Shown here piece by piece: positions 1 through 64,000 of a stretch of 64,000 nt of DNA. The stretch's first letter is position 1. Every line of letters starts with the position of its first letter. This DNA is from Gracilariopsis chorda (Eukaryota; Rhodophyta; Florideophyceae; Gracilariales; Gracilariaceae), in assembly GCA_003194525.1 (NCBI GenBank), contig NBIV01000082.1, forward strand, positions 245,135 through 309,134, given 5' to 3'. Both the position numbers and the translations under genes were made by a program. The notes beneath the pieces are model-generated. The model made no database searches and was not told the DNA's origin. It worked only from the letters and a program-made list of their open reading frames with translations.

Positions 1-1892
1 ACTTCCATTTGACCCTAGATAGAATAATGTCCATTGCCCTCTGGAACGTCGCGGGTGCGTTCATTAATCCAAAGGGCATCCGAGTGAATCGGAAAAGTCC
101 CTCGTGGGTCGTGAACGTTGTCAGCGGTTTGGCGTCATCGTCTAGTGGTATTTGACAATATCCCCAAATGGCGTCCAAGGTGGTAAAGACAGCTGCCTCT
201 CCTAAGGAACCGAGACAGTCGTCCATCCGGGGGATAGGGTACGAATCCCGTTTGGTCATGGGGTTGAGCTTCCTGTAGTCAACGCAAAACCTGACGGCGC
301 CATCTTTCTCGGCCACTAGGACGCAAGGGCTTGCCCATTTGGACTGATGAGGGGGGGCTGGCTCGATGACATCTGCCCTCCTCATCTTCTCCATTTGGGC
401 GGCCACGATGGTTCTTTACTTTAGGCCCGTTCTATATGGGTGTTGGTACACTGGTTTCGCGTCGTCCTTCAGGTTAATTCGGTGTTTTGTCGCCCGAATC
501 TCGCCTAATTGACCAGACCACATGGATTTGAATTCCCGAAGGAGCTCTATAACCTGCGGCCTGTAATATTCGAATTCTTCGACCATATTGAGGTCCCCCT
601 CCCAAGACTCGACGTCCTCGTCATCGTCCAGGTGGGAGTTGTCCAAATTGGTTTCCATAATGGCCACAGGAGCTGGCAGGGCAATGCCAACTACTGTTCC
701 TTTAGGTAGCCGGACCGGATGGTCTCTGAAGTTACTCATGTTAACCATAAAGGGCTGGCGCGGACGAACGTCCATAACTCCATTGGCCATGAGGGCGACC
801 TGGCGTTGAATCGTCTTCGGATGATTCTGTAACGTCAGAAGGCCAGAGGACTCGCCCTGAACCCAAGCGGTGGTCTGAGTCATCGGAGGGATGACTAAGG
901 CTTTTGTAAGCCTGACCTTATTGGACACAGTGTTAGTCGCCAATGGGGATTTCCGCCCGTTTGCCTCAGGTCCCGGTCTGGATCCAACTAAGGCCACTGG
1001 ATGTGCGCAATGGAACGCGAATTTCCGAAGGCAAGGATAGATGGCCTTCACGTAAAGGTCGATGAAGGAAGTCCCAAGGATACACTCGGCTCCCAAGTTT
1101 GGACATACAGGGAACCACGTACGGACTCTCAAACTGCTCAGTTGGACAAACAATGAAATGATTCCTTTAATTGCCATCGGTCATCGAGACGCATCAGTGA
1201 TCCTGGGGGTTTTCCTCACCTGAATCTTGTCTTCCCAACCAACCGGTAGGACCTTAGGATTTCTCAGATTGGGCCCAGCGCCCGTGTCCAGCACACTCGT
1301 GGCCACTCGGGAGTGCGAGGTTCGGAGTCTTATGGTCATTCGAACTTTATAGTTCTCCTTCCTAAGGACACAGACAGGGTCCTAATCATCCAGTGGTGGC
1401 CTTGTGGGGTCGTCAATCCATTCGGCCGTTGGTTGTTCAGACTCCAAAGGAATTTTAGAGTCCGGTGACTCTTGTCCATCGGGGTTGAGGCTAGGATTCT
1501 CAGAGGAGCGGTTTGCATCACGCCGCTCCTCTACGCGTTTTCCTGTTCAGTCTTTCCTCGACAGTCCACTGGAACTTCCTCGGGGTGCATCTGAGGGACA
1601 GCGTCCGTAACGGGAATATCGATGGGGTTGACCTGAGAGTTTGCGGCCTCCCCAGGAGTGGCGTATCGAGTAGACCCTGAGGACTTGTTTCGCTGGTACT
1701 GAAGAGGTTAATTTCCTTCGGACCTCCTGGTCTGAAAGTTCTCATCCCTTAGGGCCAACAGGTTCTTGCGAACGTCCTCTGGCATGACTTTCATGCAGTC
1801 ACACGGCCTGGCCGTGGAGAGGCAGAGGTAGCAAGGGGGCCCAGGGTGAATACGTCCTTCTTAGGTTTAACGAACGTATACTTCGGAGTCGT
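1..1892 (-). pseudogene. pol (protease and start of RT) of element E
   Basis: The frame 416-1177 carries a protease-like segment ending in a hydrophobic ILGTSF motif and runs into the pre-RT motif ending PYRTGLK. An in-frame TAA at 416-418 then interrupts it, where A and B read PYRAGPKAREE. The next 400 bases on the minus strand encode the first RT blocks, including the FCVDYR and RMPFG motifs, up to the window edge. Between 1178 and 1892 the frame is broken. The hairpin at 80-92 (CCGAGTGAATCGG) sits at the same RT position as a different hairpin in element A. Confidence 0.65.
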
Positions 1893-3533
1893 TTATCCAG
1901 ATGGAGTTGTAGTTCCAGTGGCCGATATGGATGGAGCACCTGAGAGAACGGAAGAAAAAGAGACTGCAAGGATGTCTCCTTCTCCCGAGCGGGTGTAACC
2001 AGTGGACTCGCTCTCAGAAGAGTTGACCATATGGACTTTGGAACTCTTCCTCAAAGGTGATGCTCGTCCTCTGGTCTCCAGGTCTGTTGCCCGACGGGAC
2101 GTCCTATAGGTTTTGCCATATCCTTCGGCATACGTAACCAGCTGGCGGAACGAACGCCTCTGGTTGTCCGAGTGGAGATGGCGAACATGAGTCCTAATGG
2201 CCGGCAGCAATCCAGCAATGAAGTGCTGCTTAAGTCGTCCTTCGGGAAACACATTCCCACAGCGGTAGGCCTTCTTCCACAGTTGGTCAGCAAAGTCCGT
2301 TTCGGTCATATTCGTGCTCTGCCTAAAGGAAATCACGTCCTGATGGGCATCCATTATTACGTCATCAGTGGCGTACGTCTCCAAAAGGTAATGAACGACC
2401 TCTGGGTAGGACCTAAGGAGCTCCCTATCGGTCGCGTCCACTGGGTCATTGGTGCCGGAGATCTTCGAAACCACATGGTCACGCGCTTGTCCACTGAAAA
2501 AAAACTGAAACAGGTACAGAGCGGCTCCCTCATGGACGCCGTTCTGGTCGCAGGCCGCACGGAATTGAGACAGAAACCTAAGGACAGCAATCGGGTCAGT
2601 TTTCGAGAACTTGTCAGTGACGGTAAGCTGCATCCGTTTGGCCCACTTCGTGACTCGTCGAGCCACCGAACCGGAATACCTTGAGGACCTGTCGCCCAGT
2701 CGGTAAGTCCGATAGTCCAACACTTTCTTAAAAAGTTCGTTGGTAGTAGCCAGTGGCCTGAGGCATCGAACAGCCGCCTCATCAGCGTCCGTATCGGTAG
2801 AAATTGATGAGTCCGAACTGGACCCATCTTCGCTCTCGTCCGAATGGTCTCTACTCTTCCTCGACGTCTTATTCCTTCTAGGTCTTCTCTTCTTCCTTCG
2901 GTCGACATTTTGCTCGTCCACCGGAGCGATCTCGTCATGGCCAAATCCAATGGACCTGCGGGTCTGCTGGGAGCCCTGGTACCTCATGGGTCATGCAAAC
3001 ATTAGCCCTTCTTGGCGGGGAGGCTCTCTTCCACTCCCTGGGTGTACTTCCATTTGGTCATCCTGTTGGTTAACCCGGCGAGGGGCTGATAGCGCAGCTA
3101 CTCCCGGGGGTTCGGAGTGTGGTTGCCACACGGAAGCCGATGGATTACTTTGAGTATTGGCCACAATGGCCGGTGTGCCTACCTGGCGTGTGACCTCCAT
3201 CCTAAAGGTCGAGGCCATGGCTTCCACGAAGCTTGTGGACTCCAAGACCTGAGGAACGAGGCGAGTAATCCGTTGGTCAATCATCCCGTCTAATACCTCT
3301 AGAACACGGGTATCCAAAAGGGACTGAATGTGCTCTTCACAGAGTCCTTTCAGGCTCGGCCAAAGGGTGTCAGCGAGACCTCTGGAGAGATCCTTCCTCA
3401 AATTAGAGGAAGAGTCCTGTAGGTCTTGCGTCGGCGTGGCAGGCTGGGAATTGATCCTGTTGAGGCAGGAACGGAGACGAGCGGCCAAATTGGACTCTAT
3501 CGCAATCCTTTCGGAATTATCCACGGGGGTCAA
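1893..3533 (-). pseudogene. gag of element E, interrupted by an in-frame TGA
   Basis: One reading frame of about 546 codons with a single TGA at 2991-2993. The part before it (2991-3533, 180 aa) is helical and polar. The part after it (from 2987) has a basic block (KKRRPRRNKTSRKSR), a Ser/Asp-rich tract, then a retrotransposon capsid-like domain similar to the gag of element A around the shared positions YRxYRL...KRMQL. The same order of basic block, acidic serine tract and capsid domain is seen in D, A, B and C. The TGA could be an inactivating mutation. Readthrough cannot be excluded, but E's pol also has a stop, which favours decay. Confidence 0.7.
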
Positions 3534-3783
3534 TGGACGTCCTTGAAGTTAACTCCGCGTACTCCGACGGTCACTGCCCGCATCGGCCGCGAGGCCAATG
3601 GTTTCGGGAGCGGTCGAGAGTGCACTGTGGCAAGCCTGAGAAGTTCTCTGGTCGTTGTTCTGTCGAGAATCGGTATCCATGGGGCGGTTGTTTTCCGTAT
3701 ACCAGTTCGTCGGTCAGATCCTAAGTGGTAGAATCCTGAGATGGTCTTCTTTTCCTAATAGGTCCACGGGTCGTCCTAGAGGA

Positions 3784-3801
3784 TTCTAGGTCGGGAGACC
3801 A
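3784..3801 (-). other. Primer binding site of element E
   Basis: On the minus strand this reads TGGTCTCCCGACCTAGAA and begins two bases inside the LTR. The same 18 bases follow the LTRs of D, A and B after a 3-base spacer. It would pair with a tRNA 3' end ending in TCGGGAGACCA. I cannot name the tRNA. Confidence 0.6.
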
Positions 3802-3803
3802 AA

Positions 3804-4265
3804 TGTAGGATAGTAAGCCAAGTGGGCAAACTCCTAAAGGTCTCCGCGGTAGCGGTGGCAGAGCAGTCCACGTGGGAAAAGGCCAACGGTGACACCTCTG
3901 ATATGGAGGCACAATGGGAAGACGCTAACGGTGCAATCCTACAGGACGGATGTGCAGTAGCGGCTGCTTGGAAGCCTAAGGGAGTGGGAACGGCAAGCTT
4001 GGGGGCTGGTCGTCGTTACCAAGATGGTGTCTGAGTTTACTGACCAAGGGGAGGCGCAGCTCGAAGTGCATAAGTATCGGCACCGAGGTGCCTCGACCCT
4101 GTGGCACTGTAAAGTGCCCTACTCTACAGTAACCAATACAAGCCCTATGGATAAATAAATAGAAATTATAAAAATACAAATAACCCCTTCAGGCCAAGCA
4201 CACACACGTGTAGCATCCAATCAGGTCGCTAGCAGTGTCGCCACTCCTGGCTCCACTTCCTCACA
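3804..4265 (-). repeat. 5' LTR of element E
   Basis: On the minus strand it starts TGTGAGGAAG and ends CCTACA, so it has TG...CA termini. The inner edge is fixed by the primer binding site two bases away. The outer edge is fixed by the point where D-type gag sequence resumes at 4266. The outer edge is inferred, because the matching 3' LTR is outside the window. Confidence 0.6.
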
Positions 4266-4991
4266 GTAGCCTCGCTTCTCGTCCTCCGAGTCGGAGTCCG
4301 AGGAGCTCGAGCTATTCGAAGGATTTCGGGATGAATCCGACGATGTCGAAGAGTTCGAGTCCGAGTACTTTCGGTGGTGTTTCCGCTTATGACGGCGTTT
4401 CTTTTTCCCAGCATGCTGGTGATTTTGAGACGCAGTTGGTACCGGATCATCCGGGGATGGTTTGTCCATGAGAACGAACTGCTCCAGTATCTCCAAGCGA
4501 GCACCAATCCGATCAAATCGAGACTCAACTCCTTCGATGAAGGTGGCGGGTTGCCCCAAACTCTCCAACACGGAGTTGACATCAGACCGTAAGATACAGA
4601 GGTCCTCGGCAACCTCTTTCACAGGGGTTGCCATAACCACCTCTTGGATGGATTTCAATTCCCCTACAAGGGTGTCGTGGGCAGTCCACATTGCGCGGAC
4701 CTGGAAATCCAGGGATGTCCCCTGGGGGGTGTTGTCGACCGTTCCACCTGAGTTTGATACCGCGACAGCGGGAGTCGATGCATCATTCCCCTGCGGGGGT
4801 GACAACGAGGGCAAAAGAGTGTTCCGGGGTTCCCGGGGTTGGTTTGAATTCCTCGAAGAGGGTCCACCAGCGAAGCTGGAGCCGGTCCGCTTCGGAATGC
4901 GGGATATGAACCGAACTTCAGGGACTTCTCCATCATCGTGGGAACGACTGCGGGTGACCGCACGCTCCACATCGGAGGGTTGCCTCGACAT
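4266..4991 (-). pseudogene. gag N-terminal part of element D, truncated by E
   Basis: It starts with ATG at 4991 (protein begins MSRQPSDVERAVTRSRS), matching A and B gag (MSRNPSDAEPVVTRSRS). It keeps the Pro/Ser-rich N-terminus, a predicted helical middle (residues about 95-160), the basic block GKKKRRHKRKHHRK and the Ser/Asp tract ending SDSDSEDEKRGY. The frame then runs about 15 codons into the LTR of E before a stop at 4221. The capsid domain and zinc knuckle are missing from this piece. Confidence 0.75.
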
Positions 4992-5096
4992 GAGGAGCTA
5001 CCGTCACGACGGAAACGATTCCGGAACTTCCGGGAAGTGAAAGACGAACCTCGAAAGAGGGAAAACAAACACCGATTCTAGGTCGGGAGACCACTT

Positions 5097-5938
5097 TGTG
5101 GTGCAATGCCCCAAAGGGGAAAACCACCGAAAGGCGTTCGGGATCTTCCTCTCACGAGGTGAACCCAGTTGGGTAGAGCCCTCCCAGAGGTGTCACGGCG
5201 AAGCCGGTTTGTAAGACCAGGGACACCTGTCGCGACTTGCGCAGGGAGGTGAAGGCGAAGAATCGGTATCCGCGTGAGCGGGGTGTGATCCTCAGTAGAG
5301 GTATGTTTCCACGTAAGTGGGGATGTGTGAGGGAGTGCACACAGGAGGGCCGCGGGTAGCGGGATGTACTACCCTGAAAGGGGGAAAGGAGGAGATTGAA
5401 GGGAAAGGAGGAAGAGTGGGCGAGGGTGAGTCGCGAGAGCGACGAACAAATACGGCAATGCCGGTGGACAGGACTCCCTATACAGGGCGAAACACCAATG
5501 TGATTGGAACAATTATACTCCCAAGGATGGGTCTCTTTAGGTGTGCAAGGGGGTTAGAGGTCCCGTGGTTTACGGCGTTTCTCTCCAAGGAGGAGTTGAG
5601 AACGCACGGAATCGGCAACAACTAGAGCCAATTCCCCAGGTTCGGAGTCCCTTGTTGGGGAAGCTTTACTGGTGCGACGGCAGTGCGCCGCCGCAATAAG
5701 TACTAACTTCCCAGAAATGGGTGTAAAAATAATAAATACAATTAACTAAAATTATTAGAAACACTGCACACTTCGTGGCAACATCCACTACTGTGGCCAA
5801 CCGCAAATTGGCCCAAAACCGTGTCCCACGTGTCCATATCCACCATAGTGGGGCGTAGTTCATATACACACTACAGAACCGATAATTTCGCGAAAACAAT
5901 AAGTACCAGGAATCCCTCCCTGAGGGCGTTGCACTTCA
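5097..5938 (-). repeat. 5' LTR of element D (842 bp)
   Basis: On the minus strand it starts TGAAGTGCAACGCCCTCAGG and ends TTGCACCACA. These are the same termini as the LTRs of A (45940-46746), B (57208-58014) and C (42728-43556). It is densely filled with short inverted repeats, for example CCTCTCACGAGG, CCCAGTTGGG and CCGCGTGAGCGG. The primer site at 5076-5093 follows after CTT. Confidence 0.85.
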
Positions 5939-6268
5939 CTGCGGCACAGAACTGTTATCCGCATTACTCAAAACTGTGAGAAGTAGGTCTTGAACTACGG
6001 AAGAAGCTGCATTATAGCTATCTTCAAAGCATATCCTCCGAGGTACACGCTTCATAGACACCGTGGAGAGACGTCTATTCAGCAGCTCAATTTTGTCAAG
6101 AAGAGCATCTCTTATCGACTGTTTCTCCTCTCTTTTTTCTATATATATTTTGTCAGGCGTCTCGGCGTAAACCTCGTCGCTGTCGACTTTGCCGTTCCTA
6201 ATGCCTGACTCACTTCTACGAGATTCCAATGTCCCAATTTCTGTAGAATTGTCCGGCTTTTCTACCAT
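5936..6268 (-). pseudogene. Continuation of the Ulp1-like gene, truncated by element D
   Basis: A 110-codon frame begins with ATG immediately after the TAA of the Ulp1-like frame and is in the same frame, so the two were probably one protein or abutting ORFs. It is charged and polar with an amphipathic region (residues about 45-75). Its stop codon TGA (5936-5938) is the first three bases of the LTR of element D. The natural C-terminus has therefore been lost to the insertion. Confidence 0.5.
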
Positions 6269-7351
6269 TTATCTGCGCCCAGAGGTGCTCCCATTTGTAG
6301 GTTTCGTACGCTTTGAAGTTTGTGCCTTCTCTCCTTTGAATTTGGCGTCTTTATACGCCACTTCGTACCATGGACTCAAATTTCTGTTTCGCTGGCTAGC
6401 TTGGCTCTGAATTTCTTTCATTCGCGACAAACCGCGAGCTCGAGCCTCAAACATGTGCTCTCGGTGATGAATTCGGTACTCGCTGACCATTGTTTCTGCC
6501 ACTTTTTCAATGCCAAAGTGCTGACCTGCCATCAAAGTATGTACCAGTCGGCTCCTTATCGACATCCAACGGTATCCCTCGGAGAGCGCAGAACTATATC
6601 CCTGTGCATAGGTCTTCTCCGGAGCGCATCCTCGATCCGAAGCAAACTCGGTAAAAAACGAGATTACGTAGCATCCACTGCTGTAACTGTCCCCTTGACG
6701 GTAGTAATTCTTGATGTCCAGTAATACGTGTTTCCGGGAAACGATAGCCTCACTTTGGTCATGAAGAATGTAGTAGTCAAATGCTTTCTTGAAAAGCTTT
6801 AAGACAGGCAGTGGACAATTAAAACGTAGACTATCCCCAAAGTGCACCGTAGACCTCTCTATCTTGTTTCCATCAACATCAATATATCGTGTTCCTAGTA
6901 GTAAACCCCAATGTTCATTTCCCAGGTTCAAAGGAACGAGTACCGTGTAAATCTCTCCGGAATGCCCAAATACATTAACAGAAAACGACTTCTTCATCAT
7001 TGAAAAGAAATATTGTTCTTCCTCCTTTGACAAATTTTTTTGTCGCTTCGAGAACCCAGACAGCGCAACACCTGTATCAAATGGACAAAAGCATACACCC
7101 TGGTTTGGTTTCATGTCCATTATCGCGCTAGTGATGAGTTCGCTGCAAAGATAAAATTTCATTTTGGAGCTGTGAACAAAAGACACAGGATCTATTTCTT
7201 TCTGTTCTGCATCTACTATTGAGTATACATGACGGTGTATCAACTTAAACCGAGGTATGGAAGTTGTGATTTGCAGTTTAGTGTGTCTTTCTACATTTAG
7301 GTAAAAATATCTGCAAATCTTGCTCACTGTTGTATCGCCATCGCTTTTCAT
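6269..7351 (-). CDS. Ulp1/C48-family-like cysteine protease domain protein
   Basis: The C48 (SUMO/NEDD8-type) protease pattern is visible. A histidine lies in NEHWGLLLG, an aspartate in VHFGDSL and a cysteine in SSGCYVISF, in the expected order, which supports a His-Asp-Cys catalytic triad in a protein of about 360 aa. The first ATG in frame is at 7351. The frame is open further upstream to a stop at about 7423 without another ATG, so an upstream exon is possible. The tail is basic and ends in TAA at 6269-6271, followed at once by an in-frame ATG that opens the next frame. Such domains cleave ubiquitin-like tags, but they also occur as cargo of DNA transposons and in expanded algal and oomycete families. 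I cannot tell which applies here. Confidence 0.7.
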   Translation of the reverse strand: MKSDGDTTVSKICRYFYLNVERHTKLQITTSIPRFKLIHRHVYSIVDAEQKEIDPVSFVHSSKMKFYLCSELITSAIMDMKPNQGVCFCPFDTGVALSGFSKRQKNLSKEEEQYFFSMMKKSFSVNVFGHSGEIYTVLVPLNLGNEHWGLLLGTRYIDVDGNKIERSTVHFGDSLRFNCPLPVLKLFKKAFDYYILHDQSEAIVSRKHVLLDIKNYYRQGDSYSSGCYVISFFTEFASDRGCAPEKTYAQGYSSALSEGYRWMSIRSRLVHTLMAGQHFGIEKVAETMVSEYRIHHREHMFEARARGLSRMKEIQSQASQRNRNLSPWYEVAYKDAKFKGEKAQTSKRTKPTNGSTSGRR

Positions 7352-7381
7352 TAATGTATTAAGCCGCGCTTTGGAATTCAA

Positions 7382-8205
7382 GTTGGATACTGTATCGAGC
7401 GCAGAACTGGAAGGTATAGAATAACCATTGTGCTAGAATAGAATGCGGTTCTCGGAAGTGCGTTTGTTGTCTACTTACCAACATGCGTACTGAGTTTTGT
7501 CATCGCTTTGGAGGCAAGACCTAAAAAAAAAATGACGCCTTGATCAGCAATCTACTAATACAGAGTAGGTTTCTATATGCCAGATTGGCAATGAGGTCTC
7601 CGAATAGAAGAAGCAAGATTAGTGCGTGACGGCGACGCCAGGGATCTGGCAATCTATGCCGGAGATCTGGGAATCGACGGCGGCAGACACCGTGGGCTGG
7701 TGTGCCCTCAGTTAACGCGATGAAAGATAAAGATGGCTGAACAATTGGCGCGTAGGGGTACGTTGTTGCTGGTTTGCGTTGCTCATTTTTGTTTTATTGG
7801 TCTACTGGGGCAATAAGGGGCTGTGATTGGCCGCAGCAAAATGTGCATATGCGGGTCATTGAGCTGGGTCAGTTTTCTGGAGAGCTCGTGCTGAGCTGTT
7901 CCTTTTCAGTCAACTTCCTACGCCGGCTACGCCGTGTAGATTATCCCTTGGCCTGATCATTTGCCGCCGACGGGTGGGAATGCTCTTAACCTACCCTTGC
8001 TACTACCTTTGTATCCTTGGTACACCTGTAAGTTATGTATTCTGTACCAGTGCTACTGTGCACCTCGTGAACTGGAGTCGCGTTGGTCTATTTCTTGATG
8101 GCGAGTAGACTGATCTATCCAGAGACAAGGCTACGAAGGGAACGCTAAATTTATCTCGGTTGAACCATTCCTCGTCTCTTCTTGTTCTTCACCACTCCGC
8201 TGAAA
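7382..8205. other. Intergenic, no supported gene
   Basis: No convincing reading frame or RNA gene. It probably holds the upstream regions of the divergently placed Ulp1-like gene (minus) and PAP/fibrillin-like frame (plus). A possible upstream exon of the Ulp1-like gene would also fall here. Confidence 0.4.
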
Positions 8206-8694
8206 ATGCTGTTTGTATCCGTGCCCCTCTTCTTGCGACAGCCAAGCAAGTCACAGAGAATCCGCATGTGCAAGAGCAACGAAAACGTTCAAACAGCAAA
8301 GCGTACACTTCTCGACGCAGCAACGGCGCTAAACCTGGGACGCGATGTAGTCAAACAGCCCGACAAGCTAGACCACGTTCAGAGGCTAATAAAGAACCTA
8401 GAAGCCGAATGGAAAATAGATAAGCCGACAAATCTCACGCTGGTGGGAAGGCGGGAACTGGTATACACGACATTACCAGATGTACTCGCCATCGACAGAC
8501 CACGTTGGATGCAATGCGCCAGTGTATTTCAAATCATCGAGGCCGGTGAAAAGAAAGGTTTTATTACACAAGTGTTCAGATATGCGGCGATTCGTTGTGT
8601 GATATCTTTCTCGTTTGAACTGGGTTTTTTTGCAGTTGCTGCTAAGGAAGGTGCGTTTTGTGGAGGCAAGGTTGGGTGGATTGATGCGCTTTGA
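8206..8694 (+). CDS. PAP/fibrillin-like (plastid lipid-associated) domain protein, probably partial
   Basis: From the ATG at 8206 a short hydrophobic/basic N-terminus (MLFVSVPLFLRQPSKSQRIR) could act as a targeting peptide. Next comes a segment typical of the start of PAP/fibrillin domains: a helix with AKRTLLDAATALNLGRD, then HVQRLIKNLEAEW, then GRRELVYTTLPDVL, then an FQII motif. These proteins bind lipids in plastids, on plastoglobules or thylakoids. After about residue 118 (AGEKKG) the sequence no longer resembles the family and the second beta half is missing. That suggests either a truncated gene or an unrecognised intron beginning near AAAG/GTTTT at about 8550. The family call rests on motif memory alone. 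Confidence 0.4.
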   Translation: MLFVSVPLFLRQPSKSQRIRMCKSNENVQTAKRTLLDAATALNLGRDVVKQPDKLDHVQRLIKNLEAEWKIDKPTNLTLVGRRELVYTTLPDVLAIDRPRWMQCASVFQIIEAGEKKGFITQVFRYAAIRCVISFSFELGFFAVAAKEGAFCGGKVGWIDAL

Positions 8695-9396
8695 TATGAG
8701 GAAGCAAAATGCTGTGGCTAGTCTTTTGGTAAGTTTCTGGGATGATGAGTTGCTGGTTCTAGAGGGTAACAAGGGTAGCATTTCTATTTTGCGGCTGCTG
8801 AAGAAGGGGTGCTGTGACGAGAGTGAGGCTGGTTGTTTCTGCATTTCTTTTTGTCGGACAATTTGATGATTGAATCAGGTCTAGCTGTTCTCGAGTGCGG
8901 GCCGAAACGGCGTATATGCATCTCTACGGTGAGTGCGAGAGCTGGAACCAAGCTCGAACCGCCCCCTGCTGTGTCATAGCTTACAGAAAACACGTAGCGC
9001 TTGTCCTGCACGTCGAGAGTACGTTTGCGGGTGTAGGCTTACAAACCTAAACTTGGCATTCCAAATTCCAGTAAAGCTATAAAGAATGTTCGAATCTATT
9101 GAATGAAGAGAGGATACTTTGGCTATTTACGAGCGGCTATGTACCATGTCCGTTCTTTTCTGTGTCGTGAATCTGACGTGGTCTCAGGTGACCTAGGAAT
9201 CGTTTGCCCGTGATTGTGTGTGTGTGTTTATAAGAGCTCGTGTCTCTAATTCCAAGACTATGGTAGGGGTTCCATTGAGAAGAACGTCTCTCTTTCTAGA
9301 TAAACCAACAGCTTCTCTGGCAATGTTCTTACTATTAATTTTGGCGTCAGAGCGGCCGTGATTGCCAAGAATGAAAAGGCTGGCGTTAATGGCTTC
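8695..9396. other. Intergenic, nothing supported
   Basis: If the PAP/fibrillin-like gene has a second exon it should lie here, but I could not identify one. Otherwise no gene, RNA or repeat was seen. Confidence 0.35.
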
Positions 9397-9477
9397 CCTC
9401 CGTTGGAAAGCTACTAACCCCTTCCTCCATTAGAATGCCGCTAACTCCGTCCTCCATTGGAGTGCCGCTAACTTCTT
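9397..9477. repeat. 27-bp tandem repeat, three copies
   Basis: Three adjacent 27-base units start at 9397, 9424 and 9451. Each begins CCTCC[AG]TT and contains GC[TC][AG]CTAAC. The last two copies are the most alike, and the first has drifted. Confidence 0.75.
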
Positions 9478-10044
9478 CCTCCTATCTCTTCTCTTGTCGC
9501 ACCGAACCAGTGAAGATACTGAGCGGTCCACGGTCGTCTCCCTCAATCGATGTTGTTATCGATATCTTTGTTTTTTGTTCATTTCTCAAGCATTCCAGCC
9601 TTGCCTTTGATTGGCTACACGTCGTATGGTAGTGCGATAAGCACGTTATATCGTAGGAATCGTTCGTCGATGAATCTGTCATACTTGTACACTGTCGGCC
9701 TTTGGTGGACTGTCTCTTTGTACTTGGCATTTTGCCCCTCTCTCTGCTCAGAAGTGTGAGACGACTGGGCTACAAAAGTGTCCGGCCAGACACTGATGCG
9801 AGCTTGTCCAGCGATACTTGTAGTGAGCTCCCACAAGAAGTTCATCTTTAATAGAATCTTGCGCATTACAAGTCGCTACATTATTGCGGTGGCGCGCCAC
9901 CCCTGACAGCAATCGGTTGCCACCGGTGTCTGTGGATAGTATCTAAGCGCACAAACTCATCCCTAGCTAAAACTATGCAATACTGTACATGACATGTATT
10001 AACTGCCACTCTAATTACTATTTCGTTTTGCGAGAAGCTGAGAT
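9478..10044. other. Intergenic, nothing supported
   Basis: Short overlapping frames on both strands only. No similarity to any other part of the window. Confidence 0.35.
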
Positions 10045-10097
10045 AACTCAGTCAAGAAGAAATCGAAACGTGATTTCGATTTCTTCTTGACAGAGTT
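10045..10097. other. Long perfect hairpin, 18-bp uninterrupted arms
   Basis: The left arm 10051-10068 (GTCAAGAAGAAATCGAAA) and right arm 10074-10091 are exact reverse complements around a 5-base loop, CGTGA. After one A/A mismatch the pairing continues for five more bases (AACTC/GAGTT), giving about 23 paired positions. It lies in an intergenic region. It could be a foldback RNA, a pair of inverted short duplications or a replication-generated palindrome. Nothing else indicates which. Confidence 0.8.
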
Positions 10098-11531
10098 AGC
10101 ATCTACTTGTCATTCAAGGGTAGAAGCATCTCTACGAAGATACTTCATTGTCTGTACGATACCAAGAACTTTCTGCAGCCACAACAGTTATTTATCTTAC
10201 ATTGCCTTTCATGAGCAGTACACATCCAGATTGTTCGACAGAAATTGGCTGAAAGAAGACCGCGTTTAACGGTTTAGATGTTTCCATTCCCATAGAGCCG
10301 TAATCATTTTCATCGAGTATCCTTTTGTATTCAGAGTGGAAGAGCCGTGCTATCTTTTCTTGTCTGGGAGTGCCGTCAGTACCCCTGGTATTAGTCAATT
10401 TGATGCATGTGTTATTTCAGCATGACTGCACCGAAATGGTGAAGATTACTCAGCCTTCTAAAATTATCTCTCACTCCATCGATGGCAGTATTGCTCGGGG
10501 CAACCTTGATTAACTCTACGGTATCGATCCTTTGGTTTTGATGTTATCCTGGTATATATTTCTCGCCCGTGCTATGCTGTTGATTAACCAAACGTCGGAC
10601 AACAGTACGATACGAACCATATATCGAAAAATGCGTACGGTTACGGGTCAAGCGAAAGAAAAATTGCTCTCTCGCCTATGACTCGTGCCGCCCTTTCTCG
10701 TGCCCCGGAATCTGCACATCGTCGGATCTACTTCTGTCATTTATCTAGTCGGATCGATGACAGCAGCAAACATGACAAGGATTTCGATGTCGGGAACTTA
10801 GCCTGGAATATGCATCGCAAGTTCGCACAGTGCTCGAGAGCGAGGGGTAAGAGACACGAAGGGTGCATGTTTCACATTCCCGAGATTCAATGTGTGGCGT
10901 TTCGCTGGCAGAAGGCTTGCCCACTCAGTTCTTAGAAGTGTTCATTTGTTTTTCAGAATAGATGCTTCTTCGACACGACTCTTCTCTCACCTTCAGAGCC
11001 TAGTAGCGCTTGATAACTTGTAAACTGGGAATTACGAAGTATACAGTGCCTCAGTACGAAATTCAATCCTGGCTTGAGCCAAATCGATATCTGAGTTGGC
11101 ATAACAATATAACATGACAACTGTGACTTACCCTATCACGATGCTTGCACGTCGTAGTGCCTCCTGAGCCAGACCGCCTCCGTTTCCGTGTCCGACAGCA
11201 GACAGTTGTACACCATGATTTCAAACGCGCATGCCAGCCTTGAACTCGTGAGGCCTGTGATCCACCCAAAGGCTGAGATGGATAAGGAGAAGAAAATCAG
11301 TTTTCCTTGTGGTTCACACAAATATCTTTTGTTTGCTGTCGGCTACTTGCATTGTCCAGATTTCACAGACTTAAATCTCCGAGTTCGACGATGGCCATTT
11401 CTGAGGTCTCCCAATCGCGGAGGCTCTGTCTATCACCCTTCCATTCACACTCATCACTTCTGAACATCACTTTGATCTGATACAAGTCAATACCTACGTC
11501 GTTGGGAAGGGAACAACACCCGTTTTTTGAG
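10098..11531. other. Intergenic region upstream of the subtilisin gene, with a dispersed repeat copy
   Basis: It contains at about 10656-10704 one copy of a short dispersed motif (AAAATTG, then CTCGCCT, then a CTCG/TCTCGTGCC tail), also seen at 15163-15206 and 19526-19586. No convincing gene. The last 100 bases should hold the subtilisin promoter. I see no clear TATA box. Confidence 0.4.
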
Positions 11532-12962
11532 ATGAATATAATCGTATTTGCTGTATCCCTCTTTTTGCTCATCGTCTGTATTTTTCCATTTTCAGTCAAT
11601 AGCCATAGATCTACGAAGAGCTATGGACACAAACCATACGAAAGGAAGCCATCATTTCAATCAAACCAAAGCCCCGTGAATGGAATAGTACCCAACTCGT
11701 TTCTAATTCAACTCACGGCCGAATGCGGAATGGAATGTCGGGAAGAAGCACAACAACTGCTACGCTCAAATTCTCGCACGAAAAAATGCGCCATTGGATC
11801 ACTTCCTTTAACAATCGGGAGTCTTTTCTTCGAATCAATTGTATGTGACAGAAACCACTTTTTCCGACAAATGAAGTACATGGGATCACATTACAGGCGG
11901 AAGTCTTTCCAAATCCTGATTATCAAGACAATCAGAGTGGCACTCGCTAGAGCGGGTACTAGGCCACTGTTCATAGAGAACAGCAGCACCGTTAGAGTCC
12001 AAGCAGTCTCATACCATTATCAGATGGATGGATACACAGTTTCGCCGCCAGAATCGTTCAGAACTGACTTGTACGGTATTGACGAAGTCGACGGTGGGTT
12101 TCCTCGGGATGGCCTTCGTACATGTGCCCAGAAAAGCAACAACGGAAAGAACGTCAGCATTTGGATTTTGGACACGGGATGTGAGCCTTCACCTGGTGGA
12201 CTATGTGCAGACTTCACCGGTGAACAGGTCGGGACGTGCACCGATAACGATGGCCACGGAACTGCCATGGGACAAATAGCCTCTGACGCAGAATTTGGTG
12301 TAGCCCCAGCAGCAACACGTCACTGTCTCAGAGTGCTTGTCGACACCGCTAATGGCGATTGGACTAATGTCCTCAGAGGTCTTGCATTTGTGGGGGCCCA
12401 GAATCTCAAAAGCAAGGGAAAGGTTATTAATCTCTCCCTCTCAGGACCAGTAGCTAGTAACACTCGTTCTGTGCCAGTCATTCTCAGAGAGCTAGGAAGG
12501 ATGGGTTTCTTTACCGTGGGTGCAGCCGGAAATGACAGGTCAAACGCTTGTGACCAAATTCCTGCGTCATTTAGAGGAGACCGTTTTTTCAGTGTCCAGG
12601 CTCACGACGAGTCTGGAAACCCTTTTTCGAATAACAACTTTGCAACGTCTGGAAGTGACTGTATCGATTTATCGGCCCCAGGAGTGAACATTAGAACGAC
12701 TCCTGTCGCCATAGCACAAGACCTCGGTGAGAACGGCACTTCGCAGGCCGCTGCACATGTTTCTGGTGCGATTGCCGTTCTGTTATCTGATAATCGAGAG
12801 GTCAACATGCTCTCTCTAACTCAGAATGGGAGACTTATAGACAACGGCATGGAGAGAGGCATGAGCCTCGTAGACAAGGAGTCCCTGGGACTATCATGCC
12901 CACAACGTAGGAAAACTCGGAAGTTTAGTTCTAGTAACCGAAAAGGGCATAGAGGTTATTGA
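11532..12962 (+). CDS. Secreted subtilisin-like serine protease (S8)
   Basis: The start is set at the ATG at 11532, ten codons after an upstream ATG, because the protein then begins with a clean signal peptide (MNIIVFAVSLFLLIVCIFPF). A propeptide of the I9 type follows (about residues 40-160, from GIVPNSF to the I/V-E-N-S-x-x-V end). The catalytic domain has all landmarks: Asp in SIWILDTG, His in DGHGTAMG, the oxyanion Asn in VGAAGND and Ser in NGTSQAAAHV, so it should be active. The length of 476 aa is normal for a single-domain secreted S8 enzyme. The tail is basic and short. It is likely autoprocessed and released outside the cell. Its propeptide has a stand-alone paralogue at 17921-18697. 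Confidence 0.9.
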   Translation: MNIIVFAVSLFLLIVCIFPFSVNSHRSTKSYGHKPYERKPSFQSNQSPVNGIVPNSFLIQLTAECGMECREEAQQLLRSNSRTKKCAIGSLPLTIGSLFFESIVCDRNHFFRQMKYMGSHYRRKSFQILIIKTIRVALARAGTRPLFIENSSTVRVQAVSYHYQMDGYTVSPPESFRTDLYGIDEVDGGFPRDGLRTCAQKSNNGKNVSIWILDTGCEPSPGGLCADFTGEQVGTCTDNDGHGTAMGQIASDAEFGVAPAATRHCLRVLVDTANGDWTNVLRGLAFVGAQNLKSKGKVINLSLSGPVASNTRSVPVILRELGRMGFFTVGAAGNDRSNACDQIPASFRGDRFFSVQAHDESGNPFSNNNFATSGSDCIDLSAPGVNIRTTPVAIAQDLGENGTSQAAAHVSGAIAVLLSDNREVNMLSLTQNGRLIDNGMERGMSLVDKESLGLSCPQRRKTRKFSSSNRKGHRGY

Positions 12963-13314
12963 CGGCAGCCATTCCTTAGTACTGGCGACTTCTATTTGAA
13001 ACTTTTCATGCAACAGTTATATCTTTGCAAAGGGTATCGACGGTACCAGAGATACGAAGGGAAACATTTGATACTTTTGTAGCTATGCTTGGGCTTGTCA
13101 TCGCTTCGCGTGCGAAAGTGGATATTTTGTCTATCTGGACCGTTTGATATCATAACAAGAACGATCACATTGCCAGCGCTTTACAATTACCGTAGTTTGT
13201 CATTTCAAATCTCTTGCACGCTGAAAGCTGACAACCCTGCAGGGCCTCGACGTATGACCTCCTGCCGATACTTTCATGATTGCACGTAGACATACTTCTC
13301 GTGGTATGTCGAGA
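12963..13314. other. Short intergenic gap between convergent genes
   Basis: Lies between the ends of the subtilisin gene (plus) and the secreted protein gene (minus). It should hold both 3' ends. No clear polyadenylation signal or other feature was seen. Confidence 0.4.
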
Positions 13315-14091
13315 CTACATCCTATGAGTCGTACATGTAACGCCGTTTGGTCGAAAATCACCCTGGGCCGTTGGTAAACTTACCATAGGTAGACTTGCAG
13401 TCGGATCTTCTGCATCATTGTCCATGATATCAACGCCCACACTAAGGAACGCAACACCACCACCAACTTCTTTAGCTTCAACTCTTTGAGCAGTACTGAG
13501 TGCTGGCAGTTGACGAGTGCCGAATGCTTCAAAGATACCAAGCGGTAGCGATTCAAAAAAGCTCTCAGCAATGGTTGTCTGCTCCGTTTGATTAAGGGAA
13601 CCGGGTTCCGTTTTGTTTCGAATGCAGAACATCATTTCCTCTTCAGGCACACGAAACTGGACAGCGCTCGGACATGCCAATCCGAGATTTGGGAAAGCCA
13701 GCATTGGGTCTAAGCCAATCCCCACTATTTGAGAGCCCAGATCAAGCCGACTCACGACTCTGAGAAACCCAAATTTTTCTTCCTGAACTCGCAAAACAGA
13801 TAGAGTTGCCTGCATTTGCTCTCCTAGGAAGCAATTGACTCTGGCACCATTTTCTTCGATACAAAAATCGCAACCCTGCTGACAGAAAATCATCGAGGAT
13901 GTTATATTCTTGCCCTTGTGATGGCTGATTTCTTCTTCTGAAACCTCTTCCTTCATGCGGAGGGCCACAGATTCTTTGAAGGCTGAGCTCCGGTTTTGCT
14001 GTCTTTTAGCGGAAGGAAACATGACGGGCATGCTAATGGCTGCCGCCAGCGAGCAGAGAAGCATAATGCAGAAAAGTCCAAAAAGAGACAT
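13315..14091 (-). CDS. Secreted cysteine-containing protein of unknown function
   Basis: The frame is open from 14226, but a TATA box at 14194-14201 lies inside that extension, so the ATG at 14091 is the likely start. It gives a clean signal peptide (MSLFGLFCIMLLCSLAAA) and a mature protein of about 240 aa. Cysteines are grouped as FCQQGCDFC early on, with further ones near NC, LAC and MFC. A C-terminal segment, ESFFESLPLGIFEAFGTRQL, is reminiscent of the GVFD[ED]LxVRR segment of the proteins at 16905 and 20428. That makes this a possible distant member of the family, not a proven one. No transmembrane segment follows the signal peptide. Confidence 0.65.
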   Translation of the reverse strand: MSLFGLFCIMLLCSLAAAISMPVMFPSAKRQQNRSSAFKESVALRMKEEVSEEEISHHKGKNITSSMIFCQQGCDFCIEENGARVNCFLGEQMQATLSVLRVQEEKFGFLRVVSRLDLGSQIVGIGLDPMLAFPNLGLACPSAVQFRVPEEEMMFCIRNKTEPGSLNQTEQTTIAESFFESLPLGIFEAFGTRQLPALSTAQRVEAKEVGGGVAFLSVGVDIMDNDAEDPTASLPMVSLPTAQGDFRPNGVTCTTHRM

Positions 14092-14193
14092 AGTGATAAA
14101 AGCAGATGCAGCAGTACAAAGAGAGAAGAAAATGAGCGAAGGGCTCTGTTGTTGGAGCGGAAGAAGTTGGGAGATTGAGTGATCATGGTGGGG

Positions 14194-14201
14194 CTTATAT
14201 A
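14194..14201 (-). promoter_or_regulatory. TATA box of the secreted protein gene
   Basis: The minus strand reads TATATAAG, about 103 bases upstream of the ATG at 14091. That would place transcription initiation about 70 bases upstream of the ATG. It rules out the more distal ATG-like start at 14226. Confidence 0.6.
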
Positions 14202-14226
14202 GACAAACAAAGACCTGAACGGTCAT

Positions 14227-16904
14227 AGCGCGTCAAGGCGATGAGTATGGAGTAAAAGGCAGACACTTCTCAAACGCTTTAGGTCAGTTGCGCTCTAAAC
14301 CCTTTTTCAGCGAAACGGTTGCTATGCTTCCGAAGTTATGTTCAATGTTTGTGAACTTCGAACTCCAGGCATAGATTTTGACCACGTTGCGTGCTGAGAA
14401 ACTTTCTGAGTGTGGCCGTTACGTGTTCTGACTACATAATTGTATATAATGCTACAGTCACCGGCGGTCCTTGTTCGAAATGTGAGGCTCAAGGCGTTGT
14501 CGATGAAGACGTGGTGAAGGAGCATTTCATATTTGAAGACGCTGCGGTGATGCCCTTGGCAAACAGTAGACGTTTGCTGCCTCTCGTCGTGAAAATGCTT
14601 CAAGCATTTCAATAAACGGCAAACGATTTCAAGCTTCACGCAACGGACGCATAGAGGAACTGTATCCCGTGCAACGTTAAAGATTCTAGTAAGGCCACCG
14701 AAGGGTAGAAAGCTCCATACAGCACGGTAAGCACAAATTCGCAATCTGCGGCAACAAGGGTACAGGAAACAACTTGTTTGGTATAATATGTTCAAAGAAA
14801 CGCAAGTATCTTTGAAGTAGTGTAGGAGATGTATCGACGGGCGGCTGCGGATTGCGGGGCGCGAGAGGGGTTTTTAGGGTTTTTTTTGAGTGACCCGCAT
14901 TTGCACAAGTTCGTCGCCATACCGGCCTTTTCACACTACTACCCGACGTGTAGCCAACCAACCACAGAGCAAGAACACTTGAGAATTGAATAAAACAGGA
15001 TGATACCGAAGTCAAAGCATCTTTATTGAAACCAAGGGAGCCATGTCCTTATCATCAGCGATGGAGTGAGATAACCATCGGCAGCCGAATTATTCTCACT
15101 GGCTCCGTGCTATAGGTAGGAGTTATGTTGCCAATCGAGTTCAAATCGCGGGGCACGGCACGAGCAAAATTGGTCCCTCGCCTTCGGCTCGCGTAAAATA
15201 TTGCACTGTTGCAGTGAGATAGTATATCATATCATGTATGCACGGTCGGCTTCACGGATGGTGCTATTGATGTGCATGTGTGGCTGTAAGCCATACTTGC
15301 GTCGGCGCTCCCGTTCGGACAGAAGTTTTTCGACCGTTTTGGTAGTTTGAATAATTTCAGATAGGCTAGCTTCTGAACGGTATCGGACTCTACTTCGAAG
15401 TTCGAACTAAGACATAGACGAAGTAGAAGATTAGCAGTAAAGGGAATCACAGATGTCCGTGTTCGGCTGCGTACAGAGGCTGTTGTCAGCTCTGCTCTTC
15501 TAAGTCTACTCTACTCTCTTTGACGCTTAGTATCCTACAACCGCTCCAAAGCTGCCGTTTACGGGTTGCGCTTATCGCCGTGCCAGCGCAAAAGGGCCCG
15601 TCATCGGAGAGATCGTCAATCGACGAACATTTGTAGAAGTACGATTGCCCGATTTCCTCGGTATGCAATGTCTTTCAAAATAGCGACTACAGTAACATAC
15701 CCTTACTACGACTTCATGCGGAGAGAGAGTGAGAGAGAAGACAGAAAGTGAACGGCTTTGCAACCGAAGCCAGGGCTGTCTTGCGGAAGCTGAGCATGAC
15801 GAATGTAGCTGACAGCTATTAGTTATCAGATGTCCGCTGGCTATCCTCCCATGAATAAGTAATTATAAGCATGGGTGCTATCGGTGGACAGGAAAGCTTC
15901 TAAGAAGAAGAAAATGATATCGACGTCAAAGGAGCCATAGTCATAGAAAAGGTGCGTTGCCAACTGGTGTTCGCCTGCCACTGCCTTGCCTGCCATTAAA
16001 AGTAGACAGGCCGTTTTCTGTTCTCGATATCGGCGCACCACAGGGACTTATCTAGCCCTCACCTTCGGAAAAGCTTTCCTGCCAAGCGCCTAACCCGTTT
16101 TACGCTGCGCTCGCTACGATTGCGCGCGCCACGTTTCATTCACAGCAGTGCGCTCCGCTCTCCGCTTCCTTCTCCTGAAAGCCGTGATTGGTTCTGCCAG
16201 CATTGTCGCGTGGCTTCCACTGCACGCCCACCTTGGAACAGCCGCGCACGCATCAGATTACCCGATACACGACTCGGCATTTTTGGTACAGTATCTACTA
16301 GCGCATATGCTTGTAGATAAGGGTTACCCATCCCCCCGATTTTCAAGTTTTTTCTTGGAACGTACACAATCGTAATCAGCACATCGTCCTCCCTTCTGCC
16401 CTTTACCCTTCACAGCGTATGCATCCATGTGGCGAGCCAGCAGCACGCAAACTGTTTCTGTAGAGTTACCAAGTGCTCAGAGGCGCGCCCACGTTAACCT
16501 TTTGCCCTTCACACTTCGCAGCGTATGCATCAATGTCACGAGCCAGCAGCATGCACACTGTTTCTGTACCAAGTGCTCAGAGGCGCCCACGTTGAGCCCG
16601 TCTGTCAACGCACCACAGCCGTCCTACACCTTCCAACCGGACGATGAGCACGTTTGGTCGAATTCACGGACTTAACTGTCTCTGGCTCTTCGAAAACCGA
16701 TTCGTTCCCACTATGTCTTTGATTGCCACCTCTTCTTTTCACCCTACGAGGCCTCACAAACCCCTACTTAGACTTCGCCATCTTCCTCCACCGATTCTAT
16801 AGCTTCTGTATCATACATGCTCCACCTCAGAACCGTTCGCCTCTGCTCTTCTCCGCTTCCCCTTCATCACTTCTTACCGCACCATTCGTACTACAACATC
16901 CACA
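14227..16904. other. Long intergenic region with one dispersed repeat copy
   Basis: Many short overlapping frames, none with a recognisable domain. At 15163-15206 is a copy of the dispersed motif AAAATTGGTCCCTCGCC + TCGGCTCG. At about 16427-16600 two imperfect copies of a segment containing GCGTATGCATC and the later GCTCAGAGGCG follow each other. A weak TATA-like TCTATAGC at 16796-16803 lies 105 bases before the ATG of the next gene, about the same spacing as for the two clear TATA boxes in this island. Confidence 0.4.
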
Positions 16905-17573
16905 ATGGTCCCGACAACCGCCCTCTTCACCTATGTCCGTTTGGTACTGTTCGTTCTGCTCGTGACACGTGCTGCCGGGTCTCCTTCTGAATCAGAGGAC
17001 TGCGTCACAGTACAGGCGGCACAACCGCTACAATCTACACCTCCTCAACTTAAGCTCCAAGAAGAACTGCTCGTCTTCATATGCTTTGATGTGCGCTCGA
17101 ACGGCAGTATATCCGTGTTTGAAGCTAAATCTGGTTTGAAAACCGGAAAAGTCCAGTGCACGAACAAGCTCATATTCAACTATGTCAACGGTGCGCGCTC
17201 GAACAAAACTGTGGCAAACATACGATTTGCACGTGAGTGCAATACACTTCTGTGCGCCATTGTCGCAGCCAGTGGCTCAACGGTATACATTTCAGTGGCT
17301 CTTCCTCCAACCGTTATGGTTACTTCATCCACCGTATTTGAGTTTGCGCGCACTGATCTGTCTTTTGACGCTACTTCCATGGTTTCGCAATACGCTGTGC
17401 GTGTATTAGATTTGTTCACGTCCGGTGTGTTCGATGATCTGACGGTGCGACGTGCGCTGTTTCTGTTCTCAACTCAATCATCGTGTGAGATCCAGGAGAA
17501 TTTACTCCTTAGAATTCCGTTCCGACGATCGCACGAAGACCTAAACCTTCAGATACGCCCAGTAACGAATTAA
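16905..17573 (+). CDS. Secreted protein, paralogue of the membrane protein at 20428
   Basis: 222 aa, beginning with a signal peptide (MVPTTALFTYVRLVLFVLLV, cleaved near RAAGSPS). The mature part aligns along its length with residues about 115-270 of the protein at 20428. Shared landmarks are an early ELLVF/EEMVLY segment, VQC, a C-x(4)-C near the middle (ECNTLLC versus QCNEQFC), and the near-identical GVFD[ED]LxVRRxL close to the C-terminus. Unlike the paralogue it has no C-terminal membrane segment, so it should be soluble and secreted. The function is unknown and I do not recognise the fold. Confidence 0.7.
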   Translation: MVPTTALFTYVRLVLFVLLVTRAAGSPSESEDCVTVQAAQPLQSTPPQLKLQEELLVFICFDVRSNGSISVFEAKSGLKTGKVQCTNKLIFNYVNGARSNKTVANIRFARECNTLLCAIVAASGSTVYISVALPPTVMVTSSTVFEFARTDLSFDATSMVSQYAVRVLDLFTSGVFDDLTVRRALFLFSTQSSCEIQENLLLRIPFRRSHEDLNLQIRPVTN

Positions 17574-17920
17574 AGAAGTAGCAGCCCCTGCCTTCACCTA
17601 ATTTTACCGCACACTATCCACTTTGATCTCTTGCTAGTCCATAAACAATTCACAACTCGAAGTATCACCATCAACTATCTTTATTTTCTTACTTAAAACA
17701 CCTGTGCTCTTAACGCCTTTCTGATGCTGCACCACCTTGCTACGGAGACGATTCTAGGGCATTAAGATTGAAGGTCACACAAGCGAAGTAGAAAAGCCTT
17801 TTGAGCTGATGCTGGGATTGTCATGAAGTCATATTCGAAAATTACCCACAAGTAGTCCTGCCTTCTTTACTTCAGAAAGGTGTGACGTGACATATTGATT
17901 ATTTCACAACCTTCAAGCGC
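17574..17920. other. Gap between convergent genes
   Basis: 3' ends of the secreted protein gene (plus) and the propeptide-like gene (minus). No feature was seen beyond A/T-rich stretches. Confidence 0.35.
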
Positions 17921-18697
17921 TTACTGCGCCTTTACGATGCTATTGTTTTCCACAGAAATCAACTCATTGTTTGACTTGGATACAGCTGGAGCGATGGTTT
18001 TCGAAATAGTGTCGGATGTGATTGTCAGTCTCGGACCAGTTTCAATTTCGTCAATATCGCTTTCAGAGCTAGAACTGCGGTTTCCATCGCACTTCAAGAA
18101 GCCGAAGTGTACTGTGCCAATGCTCAACGTTTCTCCGACTGCACATAACCTCGTGGCAGGGTTTTGGAGCAGGGCATATTGCACAACTGTGCGGCATTTA
18201 GTATCACATCTTGCAGAAGTCATAAATATGAACGAGTTTTCTATGATACCATCCTTCGTCCGTGTTTTCTGTTCCGAAGTGCTAGGAGCTATTTGTGGGA
18301 TAGCTTTTGAAGTTGGGGAAGCCGTGTGATTGCTCTGAAGTGGTGGGGTTTCAGGCATTTGAACGAGGTTGGGAGTCCGCTTCTGAGGATTTTTAGGTGT
18401 ACTTATGGGAGAACGTGTGGCACTTGCGTTACTGGATGTGATCTGAGGCGCATTGGAACTGCCCTCTCTCCGTGGTGAGGTTCTTTTGTTCCTGGGAATA
18501 AGAATCGGAAACACATACCAGTAATAATTTCTCTTGGTACGAGGAGATCCAGAAAGTGAGAACCAAGACAGCCTTCTCGGATTTGAAACAGTAGCACTCT
18601 CAACGATCGAAAGATTGTACGCCATGCATGACAGACAGAGAATAATCATTGGCATCCGCAGTGGAAACTTTTTCATAGTGTTCAGGACAAGCTGCAT
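17921..18697 (-). CDS. Secreted stand-alone subtilisin-propeptide-like (I9-like) protein
   Basis: 258 aa. ATGs at 18697 and 18676 both lead into a signal peptide (MKKFPLRMPMIILCLSC). A Pro/Ser/Thr-rich linker (residues about 50-150) is followed by about 110 residues that align with the propeptide of the subtilisin at 11532. Shared positions include G-I-[IV]-x-N-S-F, paired cysteines spaced C-x(3)-C, then C-A-[IV]-G, L-[ST]-I-G, a [DK]C[D] motif, and the propeptide-like end [IV]-E-N-[NS]-S-x-V-[KR]-[AV]-Q. The protein then stops: no catalytic domain follows in any frame. It could be a free protease inhibitor or chaperone, as known for stand-alone I9 proteins, or a truncated duplicate. Confidence 0.65.
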   Translation of the reverse strand: MQLVLNTMKKFPLRMPMIILCLSCMAYNLSIVESATVSNPRRLSWFSLSGSPRTKRNYYWYVFPILIPRNKRTSPRREGSSNAPQITSSNASATRSPISTPKNPQKRTPNLVQMPETPPLQSNHTASPTSKAIPQIAPSTSEQKTRTKDGIIENSFIFMTSARCDTKCRTVVQYALLQNPATRLCAVGETLSIGTVHFGFLKCDGNRSSSSESDIDEIETGPRLTITSDTISKTIAPAVSKSNNELISVENNSIVKAQ

Positions 18698-20334
18698 AGA
18701 GAGGGCTTTCGCTCCTCTTACCAGGAAAATGAAACAGAACGCTGAGATCGTGCCAAAAGAATCGATTCGCGGGGTATGGCGGGTGGCTCACAGAACCCTT
18801 AAAGCCGCAGGGGTGATGTGTATCTGCTTCGAGGGTCTCGCCGCAGTAAAGCACGAATAGTGGACAGTTTATTTGTACCAGTAAGTGTCCTAGGGCCTGA
18901 GTAAGGCGAACGCTCCAGGAGGCTCATGCCCCACCCTCTATAATTGTTGTGGTGAAGCCTTCTCTCCTTCCTAGTTGCCGGAAACTGCAGAAAAGCATGT
19001 GCGTCCAGCAATGATGTACTGTACTATCATGAACAATAATGCCTCTGCTCTTCGTCAAATTGTCATCGCCATAGTGCCGTTGAGCCGCATTTTTAAGCCA
19101 GCTATTGGCTGCATTTAAGGAGAACAGAAATCTGAGATCTGGCATACCCAATGGCTAAACGCCACCATGGCCTGCCTGCCAAAGATTGTAACCCAGATCA
19201 ACAAATCTGATGATCTGGTGGCCCCGGCAAGGTTTCCGGCAACATAGCATTAGACTTCGGAAACTTTTTGTCTCAAAGCTCCGCATATGTCACTAACAAC
19301 ATGTTGCTTTCTTCTAGTACGCACTTCATTGCTTCGTGGTGGCTCCTTTCCACAGTAAAAACCTCCTGAATGTCTAATTTTAGCACACGAAAGACACGTC
19401 AATAATCGAAAGATATTGATGTTACAATTTTTGGTGATTCGTCGTTCATGAGAAACCCACGGCTATCAGCGCTTATATCTCGCTGGCCATAAACTCATAT
19501 CATCAGCGTTTAACACGAAGTTTCCAAAGAAAATTGGCACCTCGCCTGCGGCTCGGGACCATTTTTGCCGCTTCTCGTGCCACACCATCCGCACTTGTTC
19601 GTAGATGTAACTCATACCTTCCCCTCAGTATTCGAGACCTACCTCATCCATAGCACACGTCATGCTGCCGAGCGCGACTCCGCAACTGAACAGCCACCTC
19701 ATGCGCCAGTCAGGTCTGTTTGAAACGTGCACAAGTGAATGCATCCGTTCTCAAGCTGGCCACAAGGATGTCTTTATTTGTGTGGCTCTCAGAGAATTTG
19801 AATGTGATTGGTGCAACGACGAAGACAATATGACTAAACGTTGTTATGGTCTTGTCTTCGACAACGCTTTTTGGCACAAGCACGGCATACAGCAGGTCTA
19901 CTACCCACTACTAAGACATGTGGGGCCCCTCCTCTTTGGTGGAGCACGATTTTCTCATGCTTCGTTTCCGGTGCATACGCTAACAGAGGCATAGAGAGGG
20001 TGCAGTAAATGCTCGCCAACATCTGCCCTGTCCAGCGACGGAGACAACTGCGCCCTCCTAGAAAACCCAACCCCTTTCCAACGAGCAGACATTTCTCTCC
20101 AATACCATGAGTGGGAAACGCCACCGGACGACGGAAGAAGGTAATCATGTAGTCAGGAACGGCAGTTCAGATACTTCAAATACAATGACTCTTTTCTCTT
20201 TCACAAGCTGTTCAATTACAACAAGGACCATGACAATGTGTCATAAAAACATTACTCCCTGATTAGCTTGCCTTTTCCTACTGTACAGATTAAAAGGCAA
20301 GTCCATTGGAGGAATTTCGCGGTCTATAAAGCGA
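18698..20334. other. Intergenic, with a dispersed repeat copy and one weak ORF
   Basis: Holds the third copy of the dispersed motif at 19526-19586 (AAAATTGGCACCTCGCCTGC...). A 110-codon plus frame at 19662-19994 has several cysteines (for example FECDWCNDEDNMTKRC), but no signal peptide, domain or promoter evidence. I do not call it a gene. Confidence 0.35.
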
Positions 20335-20340
20335 AGTGGC
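20335..20340 (+). promoter_or_regulatory. TATA box of the membrane protein gene
   Basis: TATAAA in the context GGTCTATAAAGCG, 88 bases upstream of the ATG at 20428. An ATG at 20344 is only 4 bases downstream of it and so cannot be in the mRNA leader of this promoter. This decides the start. Confidence 0.6.
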
Positions 20341-20427
20341 TCTTTGAACTCACACATTTTGTGTTCTCCCTTCCCTTGTGAAAAGTGTTGCGCTACTATT
20401 GATCTTCCTTCATCACCCTTCTCCAAA

Positions 20428-21567
20428 ATGGGAGACGAATCTGTGTTTCGCATTGCGCCGACCCCACAAGGGCTCATTATCCCTTTGCCGACGCTGTACA
20501 CGCAACTTATGTTTACTGCGATCAACGCCATTACTGAAATTGGATGTGTATCTGCAACCTTTGTCCTGATTGGATTGGCAGAATGCTACGCTCTCACAAC
20601 ACATCGCAGGGTTAGGCTAGCATCACATCGTCGATATCATCGGGTCGTACAAGTAGTGGCTATGATTACATTCATAGCGCTTGAAGTGTTGATATCTACA
20701 TTTACGAAGCCACATACGCACCATATCGAATCAAAACAGAATTGCACACAAGTTAACAGAACGGAGAATTTTTTGGCACTTAATGATTCTGATGAACGTC
20801 GAATGAGTGAAGAAATGGTTCTCTACAGCTGTCTTCGAACAAATTCTTCCAATATCATAAACATTTCGACCGGAGTCAAAAGTGAGGACACTGGAGCGGT
20901 ACAGTGCAACCAGGAGTGGATTTTTCAGTATGAGAATGACAGAACTGACCATGAACAGTTTTCGGAAAGGGATGAGGTCGGCAAGCAATGTAACGAACAA
21001 TTCTGCACTCTGGTGTCTCTTGATAGAAGTGGCACCCGCATGTTTCTATCAAAGCCTGTGCCTCGTGCGTCCTTTGATTCTGATAATAACAAAATAGACG
21101 GAAAATGGACGAACTTGAACTTCAACGTACAAATTGATGTGAAAATCATGGCTACAAAGGTTTTGGGGTTATACGAGCAAGGGGTATTTGATGAACTAGA
21201 TGTGCGAAGAAGACTGCTGGTACAGTCGAAGAAACAAGAATGCCAGTTTTCAAGCGACAGGAAAGAACATTCGGTTCTTCCCTTCTGGCTTCTTGGCTTG
21301 ATAATATCGATGTGGGGTACGTGTGCTTTTCTTTTCATTCTGACACGGGTTTTGAAAAGAGGGGTCTTCTATGACATAGACAACCCTTCCCATTGGGCAT
21401 GTATAACAGATTGGCAACTTATTCAGGGAGATAGAAGGAAGCACTCCGCATTTTTGCGATCGACTACAGTTGATGGAGTTCGCAGAATATTTGTGTCCTT
21501 TGAGGGCAGAACCGAGACTTCAAGTCGGTCCGGAACAGCAGAGAGCGAAGATAGTGCGGAAATATGA
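20428..21567 (+). CDS. Multi-pass membrane protein with a luminal/extracellular domain, paralogue of 16905
   Basis: The start at 20428 (CAAAATGG context) is chosen because of the TATA box at 20335. The protein has 379 aa. There are membrane segments at about residues 27-55 and 72-92, then a domain of about 190 residues with several N-glycosylation sites (NCT, NRT, NDS, NSS, NIS), a third membrane segment (FWLLGLIISMWGTCAFLFIL) at about 290-312, and a polar tail of about 65 residues. The domain matches the secreted protein at 16905, including GVFDELDVRRRLL. Secreted and anchored versions of one domain lie 3.5 kb apart, pointing to local duplication. The function is unknown. Confidence 0.75.
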   Translation: MGDESVFRIAPTPQGLIIPLPTLYTQLMFTAINAITEIGCVSATFVLIGLAECYALTTHRRVRLASHRRYHRVVQVVAMITFIALEVLISTFTKPHTHHIESKQNCTQVNRTENFLALNDSDERRMSEEMVLYSCLRTNSSNIINISTGVKSEDTGAVQCNQEWIFQYENDRTDHEQFSERDEVGKQCNEQFCTLVSLDRSGTRMFLSKPVPRASFDSDNNKIDGKWTNLNFNVQIDVKIMATKVLGLYEQGVFDELDVRRRLLVQSKKQECQFSSDRKEHSVLPFWLLGLIISMWGTCAFLFILTRVLKRGVFYDIDNPSHWACITDWQLIQGDRRKHSAFLRSTTVDGVRRIFVSFEGRTETSSRSGTAESEDSAEI

Positions 21568-22317
21568 CCATGATGCTTCGACAGATTGAACTAAAGTCGC
21601 TAGAGACTTGGCATCTTTACAGTGATAGATAACCCCGAACTAAAACTGAATAATCATAATTCGTCATGCTCGCAAAATGCTTTTGACCAATTTCTTATTG
21701 TTTGAAAAGCTTTACAGACGTGTGGTGAACTGGTGTAGTGGCCGTTATTCAACCACTTAGAACGGACATCAAGTATTGATAGTTTAGATTGACTGCTACC
21801 AACGCAAAGCGCCAGGCGTACGCCAGCATGACAGTACTACAACGCACACAGCCGCATTTCTGGGTAGCACTCCAAATTCGAGTAGCACATTAGCTTGAAC
21901 GGAGCTCCGAGGGAGTTCACAACAGCGTACTTAAAGCCATCTTATAGCGCTTTCTCATTAAACAAGGGGCATCGAACTCCACATCTTCACACCTCTCCCA
22001 GCGCTTACGACGAAAAGCGCACAACTGGGCGGAGTGGCCGTTGCAGGACTCGATCCTAGCTTCAAGGTCTTCTGTAAAAAGAACTCATGGTGGTTACCAG
22101 CTGGGCTGTGGCCGCTCATAGGCTTGTGCAGGGCACATAGCGGGAGGTATTGACGTACTGATAGTGTCTTCGATCTGCAGCTTGCAGACTCTACAAGACT
22201 GAAGTAAAAGAAGTCTTTGTATCGTTTCGGTTTAAAGCAGAGAAAACTAAAAAGGTTTGGTACTTCTGCAAGCCATTTTTTGGACAACTGGCTAGAGTAG
22301 GGACGAACTGTGCTTAC
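21568..22317. other. Intergenic; left flank of element F
   Basis: No gene seen. It ends with the target duplication CTTAC (22313-22317) of element F. The same original sequence continues at 29063. Confidence 0.5.
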
Positions 22318-23379
22318 TGTCGGTCGCGAATGTTGCGGAATGTGCCAGAAATTGCTGGAACACACGTGTAGAATGTTCCAGTAGTATCTAGCACATTGCA
22401 CGCTTTGTTGGCCCAGCAAAGACTACAGTATTTTAGTGATGCTGGCGCAAATTGTCGCTTTATTATTGGTTAGTGTGCAGCTCCAGAGGTCTCTAGAAGC
22501 CAATGGAGTAACCTAGACGCACACATGAGTAACTAGCAAGTAGAAATGCGTATTTGGCTCATTTGTAGTGCCTCTAAACACTATAAAAAGAGGTTCTGAG
22601 CTTCGGACTTCGGTCTGAACTTACCTCAAGAATCGACCAACATCTAAGCCCCACCCCCTATCAACCTTCAGCCGCTTCAACTATCATCAACAACCAGTGA
22701 GTCGTTCGCCGCTGGATAAAAGGATTCTAGTGAGGCGTGTGCCGCTAATTGTCTAATAGAGTGGGGAAGTACCGTCGCTAAGACCCGTTGAAGCGCCTCA
22801 GGCGTGGGCAGGAGACGGGTAGTGTGTAGCAAAGGTGTTTCTGTCGTATGTGAGCCCCACTGGAGCTTTGCTCGGATAACGGTGTCGGTCGAAAGACCTG
22901 GTGATTTCCGGAGGGAAGTACTTGAAGGGAAGCTATCCGCAGGCGACGTGCCGTGCAACCTTTCCTGCAAAGGGCCAGCTTGGGTATAGAGTGAAAGCAT
23001 ATCCCGCTGTTCGTAGCTCTCCTCGAGAAGCCATGTAAGGATTTTATGCACCTGCTTCTGGTTAGTGCAGAGGTAGGTAGGCTGCAGAATCCACTTCACA
23101 TCCGGAGTGTCTGATCGGAAGCCGAGGTTCTGACCCTTAGTGATCCTTGACATAATTCTTGGGTTGCGCGCCGTTTCAACAAGAAGTTAAGAAGTTTTAT
23201 TTGGGGATTGAGCCTCTTGCTCTCCCTAGTGTTGTTTTATTTCATCGAGTGGGTTTAGTTCTTTTGATCCCACTGTTTTCAACTATTTTTGGGGCTTTTA
23301 GCTACGAAGAGCACCCTTTTGGCTTTTATTATTACAAATTTTTGGCCCCCTGCGTCACCGTCCCGTGATGGCGCCCACA
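22318..23379 (+). repeat. 5' LTR of element F
   Basis: Begins TGTCGGTCGCGAATG and ends GCGCCCACA. It contains a likely core promoter in CACTATAAAAAGAGG (about 22580). The gag start codon (23368) lies in its last 12 bases. A minus-strand frame of 158 codons (22677-23153) is open in both LTRs, but nearly all differences between the two copies change an amino acid, so I do not call it a gene. Confidence 0.92.
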
Positions 23380-24975
23380 TGGTACTCTCCAGGAGGGAGC
23401 TGTTCTGACTCTAACGCTGCATTTACTTCTTATGACGGTTCTTCTATTGACGTCGTAAAGTTCTTCTTTTACTTTGATAATGTTGCGATGAGAGGAAAGA
23501 CTGACGAGGACATGGCACTTGAGGTGCTTGGTTTCCTTGAGAACAAACCCTTTGAGTTCTACTATGATTCTTATGCTGTTAATGGTTCACTTTCGGAAGA
23601 AGCAAAGGACTACCGCTCCGTTAAGCAAGCTTTCATCGATCGTTTTGGAAAAGCCGAGGAGCCTGAGGAAGATATACGCTTTGCAATTTCTGCTAAATTG
23701 GATTATGCAGACTTGGTTGGTTCCTTGACCTATATGGACAACCTCTTCTTAAAGGCAGGATTCAACGCTAAGGCTAAGTTTGGTCTTTTGAAGAAAGCTG
23801 TAATGGAATACGCTGATCTAGCCCAGTTCGTTGTTTTCCGTGGCGCTGATGATTATGATGAGTTGAAGGTTCAAGTGAAAGCCTTCGATGCTGCCCGGAA
23901 AGCAATGGGGAACTACGTTTCATTAAGTACACCACCTAAGCGTATTGTCCAAAACCACAGGTCTTCTGAAGAAACTATCTCTCATGCTTTGGAGTCTAAG
24001 GTCGACAAACTCTCTGAGCAGTTTGCTCAGCTGTCATTAATGGTTAAGAAGACACAGACGGAGCGTCGAGACTACGAAAAGGTTTGTTCATACTGCAAGA
24101 AGCCCGGACATTATGCCTCACAATGTGAATCTAATCCGCACCGAGATACGCGATGCCCGCGTTGTGGGAAAATTGGACACTCAGAGATCACTTGTTGGCG
24201 AAGAATCCGACCCGAAGAGACCCGCAAAGTATGGGATACCAATGAAGAATCTAAAGAGTCAGCATCTAATCTTCAGAAAGGATCCGACCCCGTATCAATT
24301 GTCACCGAAAACGCCGGGAATGCTGATGTAGTCGCCACAACCAAGAGAAGTGCTGACGGTGAAGCGTTGCCCAAAAAGCGCCCTTCAGACGGTGGTGCAC
24401 CCATCCCGCTTTTGCTCAATCCAACAAGATACGAAGAGAGAGTTCGGAGACCTAAGGTTCATGAACAGAAAGTTAAGAAGCCAAAACAGAGGAAGTCGAA
24501 GAAGCAGAGTCTTCAAGACCATGCAAGCCAATATAACGTTCTCACTGAGCTCGCGAATGCCTCTTCCGGACCAACCTTTAGACAACTTATCAGAGGAGAC
24601 GCAGATGATGCGAAGAAAGAGATTCGTAAGCTCATCGGTCGCAAAAGCAATGTTCGACGCCCTTTTGTTGGGCCAGTCGGTAAGCAGCCTAGACGTCTTA
24701 AGGCGGTCCCCGTTATGATATATGGGACTGAGACTGAAGCTTTGCTCGACTCTGGAGCTGTTCCAAACCTTATGTCAACCAAGCTGTGTGACAGGCTAGC
24801 ACTGGAACCCAAGCATACGACGAAGAAGATAACTGTTGCCAATGGACAGAGCGCCGTGTGCAGAGGAATACTATACGATATCCCTATGCCCTTCAGGGGC
24901 GTCTCCGTTCCATTAGACTTTCTTGTTATTGATGGTCCGCCATTCGACATCATTGTGGGTTGTCCAACACTTTAA
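23368..24975 (+). CDS. gag-protease of element F
   Basis: Begins ATGGCGCCCACA in the last bases of the LTR (MAPTWYSPGG). The next Met is about 37 codons later and would cut into the capsid domain, so this start is preferred. A capsid-like helical domain covers residues about 25-180. Two CCHC zinc knuckles follow (CSYCKKPGHYASQC and CPRCGKIGHSEITC, about 240-275), then a basic linker. A retropepsin domain follows with its active site in LLDSGAVPN and its flap-end motif FDIIVGCPTL. It stops with TAA, but the next codons are in the same frame and continue the protease and RT. Confidence 0.85.
   Translation: MAPTWYSPGGSCSDSNAAFTSYDGSSIDVVKFFFYFDNVAMRGKTDEDMALEVLGFLENKPFEFYYDSYAVNGSLSEEAKDYRSVKQAFIDRFGKAEEPEEDIRFAISAKLDYADLVGSLTYMDNLFLKAGFNAKAKFGLLKKAVMEYADLAQFVVFRGADDYDELKVQVKAFDAARKAMGNYVSLSTPPKRIVQNHRSSEETISHALESKVDKLSEQFAQLSLMVKKTQTERRDYEKVCSYCKKPGHYASQCESNPHRDTRCPRCGKIGHSEITCWRRIRPEETRKVWDTNEESKESASNLQKGSDPVSIVTENAGNADVVATTKRSADGEALPKKRPSDGGAPIPLLLNPTRYEERVRRPKVHEQKVKKPKQRKSKKQSLQDHASQYNVLTELANASSGPTFRQLIRGDADDAKKEIRKLIGRKSNVRRPFVGPVGKQPRRLKAVPVMIYGTETEALLDSGAVPNLMSTKLCDRLALEPKHTTKKITVANGQSAVCRGILYDIPMPFRGVSVPLDFLVIDGPPFDIIVGCPTL
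23380..23397 (+). other. Primer binding site of element F, inside the gag frame
   Basis: TGGTACTCTCCAGGAGGG starts at the first base after the LTR. Because gag begins 12 bases earlier inside the LTR, these bases are translated as residues 5-10. The priming tRNA was not identified. Confidence 0.55.
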
Positions 24976-27951
24976 TCGTTCCAAGCCTGCCTTGACCTCG
25001 GAAATCAGCACGTGAAGATGAATATTGATGGAAAAAGAGTAACACTTGGCTTTGACTATGCTCGCGTCGAGATTTCAGACGAAGAGGGTTTCCAGACGGA
25101 TAGCGACGACTTCACTTCAGATTCTGACGCCGCTATTGACTCTGATACTGCTTCTGAAGATGACGAACAATTCGTGGTTGCTCTAACAAAAAAGAACCAT
25201 GGCGAGACTCCCGAAATGATCCCGAAATTGGACATCACTACCGATGAGCAGCACGAGAAGTTACTCTTTTCAAAACTCTCGCACATTTCAGAGGATGAAA
25301 GAGACGACTTGGTTTCTTGTCTGAAGGACTCGAATGTAATCGCTTGGTCATTGAAAGACTTACGCCCAGCCGATGTGCCTGTTTCTCACTCTTTCGAGTT
25401 GACAGTTGACAAACCAATCTACTTCAGATCCAGGAGGATGTCGCCGAAGCACAACGAGTTCGTACGCAAGGAGATTGATCTTCTTCTCGAAGCTGGTATC
25501 ATTACCCCTTCAGCCTCTGCTTGGTCGTTTCCAATTGTCATTGCCTCGAAGAAAGATGGAAGCGCAAGGTTTTTTGTCGATTACAGAGAGCTGAACAGAG
25601 TCATGAAAGCTGACCGCTGGCCTTTGCCACGCATGGAAGAGATCTTTGACGAACTTGGAGGTTGCTGTGTCTTCACTACGCTCGACCTGTTCTCTGGATA
25701 CTGGCAAGTCAAGATGTCTGAGGATTGCAAAGAGATGACGACCTTTGTGTGCAGATACGAAACTTTCATGTTCGAAGTCATGCCATTTGGTCTCATGAAT
25801 GCCCCTTCCACCTTTCAACGGATGATGGATCATGTGCTAAGAGGACTTCCATTCGTTCGGGTTTGCATTGATGACGTTGTCATATTCTCAAGAAGTCTCA
25901 GAGAGCACGTGATTCACTTGAAGGCTGTGATTGGTCGGATTGCGAAGCATGGATTGAAGCTCAAACTGTCCAAATGTTTCTGTGCACTATCGGAGGTGTC
26001 TCCTCTAGGCCATGTCATCAACGGAGATGGAGTGCACGTGAACCAGGGGAAGATTGCTAAGATCCAGGATGCCCCAATTCCTGCCACCACTACGGAACTA
26101 CGATCTTTTCTGGGACTAGCCGGATACTATCGAAGGTTCATCAGAAACTTTGCTGAGACCTCCGCCGTGCTTCACAGTGCTACCTCGGGGAATAAGAAGC
26201 TGAGTTGGACCGGAGAGATGCTAGAAGCTTTCCACGGTCTGAAGAAAAAGATGACTGAGCCTCCGGTACTTTCATTTCCAAACTTCGAGCAGCCTTTCAT
26301 TGTGGAAACGGACGCCTCTAGTGTTTCACTCGGAGCAGTTCTCTCTCAGAAAAAGGAAGATGGGAAGATACATCCTCTGCAGTTTGCCAGTCGTACTATG
26401 ACCGCTGCGGAAAAGAACTACTCGGCATGTGAAAGAGAAAAATTGGCAGTTATCTTTGCTCCCAAGAAGTTCAGATTGTATCTACTCTCGTCTGTTCCAT
26501 TCAAGGTAATCACGGACCATAGGGCTTTAAGATATGCATTTCAGAAGCGCGATATACATGGACGCTTAGCTCGCTGGCTAGACTTTCTGGCCGAGTATGA
26601 CTTTGAAATAGTGTATCGCGCAGGCAAGGAGAATGGCGCAGCAGATTATCTGTCAAGGATAGTTCACGGAGACGAGTTCGAGCCGTTAGAAGATGAAGGC
26701 GACTTTGCTTGTATGGCTGTTGAGCCTGACGACTTCTCCGGTCTTGAACCATACTACGCAAACATTGCGCGCTTCTTGTGTGGTCTGCCTACAGATGAGA
26801 CTGATGCACGTCTCCACCAGGCAATCCGACGAAATGCGAAGAAATTCCTGGTCTGGGAAGGAAAATTGTTCAGAAGGATGCCAAACGCACTGCGAGTTGT
26901 TCCTGTTATTGGTCGGCGACAGATCATTATCAAGTCATTTCATGATGAGATTGGACACTGGGATTTGAAGACTACAAGAAATTTCATCACGGAGAGATAC
27001 TGGTGGCCCACTATGCATAAATATATCGGCAACTACGTCAAGAGTTGTGACGAATGCCAGAGACTCGCACCACTACCAAGATATTACAGCAACCTTCGGA
27101 CTCCCATTTCCTCTCTCTTTGACGTCTTCTCGATTGATTTTGCAGGTCCTCTTCCGACTACCGAATGCGGAAACCGTTTCATTCTGGTTTGTGTTGAGCA
27201 TTTGACTGGTTGGCCACTTGCCGTAGCGACAACATGGTCTACGTCACAGGAGGTCATAGACTTCGTGAGAAAAGAGATCATTGCCGTGTTTGGTTTCCCT
27301 CGTATCGTGGTGTCGGACAATGCTACATGCTTCACTTCTAAGTCGCTCGTCTCATTCATGGAGGACCATGGTATCAAATGGAAAACGGTCTTGGCGTACG
27401 CCCCCATGTCCAATGGCCGAGCTGAAAGGATGGTTGGTACTCTGAAAAGAGCAATAGGAAAGAAAGCTCTGGATAATCGTTCAAGTTGGGACGAATACCT
27501 GCTTTCGGTTCTGTACGGATACCGGCGCAGACATCTTGCCAGTGGGATCTCTCCGTTCGAGTTGCTTTACGGCGTGAAACCACGTATGACCTCCGATGAA
27601 GGTGGTGTCGTGGCACGAGTTGGGGAGTCCTCCGACCGGCTCCGCTCAGTGGAGCTGCTCGCATCAACGAATCATAGAGCTAAACGTTCTGCTCTGAGGG
27701 CTTTGAAGGAAGTCGATGCAGTCTCCATTACGAAGTTTGAAGTCGGTGATCTGGTCCTTGTGGCTCGTGGAAAGGCCCTGAACACTACCGTGAAATGGCC
27801 AGCTTTTTCCTCTAAGTACTTTGGTCCATGTCGTGTGGTGAGGGCTCACCATCCAAGGTACACGTTGCTTTCTCCACACAACCGGTACACTCGCCATGGA
27901 ATACACGCCCGTCGTTTGAAAAACTATATTGCGCGCCCGATGGAAGGTTAG
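24976..27951 (+). CDS. pol of element F (RT, RNase H, integrase), downstream of an in-frame TAA
   Basis: In the same frame as gag. The first ATG is at 25018. Domains in order: linker with acidic residues; RT with FFVDYRELN, TLDLFSGYWQV, VMPFGLMNAP and the catalytic box as VCIDDVVIFS (Cys in place of the usual Tyr of YxDD); RNase H beginning VETDASSVSLGAVL; integrase with an H-x-H/C-x2-C zinc module (HDEIGHWD ... CDECQ) and catalytic residues in SIDFAGPL, VVSDNATCF and NGRAERM; and a GPY/F-like end (YFGPCRVV). If only read through the stop it would be made as a minor Gag-Pol product. Otherwise the element is one mutation from intact. Confidence 0.85.
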   Translation, partial: SFQACLDLGNQHVKMNIDGKRVTLGFDYARVEISDEEGFQTDSDDFTSDSDAAIDSDTASEDDEQFVVALTKKNHGETPEMIPKLDITTDEQHEKLLFSKLSHISEDERDDLVSCLKDSNVIAWSLKDLRPADVPVSHSFELTVDKPIYFRSRRMSPKHNEFVRKEIDLLLEAGIITPSASAWSFPIVIASKKDGSARFFVDYRELNRVMKADRWPLPRMEEIFDELGGCCVFTTLDLFSGYWQVKMSEDCKEMTTFVCRYETFMFEVMPFGLMNAPSTFQRMMDHVLRGLPFVRVCIDDVVIFSRSLREHVIHLKAVIGRIAKHGLKLKLSKCFCALSEVSPLGHVINGDGVHVNQGKIAKIQDAPIPATTTELRSFLGLAGYYRRFIRNFAETSAVLHSATSGNKKLSWTGEMLEAFHGLKKKMTEPPVLSFPNFEQPFIVETDASSVSLGAVLSQKKEDGKIHPLQFASRTMTAAEKNYSACEREKLAVIFAPKKFRLYLLSSVPFKVITDHRALRYAFQKRDIHGRLARWLDFLAEYDFEIVYRAGKENGAADYLSRIVHGDEFEPLEDEGDFACMAVEPDDFSGLEPYYANIARFLCGLPTDETDARLHQAIRRNAKKFLVWEGKLFRRMPNALRVVPVIGRRQIIIKSFHDEIGHWDLKTTRNFITERYWWPTMHKYIGNYVKSCDECQRLAPLPRYYSNLRTPISSLFDVFSIDFAGPLPTTECGNRFILVCVEHLTGWPLAVATTWSTSQEVIDFVRKEIIAVFGFPRIVVSDNATCFTSKSLVSFMEDHGIKWKTVLAYAPMSNGRAERMVGTLKRAIGKKALDNRSSWDEYLLSVLYGYRRRHLASGISPFELLYGVKPRMTSDEGGVVARVGESSDRLRSVELLASTNHRAKRSALRALKEVDAVSITKFEVGDLVLVARGKALNTTVKWPAFSSKYFGPCRVVRAHHPRYTLLSPHNRYTRHGIHARRLKNYIARPMEG

Positions 27952-27995
27952 GTTTTCAGGTTGCCGCAGCGTGGCAACCCTTGAGGTTGGGGTTG

Positions 27996-29057
27996 TGTCG
28001 GTCGCGAATGTTGCGGAATGTGCCAGACATTGCTGGAACACACGTGTAGAATGTTCCAGTAGTATCTAGCACATTGCACGCTTTGTTGGCCCAGCAAAGA
28101 CTACAGTATTTTAGTGATGCTGGCGCAAATTGTCGCTTTATTATTGGTTAGTGTGCAGCTCCAGAGGTCTCTAGAAGCCAATGGAGTAACCTAGACGCAC
28201 ACATGAGTAACTAGCAAGTAGAAATGCGTATTTGGCTCATTTGTAGTGCCTCTAAGCACTATAAAAAGAGGTTCTGAGCTTCGGACTTCGGTCTGAACTT
28301 ACCTCAAGAATCGACCAACATCTAAGCCCCACCCCCTATCAACCTTCAGCCGCTTCAACTATCATCAACAACCAGTGAGGCGTTCGCCGCTGGATAAAAG
28401 GATTTTAGTGAGGCGTGTGCCGCTAGTTGTCCAATAGAGTGGGGAAGTACCGTCGCTAAGACCGGTTGAAGCGCCTCAGGCGTGTGCGGGAGACGGGTAG
28501 TGTGTAGCAAAGGTGTTTCTGTCGTATGTGAGCCCCACCGGAGCTTTGCTCGGATAACGGTGTCGGTCGAAAGACCTGGTGATTTCCGGAGGGAAGTACT
28601 TGAAGGGAAGCTATCCGCAGGCGACGTGCCGTGCAACCTTTCCTGCAAAGGGCCAGCTTGGGTATAGAGTGAAAGCATATCCCGCTGTTCGTAGCTCTCC
28701 TCGAGAAGCCATGTAAGGATTGTATGCACCTGCTTCTGGTTAGTGCAGAGGTAGGTAGGCTGCAGAATCCACTTCACATCCGGAGTGTCTGACCGGAAGC
28801 CGAGGGTCTGACCCTTAGTGATCCTTGACATAATTCTTGGGTTGCGCGCCGTTTCAACAAGAAGTTAAGAAGTTTTATTTGGGGATTGAGCCTCTTGCTC
28901 TCCCTAGTGTTGTTTTATTTCATCGAGTGGGTTTAGTTCTTTTGATCCCACTGTTTTCAACTATTTTTGGGGCTTTTAGCTACGAAGAGCACCCTTTTGG
29001 CTTTTATTATTACAAATTTTTGGCCCCCTGCGTCACCGTCCCGTGATGGCGCCCACA
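27996..29057 (+). repeat. 3' LTR of element F
   Basis: Same 1062-bp length and ends as the 5' LTR. It is preceded by a purine-rich stretch (GAGGTTGGGGTTG) that may serve as polypurine tract. The downstream flank starts with the duplicated CTTAC. Confidence 0.92.
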
Positions 29058-29530
29058 CTTACGTCTAAAGCGCCACTAAAACGAGGCCTCTAAAATTGTT
29101 TGTTTGTTTTAGAGAAGAGAATTTTTCGAACGAGCGCGCATCTGTAATGGCAGATGTCAGAACTGAGGGTGCAGTATGGAAACCTATTTTGGCCAAGAAG
29201 TATTGGCCAACCATTTTCTTATCTCAATAAAGTAGCGAAAAAACGTTCATGAGGTCTTCAAAGATGACCTTATAACGCTTTTTATCTATTTATTTGTCCA
29301 TGTTCCCAGCGGATTGTCTAGAATACGTTCACCCTTCTTATAGCCTATATTTGGGCCACTTAAGGGTAATTTGAGGGAAAATGTACTTAATACATCTCAA
29401 ACGATTAGGCAAATGATAGCAATCCAATAAGCCTGAAGAGCTCATTACGATGGTGTGTTCAACGTTCCAATCGCTAAAAAAAATAGGAACATACATCCCG
29501 ATCTCTGAATGTCGTCCGCCACCCCCAACA
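29058..29530. other. Right flank of element F
   Basis: Starts with CTTAC, the F target duplication. Contains no supported gene. It may include the non-coding end of the pogo-like transposon that follows, but I could not find its terminal repeat. Confidence 0.4.
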
Positions 29531-31233
29531 TCAAAGTGCAATGGAAATTTGGGCCCCACTCGGAACTGCACTCCTATTCTCCACAGCCTCATTTACTGAC
29601 TCCAGAACCAACTGAACGCTAGAGTATAGGGCGTACAAAGGTGGCTGCTTTCTTTTACTGCCACTTCTAGCGCCCTTTGCATGCTGTGTTTTGCGCATCT
29701 TTGTATAATGTGGACCAAAATTATGTGCTTTTTTGCGCAAATCTTTCGAGCAACTTTTCTCTTTGCTCTCTTTAGCACGAGCTTGGCGACGTTTCAACAT
29801 CTCTTTTTGGCGTCTCTCCCTGTCCTCCAACTTTTTTATACGCTCCCTTTCCCGCTCTTGTGCGCAAATTTCGGCAGCTGCTTCTGCCTCCTGGCGAACC
29901 CGAATTCTCTCCTTTTCGTTGTTCGCCTTGTCTCACAACTGCTCTTTTTCTGCCTTCCTGTTCTGACATATCGCTTCCTCTCTACGTTTCAGTTCCTCAC
30001 CATGTGTCCCCCACTCCGCTGGGGCACCGACATCGTAACTGACGCGGGCCTGTATGGGCCTTGCCGTCGTTTTGCTTGTGTGGTTTCGCGTTCTACGGTT
30101 TCCCATCTGTATGCTGTTCACCGTCTCCTCCCTCTTCAGCAGAATTCGAATATCTTGCAGCTCTGTTGATACTCCTCTGTTACTTTGTATGATAGCCATA
30201 ATGGAATTGAATGTGTCTTGATCGTCATGTCTCTGATACGCAGCTGGTAAACGGGATGCAACTGAAGACGAATCTATCCGCTTCTCCTCCATCTGGACTC
30301 TCCCACGTTGTTCGTCTTTGTAGGTCCTGTATTTCTCTGCGAAGTTTCTCTGGAAAGGGATGGTACCCGTTACTTTGAAAGACGCCTGCCTCAGCTCTGG
30401 AGTCAATCGCTGCCAACCAAACACGTCGCAAGCCAAGTTGAAGTTAACTTGGATTGTATCCACACACCCCTGTCGATTGAACTCATCTCCAATACTTCAC
30501 ATCAGTTCATGGAATCGTTTGTGAATCAATTTTTCACACGGTTCCAGTATTTAGGACGTGTAACTGCATTAATGACAGCCTCCTTGAGATTGTGAGTGCA
30601 GTACTCAATCTACCCAGGGTGTTTGCGAGATGAGTGCCCATCCAGATACAAAACAAAATCTCCATCATCTATTAAATGCTTACGGGCAGTGATCTGTACT
30701 TGTTGCATGATCTCATGAAGAACAGGGCCTTCAATTGAGCCGTTCTCTGTGATGTTAATGACTCTGCTGCTAGCGTCGCATGCTCTTTGTTTTCTACTCG
30801 TTTGTAGGATATGTCACTTTTTTGCGCGCGATAGGTTCGCACTGCATCGTCACTGGGAGTGCTGTTCTTCTATCCTTTAAGATCGTCTGCCACAATCTGG
30901 ATAGAAAGTGCGTAAAGTCTTGCTTTCCAGTAGCAAATTGTCGTGGGGAAGCGGGCTTCAGACGATCGTTGATGAGTCCTGCTTCTTCAGTGTTAACAAT
31001 TCGAGGGCGTCCAGCTGTGGTAGTGGTGCTAGTCAAATGCGAAAGGAGCTTGGTGTCGTTCGTTTTGATGCACTTGTTAAGACGATGAACAGTGCTTCGT
31101 GAGATTTTGTCGCTCGGGCTGTGGTACGAATAGGATTGCCTTCTTTCAGCAAACGAACTGCAAGAAATCGTGCCACAGACTGATCTTCAAGCCTCTTCAT
31201 TCGGTTTTCGTATTCGGCGGCTTGGCGCCTCAT
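29531..31233 (-). pseudogene. pogo/Tigger-like DDE transposase remnant
   Basis: Read on the minus strand across several broken frames. At 31233-31033 is a helix-turn-helix-like start (RFLAVRLLKEGNPIRTTA). Next, at 31036, is the GRPRIVNTEE motif that in this family precedes the catalytic domain. Around 30660-30610 the strand motif LYLDGHSSRKHPG corresponds to a DDE_1 catalytic aspartate. At 30463 a segment ending ASFKVTGTIPFQRN matches the family's C-terminal F-x-x-[AT]G[IT]-x-P motif. A very basic tail (29830-29531) follows. Several stops and frame changes show it is dead. Terminal inverted repeats were not found. Confidence 0.6.
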
Positions 31234-31491
31234 AGATGGTGTTATTGGGTCTAAAGACGATGGGTTGGGCGCCGTTTGTTTGCGTTGTATTCAAGGGTAG
31301 AGTGTCTGGACAAAAATTACTAAAACTAAGCGACACCAGTACATGCTAAAGTGATCTGTAGTTGTTTATAAGCTACTTATAGTTCGAGCAGGAGCCCAGG
31401 AGCGTTGGACGCAAGGTGTTTTGGTGTACGAGAAGACTGACGGGAAACTGTCCAAAATACCCCCTTTTCCAAAATGAAGCCGTAGAGAAGG
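31234..31491. other. Spacer between the pogo-like remnant and element G
   Basis: No gene or repeat recognised. Confidence 0.35.
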
Positions 31492-31703
31492 GTAATATAG
31501 TATTACGTGACACCCATTCATTGTTATTACGTAACGATCGTTTGTTACGAATTCATATATTTGAATCCGATTCAAACATAAAGCAACAAGAAACACCTCT
31601 ATACAAGCTACGCTATTTTTTGTGACCACGATAGAAGCGCAAAGCTTCATCTTGGCAGTGTTTAAACGTGAACGTCAATTGCTATCCTCTCTCCTCTCCT
31701 ACA
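31492..31703 (+). repeat. 5' LTR of element G (212 bp)
   Basis: Runs from GTAATATAG to CTCCTACA and matches 37304-37516 with scattered differences. A degraded primer site may follow (TTTGATAGCAATCCCACGA). Confidence 0.8.
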
Positions 31704-31843
31704 TTTGATAGCAATCCCACGATTTCAGGAACGCTTTCACAAATAAAAACATGAGTTCTGGTACGCTCAGCCGCAAAAACGTCGACAACGACAACGGAGT
31801 TGAACCCATCGACGCTGCATAGTTTCGATAACAGTGTGCTTCA

Positions 31844-32720
31844 TTGCAGTCAACATTGCAGCAGCAAGCCAACGTTATTGAAGCTCTACAGACAAGACTA
31901 AACGAAAGTCAAAATAGTGCAGGTAATCGAGTCAACGTTGGTGCAAGTGCATTCAAATCTACTCCAATCCCTTCATTGAAGGGATGTGTGGCAGATCGAA
32001 ATTCAGAGCGAGTTAGAAGCTTTTTCTACTCCATAGAGAAATATGGAATACTATGATACTAGTCCGAAGAGCAGATGGTTGCTTTAGCCGAGTGTGATTT
32101 GCGAGACCGTGCAGCTTCATGGATACTTCGTCTACAACGCGAAAATCAGAAGCCCAAAACGATTCAAGAATTGAGGCCAGAAATGATTCGCGAATTCTTT
32201 CCGAAAAACGAAAAGGCCACTGATCGTGTTAGGTTAATGGATATCAAGCCTAATAATGCAAATGAGCTGAAAGATCACTTAGCAGCCTTTGAAGACTTGG
32301 TGTTGTTATGTAATACTCCGACAAACGAGGCTTACGTTTATTTATTCGAAAGTCTACCAAAAGCCTACAAAGAAAAGTTCGCCGAACGTTTTCCAGATTC
32401 ACCCCTGGACCGTACAGGTCACCCGAGTATTCACGTAGCGTACGAATACGCCAGAACGCTGGAGCTCTCTATGAATTTAAGCGGCGAGTTTCAGAAAAAC
32501 GCTAACCCCGACAGGAAAGGGTACGATAGTAAGAAGAAGAGAGGAAACACGAGCACCGACTAAAAGGACCAGAAGCCGAACCGTAAGGACGATAATTTCG
32601 TCAGTTGGGGTCCGGCTAAGAAAGGAGAGAATAACCATTACAGAAAGCATGATCGATGTTTCAAATATGGTCAAAAGGGCTGGAGTGACCCTGATCATCC
32701 TTGTCGCAATGAGGAGAAAG
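31844..32720 (+). pseudogene. gag remnant of element G
   Basis: A coiled-coil-like start (31844) breaks at a stop near 32054. The capsid domain continues at 32075-32563 with the retrotransposon-gag pattern WILRLQRENQ, RPEMIREFF, and RVRLMDIK, and ends in a Lys-rich tail. Beyond the next stop a degraded zinc knuckle is visible at about 32659 (CFKYG ... HPC), in which one of the cysteines is tyrosine. Confidence 0.7.
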
Positions 32721-32834
32721 TTCAATCGAACTCGTATTCAAAAACGAGTATCACCGCACAGCAGTGCGTTCTCCAGAGGCAGATGTGAAATGCTTCGTCT
32801 CTCTTTCGTAAACGTAGCAGAAGAAGAGAAATGA

Positions 32835-35800
32835 ATGTACGACGCGGCCCTCAGCGGACATCCTGGTGGAGTGGCGGTTGATTCTTTCGCCTCCCACAAC
32901 TTCATGGCATTAAATACTGCAAAAGGTTTTGGTCTACAAGTTGAGAAAACGACAGGTATGGAAGTTGAATTGGGCGACAAGTCAGTAAAACAAGTCAATG
33001 GAAAATTTACAGCAGTGTTGAATTTCAAGGGATGCCTGTTTACTGAGAGCGTCTTTCTCATCGATATGAATGATGATATGGATGATAAGGAAGCCCTACT
33101 AGTTTTCATATTGGGAGGACCATGGTTAAGGAAGCAGAATCCGAGTATCGATCGGGGTACTAACCAATTGTCACTGAACAGACCAGATGGATCAATAGTG
33201 AAGATTCTTCCAAGAAAGAACAAGAACTGCCCCCAAACGCAAACTTTGAAACTAATATCGTTCAAGAAAATGGAACGACTATTAAAGAGAGGTAGTTGTG
33301 AGTTGTACATGCCTCAAATTACAGAACTTATGCCATCGCACATGGAGACAGTGAGTAGTACGAAACACTTCAAGGATATACTCGCAGAAGATGAAGACAT
33401 TTTTGGAGAGACATTGCCAGAAGAACTACCGCCGAGACGTGAAATAAATTCGAGATTAACCTCAAACCAATTGAACCCCCCGTCCCACTAAGATCAGTTA
33501 TCCGATTGTCGCCAGCCGAGTTAAAAGAGCTGAAGCTGCAATTACAGAAGTACCTTGACAAAGGATTACTGCGTTCTCTTCATCATCTTTTGGGGATCCA
33601 ATAGTTTTCATTCATAAGAAAAACGGCGATCTACGTATGGTATGCGAGTATAGGGCTATAAATAAGATGGCAATTCTCGATGCCCGTCCGATACCACTTA
33701 TTGACGAAACAATCGACCAAGTAGCTTCTGCAAGCGTCTTTTAACAGCTGTACCTCATATAGGGGTATCAACAAATGAGATTGAAGGCCCAAGACTGTCA
33801 CAAGACGGCAATAAGGACCAGATTCTGTTCTTTCGAGTGAAGAGTCTTATGTTTCGGATTAACAAACGCTCCCGCGGCGTTCTCACGCCTTCTCGTCAAT
33901 CTGTTTCAGGACCTTCTTTGCGATTAAATGGTACTGTATCTTGACGACATTTTGATCTATCGTAAGAATGCAGAAGAGCAGAGGAAAGACTTACAACGAA
34001 TATTCAGTATCTTGCACAAACACAAGCTATACCTACGGCCCAACAAGTGTAGTTTTAGACTTTAAGAAGTAAAATATTCGGGCTACATGGTGAATTTGCA
34101 AGGAATAGGAACGCAAGGTCGTTTGGCAAAAGCCGTCGACGATTGGGCCATATCACAGAACGTGAAGGAGGTGCAAAGATTCTTAGGCCTGGCAAGTTTT
34201 TAACGGCGATTTATGAAGAACTACGCAGCTATTGTACTACCACTGACTAACCTGGTTCGACGAAAGGAGTTCACGTGGGGTGAAAAGGAAGAAAATGCGT
34301 TAGACGAAGTGAAGCACAAGCTTACGAATGTACCACTTTTAAGTCATCTGTCTTCAATGGAGCCCTTCGTTCTCACGACAGATGCGCCTACGTTTGCGGT
34401 AGGAGCACCTCCTGAGCAAAATGTTCAAGCAGTCGCATATCTATCCCACAAACTGACGGATACTGAAACAAGATGGGATACCGGGAACCAAGAACTGTTA
34501 GCAGTGATGATTGCCTGGATAACGTGGGTAGTTTATCTGTGAGACAGACCGTTTATTATGAAGACAGATCATAAGCCACCTAAATACCTGCAGTCAAAGA
34601 ACAAACTGACTGGAAAGCCAACGCGATGGATAGACGGGCTGCAGAGCTACAAGTTCATCGTCAGACATCTGCTGGGCTCAAATAGCAGTGCAGCTGATGC
34701 ACTAGATACGAACGTCCGGAGTTCCATAATCCCAAATTCATTACGTGTGAAGGACAACACTCTAGTACAGAGCATACAGGAATACTACGCTAAGGATAAG
34801 TGTTCAAGAGATCTGATCGCGTGCTTTTCAAACGGCAAAGCACAGCACTCTAAGAAAGTCCGTATGTATGCACGCAACTACTCAATGGAGGATAAGAGTC
34901 TATACTGGAAAGGAGCTGATACAAGAGGGCTTTACGTACCACAAGTGGAAGGTCTACGTGACGAAATCCTTGCCAAAGTACACACGTGCCCCCGTTTCGG
35001 AGTGCAGAAAACCTTTTACAAGTACGCGAAGTAGTTCTACTGAAAAGGGAAGTACAATGATGTCGTAAAGTATGTTGGATCATGTCCTAACTGGCAGCAC
35101 AATAAAGAAGAACGGGCAAAAGAAAAAGAACTACTCTAACCACACAGAATCCCAAAGAACTGTTGGGAGGTGTTCACGATCGATTCTCTTACAGAATCCC
35201 CAGCCTCTGACAAAGGAAATGAGTCAGTGTTTTTCATCGTCGAAAAGCTTTCAAAACGAGGCATATTTATCCCAACAAAAAAATATTACTTCTACTGATG
35301 TCCTTTAGTTGTCGGTTGACTATGCATTCTTCAAACACGGAATGCCAGAAGGCATAATACTGGATAGAGATCCGCTGTTTAGGTCGAAGTACTTTAAAGG
35401 ATTTACGCACATGCTGAACACTAAGAAGAATACGGCAAGCAAAGTACATCCACAGACCGATAGTCAGAGTGAGAATAATTTTCGGACATTGAGCCAGATG
35501 CTACGTCAAATCATTCAGAAGAAGCCAAAGGAATTGGATTTGTTCCTTAGTGAACTGGAGTTTGAGTACAACGCCACAATGCACAAGAGCACGAAGCTAA
35601 CTCCATTCGAAGTCGATCTAGGATACGTTCCTCAGTCTCAGTTGGCGAAACAAACGGGTACTTTTTCAAATTTTCAAGCAGCAGTGAACCTTATAGAACG
35701 ACGAGAGATGTGTGGGCGCCATCACGGGACGGTGACGCAGAGGGCCAAAAATTTGTAATAATAAAAGCCAAAAGGGTGCTCTTCTTAGCTAAAAGCCCCA

Positions 35801-37290
35801 AAACAAGTTGAGAACAGTGGGATCAAAAGAACTAAACCCACTCGATGAAATAAAACAACACTAGGGAGAGCAAGAGGCTCAATCCCCAAATAAAACTTCT
35901 TAACTTCTTGTTGAAACGGCACGCCACCCAAGAATTATGTCAAGGATCACTAAGGGTCAGACCCTCGGCTTCCGTTCAGACACTGCGGATGTGAAGTGGA
36001 TTCTGCAGCCTACCTACCTCTGCACTAACCAGAAGCAGGCGCATACAATCCTTACAGGGCTTCCCGAGGAGAGCTACTAACAGCGGGATATGCTTTCACT
36101 CTATACCCAAGCTGGCCCTTTGCAGAAAAGGTTGCACGGCACGTCGCCTGCGTATAGCTTCCCGTCAAGTACTTCCATCCGGAAATCACCAGGTATTTCG
36201 ACCGACACCGTTATCTGAGCAAAGCTCCGGTGGGGCTCACATACGACAGAAACACCTTTGTTACACACTACCCGTCTCCTGTCCACGCCTAAGGCGCTTC
36301 AACCGGTCTTAGCGACGGTACTTCCCCACCCTATTGGACAACTAGCGGCACACGCCTCACTAGAATCCTTTTATGCAGCGGCGAACGCCTCACTGGTTGT
36401 TGATGATAGTTGAAGCGGCTGAAGGTTGATAGGGGGTGGGGCTTAGATGTTGGTCGATTCTTGAGGTAAGTTCAGACCGAAGTCCGAAGCTCAGAACCTC
36501 TTTTTATAGTGTTTAGAGGCACTACAAACGAGCCAAATACGCATTTCTACTTGCTAGTTACTCATGTGTGCGTCTAGGTTACTCCATTGGCTTCTAGAGA
36601 CCTCCGGAGCTGCACACTAACCAATAATAAAGCGACAATTTGCGCCAGCATCACTAAAATACTGTAGTCTTTTCTGGGCCAACAAAGCGTGCAATGTGCT
36701 AGATACTACTGGAACATTCTACACGTGTGTTCCAGCAATGTCTGGCACATTCCGCAACACTCGCGACGGACAAGATTTTTAAATTACTAGCGCGAGATAT
36801 CCTTTCTGATGCACAAGCACAGCAGCCAATGATAAGAGAAAACACGAATGCTTCAAAGTTGGGGACTTGGTGATATTGAATGTTGCTGGTACGGGACTAT
36901 CATCTCGCACGGATCTGCAAAAGAAATGGAGACTGAAGTTTGTCAGCCCTTTATCAGTTCCTGAAGTCACGGGTCCAGTGACTTACAGAGTAGAGCTTCC
37001 TCCTAAGATGATACGGTCAAACAATGTTTTTCAAGTTACGAATCTGAAGACATACTTCAGTGCAGAAAATGACAACACTACTTTGTCCGTAGTAATTGAT
37101 GCCGAAGGCAATTTGGAACAATAAGTCAAAGAAATTCTCGATAAGTAGAAGTCAGTTCGAAAGGTGTACTACTTGGTGCAATTCGAAAGTAATACCAAAA
37201 AAGACGGAATTTGGATAGCCAAAAGCGAGTTCATGAACTGCAAAGATCTCATCCGTGGATATGAGGAATCAACGAGGATGTCTGCTTTGA
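32835..37290 (+). pseudogene. pol remnant of element G (protease to chromodomain)
   Basis: Domains in order. Protease (32835-33491) has the active site as VDSFASHNF. RT (33492-34212) has multiple stops but the catalytic box VLYLDDILIY is still readable at 33931-33960. RNase H is in two pieces (34213-34542 and 34558-35034, starting LTTDAPTFAVGA). Integrase (35072-35710) includes the HPQTDSQSENN motif. After the solo LTR the integrase C-terminal part resumes (36773-37124). A chromodomain-like end (YYLVQFESN ... IWIAKSEF) is at about 37165-37250. Confidence 0.8.
35711..36772 (-). repeat. Solo LTR of the F family inside element G
   Basis: Reverse complement of the F LTR at its full length of 1062 bp, with more mismatches than the two F LTRs show to each other. 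The flanks are AGATG (35706-35710) and AGATT (36773-36777), a target duplication with one change. It was left by recombination between the two LTRs of a former full insertion. Confidence 0.88.
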
Positions 37291-37303
37291 AATAGAATGT
37301 GAA

Positions 37304-37516
37304 TGTAATATAGTGTTACGCGACACCCATTCATTGTTATTAAGTAGCGACCGTTTGTTACGAATTCATATGTTTGAATCCGATTCAAACATAGAGCAAC
37401 AATAAACACCTCTATATAAGCTACGCTAGTTTGTGTGACAACGATAGAAGCGCAACGCTTCATCGTGGCAGTATGTAAACGTTAACGTCAATTGCTATCC
37501 TCTCTCCTCTCTTACA
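37304..37516 (+). repeat. 3' LTR of element G (213 bp)
   Basis: Begins TGTAATATAGTG and ends CTCTTACA, with TG...CA termini. Contains CTCTATATAAGC, a plausible LTR TATA box. Confidence 0.8.
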
Positions 37517-40153
37517 ATACCGGTCTATTCGTGGTTGGCAAACATGGTGATACTGGAAGTGCATCGAACAACTAAGATTAGGGCGGAAGGTTTCCGTGCA
37601 CTTTGAGATTGGTTTTTCATATATCAGCACGTATTGGTACAGGTAGAGTGCCATGCACGAATGGAAACGTAGTCAGTAATCTGTTTCGGTAATCCACGAA
37701 GGTTGTGAAGCAGGCAAGCTCAACGCTCCTACTTCAGAAGAAACGGTGGGATTAGAAATTGCAAAGAAGTAGTAGAAAGAGGTTGTAAGTACAGTCAATG
37801 TTGTAAAAAGGGAGAAAGTGGGGTTGGAGAGCACTCGCAGCAAAGCTTTGCGCTCAAAACATATCAAAAGTCTATAATTATTCAAATAAAGATATAATTA
37901 CCTGTTTAAATTGCTATGTTTTGGTTTAGCAGAGCCTCTAAAAGTGGCCCTTAGCCAACTGAGAAAAGAGAGACGAACGAACGGGCAGTAAAAAGTATTG
38001 ATGAAGAAAAAAAGGCAAAGGTGGCCTTCCTACTGAGACTGGAAGCGACGCTCATCGTCCTAGCCTGTACGGCCCTTCTTCGTGCGCTTCATGACGTACT
38101 GTAGCGCGTGACGGGTGTCCCATACGGCACCTCGTACCTTTCTAAACACCCTTTGTGGTATTCTGGAGGTTCACGAGAGGATGAGGGCGGGCTAGGATGG
38201 ATAGAAGGCAGGGAAGAGGATGATGACGAACAGACCAACACTTCATCAATGGCTTCATTCGTTAGATTGGGGTCTTCTTCCGAGAACTCGACAACTTCCC
38301 TGTAGCTGAACGTCTGCAACACAAGGCGGAAAGATTTGGATAATGAAGACATGAGATGAAGACGCAAGAAAAGAAGAAAGGCGCAAGAAATACTGAGAGG
38401 GGGTATAGAAATACCAACCTAAAAGCGAAAAAAAGTGAGTGAGGCATGCCTCTGATAGCTCTTCAACTCGGCACGTGTCACATGTCTTGTTACATTAGGT
38501 GAAAGGATACCCGTGTCATTCCTGTGACGTTCGTTTTCAGCTTGTGACCCAGTGCACGGGGACCGTCTACTAAAAAGAATAATGATGATGGTACAAGCGT
38601 TTTGCCTGTTTAATGGGCGAGTTTGATTCCTAACTAAAGCCCTCTGCCAAGCTTGCAGAGGATGGAACTATGAATTAGTAGAGCATACTCAGTAGTTGTT
38701 GTGTCTATAAAAAGTTCCAGAAGATGGCTTGTGTTCCAACGACGGCCTCGACACCACACAGCTCGGCCCCATTCTCAAGCTTAGTTCAATTTTTACGGCC
38801 TTGTCCGTAGAAGTTAGTAGCGTTTTCCTAATTAGAGTCCCAGCATGGCTACCTCAGCCAGCCCGTGGTCCCGGCAACCACATGTATATCAAACACTGTT
38901 TACGTGGTTCCCTGGCTGTGCTTCAGTAATTTATCTTGCCTCGATTTTGGTTTGCTCCCAAAGTTCCGCTTAGGTGTTGTGTCTTTTCGCATGGGCTATC
39001 ATACTTTTGTGTTAGTAGCAGCGGTTTCTCTGCTTTTTATTTTTTTGGCCTCAAAAGTGGCCTGGACTATCTTTTTCTTTGGTTGGCTCTCTCCTGTGTT
39101 CATTAAAAGAGGTTGTTGACATTGCCTAAGGTTTCTTGGTTGGGCTGGCAAGACAGAGCAAGGGTGAACGACTGGTCCTTGGTTGGTGTATTTGTGTTGT
39201 GTCTGTTTATTTTGGTGGTTTGAAAGCCTGCTTTGGTGGTTTCGGTGGTTAGTGCACATGTATTGGCTATGGAGCAAGGCCCACTTTTGTTTTTTTTCGG
39301 CATGCCACCACCACGCCGTTCAATGCCACTGGAATGACGTCCTCACCAGTCTCGTTTTGAGACACTTTCCGAAACTGTTCCAACCGTTCCCAGTGAAAAT
39401 GTGGAGACGGAAGAAAGGTGCTTTACCTTTCTGAACCCGAAATATGATATACATTATATTCAAGATAGACTATCGGTTTGATTGTGTGACAATAAAAATA
39501 AGTGAATCTAAGGCTCCCAAGTGTTTATGTTGCTTACGTTGATTATAATCAAATTAAGAAATACCCTATTTATTGGCTTCTTTTTGAATTTGTGATGGCT
39601 CTAAGCCAATCAAAGGCGGTGGTATGTAAACATTTTCTCAATGTACCATCTGCTTTTCAATTTTGCACCGCCAAAGCACATAGTATACCATCATACCTTT
39701 TATGCGCTACTAGCTTCTCAGAAACGAGTTCATCCGCCGCATTTGATGGCCCAAGCTCTCAAAGATCTGCAAAGCTCCTCTGGATGGATACTTCTGAAAC
39801 AGGCTATTCTCTTCCTGTGCAAAGAGATATTACAACCAAACGAAATGAGTCTGAGTGTAATTTCTATTTTCGGATTAACCGATCTATGACCAAGATGACG
39901 AAAAAGAGTTCAAAATAATTGCATGGGGATCTGTCTAACAATAACCATATATAAAACAGCTCCTTATTGTGCCAAAAGGCGAAACTGCAGTAATCTTTAG
40001 CTTTCAAAGTTCGAGGGAAGAAATCTTGCACATGCCCACAAACGAAAACTTGGTTTGAATAGCATGTCATTGAACGGTTTATCCTTCAAAGTTGTTCACG
40101 ATTGGACTAAAAAATAAGTATTCAAACGCTGGCAATGAAGGGATCCGTTACGT
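37517..40153. other. Intergenic, no supported gene
   Basis: A 92-codon minus frame (38089-38367) has a Ser/Pro-rich centre and begins near a CTTGTGTTGCAG sequence that would suit a splice acceptor. It could be a last exon but nothing confirms it. A plus frame at 39641-39889 may belong to the N-terminal part of the PiggyBac-like remnant that follows. A/T-rich low-complexity stretches lie at 38980-39300. Confidence 0.35.
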
Positions 40154-41479
40154 ATGGATGAAATGCTTGGTCATCTTGGAATTGAACTGGCCACATCGAT
40201 GCACATCCTCAATCGTCTCAAGGATCACTGGTGTAAGTCTGACATTTTCGCAATACCATTTTTCCATAAGACCATGGCTTTCAATACATTTTTGAATATA
40301 AGAGCTGTTTTTCATGTGTATGCACTTCGTGATCCTGACGTTGCTGTTGCAGACCCGTTATGGCATAATCTCAAGCTAATTGAACAATTTTACGGAAACG
40401 CAGCCACAATAGTGATACCAGTTGGTGTCAGCTGACTTGACGAAAACACCGTGAGATGTAAAGGTCGCACTGCTCCTCTGACATACATGAAATCCAAACC
40501 AATGAATTTGTTACACGATGTTGCGCAGTCGCCAGGTAGTCACATGGTTATTCAAAGAGCTTGGAAGATACTGGGCCGGTGAATATATCGGGAAATAACA
40601 TCAGTACAACGGTACACTCATCTTTTTCGAAACCTTTGCGGTCTCATCGAGCAAAAATTGGATGGCACTATCGACTTAAAGTCTAAGGCTCCTCTTTTAT
40701 GATACGCTCCAATGGCGCATCAAATACAGCTTTACCAAATTACTGAAAATGAGCGATTGGTGTTTGGGGATAACGTATACGCGAGGTCCTTTCTGGCTCG
40801 TCAGTTGAATATTCATAGCGATGGAGAATGCAAGGTTCTTGGAGCGGTTCTCTTTGCAGGTAAAGATGGAATTAATAGACCTGCATTAAAAGAGACAATC
40901 CAGAGCCACAAACACGCTCATCGACGACAATGGCGTCTTGTGGAGGTTTTGAAGAGATGCAGTGACCGAGATATTCCAGTCAAGGTCACCAAACATTTTG
41001 GGTTTGTGGTCTTCAAGGACCGCTTTATTGTCTCTTTCTGTACTTATGATCTTGCAGGCACACCTTCCTTTCAAATCCACGATGCTGACGAGCATGCTTC
41101 AATTTGTGTTCGTGGTTAAGCCCCACTTCAACGATGCGTTCGGAACGAGTGAGTGCCAGGGACGACGCTAAAAGGTCCGGCTATCATAGTAGCGTTTAAT
41201 TTGTTCATGAACGCTTTTAATCGCCTTGATCAATTTCGGTCAACGTTTGCAACTATGCGAGAGCGAGTGTCTTTGAGTCTGCTGACTTTGGTTTTGGACG
41301 CCATCAATATAAATCCTCATGGGTTCTTGAACGCAATTCCGAGCCCAGCCGACAAAATCATTGATTTGTATACAATTAGGCAACGCATAATTTGGCAGTG
41401 GGTTACAGATTACATTGAGTGTAAGCAAGCGCGAAAAACGTCTGCTACTTCTTTTCGAATGCAAAACGAGAACGAGTGA
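40154..41479 (+). pseudogene. PiggyBac-like transposase remnant
   Basis: Three collinear frames. The first (40154-40435) has the family's GIELATSM ... HWCKSD ... FHKTMAFNTFLNI pattern and the DP/DPLWHNLKLI segment. After a stop the next codons read LDENTVRCKGRTAPLTYMKS, matching the conserved DE-x-M-x-x-F-K-G-R ... Y-M-x-x-K-P block with its catalytic Asp. The second (40712-41119) has FGDNVYARSFLARQL, the second catalytic region (DN-x-[FY]). The third (41153-41479) has AIIVAFNLFMNAFNRLDQF, the [YF]N-x-x-M-x-x-[VF]-[DN]-x-x-D-Q motif. Stops and frame changes separate the parts. I did not find terminal repeats or TTAA ends. Confidence 0.7.
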
Positions 41480-41746
41480 GAGGTAATGAACAACTTCGGT
41501 TGCAACTCAACTCATTTCTTACTGGAAACACAACGAAGACGGTCCGTTTGATGCTTATTGCGCAACTTCCTTCCAAAAGAGGATAGATACAATTGGAAAA
41601 GCTATTCTGGTACCGTTTTTTTAGCCTGGCTTTCACGTCAACTGTTTTACATTCTTTCACCACAGCCAACTTTTTGAGCAAAATTTTCCTGCCATTTTAA
41701 ACTCCATTCTATCTGCAGAAAGTTTACTACGTTCCAAAAAGAATCG

Positions 41747-42208
41747 CTAAAGGTCCAAAAAAGTGACCACAACCCTTAGTACCGTCAAAAATGTACAAGA
41801 AATAAACTTGCACATTCTTGAAACACATATAGTTCCTGCTTCATCAGGCTGTATTATCTTCTTCATTCTCTCAAATTCACATCTTGGAATTTCCACCCTC
41901 GTTTCTTTGCCAAGAACTACATGACGTTCGTACGTAAACAATTCATATGCTTTCTTTCTCGCTTCATTACTACCAGCAAAACACCCATTCACATTTGGAT
42001 ATTCCTTCACAACCTTCTCAGCCACAATGATAGCCAGTTGCATCCGGAAGCATGGGGTCCCTTCACACTTCTTACAGGTGACATTCTCTTTGTGCATTTT
42101 GATCATAGGAATTGCTTCTATGACAGTCTGCGCAGCATTGTCGGGTAGGGTCAAATTATGTACTTGTGATACAGTCAATGTTTCAATTTGATATCGTGTT
42201 ACTGGCAC
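41747..42208 (-). CDS. Small cysteine-containing protein next to the PiggyBac-like remnant
   Basis: 153-codon frame on the minus strand. It contains a CKKCEGTPC cluster, then a helical segment with RKKAYELFTYERHVVLGKETRVEIPRC, and another CVSRMC. The order of Cys cluster, aromatic helix, LGK-x-x-R-x-x-[IL]P-x-C resembles small proteins that share the intracellular zinc-binding 'ballast' region of P2X7 receptors, which are widespread in protists and often near transposons. The match is from memory and weak. It could also be the second ORF of the transposon. No clear promoter. Confidence 0.35.
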   Translation of the reverse strand: MPVTRYQIETLTVSQVHNLTLPDNAAQTVIEAIPMIKMHKENVTCKKCEGTPCFRMQLAIIVAEKVVKEYPNVNGCFAGSNEARKKAYELFTYERHVVLGKETRVEIPRCEFERMKKIIQPDEAGTICVSRMCKFISCTFLTVLRVVVTFLDL

Positions 42209-42727
42209 TCCTGGCGTTCCCTTCTCAGTTGCAGTAGCTCAATCGTTGCGAAGTTAGTAGTTGCACCGAAATGAATGTGGTTGGAAATTTCGGGGTTGCT
42301 GCCACAGAGCGTACGACTTGGACAAAAAGTTTGCTCCATTACAAAGGTATTGATGATCTTATAGACTAGAGAGAACAATTTCAGCCTTTGGGATCCAAAA
42401 CGTCTGATAGGGCAGAGAAAAAGATGAGCGTTAGAATCTGTATTGGTACTTGCATGAAATCGCTTCAAGGGTGGCGGAGGTGTGGTTGATTGACGGAAGG
42501 TGTTGGTTTAATAACCCCCCTCTCATGCTTCTATCAGCTCATTCAAAGCAGCTGTTTGGCGACACGCCTCCCTTCCGATAAAAAAATTCAGCAGCAGCAG
42601 CAGAGCGTACAACGCATTGCCTGCTGCTCCATATTGACTGCTGACTTGCCTCTTAGTAGATGGCACTATGGAAACGATTACAGTACCAGACACTCAGCAC
42701 TAACAAGGATATTTCACACGTGGCTAG
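42209..42727. other. Left flank of element C
   Basis: No gene seen. A short CAG-type run (CAGCAGCAGCAGCAG) is at about 42591-42605. A plus frame here runs into the LTR of C and is not a gene. Confidence 0.4.
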
Positions 42728-43556
42728 TGAAGTGCAGCCCCTTCAGAAAAGGTTTTTGGCATTTGGATGATTTCGTGAATGTTTCGGTAATGTATTTATT
42801 GCATAAGCTACGAGCCTCAAATAATGGAATGGACACTTGGAACAAGAAATTGTCAATTGGTGGTTGGCCACATTAGTGGGCATAAACAACCAATATGGAG
42901 TAATTTTAATTAGTTTTATTTATTATTTTACACCCATTTCTGGGATGGTTAATACTTAGTGTGACAGGGAATTGCCGCCGCAGCAGTAAACTTTCCCCAA
43001 CTAGGGGCCCCAAACTGGGTAATTAGTTCTAGACCTCATCGCCTTCGCGTGCTCTCTACTCCTTTTTAGAGGGAGGTACCGTAATCTACGGAAAGTCTAT
43101 TCCCCTTGCCTCCCTAAAAGAAGATAATGTAGGGACGGGTATTCCAACTACCTTGGCGTTTGTCTTGGTAAAAGGGATATTAACCGACACTGCTGTTTGT
43201 TATAGTCACTTTCATGACTCAGCATCCTCTCGCTCATTCCTTACTTTTCTTCTCTTCCTTTTCCCTTTTTAAGGTGGGGGTCTCACCACCCGCGGCAAAT
43301 GTCGGCATGACGCTCCTACGTGGGAAGAACAGCTCTGCCGACGACACTAACCCACACACACCTTCTCTGCAGATACGGAATTCTTGCCTTAACCTCACTG
43401 CGCAAGTCACGACAGGCAGGCTCGGGCTTACAACCCGACACATTCGTGCGACCTCTGGGAGGGCTCTACCCAACTCGGTTCAGATTTAACGAGGAAAGAT
43501 CTCAAAGGCCTATTGGTGTTCTCCAGATCAATTGCATTGCACCACAAAGTGGTCTT
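42728..43556 (+). repeat. 5' LTR of element C (829 bp)
   Basis: Starts TGAAGTGCAGCCCC and ends TTGCACCACA, like the B LTR. Many substitutions have degraded most of the short inverted repeats seen in A and B. The primer site after it differs from the family at several bases (TGGTCTTCGGACCTAGAA). Confidence 0.85.
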
Positions 43557-43661
43557 CGGACCTAGAATTGATGTTGTGTTGTGTTCATTCTGTTCAAAAT
43601 TCGATTCTTTTGTTGGATTTCAGAACGTTTCGTCATTTTTACATCGTAACATTTCGCCGTC

Positions 43662-45841
43662 ATGCCGACGAAGCCCTCTGCTTTGAAGCCTGCGATCACG
43701 TGTAGCCGCTCTCATAATAGTGGAGATAATCCCAAAATTCGGTTCTTTTTTCAGATCTGGGCTCGTGCTATTTCCAGCCGTGCTGGGTGTGTCTCGGCTA
43801 GCACTTCAAACCCAACCGGGCGTGCCGGAACTCCGCTTCGGTTCCGTTATCGCCGGCCTTATATGGTTATTTGTCGCCAGCCGTTGCCGTTGTACCGCTT
43901 GCGCCCCAGGCAACCTCCACTGTCACCGCACCCGAGCCCTGTCCGACTGTCGATACCACCCTCCATGGACGTTTCCTGGAATCTGAGGTTCGATCTCTGT
44001 GGACCGCTCAAGACACCCTTGTAGGGGAACTATAAACCCTGCATGAGTTTTTGATGGAAACCACTGCAAAGGTGGTCGCAGAGGATCTAAGTTTCTTACA
44101 GTCTGATGTCAACTCCATGTTAGAGAGTTTGTGGCAACCCGCCACTGTGAAAGAAGGTAAATCTCGACTCAATCGAGTTCGTGTCCGTTTGAAGACGTTG
44201 GAGCAGTTTATTTCGATGAATAAACCGTACCCAGATGATTCAACACCAGCTGTTTCACACCAAAACCAGCATGCTGGAAGCAAGAAGCACAGATATGAGC
44301 GGAACCACAAACAAGATCAATCGGATTCTGATTATATGACATCGTCGGATTCATCCTGAAACTTTCGGATGGTTCTAGTTCCTCAGATTTCTATTATGAG
44401 GAAGGGCAGAAAAGACCGGTCTTCCCGCTCAAAGAAGTCATCCTCTACCGAACGTGTAATTCGGACCCGCTAAAAAGGGAGAAGACACACTGTTCTCCGG
44501 GAATCAAAACCGACGAACCCATTATATCGAAAATTAACCTCATGCCGATACTAGTGGCTCGAACATTCCTCTTTAGGACGTACCCCTTGTGGCTCTGGGA
44601 AGGTGAAAGAATGCATAAAGCGTATGCAACTCTCAATGCGTAACCAATATTTTACTGGAGAAGACCCAATTATCTTGTTGGACTTTTTTTCCTGCTTGCT
44701 TGCGAAAGCCGATATCCTCGGAATGAATGAGCAACAACCCTATTTTAGATTACCTTATTTCTTACAGAGAGTGGCAGAAGACTAGTACACCTCTGTCCAA
44801 GGATCATCTCGTGCCTCTGAGGGAGGAGTGACCTGCTGGCCGGAGGCTGTTCAATATTTTTCGGGCTCCTATGCCACGAATAACGCTATTCATGGGGCAA
44901 TCCTCACTTTTCGAGATACCCGCTTTCCCTTGGGCGAGACTGAAACCCATTATTGGAGGCGTTTTAACAAGTCCTTCCACCGTTGTTTGAATGTATACCC
45001 CTCATGAAAGCTTTTCACCATGTTCATCGATGGCATTGATCAATCAATCCAGAGCTTAATCACCTGTTACCGCGAAGACAAGTGCATATTTAGCTACCTC
45101 GAGCTTGTCCAACACGCTCGAGCAGAAAGGGACGGACTTCGTGCAAGAACCCCGAATCATCGGTATAGACACGCTAAGGCGTTGTTGATGGAGAGCCACT
45201 CCCCAGTGCCCTTTCTCTTTGTAGATGGAACCCCTCAACAGGGATACGACAAAGTGCAGCTAGCATAGGGAGATGGTATGTCTATACCATCCATGTACTT
45301 ACCGTCAGCAAGGGAGGACACATTCGAAACGGCCCATGAAAACCGCGTCTTATATGTGGGGAACCACCGCGTTCAACCACCGCGATTCCCATTTATGAAC
45401 GGTCAATCCCATTATCAGTGGCGTAGATAAACTAAACGCCACCCTGCCGTACGCTTCTCCGATGCTCGGGATGTTAGCCGGGGCCTAGCGGTGTTGCCTG
45501 TGATGTGCCACCTTTGCTACGCCTATGGTCATACCTCCCCGCAATTTCTCTGCTCACTAAGAGATATAGCAGAGGTGGTGGCAGAATATGAGGCCCCCAC
45601 TCCAGAGAAGAAACGTTCCGTCCAGACGACATCCTACCTTCGTGCTAAATCGGACTTCTGGCATGCCCTGCCACATGATCCACATGCCTGGCTAGCTTCA
45701 AATACCCCTACTTGGAACACCGCGCAACCATCTGACACAGCCACCGCTTATGTGGATAAGAATCCCAGCCCCAGGAATGAATCCCTCGTCGTCGAGCATC
45801 CTGGACCACCTTCTAAGGCAGGAACGTCCCAGAAAAACTAA
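43662..45841 (+). pseudogene. gag remnant of element C
   Basis: Starts ATGCCGACGAAGCCC, at the position of the A/B gag start. Several frameshifts and stops. Still visible are the basic block and serine tract (about 44270-44360), the capsid segment IKRMQLSMRNQYF (about 44610), and the zinc knuckle as CHLCYAYGHTSPQF (about 45500), in which the last Cys is Phe. It ends with the same AAC TAA stop context as the gag of A. Confidence 0.8.
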
Positions 45842-45939
45842 CTGAAGGCGTCTCCTCTTTGGGGGTGGCGTCCTCAGATATGAGGATGTTGACGTACAAG
45901 GCGTCGCAACCTCGCTCCTCGGTTGAAATCCTGCCAAGG

Positions 45940-46746
45940 TGTGGTGCAATGCCCCAAAGGGGAAAAACACCGAAAGACGTCCGGGATCTTCCTCTCACGA
46001 GGTGAACCCAGTTGGGTAGAGCCCTCCCAGAGGTGTCACGGCGAAGCCGGTTTGTAAGACCAGGGACACCTGTCGCGACTCGCGCAGGGAGGTGAAGGCG
46101 AAGAATCGGTATCCGCGTGAGCGGGGTGTGATCCTCAGTAGAGGTATGTTTCCACGTAAGTGGGGGTGTGTGAGCGGATGCGCACACGAGGGCCGCGGAT
46201 AGCGGGAGGTGCTACCCTAAAAAGGGGAAAGAGGAAGGACGAGTGGGTCGCGAGAGCGACGAGTAGATACGGCGATGCCGGTGGACGGGACTCCCTATAC
46301 AGGGCGAAACACCAATATGATTGGAACAATTAGTACTCCCAATGATGGGTCTCCTTTAGATGTGCAAGGGGGGTGAACTTCCGTACACTACGGTGCTTCC
46401 CTCCAAGGAGGAGTTGAGAACACGCGGAGGCGGTAAAGCTCAGAGCCAATTCCCCAGGTTGGGGTCCCTTCTTGGGGAAGGTTTACTGGTGCGACGGCAG
46501 TGCGCCGTCGCACTAAGTACTAGCTTCCCAGAAATGGGTGTGAAAATAATAAATAAAATTAACTAAAATACTCCACATTCCGTAGCAACATCCACTACTG
46601 TGGCCAACAGCCAATTGACCCAGAACCGTGTCCCACGTGTCCATACCCACCATTGTGGGGCGTAGTTCATATACACACTACACAACCGATAATATCGGGA
46701 AAGCGTTCAAGTACCCAGAATCCCTCCCTGAGGGCGTTGCACTTCA
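45940..46746 (-). repeat. 3' LTR of element A (807 bp)
   Basis: On the minus strand it runs from TGAAGTGCAACGCC to TTGCACCACA, the same length as the B LTR (807 bp). Because the antisense ORF starts 57 bases from its U3 edge, this LTR would have to promote transcription outwards in the plus direction if that ORF is expressed. Confidence 0.92.
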
Positions 46747-46757
46747 TATCCCCCCCC
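46747..46757 (-). other. Polypurine tract of element A
   Basis: On the minus strand GGGGGGGGATA lies directly before the 3' LTR start (TGAAG), as required for plus-strand DNA priming. Confidence 0.7.
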
Positions 46758-46802
46758 TAAGACGGGAAAACGACCGCGGACGCGGAGGATTCCCAGACGA
46801 AA

Positions 46803-48650
46803 ATGGGTGATAAAAGCGCGAACGCCGTCTCCGGTTCTCCGGTAAATCCCTCTGCACCAGAGTCAACACTTCCTGCTACTGCAGCTGTCATTTCCTCACC
46901 TCGCATCAGCACTTCCTCGTCACCGAGCGCACTCCGACAAACAACAATGACCACCCTCGAAGAGGGAGAAATGAACAACGACAACAACATCACCAACAAC
47001 AGCCAACCTCCGAGGTCTCTCGGGCGATACACCACCGGTTTCCGGTCAGCTCCCCTGCCTCAGGGCGATCAACCTCCGGTACAACCGGGAAATATGGCTG
47101 CTGAAGCCAACCATCCCTTCGCATTACCACCTTCGGTGGGATCCTCCGGAACCGCTCCGGTGTCCAACTGGCCAACCTACAACATCCTGGTGGGGCTCAA
47201 CCCGATGAATCGGAATCACGCGTCGCGCCTGCGCCTTGCCCCGTGGTTTCACCCGGTCGCCGTCCTCAATGAGGGATTGGTCACCGCTTATGCGGATGGC
47301 TCAGACACCCTTCCGGGGGATCTGCCCAGAGCAGTTACCACATCGTGGGATTGGCGTCACCGGATCGCGATTCCGCGTCACCACCTCCGAAGGAATTCGG
47401 GCGAGACCGTCGCTGCGGCGCAGACCGCGCTGACGCGCATGGCGTACCAACGGCAGAGCCGGGCTCCGTTCGATGTACCGGTCCCACCGGAGTTTGGCTT
47501 CGACATTAGCTACTTCCGCACTCGCGGGGAGATTGGGTACGGCGAGAACCTGTTCCGCCTCGAGACCCTCGCTTGGAGGAATTTCCCCGCAGCGCGGCAA
47601 GAGGCCCTTTGCTGGGAGCGACCGATTATTCGGGCGGAGTTCAGGTACCTTCCCCGGCAATACCGGTCCAACTTTCTCCAAAACTTCATCCGCTACGAGC
47701 GGCGTTGGCGATCCCGATTCGGGTACTTTATCCCGTATCAGAACGTGGAGATAGAGCGGATTGCGCCGCCTCACCGACTAGGTCGGTATGTAGCACTCCC
47801 CGAGTGGTGGCGCTTCCATGAAGCCTGCCGGGGGTGCTACGTAGAACTTCCGCCGGTACTTACGTACCTCGGTTCGCTGCTCATGCAGGATCCCCGGTCG
47901 GGGTTGTGGTCCGTAGTGGTTACGGAGTGGGCGGCCCGCAATGCGGCTTATATCCTCAACGAGGCGTACGACCAGTATCGTCTCTGGTTCCTTCAACCGC
48001 GCGTGCGGGCAGCGATCCGAAACCTGGATCTTCGCATCCCCCTTGGGGGCCAGGCCAACAATGAAGAGGTCCTCCAATTACTTGGGTACATCGACAGCGT
48101 TAGCTGGAGTGAGGTCCCGCTGGAGCAAAGCGGTCGTCTGGATGGCGGCAGCGGTAACACCGGTGGCTCGGGACTGGGTAGAAACACCGCCCTTGCGGGT
48201 GATTTTATCTACTTCGACCCCTGGGAGTTCCGGGAAATTTCCTCCGAGGAGGCGCGCGAACTTCGCGATGCGCCCCGGCATGTGACGGAAGACCACCCGG
48301 TGGGGTACGTCGATTCTGACGATTACTACCGCGCATACGGCGGGGATGACCCAATGGTCGATAACGATCCGGAAGAGCCCGGGGAGATGGACGTAGAGGA
48401 CACCGGCGCTAGCGCGGAAGCTTCCCCAGAGGGGGTACCTCCGGCCGAGCCGGCTGCTGACCCTTCGGCGGCGAGTGCCGGCCCTTCTATCCCCAGCGGG
48501 GTAACGGCGAATGAAAACGAGATCATCGCGCGTTTTCTCCGGGGTGCCGGTCTTAGCGCTGCCGAGGTATCGGGGGATGTCACCACCATGGCGGACGCGT
48601 TGGCCTACCGCCTTGCTGGGGGTTACGCCCCGGGCAACGGCGAAGAGTGA
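46803..48650 (+). CDS. Antisense ORF of element A, 615 aa, unknown function
   Basis: Uninterrupted 615-codon frame on the strand opposite gag-pol, lying between the chromodomain frame and the 3' LTR. The ATG (AAAATGGGTG, good context) is 57 bases from the LTR. Residues about 1-120 are Ser/Pro/Asn-rich and low complexity. The central part (about 120-440) is well-ordered in composition, rich in Trp, Tyr, Arg and Pro (for example WNFPAAR-like and FLQNFIRYERRWRSRFGYF segments). A Gly/Ser linker follows, then an acidic C-terminus (about 480-570) and a small helical end. There is no signal peptide, membrane segment or zinc motif, and I recognise no family. Antisense ORFs at this site are known in some plant gypsy elements (for example the Retand type). 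Whether this one is related is unknown. Confidence 0.7.
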   Translation: MGDKSANAVSGSPVNPSAPESTLPATAAVISSPRISTSSSPSALRQTTMTTLEEGEMNNDNNITNNSQPPRSLGRYTTGFRSAPLPQGDQPPVQPGNMAAEANHPFALPPSVGSSGTAPVSNWPTYNILVGLNPMNRNHASRLRLAPWFHPVAVLNEGLVTAYADGSDTLPGDLPRAVTTSWDWRHRIAIPRHHLRRNSGETVAAAQTALTRMAYQRQSRAPFDVPVPPEFGFDISYFRTRGEIGYGENLFRLETLAWRNFPAARQEALCWERPIIRAEFRYLPRQYRSNFLQNFIRYERRWRSRFGYFIPYQNVEIERIAPPHRLGRYVALPEWWRFHEACRGCYVELPPVLTYLGSLLMQDPRSGLWSVVVTEWAARNAAYILNEAYDQYRLWFLQPRVRAAIRNLDLRIPLGGQANNEEVLQLLGYIDSVSWSEVPLEQSGRLDGGSGNTGGSGLGRNTALAGDFIYFDPWEFREISSEEARELRDAPRHVTEDHPVGYVDSDDYYRAYGGDDPMVDNDPEEPGEMDVEDTGASAEASPEGVPPAEPAADPSAASAGPSIPSGVTANENEIIARFLRGAGLSAAEVSGDVTTMADALAYRLAGGYAPGNGEE

Positions 48651-48738
48651 GCTCCTTTTGTCCAGTTTTCCTGGTATTCTTTCCCTGGCTATGCCAGTTA
48701 GTGTAGTGTAGTATCGTGAGGAGCTAGCTGCTCCCCTG

Positions 48739-48744
48739 AATAAA
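48739..48744 (+). terminator. Possible polyadenylation signal of the antisense ORF
   Basis: AATAAA 89 bases after the stop codon of the antisense ORF, in the 190-base gap between the two convergent coding regions. Confidence 0.4.
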
Positions 48745-48843
48745 CTTTCCCGTTTAGAACGGTGATTTCCAATTAGCATTCCCCGTCTTAGACGGACTTT
48801 CCCTTGCTATCCTTTCTCATTGCCCTCCGCTCGCGCGGCAACG

Positions 48844-50184
48844 TTACCCAACTTGGGCATTAACCAGCGTGGCTGGGGCTGCAGTTCCCGTTTGACGGTG
48901 GTATCGCACGATCTGCGACCGTGGGAGGTGTTCAATTGGCTCCCACGTATCCCCACTGGGGTCGTACCCGTACCAGCGGACGCGGTATTGTAGAATACCA
49001 TCCTGGTCCCAGGTGTGTCCGACAAGTCGGTCTACTACGAACTCTCGTTCGTAGACCTGCCGGCCGTGCCGGGTGGTGGTTGTACTCCCTTGCGAGGGTT
49101 GTCCGCGGTGCGGTATAATGTCCCTTAGCAGGGTGTTCGGCGATAACTCCGACGTTGCCGTGCGCTGTCCTAGTGGCCGCTGCTCATGCGGGAAAATATC
49201 CCTCAAGAGGGTATGTGGTGTCACGGTTTTCCCCGGCAAGTCATTCCCCATTGGGGTGTCGTTGTTCCCGTCTTCACGGTAGGCCAGGCGAACCGCCAAC
49301 CGGCGGGGGACTTGAACTCCGCATTCGCGGTTGAACTCACGAACCGCGAGTTTGCGGGAAGATGACCGCTCCTGCGGAATCGGCGTTTCCACGATCCCCT
49401 GGGGGGTCCCGTGCGACACGGTGGTTGGATGGCAAACCGCCTCCCTGCCAGGCGCACGAGCGCTCTGCACCGTACGTTCCGGCGGCGCCGTGGTGTCCCC
49501 GGCTACTGGGGGGTTGCCTAAGGCTAACTCCGGTACACCGGTATTTTGGTCAAAATTACCCTTTGGGGGGTGCCGGGCAGGTGCCGATGACACCCTTTTC
49601 AGGGGCCGGGCCGCTAAGTGCGGTGCACCGTCTCCATGAGGAGGAGCAGCGTCCGGTACGACCGGTTTCGAGCGTGCGATGGCGCGCGTTTTTTCCCGAG
49701 TTCCTCGGTTCTTCGCCGCAGCGTTGCGGTGGTTGGCGCAAATTATTCCCCGGAACGGGGGCTTCGATTCCGTCTGCGACGGGGAGCGTTTCCGAGCGCT
49801 GCGCGCCAGGGCCTGAAGCTTCGGATGCGGCTTGGCTACCCTTTTCCCCGATAGGGGTGTGGGTATTTCCCAGCGGCGCTGGTGTATCTGGGCGCCTCTT
49901 CTCCGCGGGGCGCGGGTCTGAGCGACCTGATTGAACCGCTTCCGCGGGGACTTCCGCCAATGGCGGCTTTGAGGCATCTCCCTGCTCAGGGGATTGAGGG
50001 CGATTGTCGCCGTACTCCCGTATCGGGGATCCTTCCCTGACAGGGGTGTGCGGTAGCTGCGTTTCAGCTTCCCGTGTAACACGGTGTATTTGCCGCCTTT
50101 GCGGGACCTGCGCGTCTGGTTCCTGTTGCACAGCGCTGCCCGAGGACGGGGGATTAGTGTCGCGTGAGATACTCCGTGCTCCAC
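48844..50184 (-). CDS. C-terminal frame of element A pol, with chromodomain
   Basis: This frame overlaps the end of the main pol frame (49556-50184) and is one base out of phase with it, so the polyprotein reaches it only by frameshifting, or after an indel. Its first 380 residues are a Pro/Arg-rich linker. Residues about 390-440 form a chromodomain: EFVVDRLVGH, then LQYRVRWYGYDPSGDTWEP, then the helix LPRSQIVRYH. Such domains on gypsy integrases bind histone marks and guide insertion into heterochromatin. The frame has no convincing own start (it opens with a non-ATG or internal codon). Confidence 0.75.
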   Translation of the reverse strand: MEHGVSHATLIPRPRAALCNRNQTRRSRKGGKYTVLHGKLKRSYRTPLSGKDPRYGSTATIALNPLSREMPQSRHWRKSPRKRFNQVAQTRAPRRRGAQIHQRRWEIPTPLSGKRVAKPHPKLQALARSARKRSPSQTESKPPFRGIICANHRNAAAKNRGTREKTRAIARSKPVVPDAAPPHGDGAPHLAARPLKRVSSAPARHPPKGNFDQNTGVPELALGNPPVAGDTTAPPERTVQSARAPGREAVCHPTTVSHGTPQGIVETPIPQERSSSRKLAVREFNRECGVQVPRRLAVRLAYREDGNNDTPMGNDLPGKTVTPHTLLRDIFPHEQRPLGQRTATSELSPNTLLRDIIPHRGQPSQGSTTTTRHGRQVYEREFVVDRLVGHTWDQDGILQYRVRWYGYDPSGDTWEPIEHLPRSQIVRYHRQTGTAAPATLVNAQVG

Positions 50185-53100
50185 GGTCAGTTGTCCGTAT
50201 GGTACGGCGTGTTTCCCGTTGCGACGGCGATCTCATTCCTCGAAAACGAGTGTTCTCCTCCCCCTCCTGAGACGGAGCGGCGGGATAAGGGATAACATGC
50301 CCCGCCTGGCGGGTGTAGATTCGCGCCATAGGGGCGGGCACAGAGAGGCCCGAATTACCCGGCTGAGCCGGTGAGTCCGACAGGGTCGGTAGGTCTGAGA
50401 GTCCCCGGGAGGGGTGTGGTAGCACGGTAGGCCGTCTCACCACCGATGTATCGGATGCAGAGCCATATTCCAGCGTAGGGTCCAGCGTAGCTGGTGCAGC
50501 CTCAGTCGAGGGTGGCGGAGCTAGCACGATGCGATCGCGAGATAACCGCTCATGCGCGTCACCCATTTCCACAACCACTGTGTCCGTCGTGACGGAGATA
50601 ACCTTGAAAGGACCATCCGCCACAGGCGAGAGCTTATGGTGCTTCTCCCTTTCAGGGTTGTAGTACTCCTTGCGGACGAATACGAAGTCCCCGGAGTTGA
50701 TCTGTTCCGGTTTGCCTCCTCGCAAGCGAGCATCGAAATTCCGTTTGTAGACGGCTTGGGCGTGGTCCATCGCCTTCCGCGCTGCGGGTACCAGCTTGGT
50801 CAGCCATGCTTTCCACTTCTGGCGGTAATCCTTCACAGAAGGGAACGCGTCCAACGTAGGTTGGGATTCCAACGCCATTGGCGGGGGTGTCCGTGAAAGG
50901 ACCAACTCGAAAGGGGATATTCCGGTAGTCCGGTGTACCTGCGTATTGTACGCAAAGGTCACGGCATCCGTGTAGATATCCCAAGTCTTGGGGTGGTCAG
51001 CCGTGTAAGCACGGAGAGCTGCGAGCATTGTCCGGTTGAAACGCTCGACCTGCCCATTAGACTGGGGATGATACGTGGTCGTGAAGAGATTCTTCACGTC
51101 CAGTATCCGACAGACGTCCTGGAAAAATCGCGATGCGAACTGTTTCCCGTTGTCGGAAAGTAGCTCCAAAGGAGGTCCGTAGGCAAACACCCAATGCCGC
51201 ACAAAGGCGTGAGCGACCGTGTAGGCGGTAATCCTCTTTAGAGGGACTGTCCGAACTAATTTCGAGAACCTGTCCGTAATAACGAGTAGGAACTTGTTGC
51301 CTCTCCTGGTAGAGAGCAATGGTCCGAGAATGTCAATTGCGACAAACTCGAGCGGCGCCCTGGCGGGGAATAGCTTCATCCGTTTGGAGTGCTTCCGGAG
51401 TTTGACCCGGTTCTTCGCGCATTGCGTGCAAAACCGCACCGTAGCGTAGCAATCAACCGCCATGGCGGGCCAGTAGAAATCCCTGCGAAGGGTTAGATAA
51501 AGCTTCCTCCCACCGGAGTGTCCCCCGAGTTTCGGGTAATGCGAAAGGTGCAATATCCGCTTCTGTAGCGTGTGCGGTACCACAACTTGTGGGGTAGCCT
51601 CGACGGTCCTCACGAGGTAACCAATGTCGTTCACCCCGAAGGGGAGGTTCTCTCCGCCGTTGAGGCGTGCACGTATCCTTGTACAGAAGGGGTCCCCGAA
51701 TTGTTCTCGGATCATTTCCTCGGTCTCAACCGGTACATAATTTCCCGGTATGGGTTTCTCAGAATCATCTCGCGATGCGAGTAGGTAGTCGAAGTCAGCA
51801 TCTTCGTCCCAGTTTTCTGGCTCAGCCTCGACGGCACATTCCGGATCATCCGGGTCCATTGCCAGGAAACATGGGACTTCATCATCCTCCGTTGGGAGTG
51901 CCTCCCCACTTGTGGGTAAACGCGACAGAGCGTCGGCTTGGGTGTTCTGCGCGCCCTTTTTATAAATGACTTGAAAGTCATATTCCGCGAGGCGGAGTCT
52001 CCAGCGCATGAGGCGTCCCGACGGGTCGGAGATATTCATTAACCACCTCAGTGAGGAATGATCCGTGTACACGGTGAAATGGACTCCCATAAGGTAGGGG
52101 CGCAGAGTGGTCATCGCCCATACGACGGCGAGGCACTCTTTCTCCGATACGGAGTAGTTCCGCTCATGAACATTGAGCGAACGTGACCAATAACCAATTG
52201 GATGTCGTTCCCCCTCGGGGGTGGTTTGAAAAAGAGCACACCCGACTTGGTAGTCGCTCGAGTCCGTATCTACGGAGTATGGCAACCCAAGTTGTGGGAG
52301 ATGTAGGATTGGTGCTGATGTGACAGCCTCCTTTAAGGAGTTAAAAGCTTCCGATTGCTCGGGCGTAAATGTTCCCAGTTTTGGGGGGTTCCCCTTTCGC
52401 AACAACGCGTTCAGGGGCGCTGCAGTATCCGAAAAGTTCGGGATAAACCGTCGATAGACGTTGACCAGCCCCAGAAAGGAGCGCAGTTCCGTTTGAGTAC
52501 GGGGTTCTTTCGCCTCAACGAGGGATTTGACTCGAGCTTTCTCGATCGCTAACCGTCCAGGACGGATAATGTGACCCAGATATTTCACAGTATCTGTGAA
52601 AAACTCGCATTTCCTCAACTTGAGGGTAATTCCCGCATCGCGGAGTACGGTCAGCACGTCTCGGACGTGAGTGAGATGGTCGTCCAACGAGTTGGAGAAG
52701 ATGATAATATCATCAAGGTAGACCAGACAACTCCGCCACTTAAAGCGGTTGAGTAGAATATCTACTGCACGCTGAAAGGTGGCGGGGGCGTTGGTTAACC
52801 CAAATGGCATCCGCTTGAAGCGGTACGTTCCTGCATGGCAGGTGAATGCGGTTTTGTCGCGATCCTCCTGTCTGACAGGTACTTGCCAATATCCCCAATT
52901 GGCATCAAGGGCCGTGAACACGGTGGCGTCTCCAAGGGAGTCAATGCACTCGTCCATACGAGGGATGGGGTACGTGTCCCTAACAGTCACGGCATTGAGC
53001 CGGCGGTAGTCGACACAGAACCTCCAGGTTCCGTCAGCCTTTAAAGCCAGTACAACTGGGGATGCCCAGGGCGATTGAGCGGGCTCAATCACACCTGCGC

Positions 53101-54319
53101 GGAGCATCTTGTCCACCTGGGACTGCTCCTCTTCCCGAGCTTTCGGACCTGCCCTGTAAGGGGGTTGTGCAACCGGTCGCGCACCGGGGATTAAATCGAT
53201 CCGGTGTTCCGTTGCATCAATCTCGCCAAGCGAGCCATCCCACATTGTGGTGAATTCCCGTAACATAGTACGGAGTTTGTCGCGGTGCGACTCTGGCACG
53301 TGGCTGAAGTCCAGCGCTTCAAGTGCTTTTTCCGGATCAATCCGGTCATTGCTCGATGGAGCATTGTCCTGTGGAACAGGTGTGGTTCGCAATTCCGAGT
53401 TACTCGGTATGTTCGACGCTGAAGTAGCGGTTTCCTCCCCCTCCTTAGACTTGACGTCTTCGGACGGCGGGGTGAACTCCTCAGAAGAGGTGGTAACTCC
53501 GAGTACATCGGCGGCTGTCATCTTCGTTGGCAGCATTCCCATAGGATGGGGGGTTACACTCCCAATTACTTGGTGTTTGACCAGATACTGGGGGTGTTTG
53601 CCAAGATTGGCAACCAATATCCGGAAAGGAACATCCGGGGAAATGGAGACAATTCCATTAGCCAGCGCCAGCTGGGATTTCTCGTACAACGAGGCGAGGG
53701 GTTGTATAACCCGAAGACCGTGTTGACGGGAATTTACCTGTACCCAGACTTGGGACTCAGCCGGTATAGAAACCGAGGCAGCGACGCGGAGCTTGGTGGA
53801 CTCGCGGGACGCGGGCGGTGGTTCCTGCGCAGCAGGGAGCGGAACTTGTTTCCGAGAGGACCGCTTTAGCGGGCGGCGAACAATCGGAACCGACGATCCG
53901 TCGTCAAGTTCTACACGCCTGAGGCGGGGCCTGATTGCGTCGACAAATCTGTCGCAGTAATCACATCCCAGTATGACTGGTGCTGCCAGTGAACGGCAAA
54001 CGATGAAGTCCAACTTCACCACAGATGTACCAAGTCTCACGACGAGGTCCACTGTGCTCACCGTTTGTAACGGATTGTTGTTCGCATCCGAAATGTCGGG
54101 GACCGCGTCAGAGCGGATACGAGACCGCACAAGCGGGGGTAACAATGATTCCACAACGAAGTTGGGGCCTGCACCTGTATCCAGGACGGTGAGAAACCTC
54201 ACCATAAACTGGGGATCAAGGCCAAGGTCGGCATAGACCTTATAGTTGCGCTTGGCCATGATCAAGACTCTACCGGGAATCCGGGGATTTTTACTCCGTA
54301 TCCACGGGCGACGCAACAC
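49556..54319 (-). CDS. pol of element A (protease, RT, RNase H, integrase)
   Basis: About 1587 codons. The frame opens just after the gag stop, and the 54319 codon is not an ATG. Domains by residue: retropepsin with LDTGAGPNF (about 46-54) and VILGCDYCD (about 113); RT with FCVDYRRLN, FTALDANWGYWQV, RMPFGLTNAP and YLDDIIIFS (about 535); RNase H from [11 protein letters not shown] (about 685); integrase zinc module HLSHYPKLGGHS ... CTQCAKN (about 925-965); and catalytic triad in AIDILGPL (about 991), LSDNGKQF (about 1055) and NGQVERFNR (about 1090). A GPY/F-type module (GPFKVISV) is at about 1240, then a long Pro/Ser/Arg linker. All key residues are present. Confidence 0.9.
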   Translation of the reverse strand: MLRRPWIRSKNPRIPGRVLIMAKRNYKVYADLGLDPQFMVRFLTVLDTGAGPNFVVESLLPPLVRSRIRSDAVPDISDANNNPLQTVSTVDLVVRLGTSVVKLDFIVCRSLAAPVILGCDYCDRFVDAIRPRLRRVELDDGSSVPIVRRPLKRSSRKQVPLPAAQEPPPASRESTKLRVAASVSIPAESQVWVQVNSRQHGLRVIQPLASLYEKSQLALANGIVSISPDVPFRILVANLGKHPQYLVKHQVIGSVTPHPMGMLPTKMTAADVLGVTTSSEEFTPPSEDVKSKEGEETATSASNIPSNSELRTTPVPQDNAPSSNDRIDPEKALEALDFSHVPESHRDKLRTMLREFTTMWDGSLGEIDATEHRIDLIPGARPVAQPPYRAGPKAREEEQSQVDKMLRAGVIEPAQSPWASPVVLALKADGTWRFCVDYRRLNAVTVRDTYPIPRMDECIDSLGDATVFTALDANWGYWQVPVRQEDRDKTAFTCHAGTYRFKRMPFGLTNAPATFQRAVDILLNRFKWRSCLVYLDDIIIFSNSLDDHLTHVRDVLTVLRDAGITLKLRKCEFFTDTVKYLGHIIRPGRLAIEKARVKSLVEAKEPRTQTELRSFLGLVNVYRRFIPNFSDTAAPLNALLRKGNPPKLGTFTPEQSEAFNSLKEAVTSAPILHLPQLGLPYSVDTDSSDYQVGCALFQTTPEGERHPIGYWSRSLNVHERNYSVSEKECLAVVWAMTTLRPYLMGVHFTVYTDHSSLRWLMNISDPSGRLMRWRLRLAEYDFQVIYKKGAQNTQADALSRLPTSGEALPTEDDEVPCFLAMDPDDPECAVEAEPENWDEDADFDYLLASRDDSEKPIPGNYVPVETEEMIREQFGDPFCTRIRARLNGGENLPFGVNDIGYLVRTVEATPQVVVPHTLQKRILHLSHYPKLGGHSGGRKLYLTLRRDFYWPAMAVDCYATVRFCTQCAKNRVKLRKHSKRMKLFPARAPLEFVAIDILGPLLSTRRGNKFLLVITDRFSKLVRTVPLKRITAYTVAHAFVRHWVFAYGPPLELLSDNGKQFASRFFQDVCRILDVKNLFTTTYHPQSNGQVERFNRTMLAALRAYTADHPKTWDIYTDAVTFAYNTQVHRTTGISPFELVLSRTPPPMALESQPTLDAFPSVKDYRQKWKAWLTKLVPAARKAMDHAQAVYKRNFDARLRGGKPEQINSGDFVFVRKEYYNPEREKHHKLSPVADGPFKVISVTTDTVVVEMGDAHERLSRDRIVLAPPPSTEAAPATLDPTLEYGSASDTSVVRRPTVLPHPSRGLSDLPTLSDSPAQPGNSGLSVPAPMARIYTRQAGHVIPYPAAPSQEGEENTRFRGMRSPSQRETRRTIRTTDRGARSISRDTNPPSSGSAVQQEPDAQVPQRRQIHRVTREAETQLPHTPVREGSPIREYGDNRPQSPEQGDASKPPLAEVPAEAVQSGRSDPRPAEKRRPDTPAPLGNTHTPIGEKGSQAASEASGPGAQRSETLPVADGIEAPVPGNNLRQPPQRCGEEPRNSGKNARHRTLETGRTGRCSSSWRRCTALSGPAPEKGVIGTCPAPPKG

Positions 54320-54452
54320 ACCGAGGTGCGCAGAGTCCGCGTCAGCGGTGTCTTTCCTCGAGAGGATTTCACCGGGGAGCGAGGCAGGGACGCCTCGGGC
54401 GCCAACAGCCTCTTGTGTGAGGACGCCTCTCCCAAAGGGGAGACTCCCTCAG

Positions 54453-56627
54453 TTAGTTTTCCGCCTTCGGCGGTGGGTTGGTTTCCTCGACAACGAGTGC
54501 TTCATCCCGTTGACGGGGGTTTCTATCCGCATAAGCGGGGGTTGCAACGGATGGTTGCGTGATCTCCCGAATCGGGGTGTATGAAGCTTGCCGCGCACGC
54601 GGGGTCTGTGGTAGGGCGTGAGAAAAGTCCGTTTTAGCACGGAGGTAGGAAGCCGTCGGGACGGAACGTTTCTCCTCTGGAGTGAGGGCCTCATAATTTG
54701 CCACCACCTTGGCCATATCCTTCAGTGAACAAATACACTGAGGAGAGGTATGGCCATGGGCATAGCACAGGTGGCAAATGAGAGCCAGCACCGCGACACG
54801 CGGATTATCATTCCGAGTATCGGAGAAGCGAACCGCAGGGCGGGTGTCAGTCCATCCAGGCCGTTGATAACGGGATTGACCGTTTGAAAACGGGAGTCGT
54901 TGGGGTTGAACCCGACTGTTACCACCGTATAGAACGGGATCTTCTGTTCCCGTATCATGGGTCATCTCCGTCGTTGACGGTAACTCACTGGTGGGTATCG
55001 ACACACCATCCCCCTGCGCTAAATGCACGGTATCAAATCCCTGTCCAGGGTTCCCATCCGCGGTGAGCGGGAGAGAGGAAGCTTCGCTTTCCAGCAACAA
55101 CGCTTTGGCGGATTTAGACCGATTGTTCGGAGTTCTTGCACGAAGTGCATCCCCTTCCGCTCGAGCGTGTTGGACCAGCTCGAGGTAGGTGATCCTTCGC
55201 TTGTCCTCCCGATAACGGGTAACTAAACTCCGGATTGCCGGGTCAAGACCATCAATGAACATGGTACTGCGCTCCCCAGCGGGGTATACGTTACCACATC
55301 TGTGGAAAGCCTTGTTAAGGCGCACCGAGTAATCGGTCTCGGTCTCTCCAGCACGCTGGCGTGTATCTCGCAAAGCGAGGATAGCCTGCTGAATAGCGGT
55401 GTTGGTGGCGTAGGAGCGCAGAAGATACTGCACAGCCTCCGGCCAGCAAGTAACTCCTCCCTCGGAGGCGCGAGAAGATCCTCGGACAGAGGTGTATTGG
55501 TCCTCGGCCACTCCCCGTAAGAAATACGGTAAAGCCAAATAGGCTTGTCCCTCATTCATACCGAGGATATCGGCCTCCGCTACAAAGCGGGATAGGAAAT
55601 CCAGTACTAGGACTGGGTCCTCTCCAGTAAAATACTGGTTGCGGAGCGAGAGCTGCATTCGCTTAATGCATTCTCGCACCTTTCCCGTACCACGGGGCGT
55701 ACGTCCAAGTGACGAATCTTCAAGCCGGTAGTACCGGTATGATAAAAGCTTCCGATAATCCGGGTTTGTCGGTTTCAATTCCCGGAGACCGGGGTGTCTT
55801 CTCCCCTTCTGGCGGGTTCGGACCACAGCTTCAGTGGCCGATGACCGCTTCGAGCGGGAGGAGTAGCCTCGCTTCTCGTCCTCCGAGTCGGAGTCCGAGG
55901 AGCTCGAGCTAACCGAATGGTTTCGGGGTGAGTGCGACGATGTCGAAGAATCGGAGTCCGAATAGTTTCGGTGATGTTTCCGTCGGTGACGGCGTTTCTT
56001 CTTCCCAGCAACCTGGTCGTTGTGCGATGCCTCGTTTACCGGATCACCCGGGGATGGTTTGTCCATGAGGACGAACTGCTCCAGCGTCTCCAGGCGGGCA
56101 CCAATCCGATCAAATCGGGCTTCAACTCCTTCGATGAAGGCGGCGGGTTGTCCCAAACTCTCCAACACGGAGTTGACGTCAGACCGTAAAATACGGAGTT
56201 CCTCGGCGACCTCCTCTACGGGGGTTGCCGAGACCACCTCTTGGAGGGATTTTAGTTCCCCTACAAGGGTGTCATGGGCGGTCCACAGAGCGCGGACCTG
56301 GGATTCCAGGGAAGTTCCCTGGGGGGTGTTATCACCCGTTCCACGGGGGCTTGAAGCCGCGACAGCGGGAGCAGGCCGGGGTGCCTGGGGCACTGCGGCA
56401 ACAGCCGGAGTCGATGCTGCATTCCCCTGCGGGGGTGATAACGAGGGCAAAAGGGGGTTCCGGGGTTCCCGGTCGGGGGTATCATTCCGCGATGAAGCGG
56501 CGCCAGCACGGCTGGAACTTGTCCGTATAGGGATACGGGGTACGAACCGAACTTCGGAAGTGTCCGCGTTGTCGCGGGAGCGACTACGCGTAACCACTGG
56601 CTCCGCGTCGGAGGGATTTCTCGACAT
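54453..56627 (-). CDS. gag of element A
   Basis: 724 codons from ATG at 56627. The N-terminus is rich in Ser/Arg/Pro. A helical region (about 110-190) is followed by a basic block (GKKKRRHRRKHHRN, about 213-226) that looks like a nuclear localisation signal, and the acidic Ser tract ending SDSDSEDEKRGY. The capsid-like domain (about 320-510) starts KRMQLSLRNQYF. A single CCHC zinc knuckle, CHLCYAHGHTSPQC, lies at about 613-626 with exact C-x2-C-x4-H-x4-C spacing. It ends AAC TAA, and pol is in another frame. The protein differs from the B copy at only a few positions. Confidence 0.9.
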   Translation of the reverse strand: MSRNPSDAEPVVTRSRSRDNADTSEVRFVPRIPIRTSSSRAGAASSRNDTPDREPRNPLLPSLSPPQGNAASTPAVAAVPQAPRPAPAVAASSPRGTGDNTPQGTSLESQVRALWTAHDTLVGELKSLQEVVSATPVEEVAEELRILRSDVNSVLESLGQPAAFIEGVEARFDRIGARLETLEQFVLMDKPSPGDPVNEASHNDQVAGKKKRRHRRKHHRNYSDSDSSTSSHSPRNHSVSSSSSDSDSEDEKRGYSSRSKRSSATEAVVRTRQKGRRHPGLRELKPTNPDYRKLLSYRYYRLEDSSLGRTPRGTGKVRECIKRMQLSLRNQYFTGEDPVLVLDFLSRFVAEADILGMNEGQAYLALPYFLRGVAEDQYTSVRGSSRASEGGVTCWPEAVQYLLRSYATNTAIQQAILALRDTRQRAGETETDYSVRLNKAFHRCGNVYPAGERSTMFIDGLDPAIRSLVTRYREDKRRITYLELVQHARAEGDALRARTPNNRSKSAKALLLESEASSLPLTADGNPGQGFDTVHLAQGDGVSIPTSELPSTTEMTHDTGTEDPVLYGGNSRVQPQRLPFSNGQSRYQRPGWTDTRPAVRFSDTRNDNPRVAVLALICHLCYAHGHTSPQCICSLKDMAKVVANYEALTPEEKRSVPTASYLRAKTDFSHALPQTPRARQASYTPIREITQPSVATPAYADRNPRQRDEALVVEETNPPPKAEN

Positions 56628-56711
56628 GAGAAAATACCGTTACGACGGGAAACGATCACGGAACTTCCGGTGAATGAAAACAAACCTCGTAAGAGGGAAA
56701 ACAAAAACCGA

Positions 56712-56729
56712 TTCTAGGTCGGGAGACCA
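56712..56729 (-). other. Primer binding site of element A
   Basis: Minus strand TGGTCTCCCGACCTAGAA, three bases from the LTR end. Identical to B (58018-58035), D (5076-5093) and E (3784-3801). Confidence 0.65.
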
Positions 56730-56732
56730 CTT

Positions 56733-57207
56733 TGTGGTGCAATGCCCCAAAGGGGAAAAACACCGAAAGACGTCCGGGATCTTCCTCTCACGAGGTGAAC
56801 CCAGTTGGGTAGAGCCCTCCCAGAGGTGTCACGGCGAAGCCGGTTTGTAAGACCAGGGACACCTGTCGCGACTCGCGCAGGGAGGTGAAGGCGAAGAATC
56901 GGTATCCGCGTGAGCGGGGTGTGATCCTCAGTAGAGGTATGTTTCCACGTAAGTGGGGGTGTGTGAGCGGATGCGCACACGAGGGCCGCGGATAGCGGGA
57001 GGTGCTACCCTAAAAAGGGGAAAGAGGAAGGACGAGTGGGTCGCGAGAGCGACGAGTAGATACGGCGATGCCGGTGGACAGGACTCCCTATACAGGGCGA
57101 AACACCACTATGATTGGAACAATTAGTACTCCCAATGATGGGTCTCCTTTAGATGTGCAAGGGGGGTGAACTTCCGTACACTACGGTGCTTCCCTCCAAG
57201 GAGGAGT
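56733..57207 (-). repeat. 5' LTR of element A, 3' portion only (475 bp)
   Basis: Matches bases 333-807 of the complete 807-bp LTR. It stops at GGAGT (57203-57207), exactly where the intact terminus of element B begins. The missing part should be found beyond the far end of B with GGAGT repeated. Confidence 0.85.
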
Positions 57208-58014
57208 TGAAGTGCAACGCCCTCAGGGAGGGATTCTTGGTACTTGATTGTTTTCCCGATATTATCGGTTGTGTAGTGTGTATATGAACTACGCCCCACA
57301 ATGGTGGGTATGGACACGTGGGACACGGTTTTGGGTCAATTGGCGTTTGGCCACAGTAGTGGATGTTGCCACGGAATGTGGAGTATTTTAGTTAATTTTA
57401 TTTATTATTTTCACACCCATTTCTGGGAAGCTAGTACTTAGTGCGACGGCGCACTGCCGTCGCACCAGTAAACCTTCCCCAACAAGGGACCCCAACCTGG
57501 GGAATTGGCTCTGAGCTTTACCGCCTCCGCGTGTTCTCAACTCCTCCTTGGAGGGAAGCACCGTAGTGTACGGAAGTTCACCCCCCTTGCACATCTAAAG
57601 GAGACCCATCATTGGGAGTACTAATTGTTCCAATCATAGTGGTGTTTCGCCCTGTATAGGGAGTCCTGTCCACCGGCATTGCCGTATCTACTCGTCGCTC
57701 TCGCGACCCACTCGTCCTTCCTCTTTCCCCTTTTTAGGGTAGCACCTCCCGCTATCCGCGGCCCTCGTGTGCGCATCCGCTCACACACCCCCACTTACGT
57801 GGAAACATACCTCTACTGAGGATCACGCCCCGCTCACGCGGATACCGATTCTTCGCCTTCACCTCCCTGCGCGAGTCGCGACAGGTGTCCCTGGTCTTAC
57901 AAACCGGCTTCGCCGTGACACCTCTGGGAGGGCTCTACCCAACTGGGTTCACCTCGTGAGAGGAAGATCCCGGACGTCTTTGGGTGTTTTTCCCCTTTGG
58001 GGCATTGCACCACA
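57208..58014 (+). repeat. 5' LTR of element B (807 bp)
   Basis: TGAAGTGCAACGCC to TTGCACCACA. The primer site is at 58018-58035. Short inverted repeats recur throughout, for example CCCGATATTATCGG, CGACGGCGCACTGCCGTCG and CTCCTCCTTGGAGG. Confidence 0.92.
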
Positions 58015-58119
58015 AAGTGGTCTCCCGACCTAGAATCGGTTTTTGTTTTCCCTCTTACGAGGTTTGTTTTCATTCACCGGAAGTTCCGTGATCGTTTCCC
58101 GTCGTAACGGTATTTTCTC

Positions 58120-60300
58120 ATGTCGAGAAATCCCTCCGACGCGGAGCCAGTGGTTACGCGTAGTCGCTCCCGCGACAACGCGGACACTTCCGAAGTTCGG
58201 TTCGTACCCCGTATCCCTATACGGACAAGTTCCAGCCGTGCTGGCGCCGCTTCATCGCGGAATGATACCCCCGACCGGGAACCCCGGAACCTCCTTTTGC
58301 CCTCGTTATCACCCCCGCAGGGGAATGCAGCATCGACTCCGGCTGTTGCCGCAGTGCCCCAGGCACCCCGGCCTGCTCCCGCTGTCGCGGCTTCAAGCCC
58401 CCGTGGAACGGGCGATAACACCCCCCAGGGAACTTCCCTGGAATCCCAGGTCCGCGCTCTGTGGACCGCCCATGACACCCTTGTAGGGGAACTAAAATCC
58501 CTCCAAGAGGTGGTCTCGGCAACCCCCGTAGAGGAGGTCGCCGAGGAACTCCGTATTTTACGGTCTGACGTCAACTCCGTGTTGGAGAGTTTGGGACAAC
58601 CCGCCGCCTTCATCGAAGGAGTTGAAGCCCGATTTGATCGGATTGGTGCCCGCCTGGAGACGCTGGAGCAGTTCGTCCTCATGGACAAACCATCCCCGGG
58701 TGATCCGGTAAACGAGGCATCGCACAACGACCAGGTTGCTGGGAAGAAGAAACGCCGTCACCGACGGAAACATCACCGAAACTATTCGGACTCCGATTCT
58801 TCGACATCGTCGCACTCACCCCGAAACCATTCGGTTAGCTCGAGCTCCTCGGACTCCGACTCGGAGGACGAGAAGCGAGGCTACTCCTCCCGCTCGAAGC
58901 GGTCATCGGCCACTGAAGCTGTGGTCCGAACCCGCCAGAAGGGGAGAAGACACCCCGGTCTCCGGGAATTGAAACCGACAAACCCGGATTATCGGAAGCT
59001 TTTATCATACCGGTACTACCGGCTTGAAGATTCGTCACTTGGACGTACGCCCCGTGGTACGGGAAAGGTGCGAGAATGCATTAAGCGAATGCAGCTCTCG
59101 CTCCGCAACCAGTATTTTACTGGAGAGGACCCAGTCCTAGTACTAGATTTCCTATCCCGCTTTGTAGCGGAGGCCGATATCCTCGGTATGAATGAGGGAC
59201 AAGCCTATTTGGCTTTACCGTATTTCTTACGGGGAGTGGCCGAGGACCAATACACCTCTGTCCGAGGATCTTCTCGCGCCTCCGAGGGAGGAGTTACTTG
59301 CTGGCCGGAGGCTGTGCAGTATCTTCTGCGCTCCTACGCCACCAACACCGCTATTCAGCAGGCTATCCTCGCTTTGCGAGATACACGCCAGCGTGCTGGA
59401 GAGACCGAGACCGATTACTCGGTGCGCCTTAACAAGGCTTTCCACAGATGTGGTAACGTATACCCCACTGGGGAGCGCAGTACCATGTTCATTGATGGTC
59501 TTGACCCGGCAATCCGGAGTTTAGTTACCCGTTATCGGGAGGACAAGCGAAGGATCACCTACCTCGAGCTGGTCCAACACGCTCGAGCGGAAGGGGATGC
59601 ACTTCGTGCAAGAACTCCGAACAATCGGTCTAAATCCGCCAAGGCGTTGTTGCTGGAAAGCGAAGCTTCCTCTCTCCCGCTCACCGCGGATGGGAACCCT
59701 GGACAGGGATTTGATACCGTGCATTTAGCGCAGGGGGATGGTGTGTCGATACCCACCAGTGAGTTACCGTCAACGACGGAGATGACCCATGATACGGGAA
59801 CAGAAGATCCCGTTCTATACGGTGGTAACAGTCGGGTTCAACCCCAACGACTCCCGTTTTCAAACGGTCAATCCCGTTATCAACGGCCTGGATGGACTGA
59901 CACCCGCCCTGCGGTTCGCTTCTCCGATACTCGGAATAATAATCCGCGTGTCGCGGTGCTGGCTCTCATTTGCCACCTGTGCTACGCCCATGGCCATACC
60001 TCTCCTCAGTGTATTTGTTCACTGAAGGATATGGCCAAGGTGGTGGCAAATTATGAGGCCCTCACTCCAGAGGAGAAACGTTCCGTCCCGACGGCTTCCT
60101 ACCTCCGTGCTAAAACGGACTTTTCTCACGCCCTACCACAGACCCCGCGTGCGCGGCAAGCTTCATACACCCCGATTCGGGAGATCACGCAACCATCCGT
60201 TGCAACCCCCGCTTATGCGGATAGAAACCCCCGTCAACGGGATGAAGCACTCGTTGTCGAGGAAAACCAACCCACCGCCGAAGGTGGAAAACTAACTGAG
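58120..60300 (+). CDS. gag of element B
   Basis: Same protein as the gag of A apart from a few substitutions (for example Pro to Leu near residue 58), with the same basic block, capsid domain and CCHC knuckle. One extra A in the run at about 60262-60265 removes the normal stop. Together with a second extra base near 60388, this fuses gag to the protease frame, so the open frame continues to about 60590. In A and C the gag stop is present. Confidence 0.85.
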
Positions 60301-63300
60301 GGAGTCTCCCCTTTGGGAGAGGCGTCCTCAAAAACGAGGCTGTTGGCGCCCGAGGCGTCCTCGCCTCGCTCCCCGGTGAAAGTCCTCTCGAGGAAAGACA
60401 CCGCTGACGCGGACTCTGCGCACCTCGGTGTGTTGCGTCGCCCGTGGATACGGAGTAAAAATCCCCGGATTCCCGGTAGAGTCTTGGTCTTGGCCAAGCG
60501 CAATTATAAGGTCTATGCCGACCTTGGCCTTGACCCCCAGTTTATGGTGAGGTTTCTCACCGTCCTGGATACAGGTGCAGGCCCAACTTCGTTGTGGAAT
60601 CATTGTTACCCCCGCTTGTGCGGTCTCGTATCCGCTCTGACGCGGTCCCCGACATTTCGGATGCGAAATAACAACCCGTTACAAACGGTGGGCACGGTGG
60701 ACCTCGTCGTGAGACTTGGTACCTCTGTGGTGAAGTTGGACTTCATCGTTTGCCGTTCACTGGCAGCACCAGTCATACTGGGATGTGATTACTGCGACAG
60801 ATTTGTCGACGCAATCAGGCCCCGCCTCAGGCGTGTAGAACTTGACGACGGATCGTCGGTTCCGATTGTTCGCCGCCCGCTAAAGCGGTCCTCTCGGAAA
60901 CAAGTTCCGCTCCCTGCTGCGCAGGAACCACCGCCCGCGTCCCGCGAGTCCACCAAGCTCCGCGTCGCTGCCTCGGTTTCTATACCGGCTGAGTCCCAAG
61001 TCTGGGTACAGGTAAATTCCCGTCAACACGGTCTTCGGGTTATACAACCCCTCGCCTCGTTGTACGAGAAATCCCAGCTGGCGCTGGCTAATGGAATTGT
61101 CTCCATTTCCCCGGATGTTCCTTTCCGGATATTGGTTGCCAATCTTGGCAAACACCCCCAGTATCTGGTCAAACACCAAGTAATTGGGAGTGTAACCCCC
61201 CATCCTATGGGAATGCTGCCAACGAAGATGACAGCCGCCGATGTACTCGGAGTTACCACCTCTTCTGAGGAGTTCACCCCGCCGTCCGAAGACGTCAAGT
61301 CTAAGGAGGGGAGGAAACCGCTACTTCAGCGTCGAACATACCGAGTAACTCGGAATTGCGAACCACACCTGTTCCACAGGACAATGCTCCATCGAGCAAT
61401 GACCGGATTGATCCGGAAAAAGCACTTGAAGCGCTGGACTTCAGCCACGTGCCAGAGTCGCACCGCGACAAACTCCGTACTATGTTACGGGAATTCACCA
61501 CAATGTGGGATGGCTCGCTTGGCGAGATTGATGCAACGGAACACCGGATCGATTTAATCCCCGGTGCGCGACCGGTTGCACAACCCCCTTACAGGGCAGG
61601 TCCGAAAGCTCGGGAAGAGGAGCAGTCCCAGGTGGACAAGATGCTCCGCGCAGGTGTGATTGAGCCCGCTCAATCGCCCTGGGCATCCCCAGTTGTACTG
61701 GCTTTAAAGGCTGACGGAACCTGGAGGTTCTGTGTCGACTACCGCCGGCTCAATGCCGTGACTGTTAGGGACACGTACCCCATCCCTCGTATGGACGAGT
61801 GCATTGACTCCCTTGGAGACGCCACCGTGTTCACGGCCCTTGATGCCAATTGGGATATTGGCAAGTACCTGTCAGACAGGAGGATCGCGACAAAACCGCA
61901 TTCACCTGCCATGCAGGAACGTACCGCTTCAAGCGGATGCCATTTGGGTTAACCAACGCCCCCGCCACCTTTCAGCGTGCAGTAGATATTCTACTCAACC
62001 GCTTTAAGTGGCGGAGTTGTCTGGTCTACCTTGATGATATTATCATCTTCTCCAACTCGTTGGACGACCATCTCACTCACGTCCGAGACGTGCTGACCGT
62101 ACTCGCGCGATGCGGGAATTACCCTCAAGTTGAGGAAATGCGAGTTTTTCACAGATACTGTGAAGTATCTGGGTCACATTATCCGTCCTGGACGGTTAGC
62201 GATCGAGAAAGCTCGAGTCAAATCCCTCGTTGAGGCGAAAAGAACCCCGTACTCAAACGGAACTGCGCTCCTTTCTGGGGCTGGTCAACGTCTATCGACG
62301 GTTTATCCCGAACTTTTCGGATACTGCAGCGCCCTGAACGCGTTGTTGCGAAAGGGGAACCCCCCAAAACTGGGAACATTTACGCCCGAGCAATCGGAAG
62401 CCTTTAACTCCTTGAAGGAGGCTGTCACATCAGCACCAATCCTACATCTCCCAAAACTTGGGTTGCCAATACTCCGTAGATACGGACTCGAGCGACTACC
62501 AAGTCGGGTGTGCTCTTTTTCAAACCACCCCCGAGGGGGAACGACACCAATTGGTTATTGGTCGCGCTCGCTCAATGTCATGAAGCGGAACTACTCCGTA
62601 TCGGAGAAAGAGTGCCTCGCCGTCGTATGGGCGATGACCACTCTGCGCCCTACCTTATGGGAGTCCATTTCACCGTGTACACGGATCATTCCTCACTGAG
62701 GTGGTTAATGAATATCTCCGACCCGTCGGGACGCCTCATGCGTTGGAGACTCCGCCTCGCGGAATATTGACTTCCAAGTCATTTATAAAAAGGGCGCGCA
62801 GAACACCCAAGCCGACGCTCTGTCGCGTTACCCACAAGTGGGGAGGCACTCCAACGGAGGATGATGAAGTCCCATGTTCATGGCAATGGACCCGGATGAT
62901 CCGGAATGTGTCCGTCGAGGCTGAGCCAGAAAACTGGGACGAAGATGCTGACTTCGACTACCTACTCGCATCGCGAGATGATTCTGAGAAACCCATACCG
63001 GGAAATTATGTACCGGTTGAGACCGAGGAAATGATCCGAGAACAATTCGGGGACCCCTTCTGTACAAGGATACGTGCACGCCTCAACGGCGGAGAGAACC
63101 TCCCCTTCGGGGTGAACGACATTGGTTACCTCGTGAGGACCGTCGAGGCTACCCCACAAGTTGTGGTACCGCACACGCTACAGAAGCGGATATTGCACCT
63201 TTCGCATTACCCGAAACTCGGGGGACACTCCGGTGGGAGGAAGCTTTATCTAACCCTTCGCAGGGATTTCTACTGGCCCGCCATGGCGGTTGATTGCTAC

Positions 63301-64000
63301 GCTACGGTGCGGTTTTGCACGCAATGCGCGAAGAACCGGGTCAAACTCCGGAAGCACTCCAAACGGATGAAGCTATTCCCCGCCAGGGCGCCGCTCGAGT
63401 TTGTCGCAATTGACATTCTCGGACCATTGCTCTCTACCAGGAGAGGCAACAAGTTCCTACTCGTTATTACGGACAGGTTCTCGAAATTAGTTCGGACAGT
63501 CCCTCTAAAGAGGATTACCGCCTACACGGTCGCTCACGCCTTTGTGCGGCATTGGGTGTTTGCCTACGGACCTCCTTTGGAGCTACTTTCCGACAACGGG
63601 AAACAGTTCGCATCGCGATTTTCCAGGACGTCTGTCGGATACTGGACGTGAAGAATCTCTTCACGACCACGTATCATCCCAGTCTAATGGGCAGGTCGAG
63701 CGTTTCAACCGGACAATGCTCGCAGCTCTCCGTGCTTACACGGCTGACCACCCCAAGACTTGGGATATCTACACGGATGCCGTGACCTTTGCGTACAATA
63801 CGCAGGTACACCGGACTACCGGAATATCCCCTTTCGAGTTGGTCCTTTCACGGACACCCCCGCCAATGGCGTTGGAATCCCAACCTACGTTGGACGCGTT
63901 CCCTTCTGTGAAGGATTACCGCCAGAAGTGGAAAGCATGGCTGACCAAGCTGGTACCCGCAGCGCGGAAGGCGATGGACCACGCCCAAGCCGCCTACAAA
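60301..64000 (+). pseudogene. pol of element B, broken by many one-base indels
   Basis: Protease (LDTGAG at about 60568) shifts frame when one C of a CCCC run is lost, then returns near 60668. Further shifts fall at about 61312 (one G of a G run), 61850 (GGGG to GGG before ATATTGG), 62110, 62240, 62768 (extra T) and 62868. All RT, RNase H and integrase motifs seen in A are still readable piecewise (YLDDIIIFS at about 62028, LLSDNGKQF at about 63583). Either B is dead, or these are consensus errors in a repeated region. Confidence 0.8.

Follow-up and report, generated by a model that had tools for sequence, protein, structure and literature searches.

Minimal Watson-Crick hairpins arrayed from LTR to LTR in a red algal chromovirus: a possible GORS-like array kept by selection

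A Ty3/gypsy retrotransposon bearing a chromodomain, here termed element A, lies in the window (the whole stretch of 64,000 nucleotides from the red alga Gracilariopsis chorda that was analysed) and carries from LTR to LTR a dense array of minimal hairpins, with arms of 4-6 Watson-Crick pairs, a span of 11-14 nt and a frequency of approximately one per 30 nt, for which neither chance nor protein coding accounts. The reading that we favour, with a probability of about 0.42, is that of an array resembling genome-scale ordered RNA structure (GORS), which selection would have assembled and maintained in this clade of chromoviruses and which would hold single strands locally folded.

Results

Element A and its relatives in the window

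Element A (45940..57210) carries gag-pol on the minus strand between a 5' LTR (56733..57210, minus strand) and a 3' LTR (45940..46417, minus strand) that share 99.58% identity over 478 bases. Besides these LTRs, its place among the Ty3/gypsy chromoviruses rests on Pfam matches to reverse transcriptase, RNase H, integrase and chromodomain: the pol ORF (49556..54448, minus strand) contains RVT_1, RT_RNaseH, RT_RNaseH_2, Integrase_H2C2 and rve, and an ORF at 48844..50232 on the same strand contains the chromodomain (Chromo, 8.9e-11). The gag ORF, 728 aa from stop to stop (54453..56639, minus strand), has a single zinc knuckle, CX2CX4HX4C, at residue 622. In its LTRs, gag, RT-RNase H-integrase and chromodomain the element is like chromoviruses, from which it differs by its hairpin array and by an antisense gene with red algal homologues, a plus-strand ORF of 629 aa (46761..48650) with Gracilariopsis chorda homologues at 52% and 40%.

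Copy B (57537..64000, plus strand), cut off by the contig end, is 99.1% identical to 50744-57210 over 6476 bases; the preliminary description had treated A and B as separate observations, and because of this identity they are one family and a single observation. A diverged relative comprising a gag start and LTR (4265..5938, minus strand) matches A or B in blast segments at 82-87% identity, and a decayed relative at approximately 70% identity lies at 42728..45932 (plus strand). Tandem repeats were considered and rejected as an explanation, amounting to only three short rows with scores of 50-103.

Hairpin excess against shuffled controls

Hairpins were counted as perfect arms of at least 5 nt with a loop of 2-8 nt, and each region was compared with 60 dinucleotide shuffles. 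The region 45940-57240 (11301 nt) contained 231 hairpins against a shuffle mean of 72.6 (z 18.9), and the copy B part 58000-64000 contained 147 against 37.6 (z 18.6). By way of contrast, element F (22300-28300) exhibited no excess (24 vs 36.8) and counts were at or near chance at 6001-45900 (243 vs 243.6) and 1-4000 (27 vs 24.5); 4001-6000, which contains the A-like fragment, was raised (28 vs 11.7). Synonymous-codon shuffles likewise failed to account for the excess in pol (110 vs 32.4) and gag (58 vs 16.9), and the antisense ORF was the weakest part of the element (27 vs 13.1 with synonymous and 13.2 with dinucleotide shuffles), with mirror repeats also raised there (z 3.0). Low complexity was rejected as a cause, since other repeat types in A departed little or not at all from chance: direct repeats numbered 76 against 69.5 and mirror repeats 78 against 70.7, with a small excess of direct-complement repeats (85 against 62.4, z 3.0).

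These data uphold the preliminary description in its main proposals, namely that short perfect hairpins make up the element along its full length and that this is a property of the lineage absent from element F and from the host stretch of the window; the dinucleotide and codon-preserving shuffles that it had suggested as controls both fell short of the observed counts. All ten hairpins that it had named in the RT stretch 52811..53090 (minus strand) are present, and the mechanical total there is also ten; two of those named, 52811-52823 and 52867-52879, have 1-nt loops and enter the mechanical count only through inner or overlapping forms. Its guess of roughly two by chance was sound, the shuffle mean for A corresponding to about 1.8 per 280 nt, but the stretch of element F said to hold one hairpin (25621-25920) holds two by mechanical count.

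Geometry and pairing

The class with arms of exactly 5 and a loop of 3 was represented 56 times against 4 expected at 48844-57000, and 43 times against 4 at 58000-64000. In every one of A's 23 bins, stems spanning 11-14 nt exceeded control spans by a factor of 2.4 or more; A contains about 378 non-overlapping hairpins. Arms of 7 or more exhibited no excess in a two-dimensional table of arm against loop, a few arm-8 cases excepted. The histogram of distances between hairpins peaked at 18-23 nt; a strict 20-nt period was rejected, the windowed spectrum having no excess at 20 nt over minimum-distance packing.

Stem pairing in A is Watson-Crick only. Over the four spans, A-T pairs were raised 3.7-fold and G-C pairs 5.7-fold relative to control spans, with G-U at 0.86-fold; at inner positions the corresponding counts were 324 vs 86.6 (A-T), 876 vs 154.4 (G-C) and 102 vs 118 expected (G-U). 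A diverged sister group followed a similar rule at spans 12-13 (A-T, 304 vs 98.4; G-U, 116 vs 98.6; A-C, 124 vs 114). Such strict pairing would be predicted were folding required of both strands. Under simple selection for RNA stability G-U pairs ought to be tolerated, and in A's stems they are not; this tells against our favoured reading. Neither the narrow span nor the strict pairing featured in the preliminary description.

The flanks of A's stems are strand-asymmetric, with A or C at -1 and A at +1, after the 3' arm (p 3e-16); control stems are also asymmetric, less strongly (p 5e-5). This asymmetry points to one strand rather than two and is a further difficulty for the favoured reading. 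Among the 134 span-12 hairpins of A, the outer base was C in 116 and the second base C in 100, giving C-G then C-G pairs, and the loop table revealed no common motif. In the S copies and in L095 both the outer and the closing pair lean to G-C, and the loop frequently begins with A (20/41 in L090, 18/32 in L095).

Distribution among relatives

The sister group has the same spans as A, mostly at different positions and with different base preferences. Density is conserved while positions turn over: A shares 15 of 67 hairpin positions with L095 (null 3.9) and 12 of 97 with the S copy L093 (null 5.7). In the relative at 4265-5599, 4-pair stems at spans of 11-14 nt numbered 19.8 per span against 5.4 for control spans, whereas in the decayed relative the excess had been lost (13.2 vs 11.4). 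Among the families sampled, those other than A's and the sister group lacked the 11-14 nt spans, and within that sample the array is confined to A's chromovirus clade. A search of viral_contigs returned no match to the element, and one of genome_contigs returned two loci: L096 had 57 hairpins against 31.5, but without the arm-4 excess at 11-14 nt for loops of 3-4 (18 and 20 vs 20 and 20), and L097 had no excess (15 vs 18.1). Relatives in pol at 60-68% identity, from metagenome contigs, were present among the best 120 matches listed out of 6401.

Retention between copies

Hairpins were retained between two A subfamilies beyond a neutral null in six of eight directed comparisons (P <= 0.025), the other two giving P of about 0.1 and the eight not being independent. 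Reduced mutation does not account for this, since singletons were not depleted in stems (23/237 third positions vs 54/718 elsewhere). The retention test stands in for raw third-position counts, from which strong stem conservation was rejected as a conclusion: the depletion of changes with L046 as reference (7/231 in stems vs 102/761 elsewhere) or L045 (16/250 vs 93/754) is in part ascertainment, because stems chosen for being perfect in the reference conceal changes that arose along the reference's branch, and the corrected test was weak (pooled stem changes of 23/481 against half the neutral rate, p = 0.077 only).

When 60 stems of L046 were traced in L045, 52 were unchanged, eight changed and none compensated, against approximately 5.4 double changes expected at third-codon-position pairs under neutral drift; the differences were mostly of one or two bases. 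In a comparison of L095 with the S copy L093, which are 70% identical, conservation in stems barely exceeded that at other sites (72.1 vs 69.9%), a result that, with the two weaker retention tests, counts against the favoured reading. Compensatory change between A and the relative at approximately 70% identity was considered and rejected, 9 of 28 doubly changed pairs remaining Watson-Crick, about as expected by chance; for the 4265-5599 relative the figure was 3 of 4. Selection on the hairpin array of A is moderately supported.

Folding energy

Folding-energy excess (MFED) was obtained from 300-nt fragments with 12 shuffles each, the threshold for GORS being 3% according to PMC3950689. A gave 11.6% on the sense strand (63/74 fragments over 3%) and 10.6% on the antisense strand (64/74), as against 0.8% for element F and 1.7% for window positions 6001-12000. 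The S copies, despite their hairpins, gave just 1.3% and 0.5%, and L009, an AT-rich, unrelated element in which hairpins are not in excess, gave 7.1%; both results sit awkwardly with the favoured reading.

Discussion

Element A appears to work like GORS without itself being classed as a GORS virus, given that its RT, integrase and chromodomain mark it as an LTR retrotransposon and not a positive-strand RNA virus. As in GORS (PMC3950689, PMC7642675), a folding-energy excess above 3% extends across the genome, hundreds of local unbranched stem-loops run through coding sequence, the feature is confined to some lineages, and positions and pairings are poorly conserved; in coronaviruses, too, density is described as conserved while positions turn over (PMC7642675). 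A differs in that its array sits in an LTR retrotransposon and that its stem-loops are uniform and minimal, of no more than about six pairs, restricted to Watson-Crick pairing and of equal strength on both strands. The strict pairing rule is not found in the available portions of those two accounts. For Ty3 RNA, the accessible part of PMC11381356 describes a mapped structured core and not a reported array.

On the favoured reading, minimal hairpins would have accumulated and been maintained by selection, the decisive property being fast local self-folding of every part of the strand and not the identity of the paired bases. The folded strand is probably RNA, and the likely benefit would be a genomic RNA kept compact and poorly accessible to strand-strand pairing and to silencing guided by small RNAs; easier packaging may add to it. 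Sense-antisense pairing is a plausible threat because A carries a real antisense gene. With pairing confined to Watson-Crick pairs, the antisense strand or cDNA may likewise be kept folded, so that both strands would matter. Of the causes put forward in the preliminary description, a structural requirement, in its single-strand version, fits best.

The hairpins could instead be repeated candidate sites at which Gag, or a different protein of the element, binds; Gag would then coat, select and package the RNA that encodes it, by analogy with assembly mediated by packaging signals. We consider this unlikely. Gag does carry a zinc knuckle, each family has its own signature (C-G outer pairs in A; a G-C lean and loop-initial A in S and L095), and packaging-signal theory (PMC6281560) requires many dispersed stem-loops sharing a motif, which the genome-wide distribution and family-specific base pattern of A's stem-loops resemble; but the density is far above that of described packaging signals and spans the whole element, and in A the pattern lies in the stem base and not in the loops, which share no motif. 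A broader form, which we regard as rather improbable, would make the family-specific stem signature a self-recognition code present on every RNA stretch and recognised by a protein of the element itself, in which case the entire genome, as opposed to a single packaging site, would identify the RNA as self. Related families would have adjusted the signature and preserved the 11-14 nt unit, and Watson-Crick-only pairs would force both strands to fold.

Were the hairpins to act in single-stranded DNA, namely the cDNA during reverse transcription, where G-T does not pair, G-U at background would be expected, and folding z-scores were indeed stronger with DNA parameters (-2.11, -1.91) than with RNA parameters (-1.34, -0.85). 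That difference may just reflect G-U noise in RNA folding, the flank asymmetry favours sense polarity and there is no known benefit, leaving this proposal improbable by a clear measure. A functionless mutational process, in which RT template switching on short inverted repeats perfects imperfect ones, would yield perfect arms of any sequence such as those of A, and arm homogenisation by template switching is described for yeast genes in PMC8604942. The preliminary description had listed such correction of quasi-palindromes as a possible cause, and it is not supported, because it should leave double, compensated changes: A copies exhibit no arm homogenisation, not one of the 60 traced stems being compensated, and stem differences between L046 and L045 are mostly of one or two bases. 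Switching also lengthens arms, whereas long arms are not in excess, and it leaves the outer C-G preference unaccounted for; we hold it very unlikely. That base composition, codon use or low complexity produced the array incidentally has next to no probability. The element does have a higher GC fraction (0.52-0.63) than the remainder of the window, but shuffles that preserve composition and codons fall far short of the observed counts, and control spans taken from the element itself do not depart from chance.

If the array is selected, as the favoured reading of a locally folded, GORS-like genome has it, an LTR retrotransposon would have evolved a genome shaped, like that of an RNA virus, for local folding atop its coding function, and retroelements would be linked to GORS. 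The strict Watson-Crick rule would direct attention to both strands or to DNA. A single genome would supply natural replicates, nearly identical to one another, by the hundred, together with unstructured families as built-in controls, and the long-open purpose of genome-wide structure would then become testable outside vertebrate immunity.

Hairpin Excess over Shuffled Controls

Perfect Watson-Crick inverted repeats (hairpins; arms of at least 5, loops of 2-8) were counted over whole regions against 60 dinucleotide shuffles of each. Element A, a chromovirus copy, contained 231 hairpins (expected 72.6), and 58000-64000 within its same-family neighbour B contained 147 (37.6), whereas the other retroelement, F, yielded 24 (36.8) and the stretch 6001-45900 yielded 243 (243.6). 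Synonymous-codon shuffles, 200 per coding region, gave an equivalent outcome for A pol (110 against 32.4, shuffle maximum 47), A gag (58 against 16.9, maximum 29), 58108-61557 of B (91 against 26.4, maximum 38) and an open reading frame (ORF) antisense to gag-pol (27 against 13.1, maximum 23), with no excess in F pol (11 against 18.9), F gag (7 against 8.8) or the subtilase gene (8 against 9.4). The claim of the preliminary description that A and B, genes included, are densely built of short hairpins was thus upheld against both types of shuffle, the density being shared by neither F nor the host gene. The signal is specific to inverted repeats; a direct-complement control in A gave a small excess (85 against 62.4, z 3.0).

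The Element and Its Setting

Element A (45940-57210) carries gag-pol on the minus strand between long terminal repeats (LTRs) of 478 bases that are 99.58% identical, and encodes reverse transcriptase (RT), RNase H, integrase and a chromodomain ORF, plus a gag with one zinc knuckle. Copy B (57537-64000) lies in the opposite orientation with 99.1% identity to A. The stretch 57200-58014, comprising sequence preceding B and its 5' LTR (57537-58014), is 97.9% identical to the 3' internal end and LTR of A (46754-45940), as if A had inserted into a tandem neighbour with which B had an LTR in common.

With the RT of A as query, 150 of 3708 candidates were scored and every one was 98-100% identical, indicating a large and young family. 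Many of these copies sit in the first few kb of contigs, reflecting either assembly breaking at the repeat or a location preference; the genome (91.3 Mb) comprises 1081 contigs, and the window itself lies at a contig end. Host proteins indicate a red alga close to the Gracilariales: the best named relatives of the subtilase in the window came from Agarophyton chilense (45%) and from Gracilaria domingensis (43%), and the antisense ORF of A matches Gracilariopsis chorda proteins (below).

The antisense ORF (629 aa; 46761-48650, plus strand), near the 3' LTR, had no Pfam match above cut-off. Its five matches, to Gracilariopsis chorda hypothetical proteins (52% and 40%) and metagenomes, make it look like a real accessory gene of A.

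Geometry and Pairing Rule

The enriched arm and loop classes all corresponded to a total span of 11-14 nt. Exact arm 5/loop 3 hairpins numbered 56 against 4 in A (48844-57000) and 43 against 4 in 58000-64000; arm 4/loop 4 gave 66 against 18 and arm 6/loop 1 gave 16 against 2, loops of at least 7 being near chance. All 23 bins along A, LTRs included, were at least 2.4-fold above control spans (other spans in the same sequence). Greedy selection in A returned 378 non-overlapping hairpins covering 42%, with linkers peaking at 6-12 nt and centres seldom less than 16 nt apart. This spacing is as predicted by packing with a minimum distance, and no further period was evident in A.

Pairs at inner positions, with expectations from control spans, were summed over spans 11-14 in A and over spans 12-13 for the sister group, represented by L090, L095 and a 1500-base portion of L092. 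A-T pairs (A, 324 against 86.6; sister group, 304 against 98.4) and G-C pairs (876 against 154.4; 508 against 95.8) were raised, whereas G-U (102 against 118; 116 against 98.6) and A-C (130 against 141; 124 against 114) stayed near expectation; G-U is therefore treated as a mismatch. Flanks of 377 A hairpins were strand-asymmetric (p 3e-16), with A or C at -1 (131 and 134) and A at +1 (152); strand symmetry was also lacking in control stems (p 5e-5). Span-12 hairpins of A began with C in 116/134 and had C second in 100/134; in L090 and L095, a leading G (21/41 and 15/32) and a loop-first A (20/41 and 18/32) were recorded.

Distribution among Families

Counts with arms of at least 5 and loops of 1-4, relative to shuffles, were high in 8/8 A-family LTR loci (34-56 against 11-14) and 30/30 RT loci (66-79 against 11-16). 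Among 30 loci drawn by Pfam RNase H family, one was clearly high (L034, 32 against 10.2) and two slightly so (L035, L037); of 20 further RT loci, none was clearly high. In the L034 group, six loci (L089-L094, L089 being L034 again) gave 26-36 against 10.9-13.3, and L095 gave 17 against 7.3. A FastTree phylogeny of the RT-RNase H part set A, the L034 group, L095 and seven metagenome proteins apart from L084, L087, P0108 and the outgroups (support 0.978). The sister elements L084 and L087 (53-55% to A pol) were without the 11-14 nt unit. Their excess with arms of at least 5 and loops of 3-10 (22 against 12.2 and 22 against 11.0), together with folding-energy excesses over shuffles (MFED) of 8.5% and 7.7%, suggests that the folding trait, in a looser form, may predate the small hairpins. 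A chromovirus-like pol (40-43% to A) on a cyanobacterial Moorena MAG contig (WTKN01000225.1) is probably eukaryotic contamination of that bin.

Evolution of the Hairpins

Hairpin centres in common with A numbered 15/67 for L095 (null 3.9), 12/97 for L093 (5.7), 9/60 for L091 (3.4) and 3/24 for L087 (1.4), at third-position identities of 0.33-0.35. These few common centres between families indicate that the majority of hairpins are replaced over time at a maintained density. Among common hairpins of equal span in three comparisons, 7 pairs had changed on both sides and 45 were unchanged, one-sided changes being invisible by construction.

Thirty A copies fell into two subfamilies of 18 and 12. 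Third-position fixed differences numbered 7/231 in stems and 102/761 elsewhere with L046 as reference (p 1.7e-6; pseudo-stems of span 18-39, 19/174), and 16/250 and 93/754 with L045 (p 0.0095; pseudo-stems, 17/188). Because stems were picked as perfect in the reference, the fair null is half the neutral rate, against which the pooled 23/481 gave p 0.077. Retention in the other subfamily (at least 4 pairs, centre within 1 nt; 200 shuffles) was 73/75 (null 62.2, P 0.000), 70/79 (65.7, 0.110), 74/78 (64.5, 0.005), 70/76 (62.6, 0.010), 74/77 (64.0, 0.000), 74/80 (66.4, 0.025), 71/75 (61.0, 0.000) and 69/77 (63.7, 0.095), eight non-independent comparisons with a shared history. In blocks with many base differences, a different hairpin can occupy almost the same place, as around 3264-3280 of the piece compared. 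Singletons, mostly post-insertion changes, were not depleted in stems (23/237 against 54/718, p 0.27), and diverged sister-group copies compared with L095 (70% identity) displayed no clear stem conservation.

Folding Energy and Interpretation

Pervasive DNA structure occurs in single-stranded DNA viruses. A search of the open-access literature, with incomplete coverage, found no such hairpin array in LTR retrotransposons.

The MFED of A (11.6% sense, 10.6% antisense) lies within the range of viruses with genome-scale ordered RNA structure (GORS) as given in PMC3950689, where HPgV has 12.0%; seven other families gave -3.7% to 2.9%. Two observations speak against a clean picture: the sister-group copies, though hairpin-rich, had MFEDs of only 1.3% and 0.5%, and an unrelated AT-rich locus (L009, G000:C943:5325-8621; GC 0.35) reached 7.1% without hairpin excess. 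The array appears to evolve in the same mode as coronavirus GORS, described in PMC7642675 as several hundred stem-loops with poorly conserved positions and pairings. Given the MFED and this turnover, the array is read as a putative product of selection for the element's single strand to fold locally. It would act in a GORS-like way but differs from GORS in the type of host genome, the size of the unit, the pairing rule and the family signature.

The Watson-Crick-only rule suggests that the complement strand must fold too, and the antisense gene with homologues makes a putative antisense RNA of A plausible. Shielding from strand pairing and small RNAs is judged the most likely mechanism by which such folding would serve the element, with packaging by Gag a putative role ranked next.
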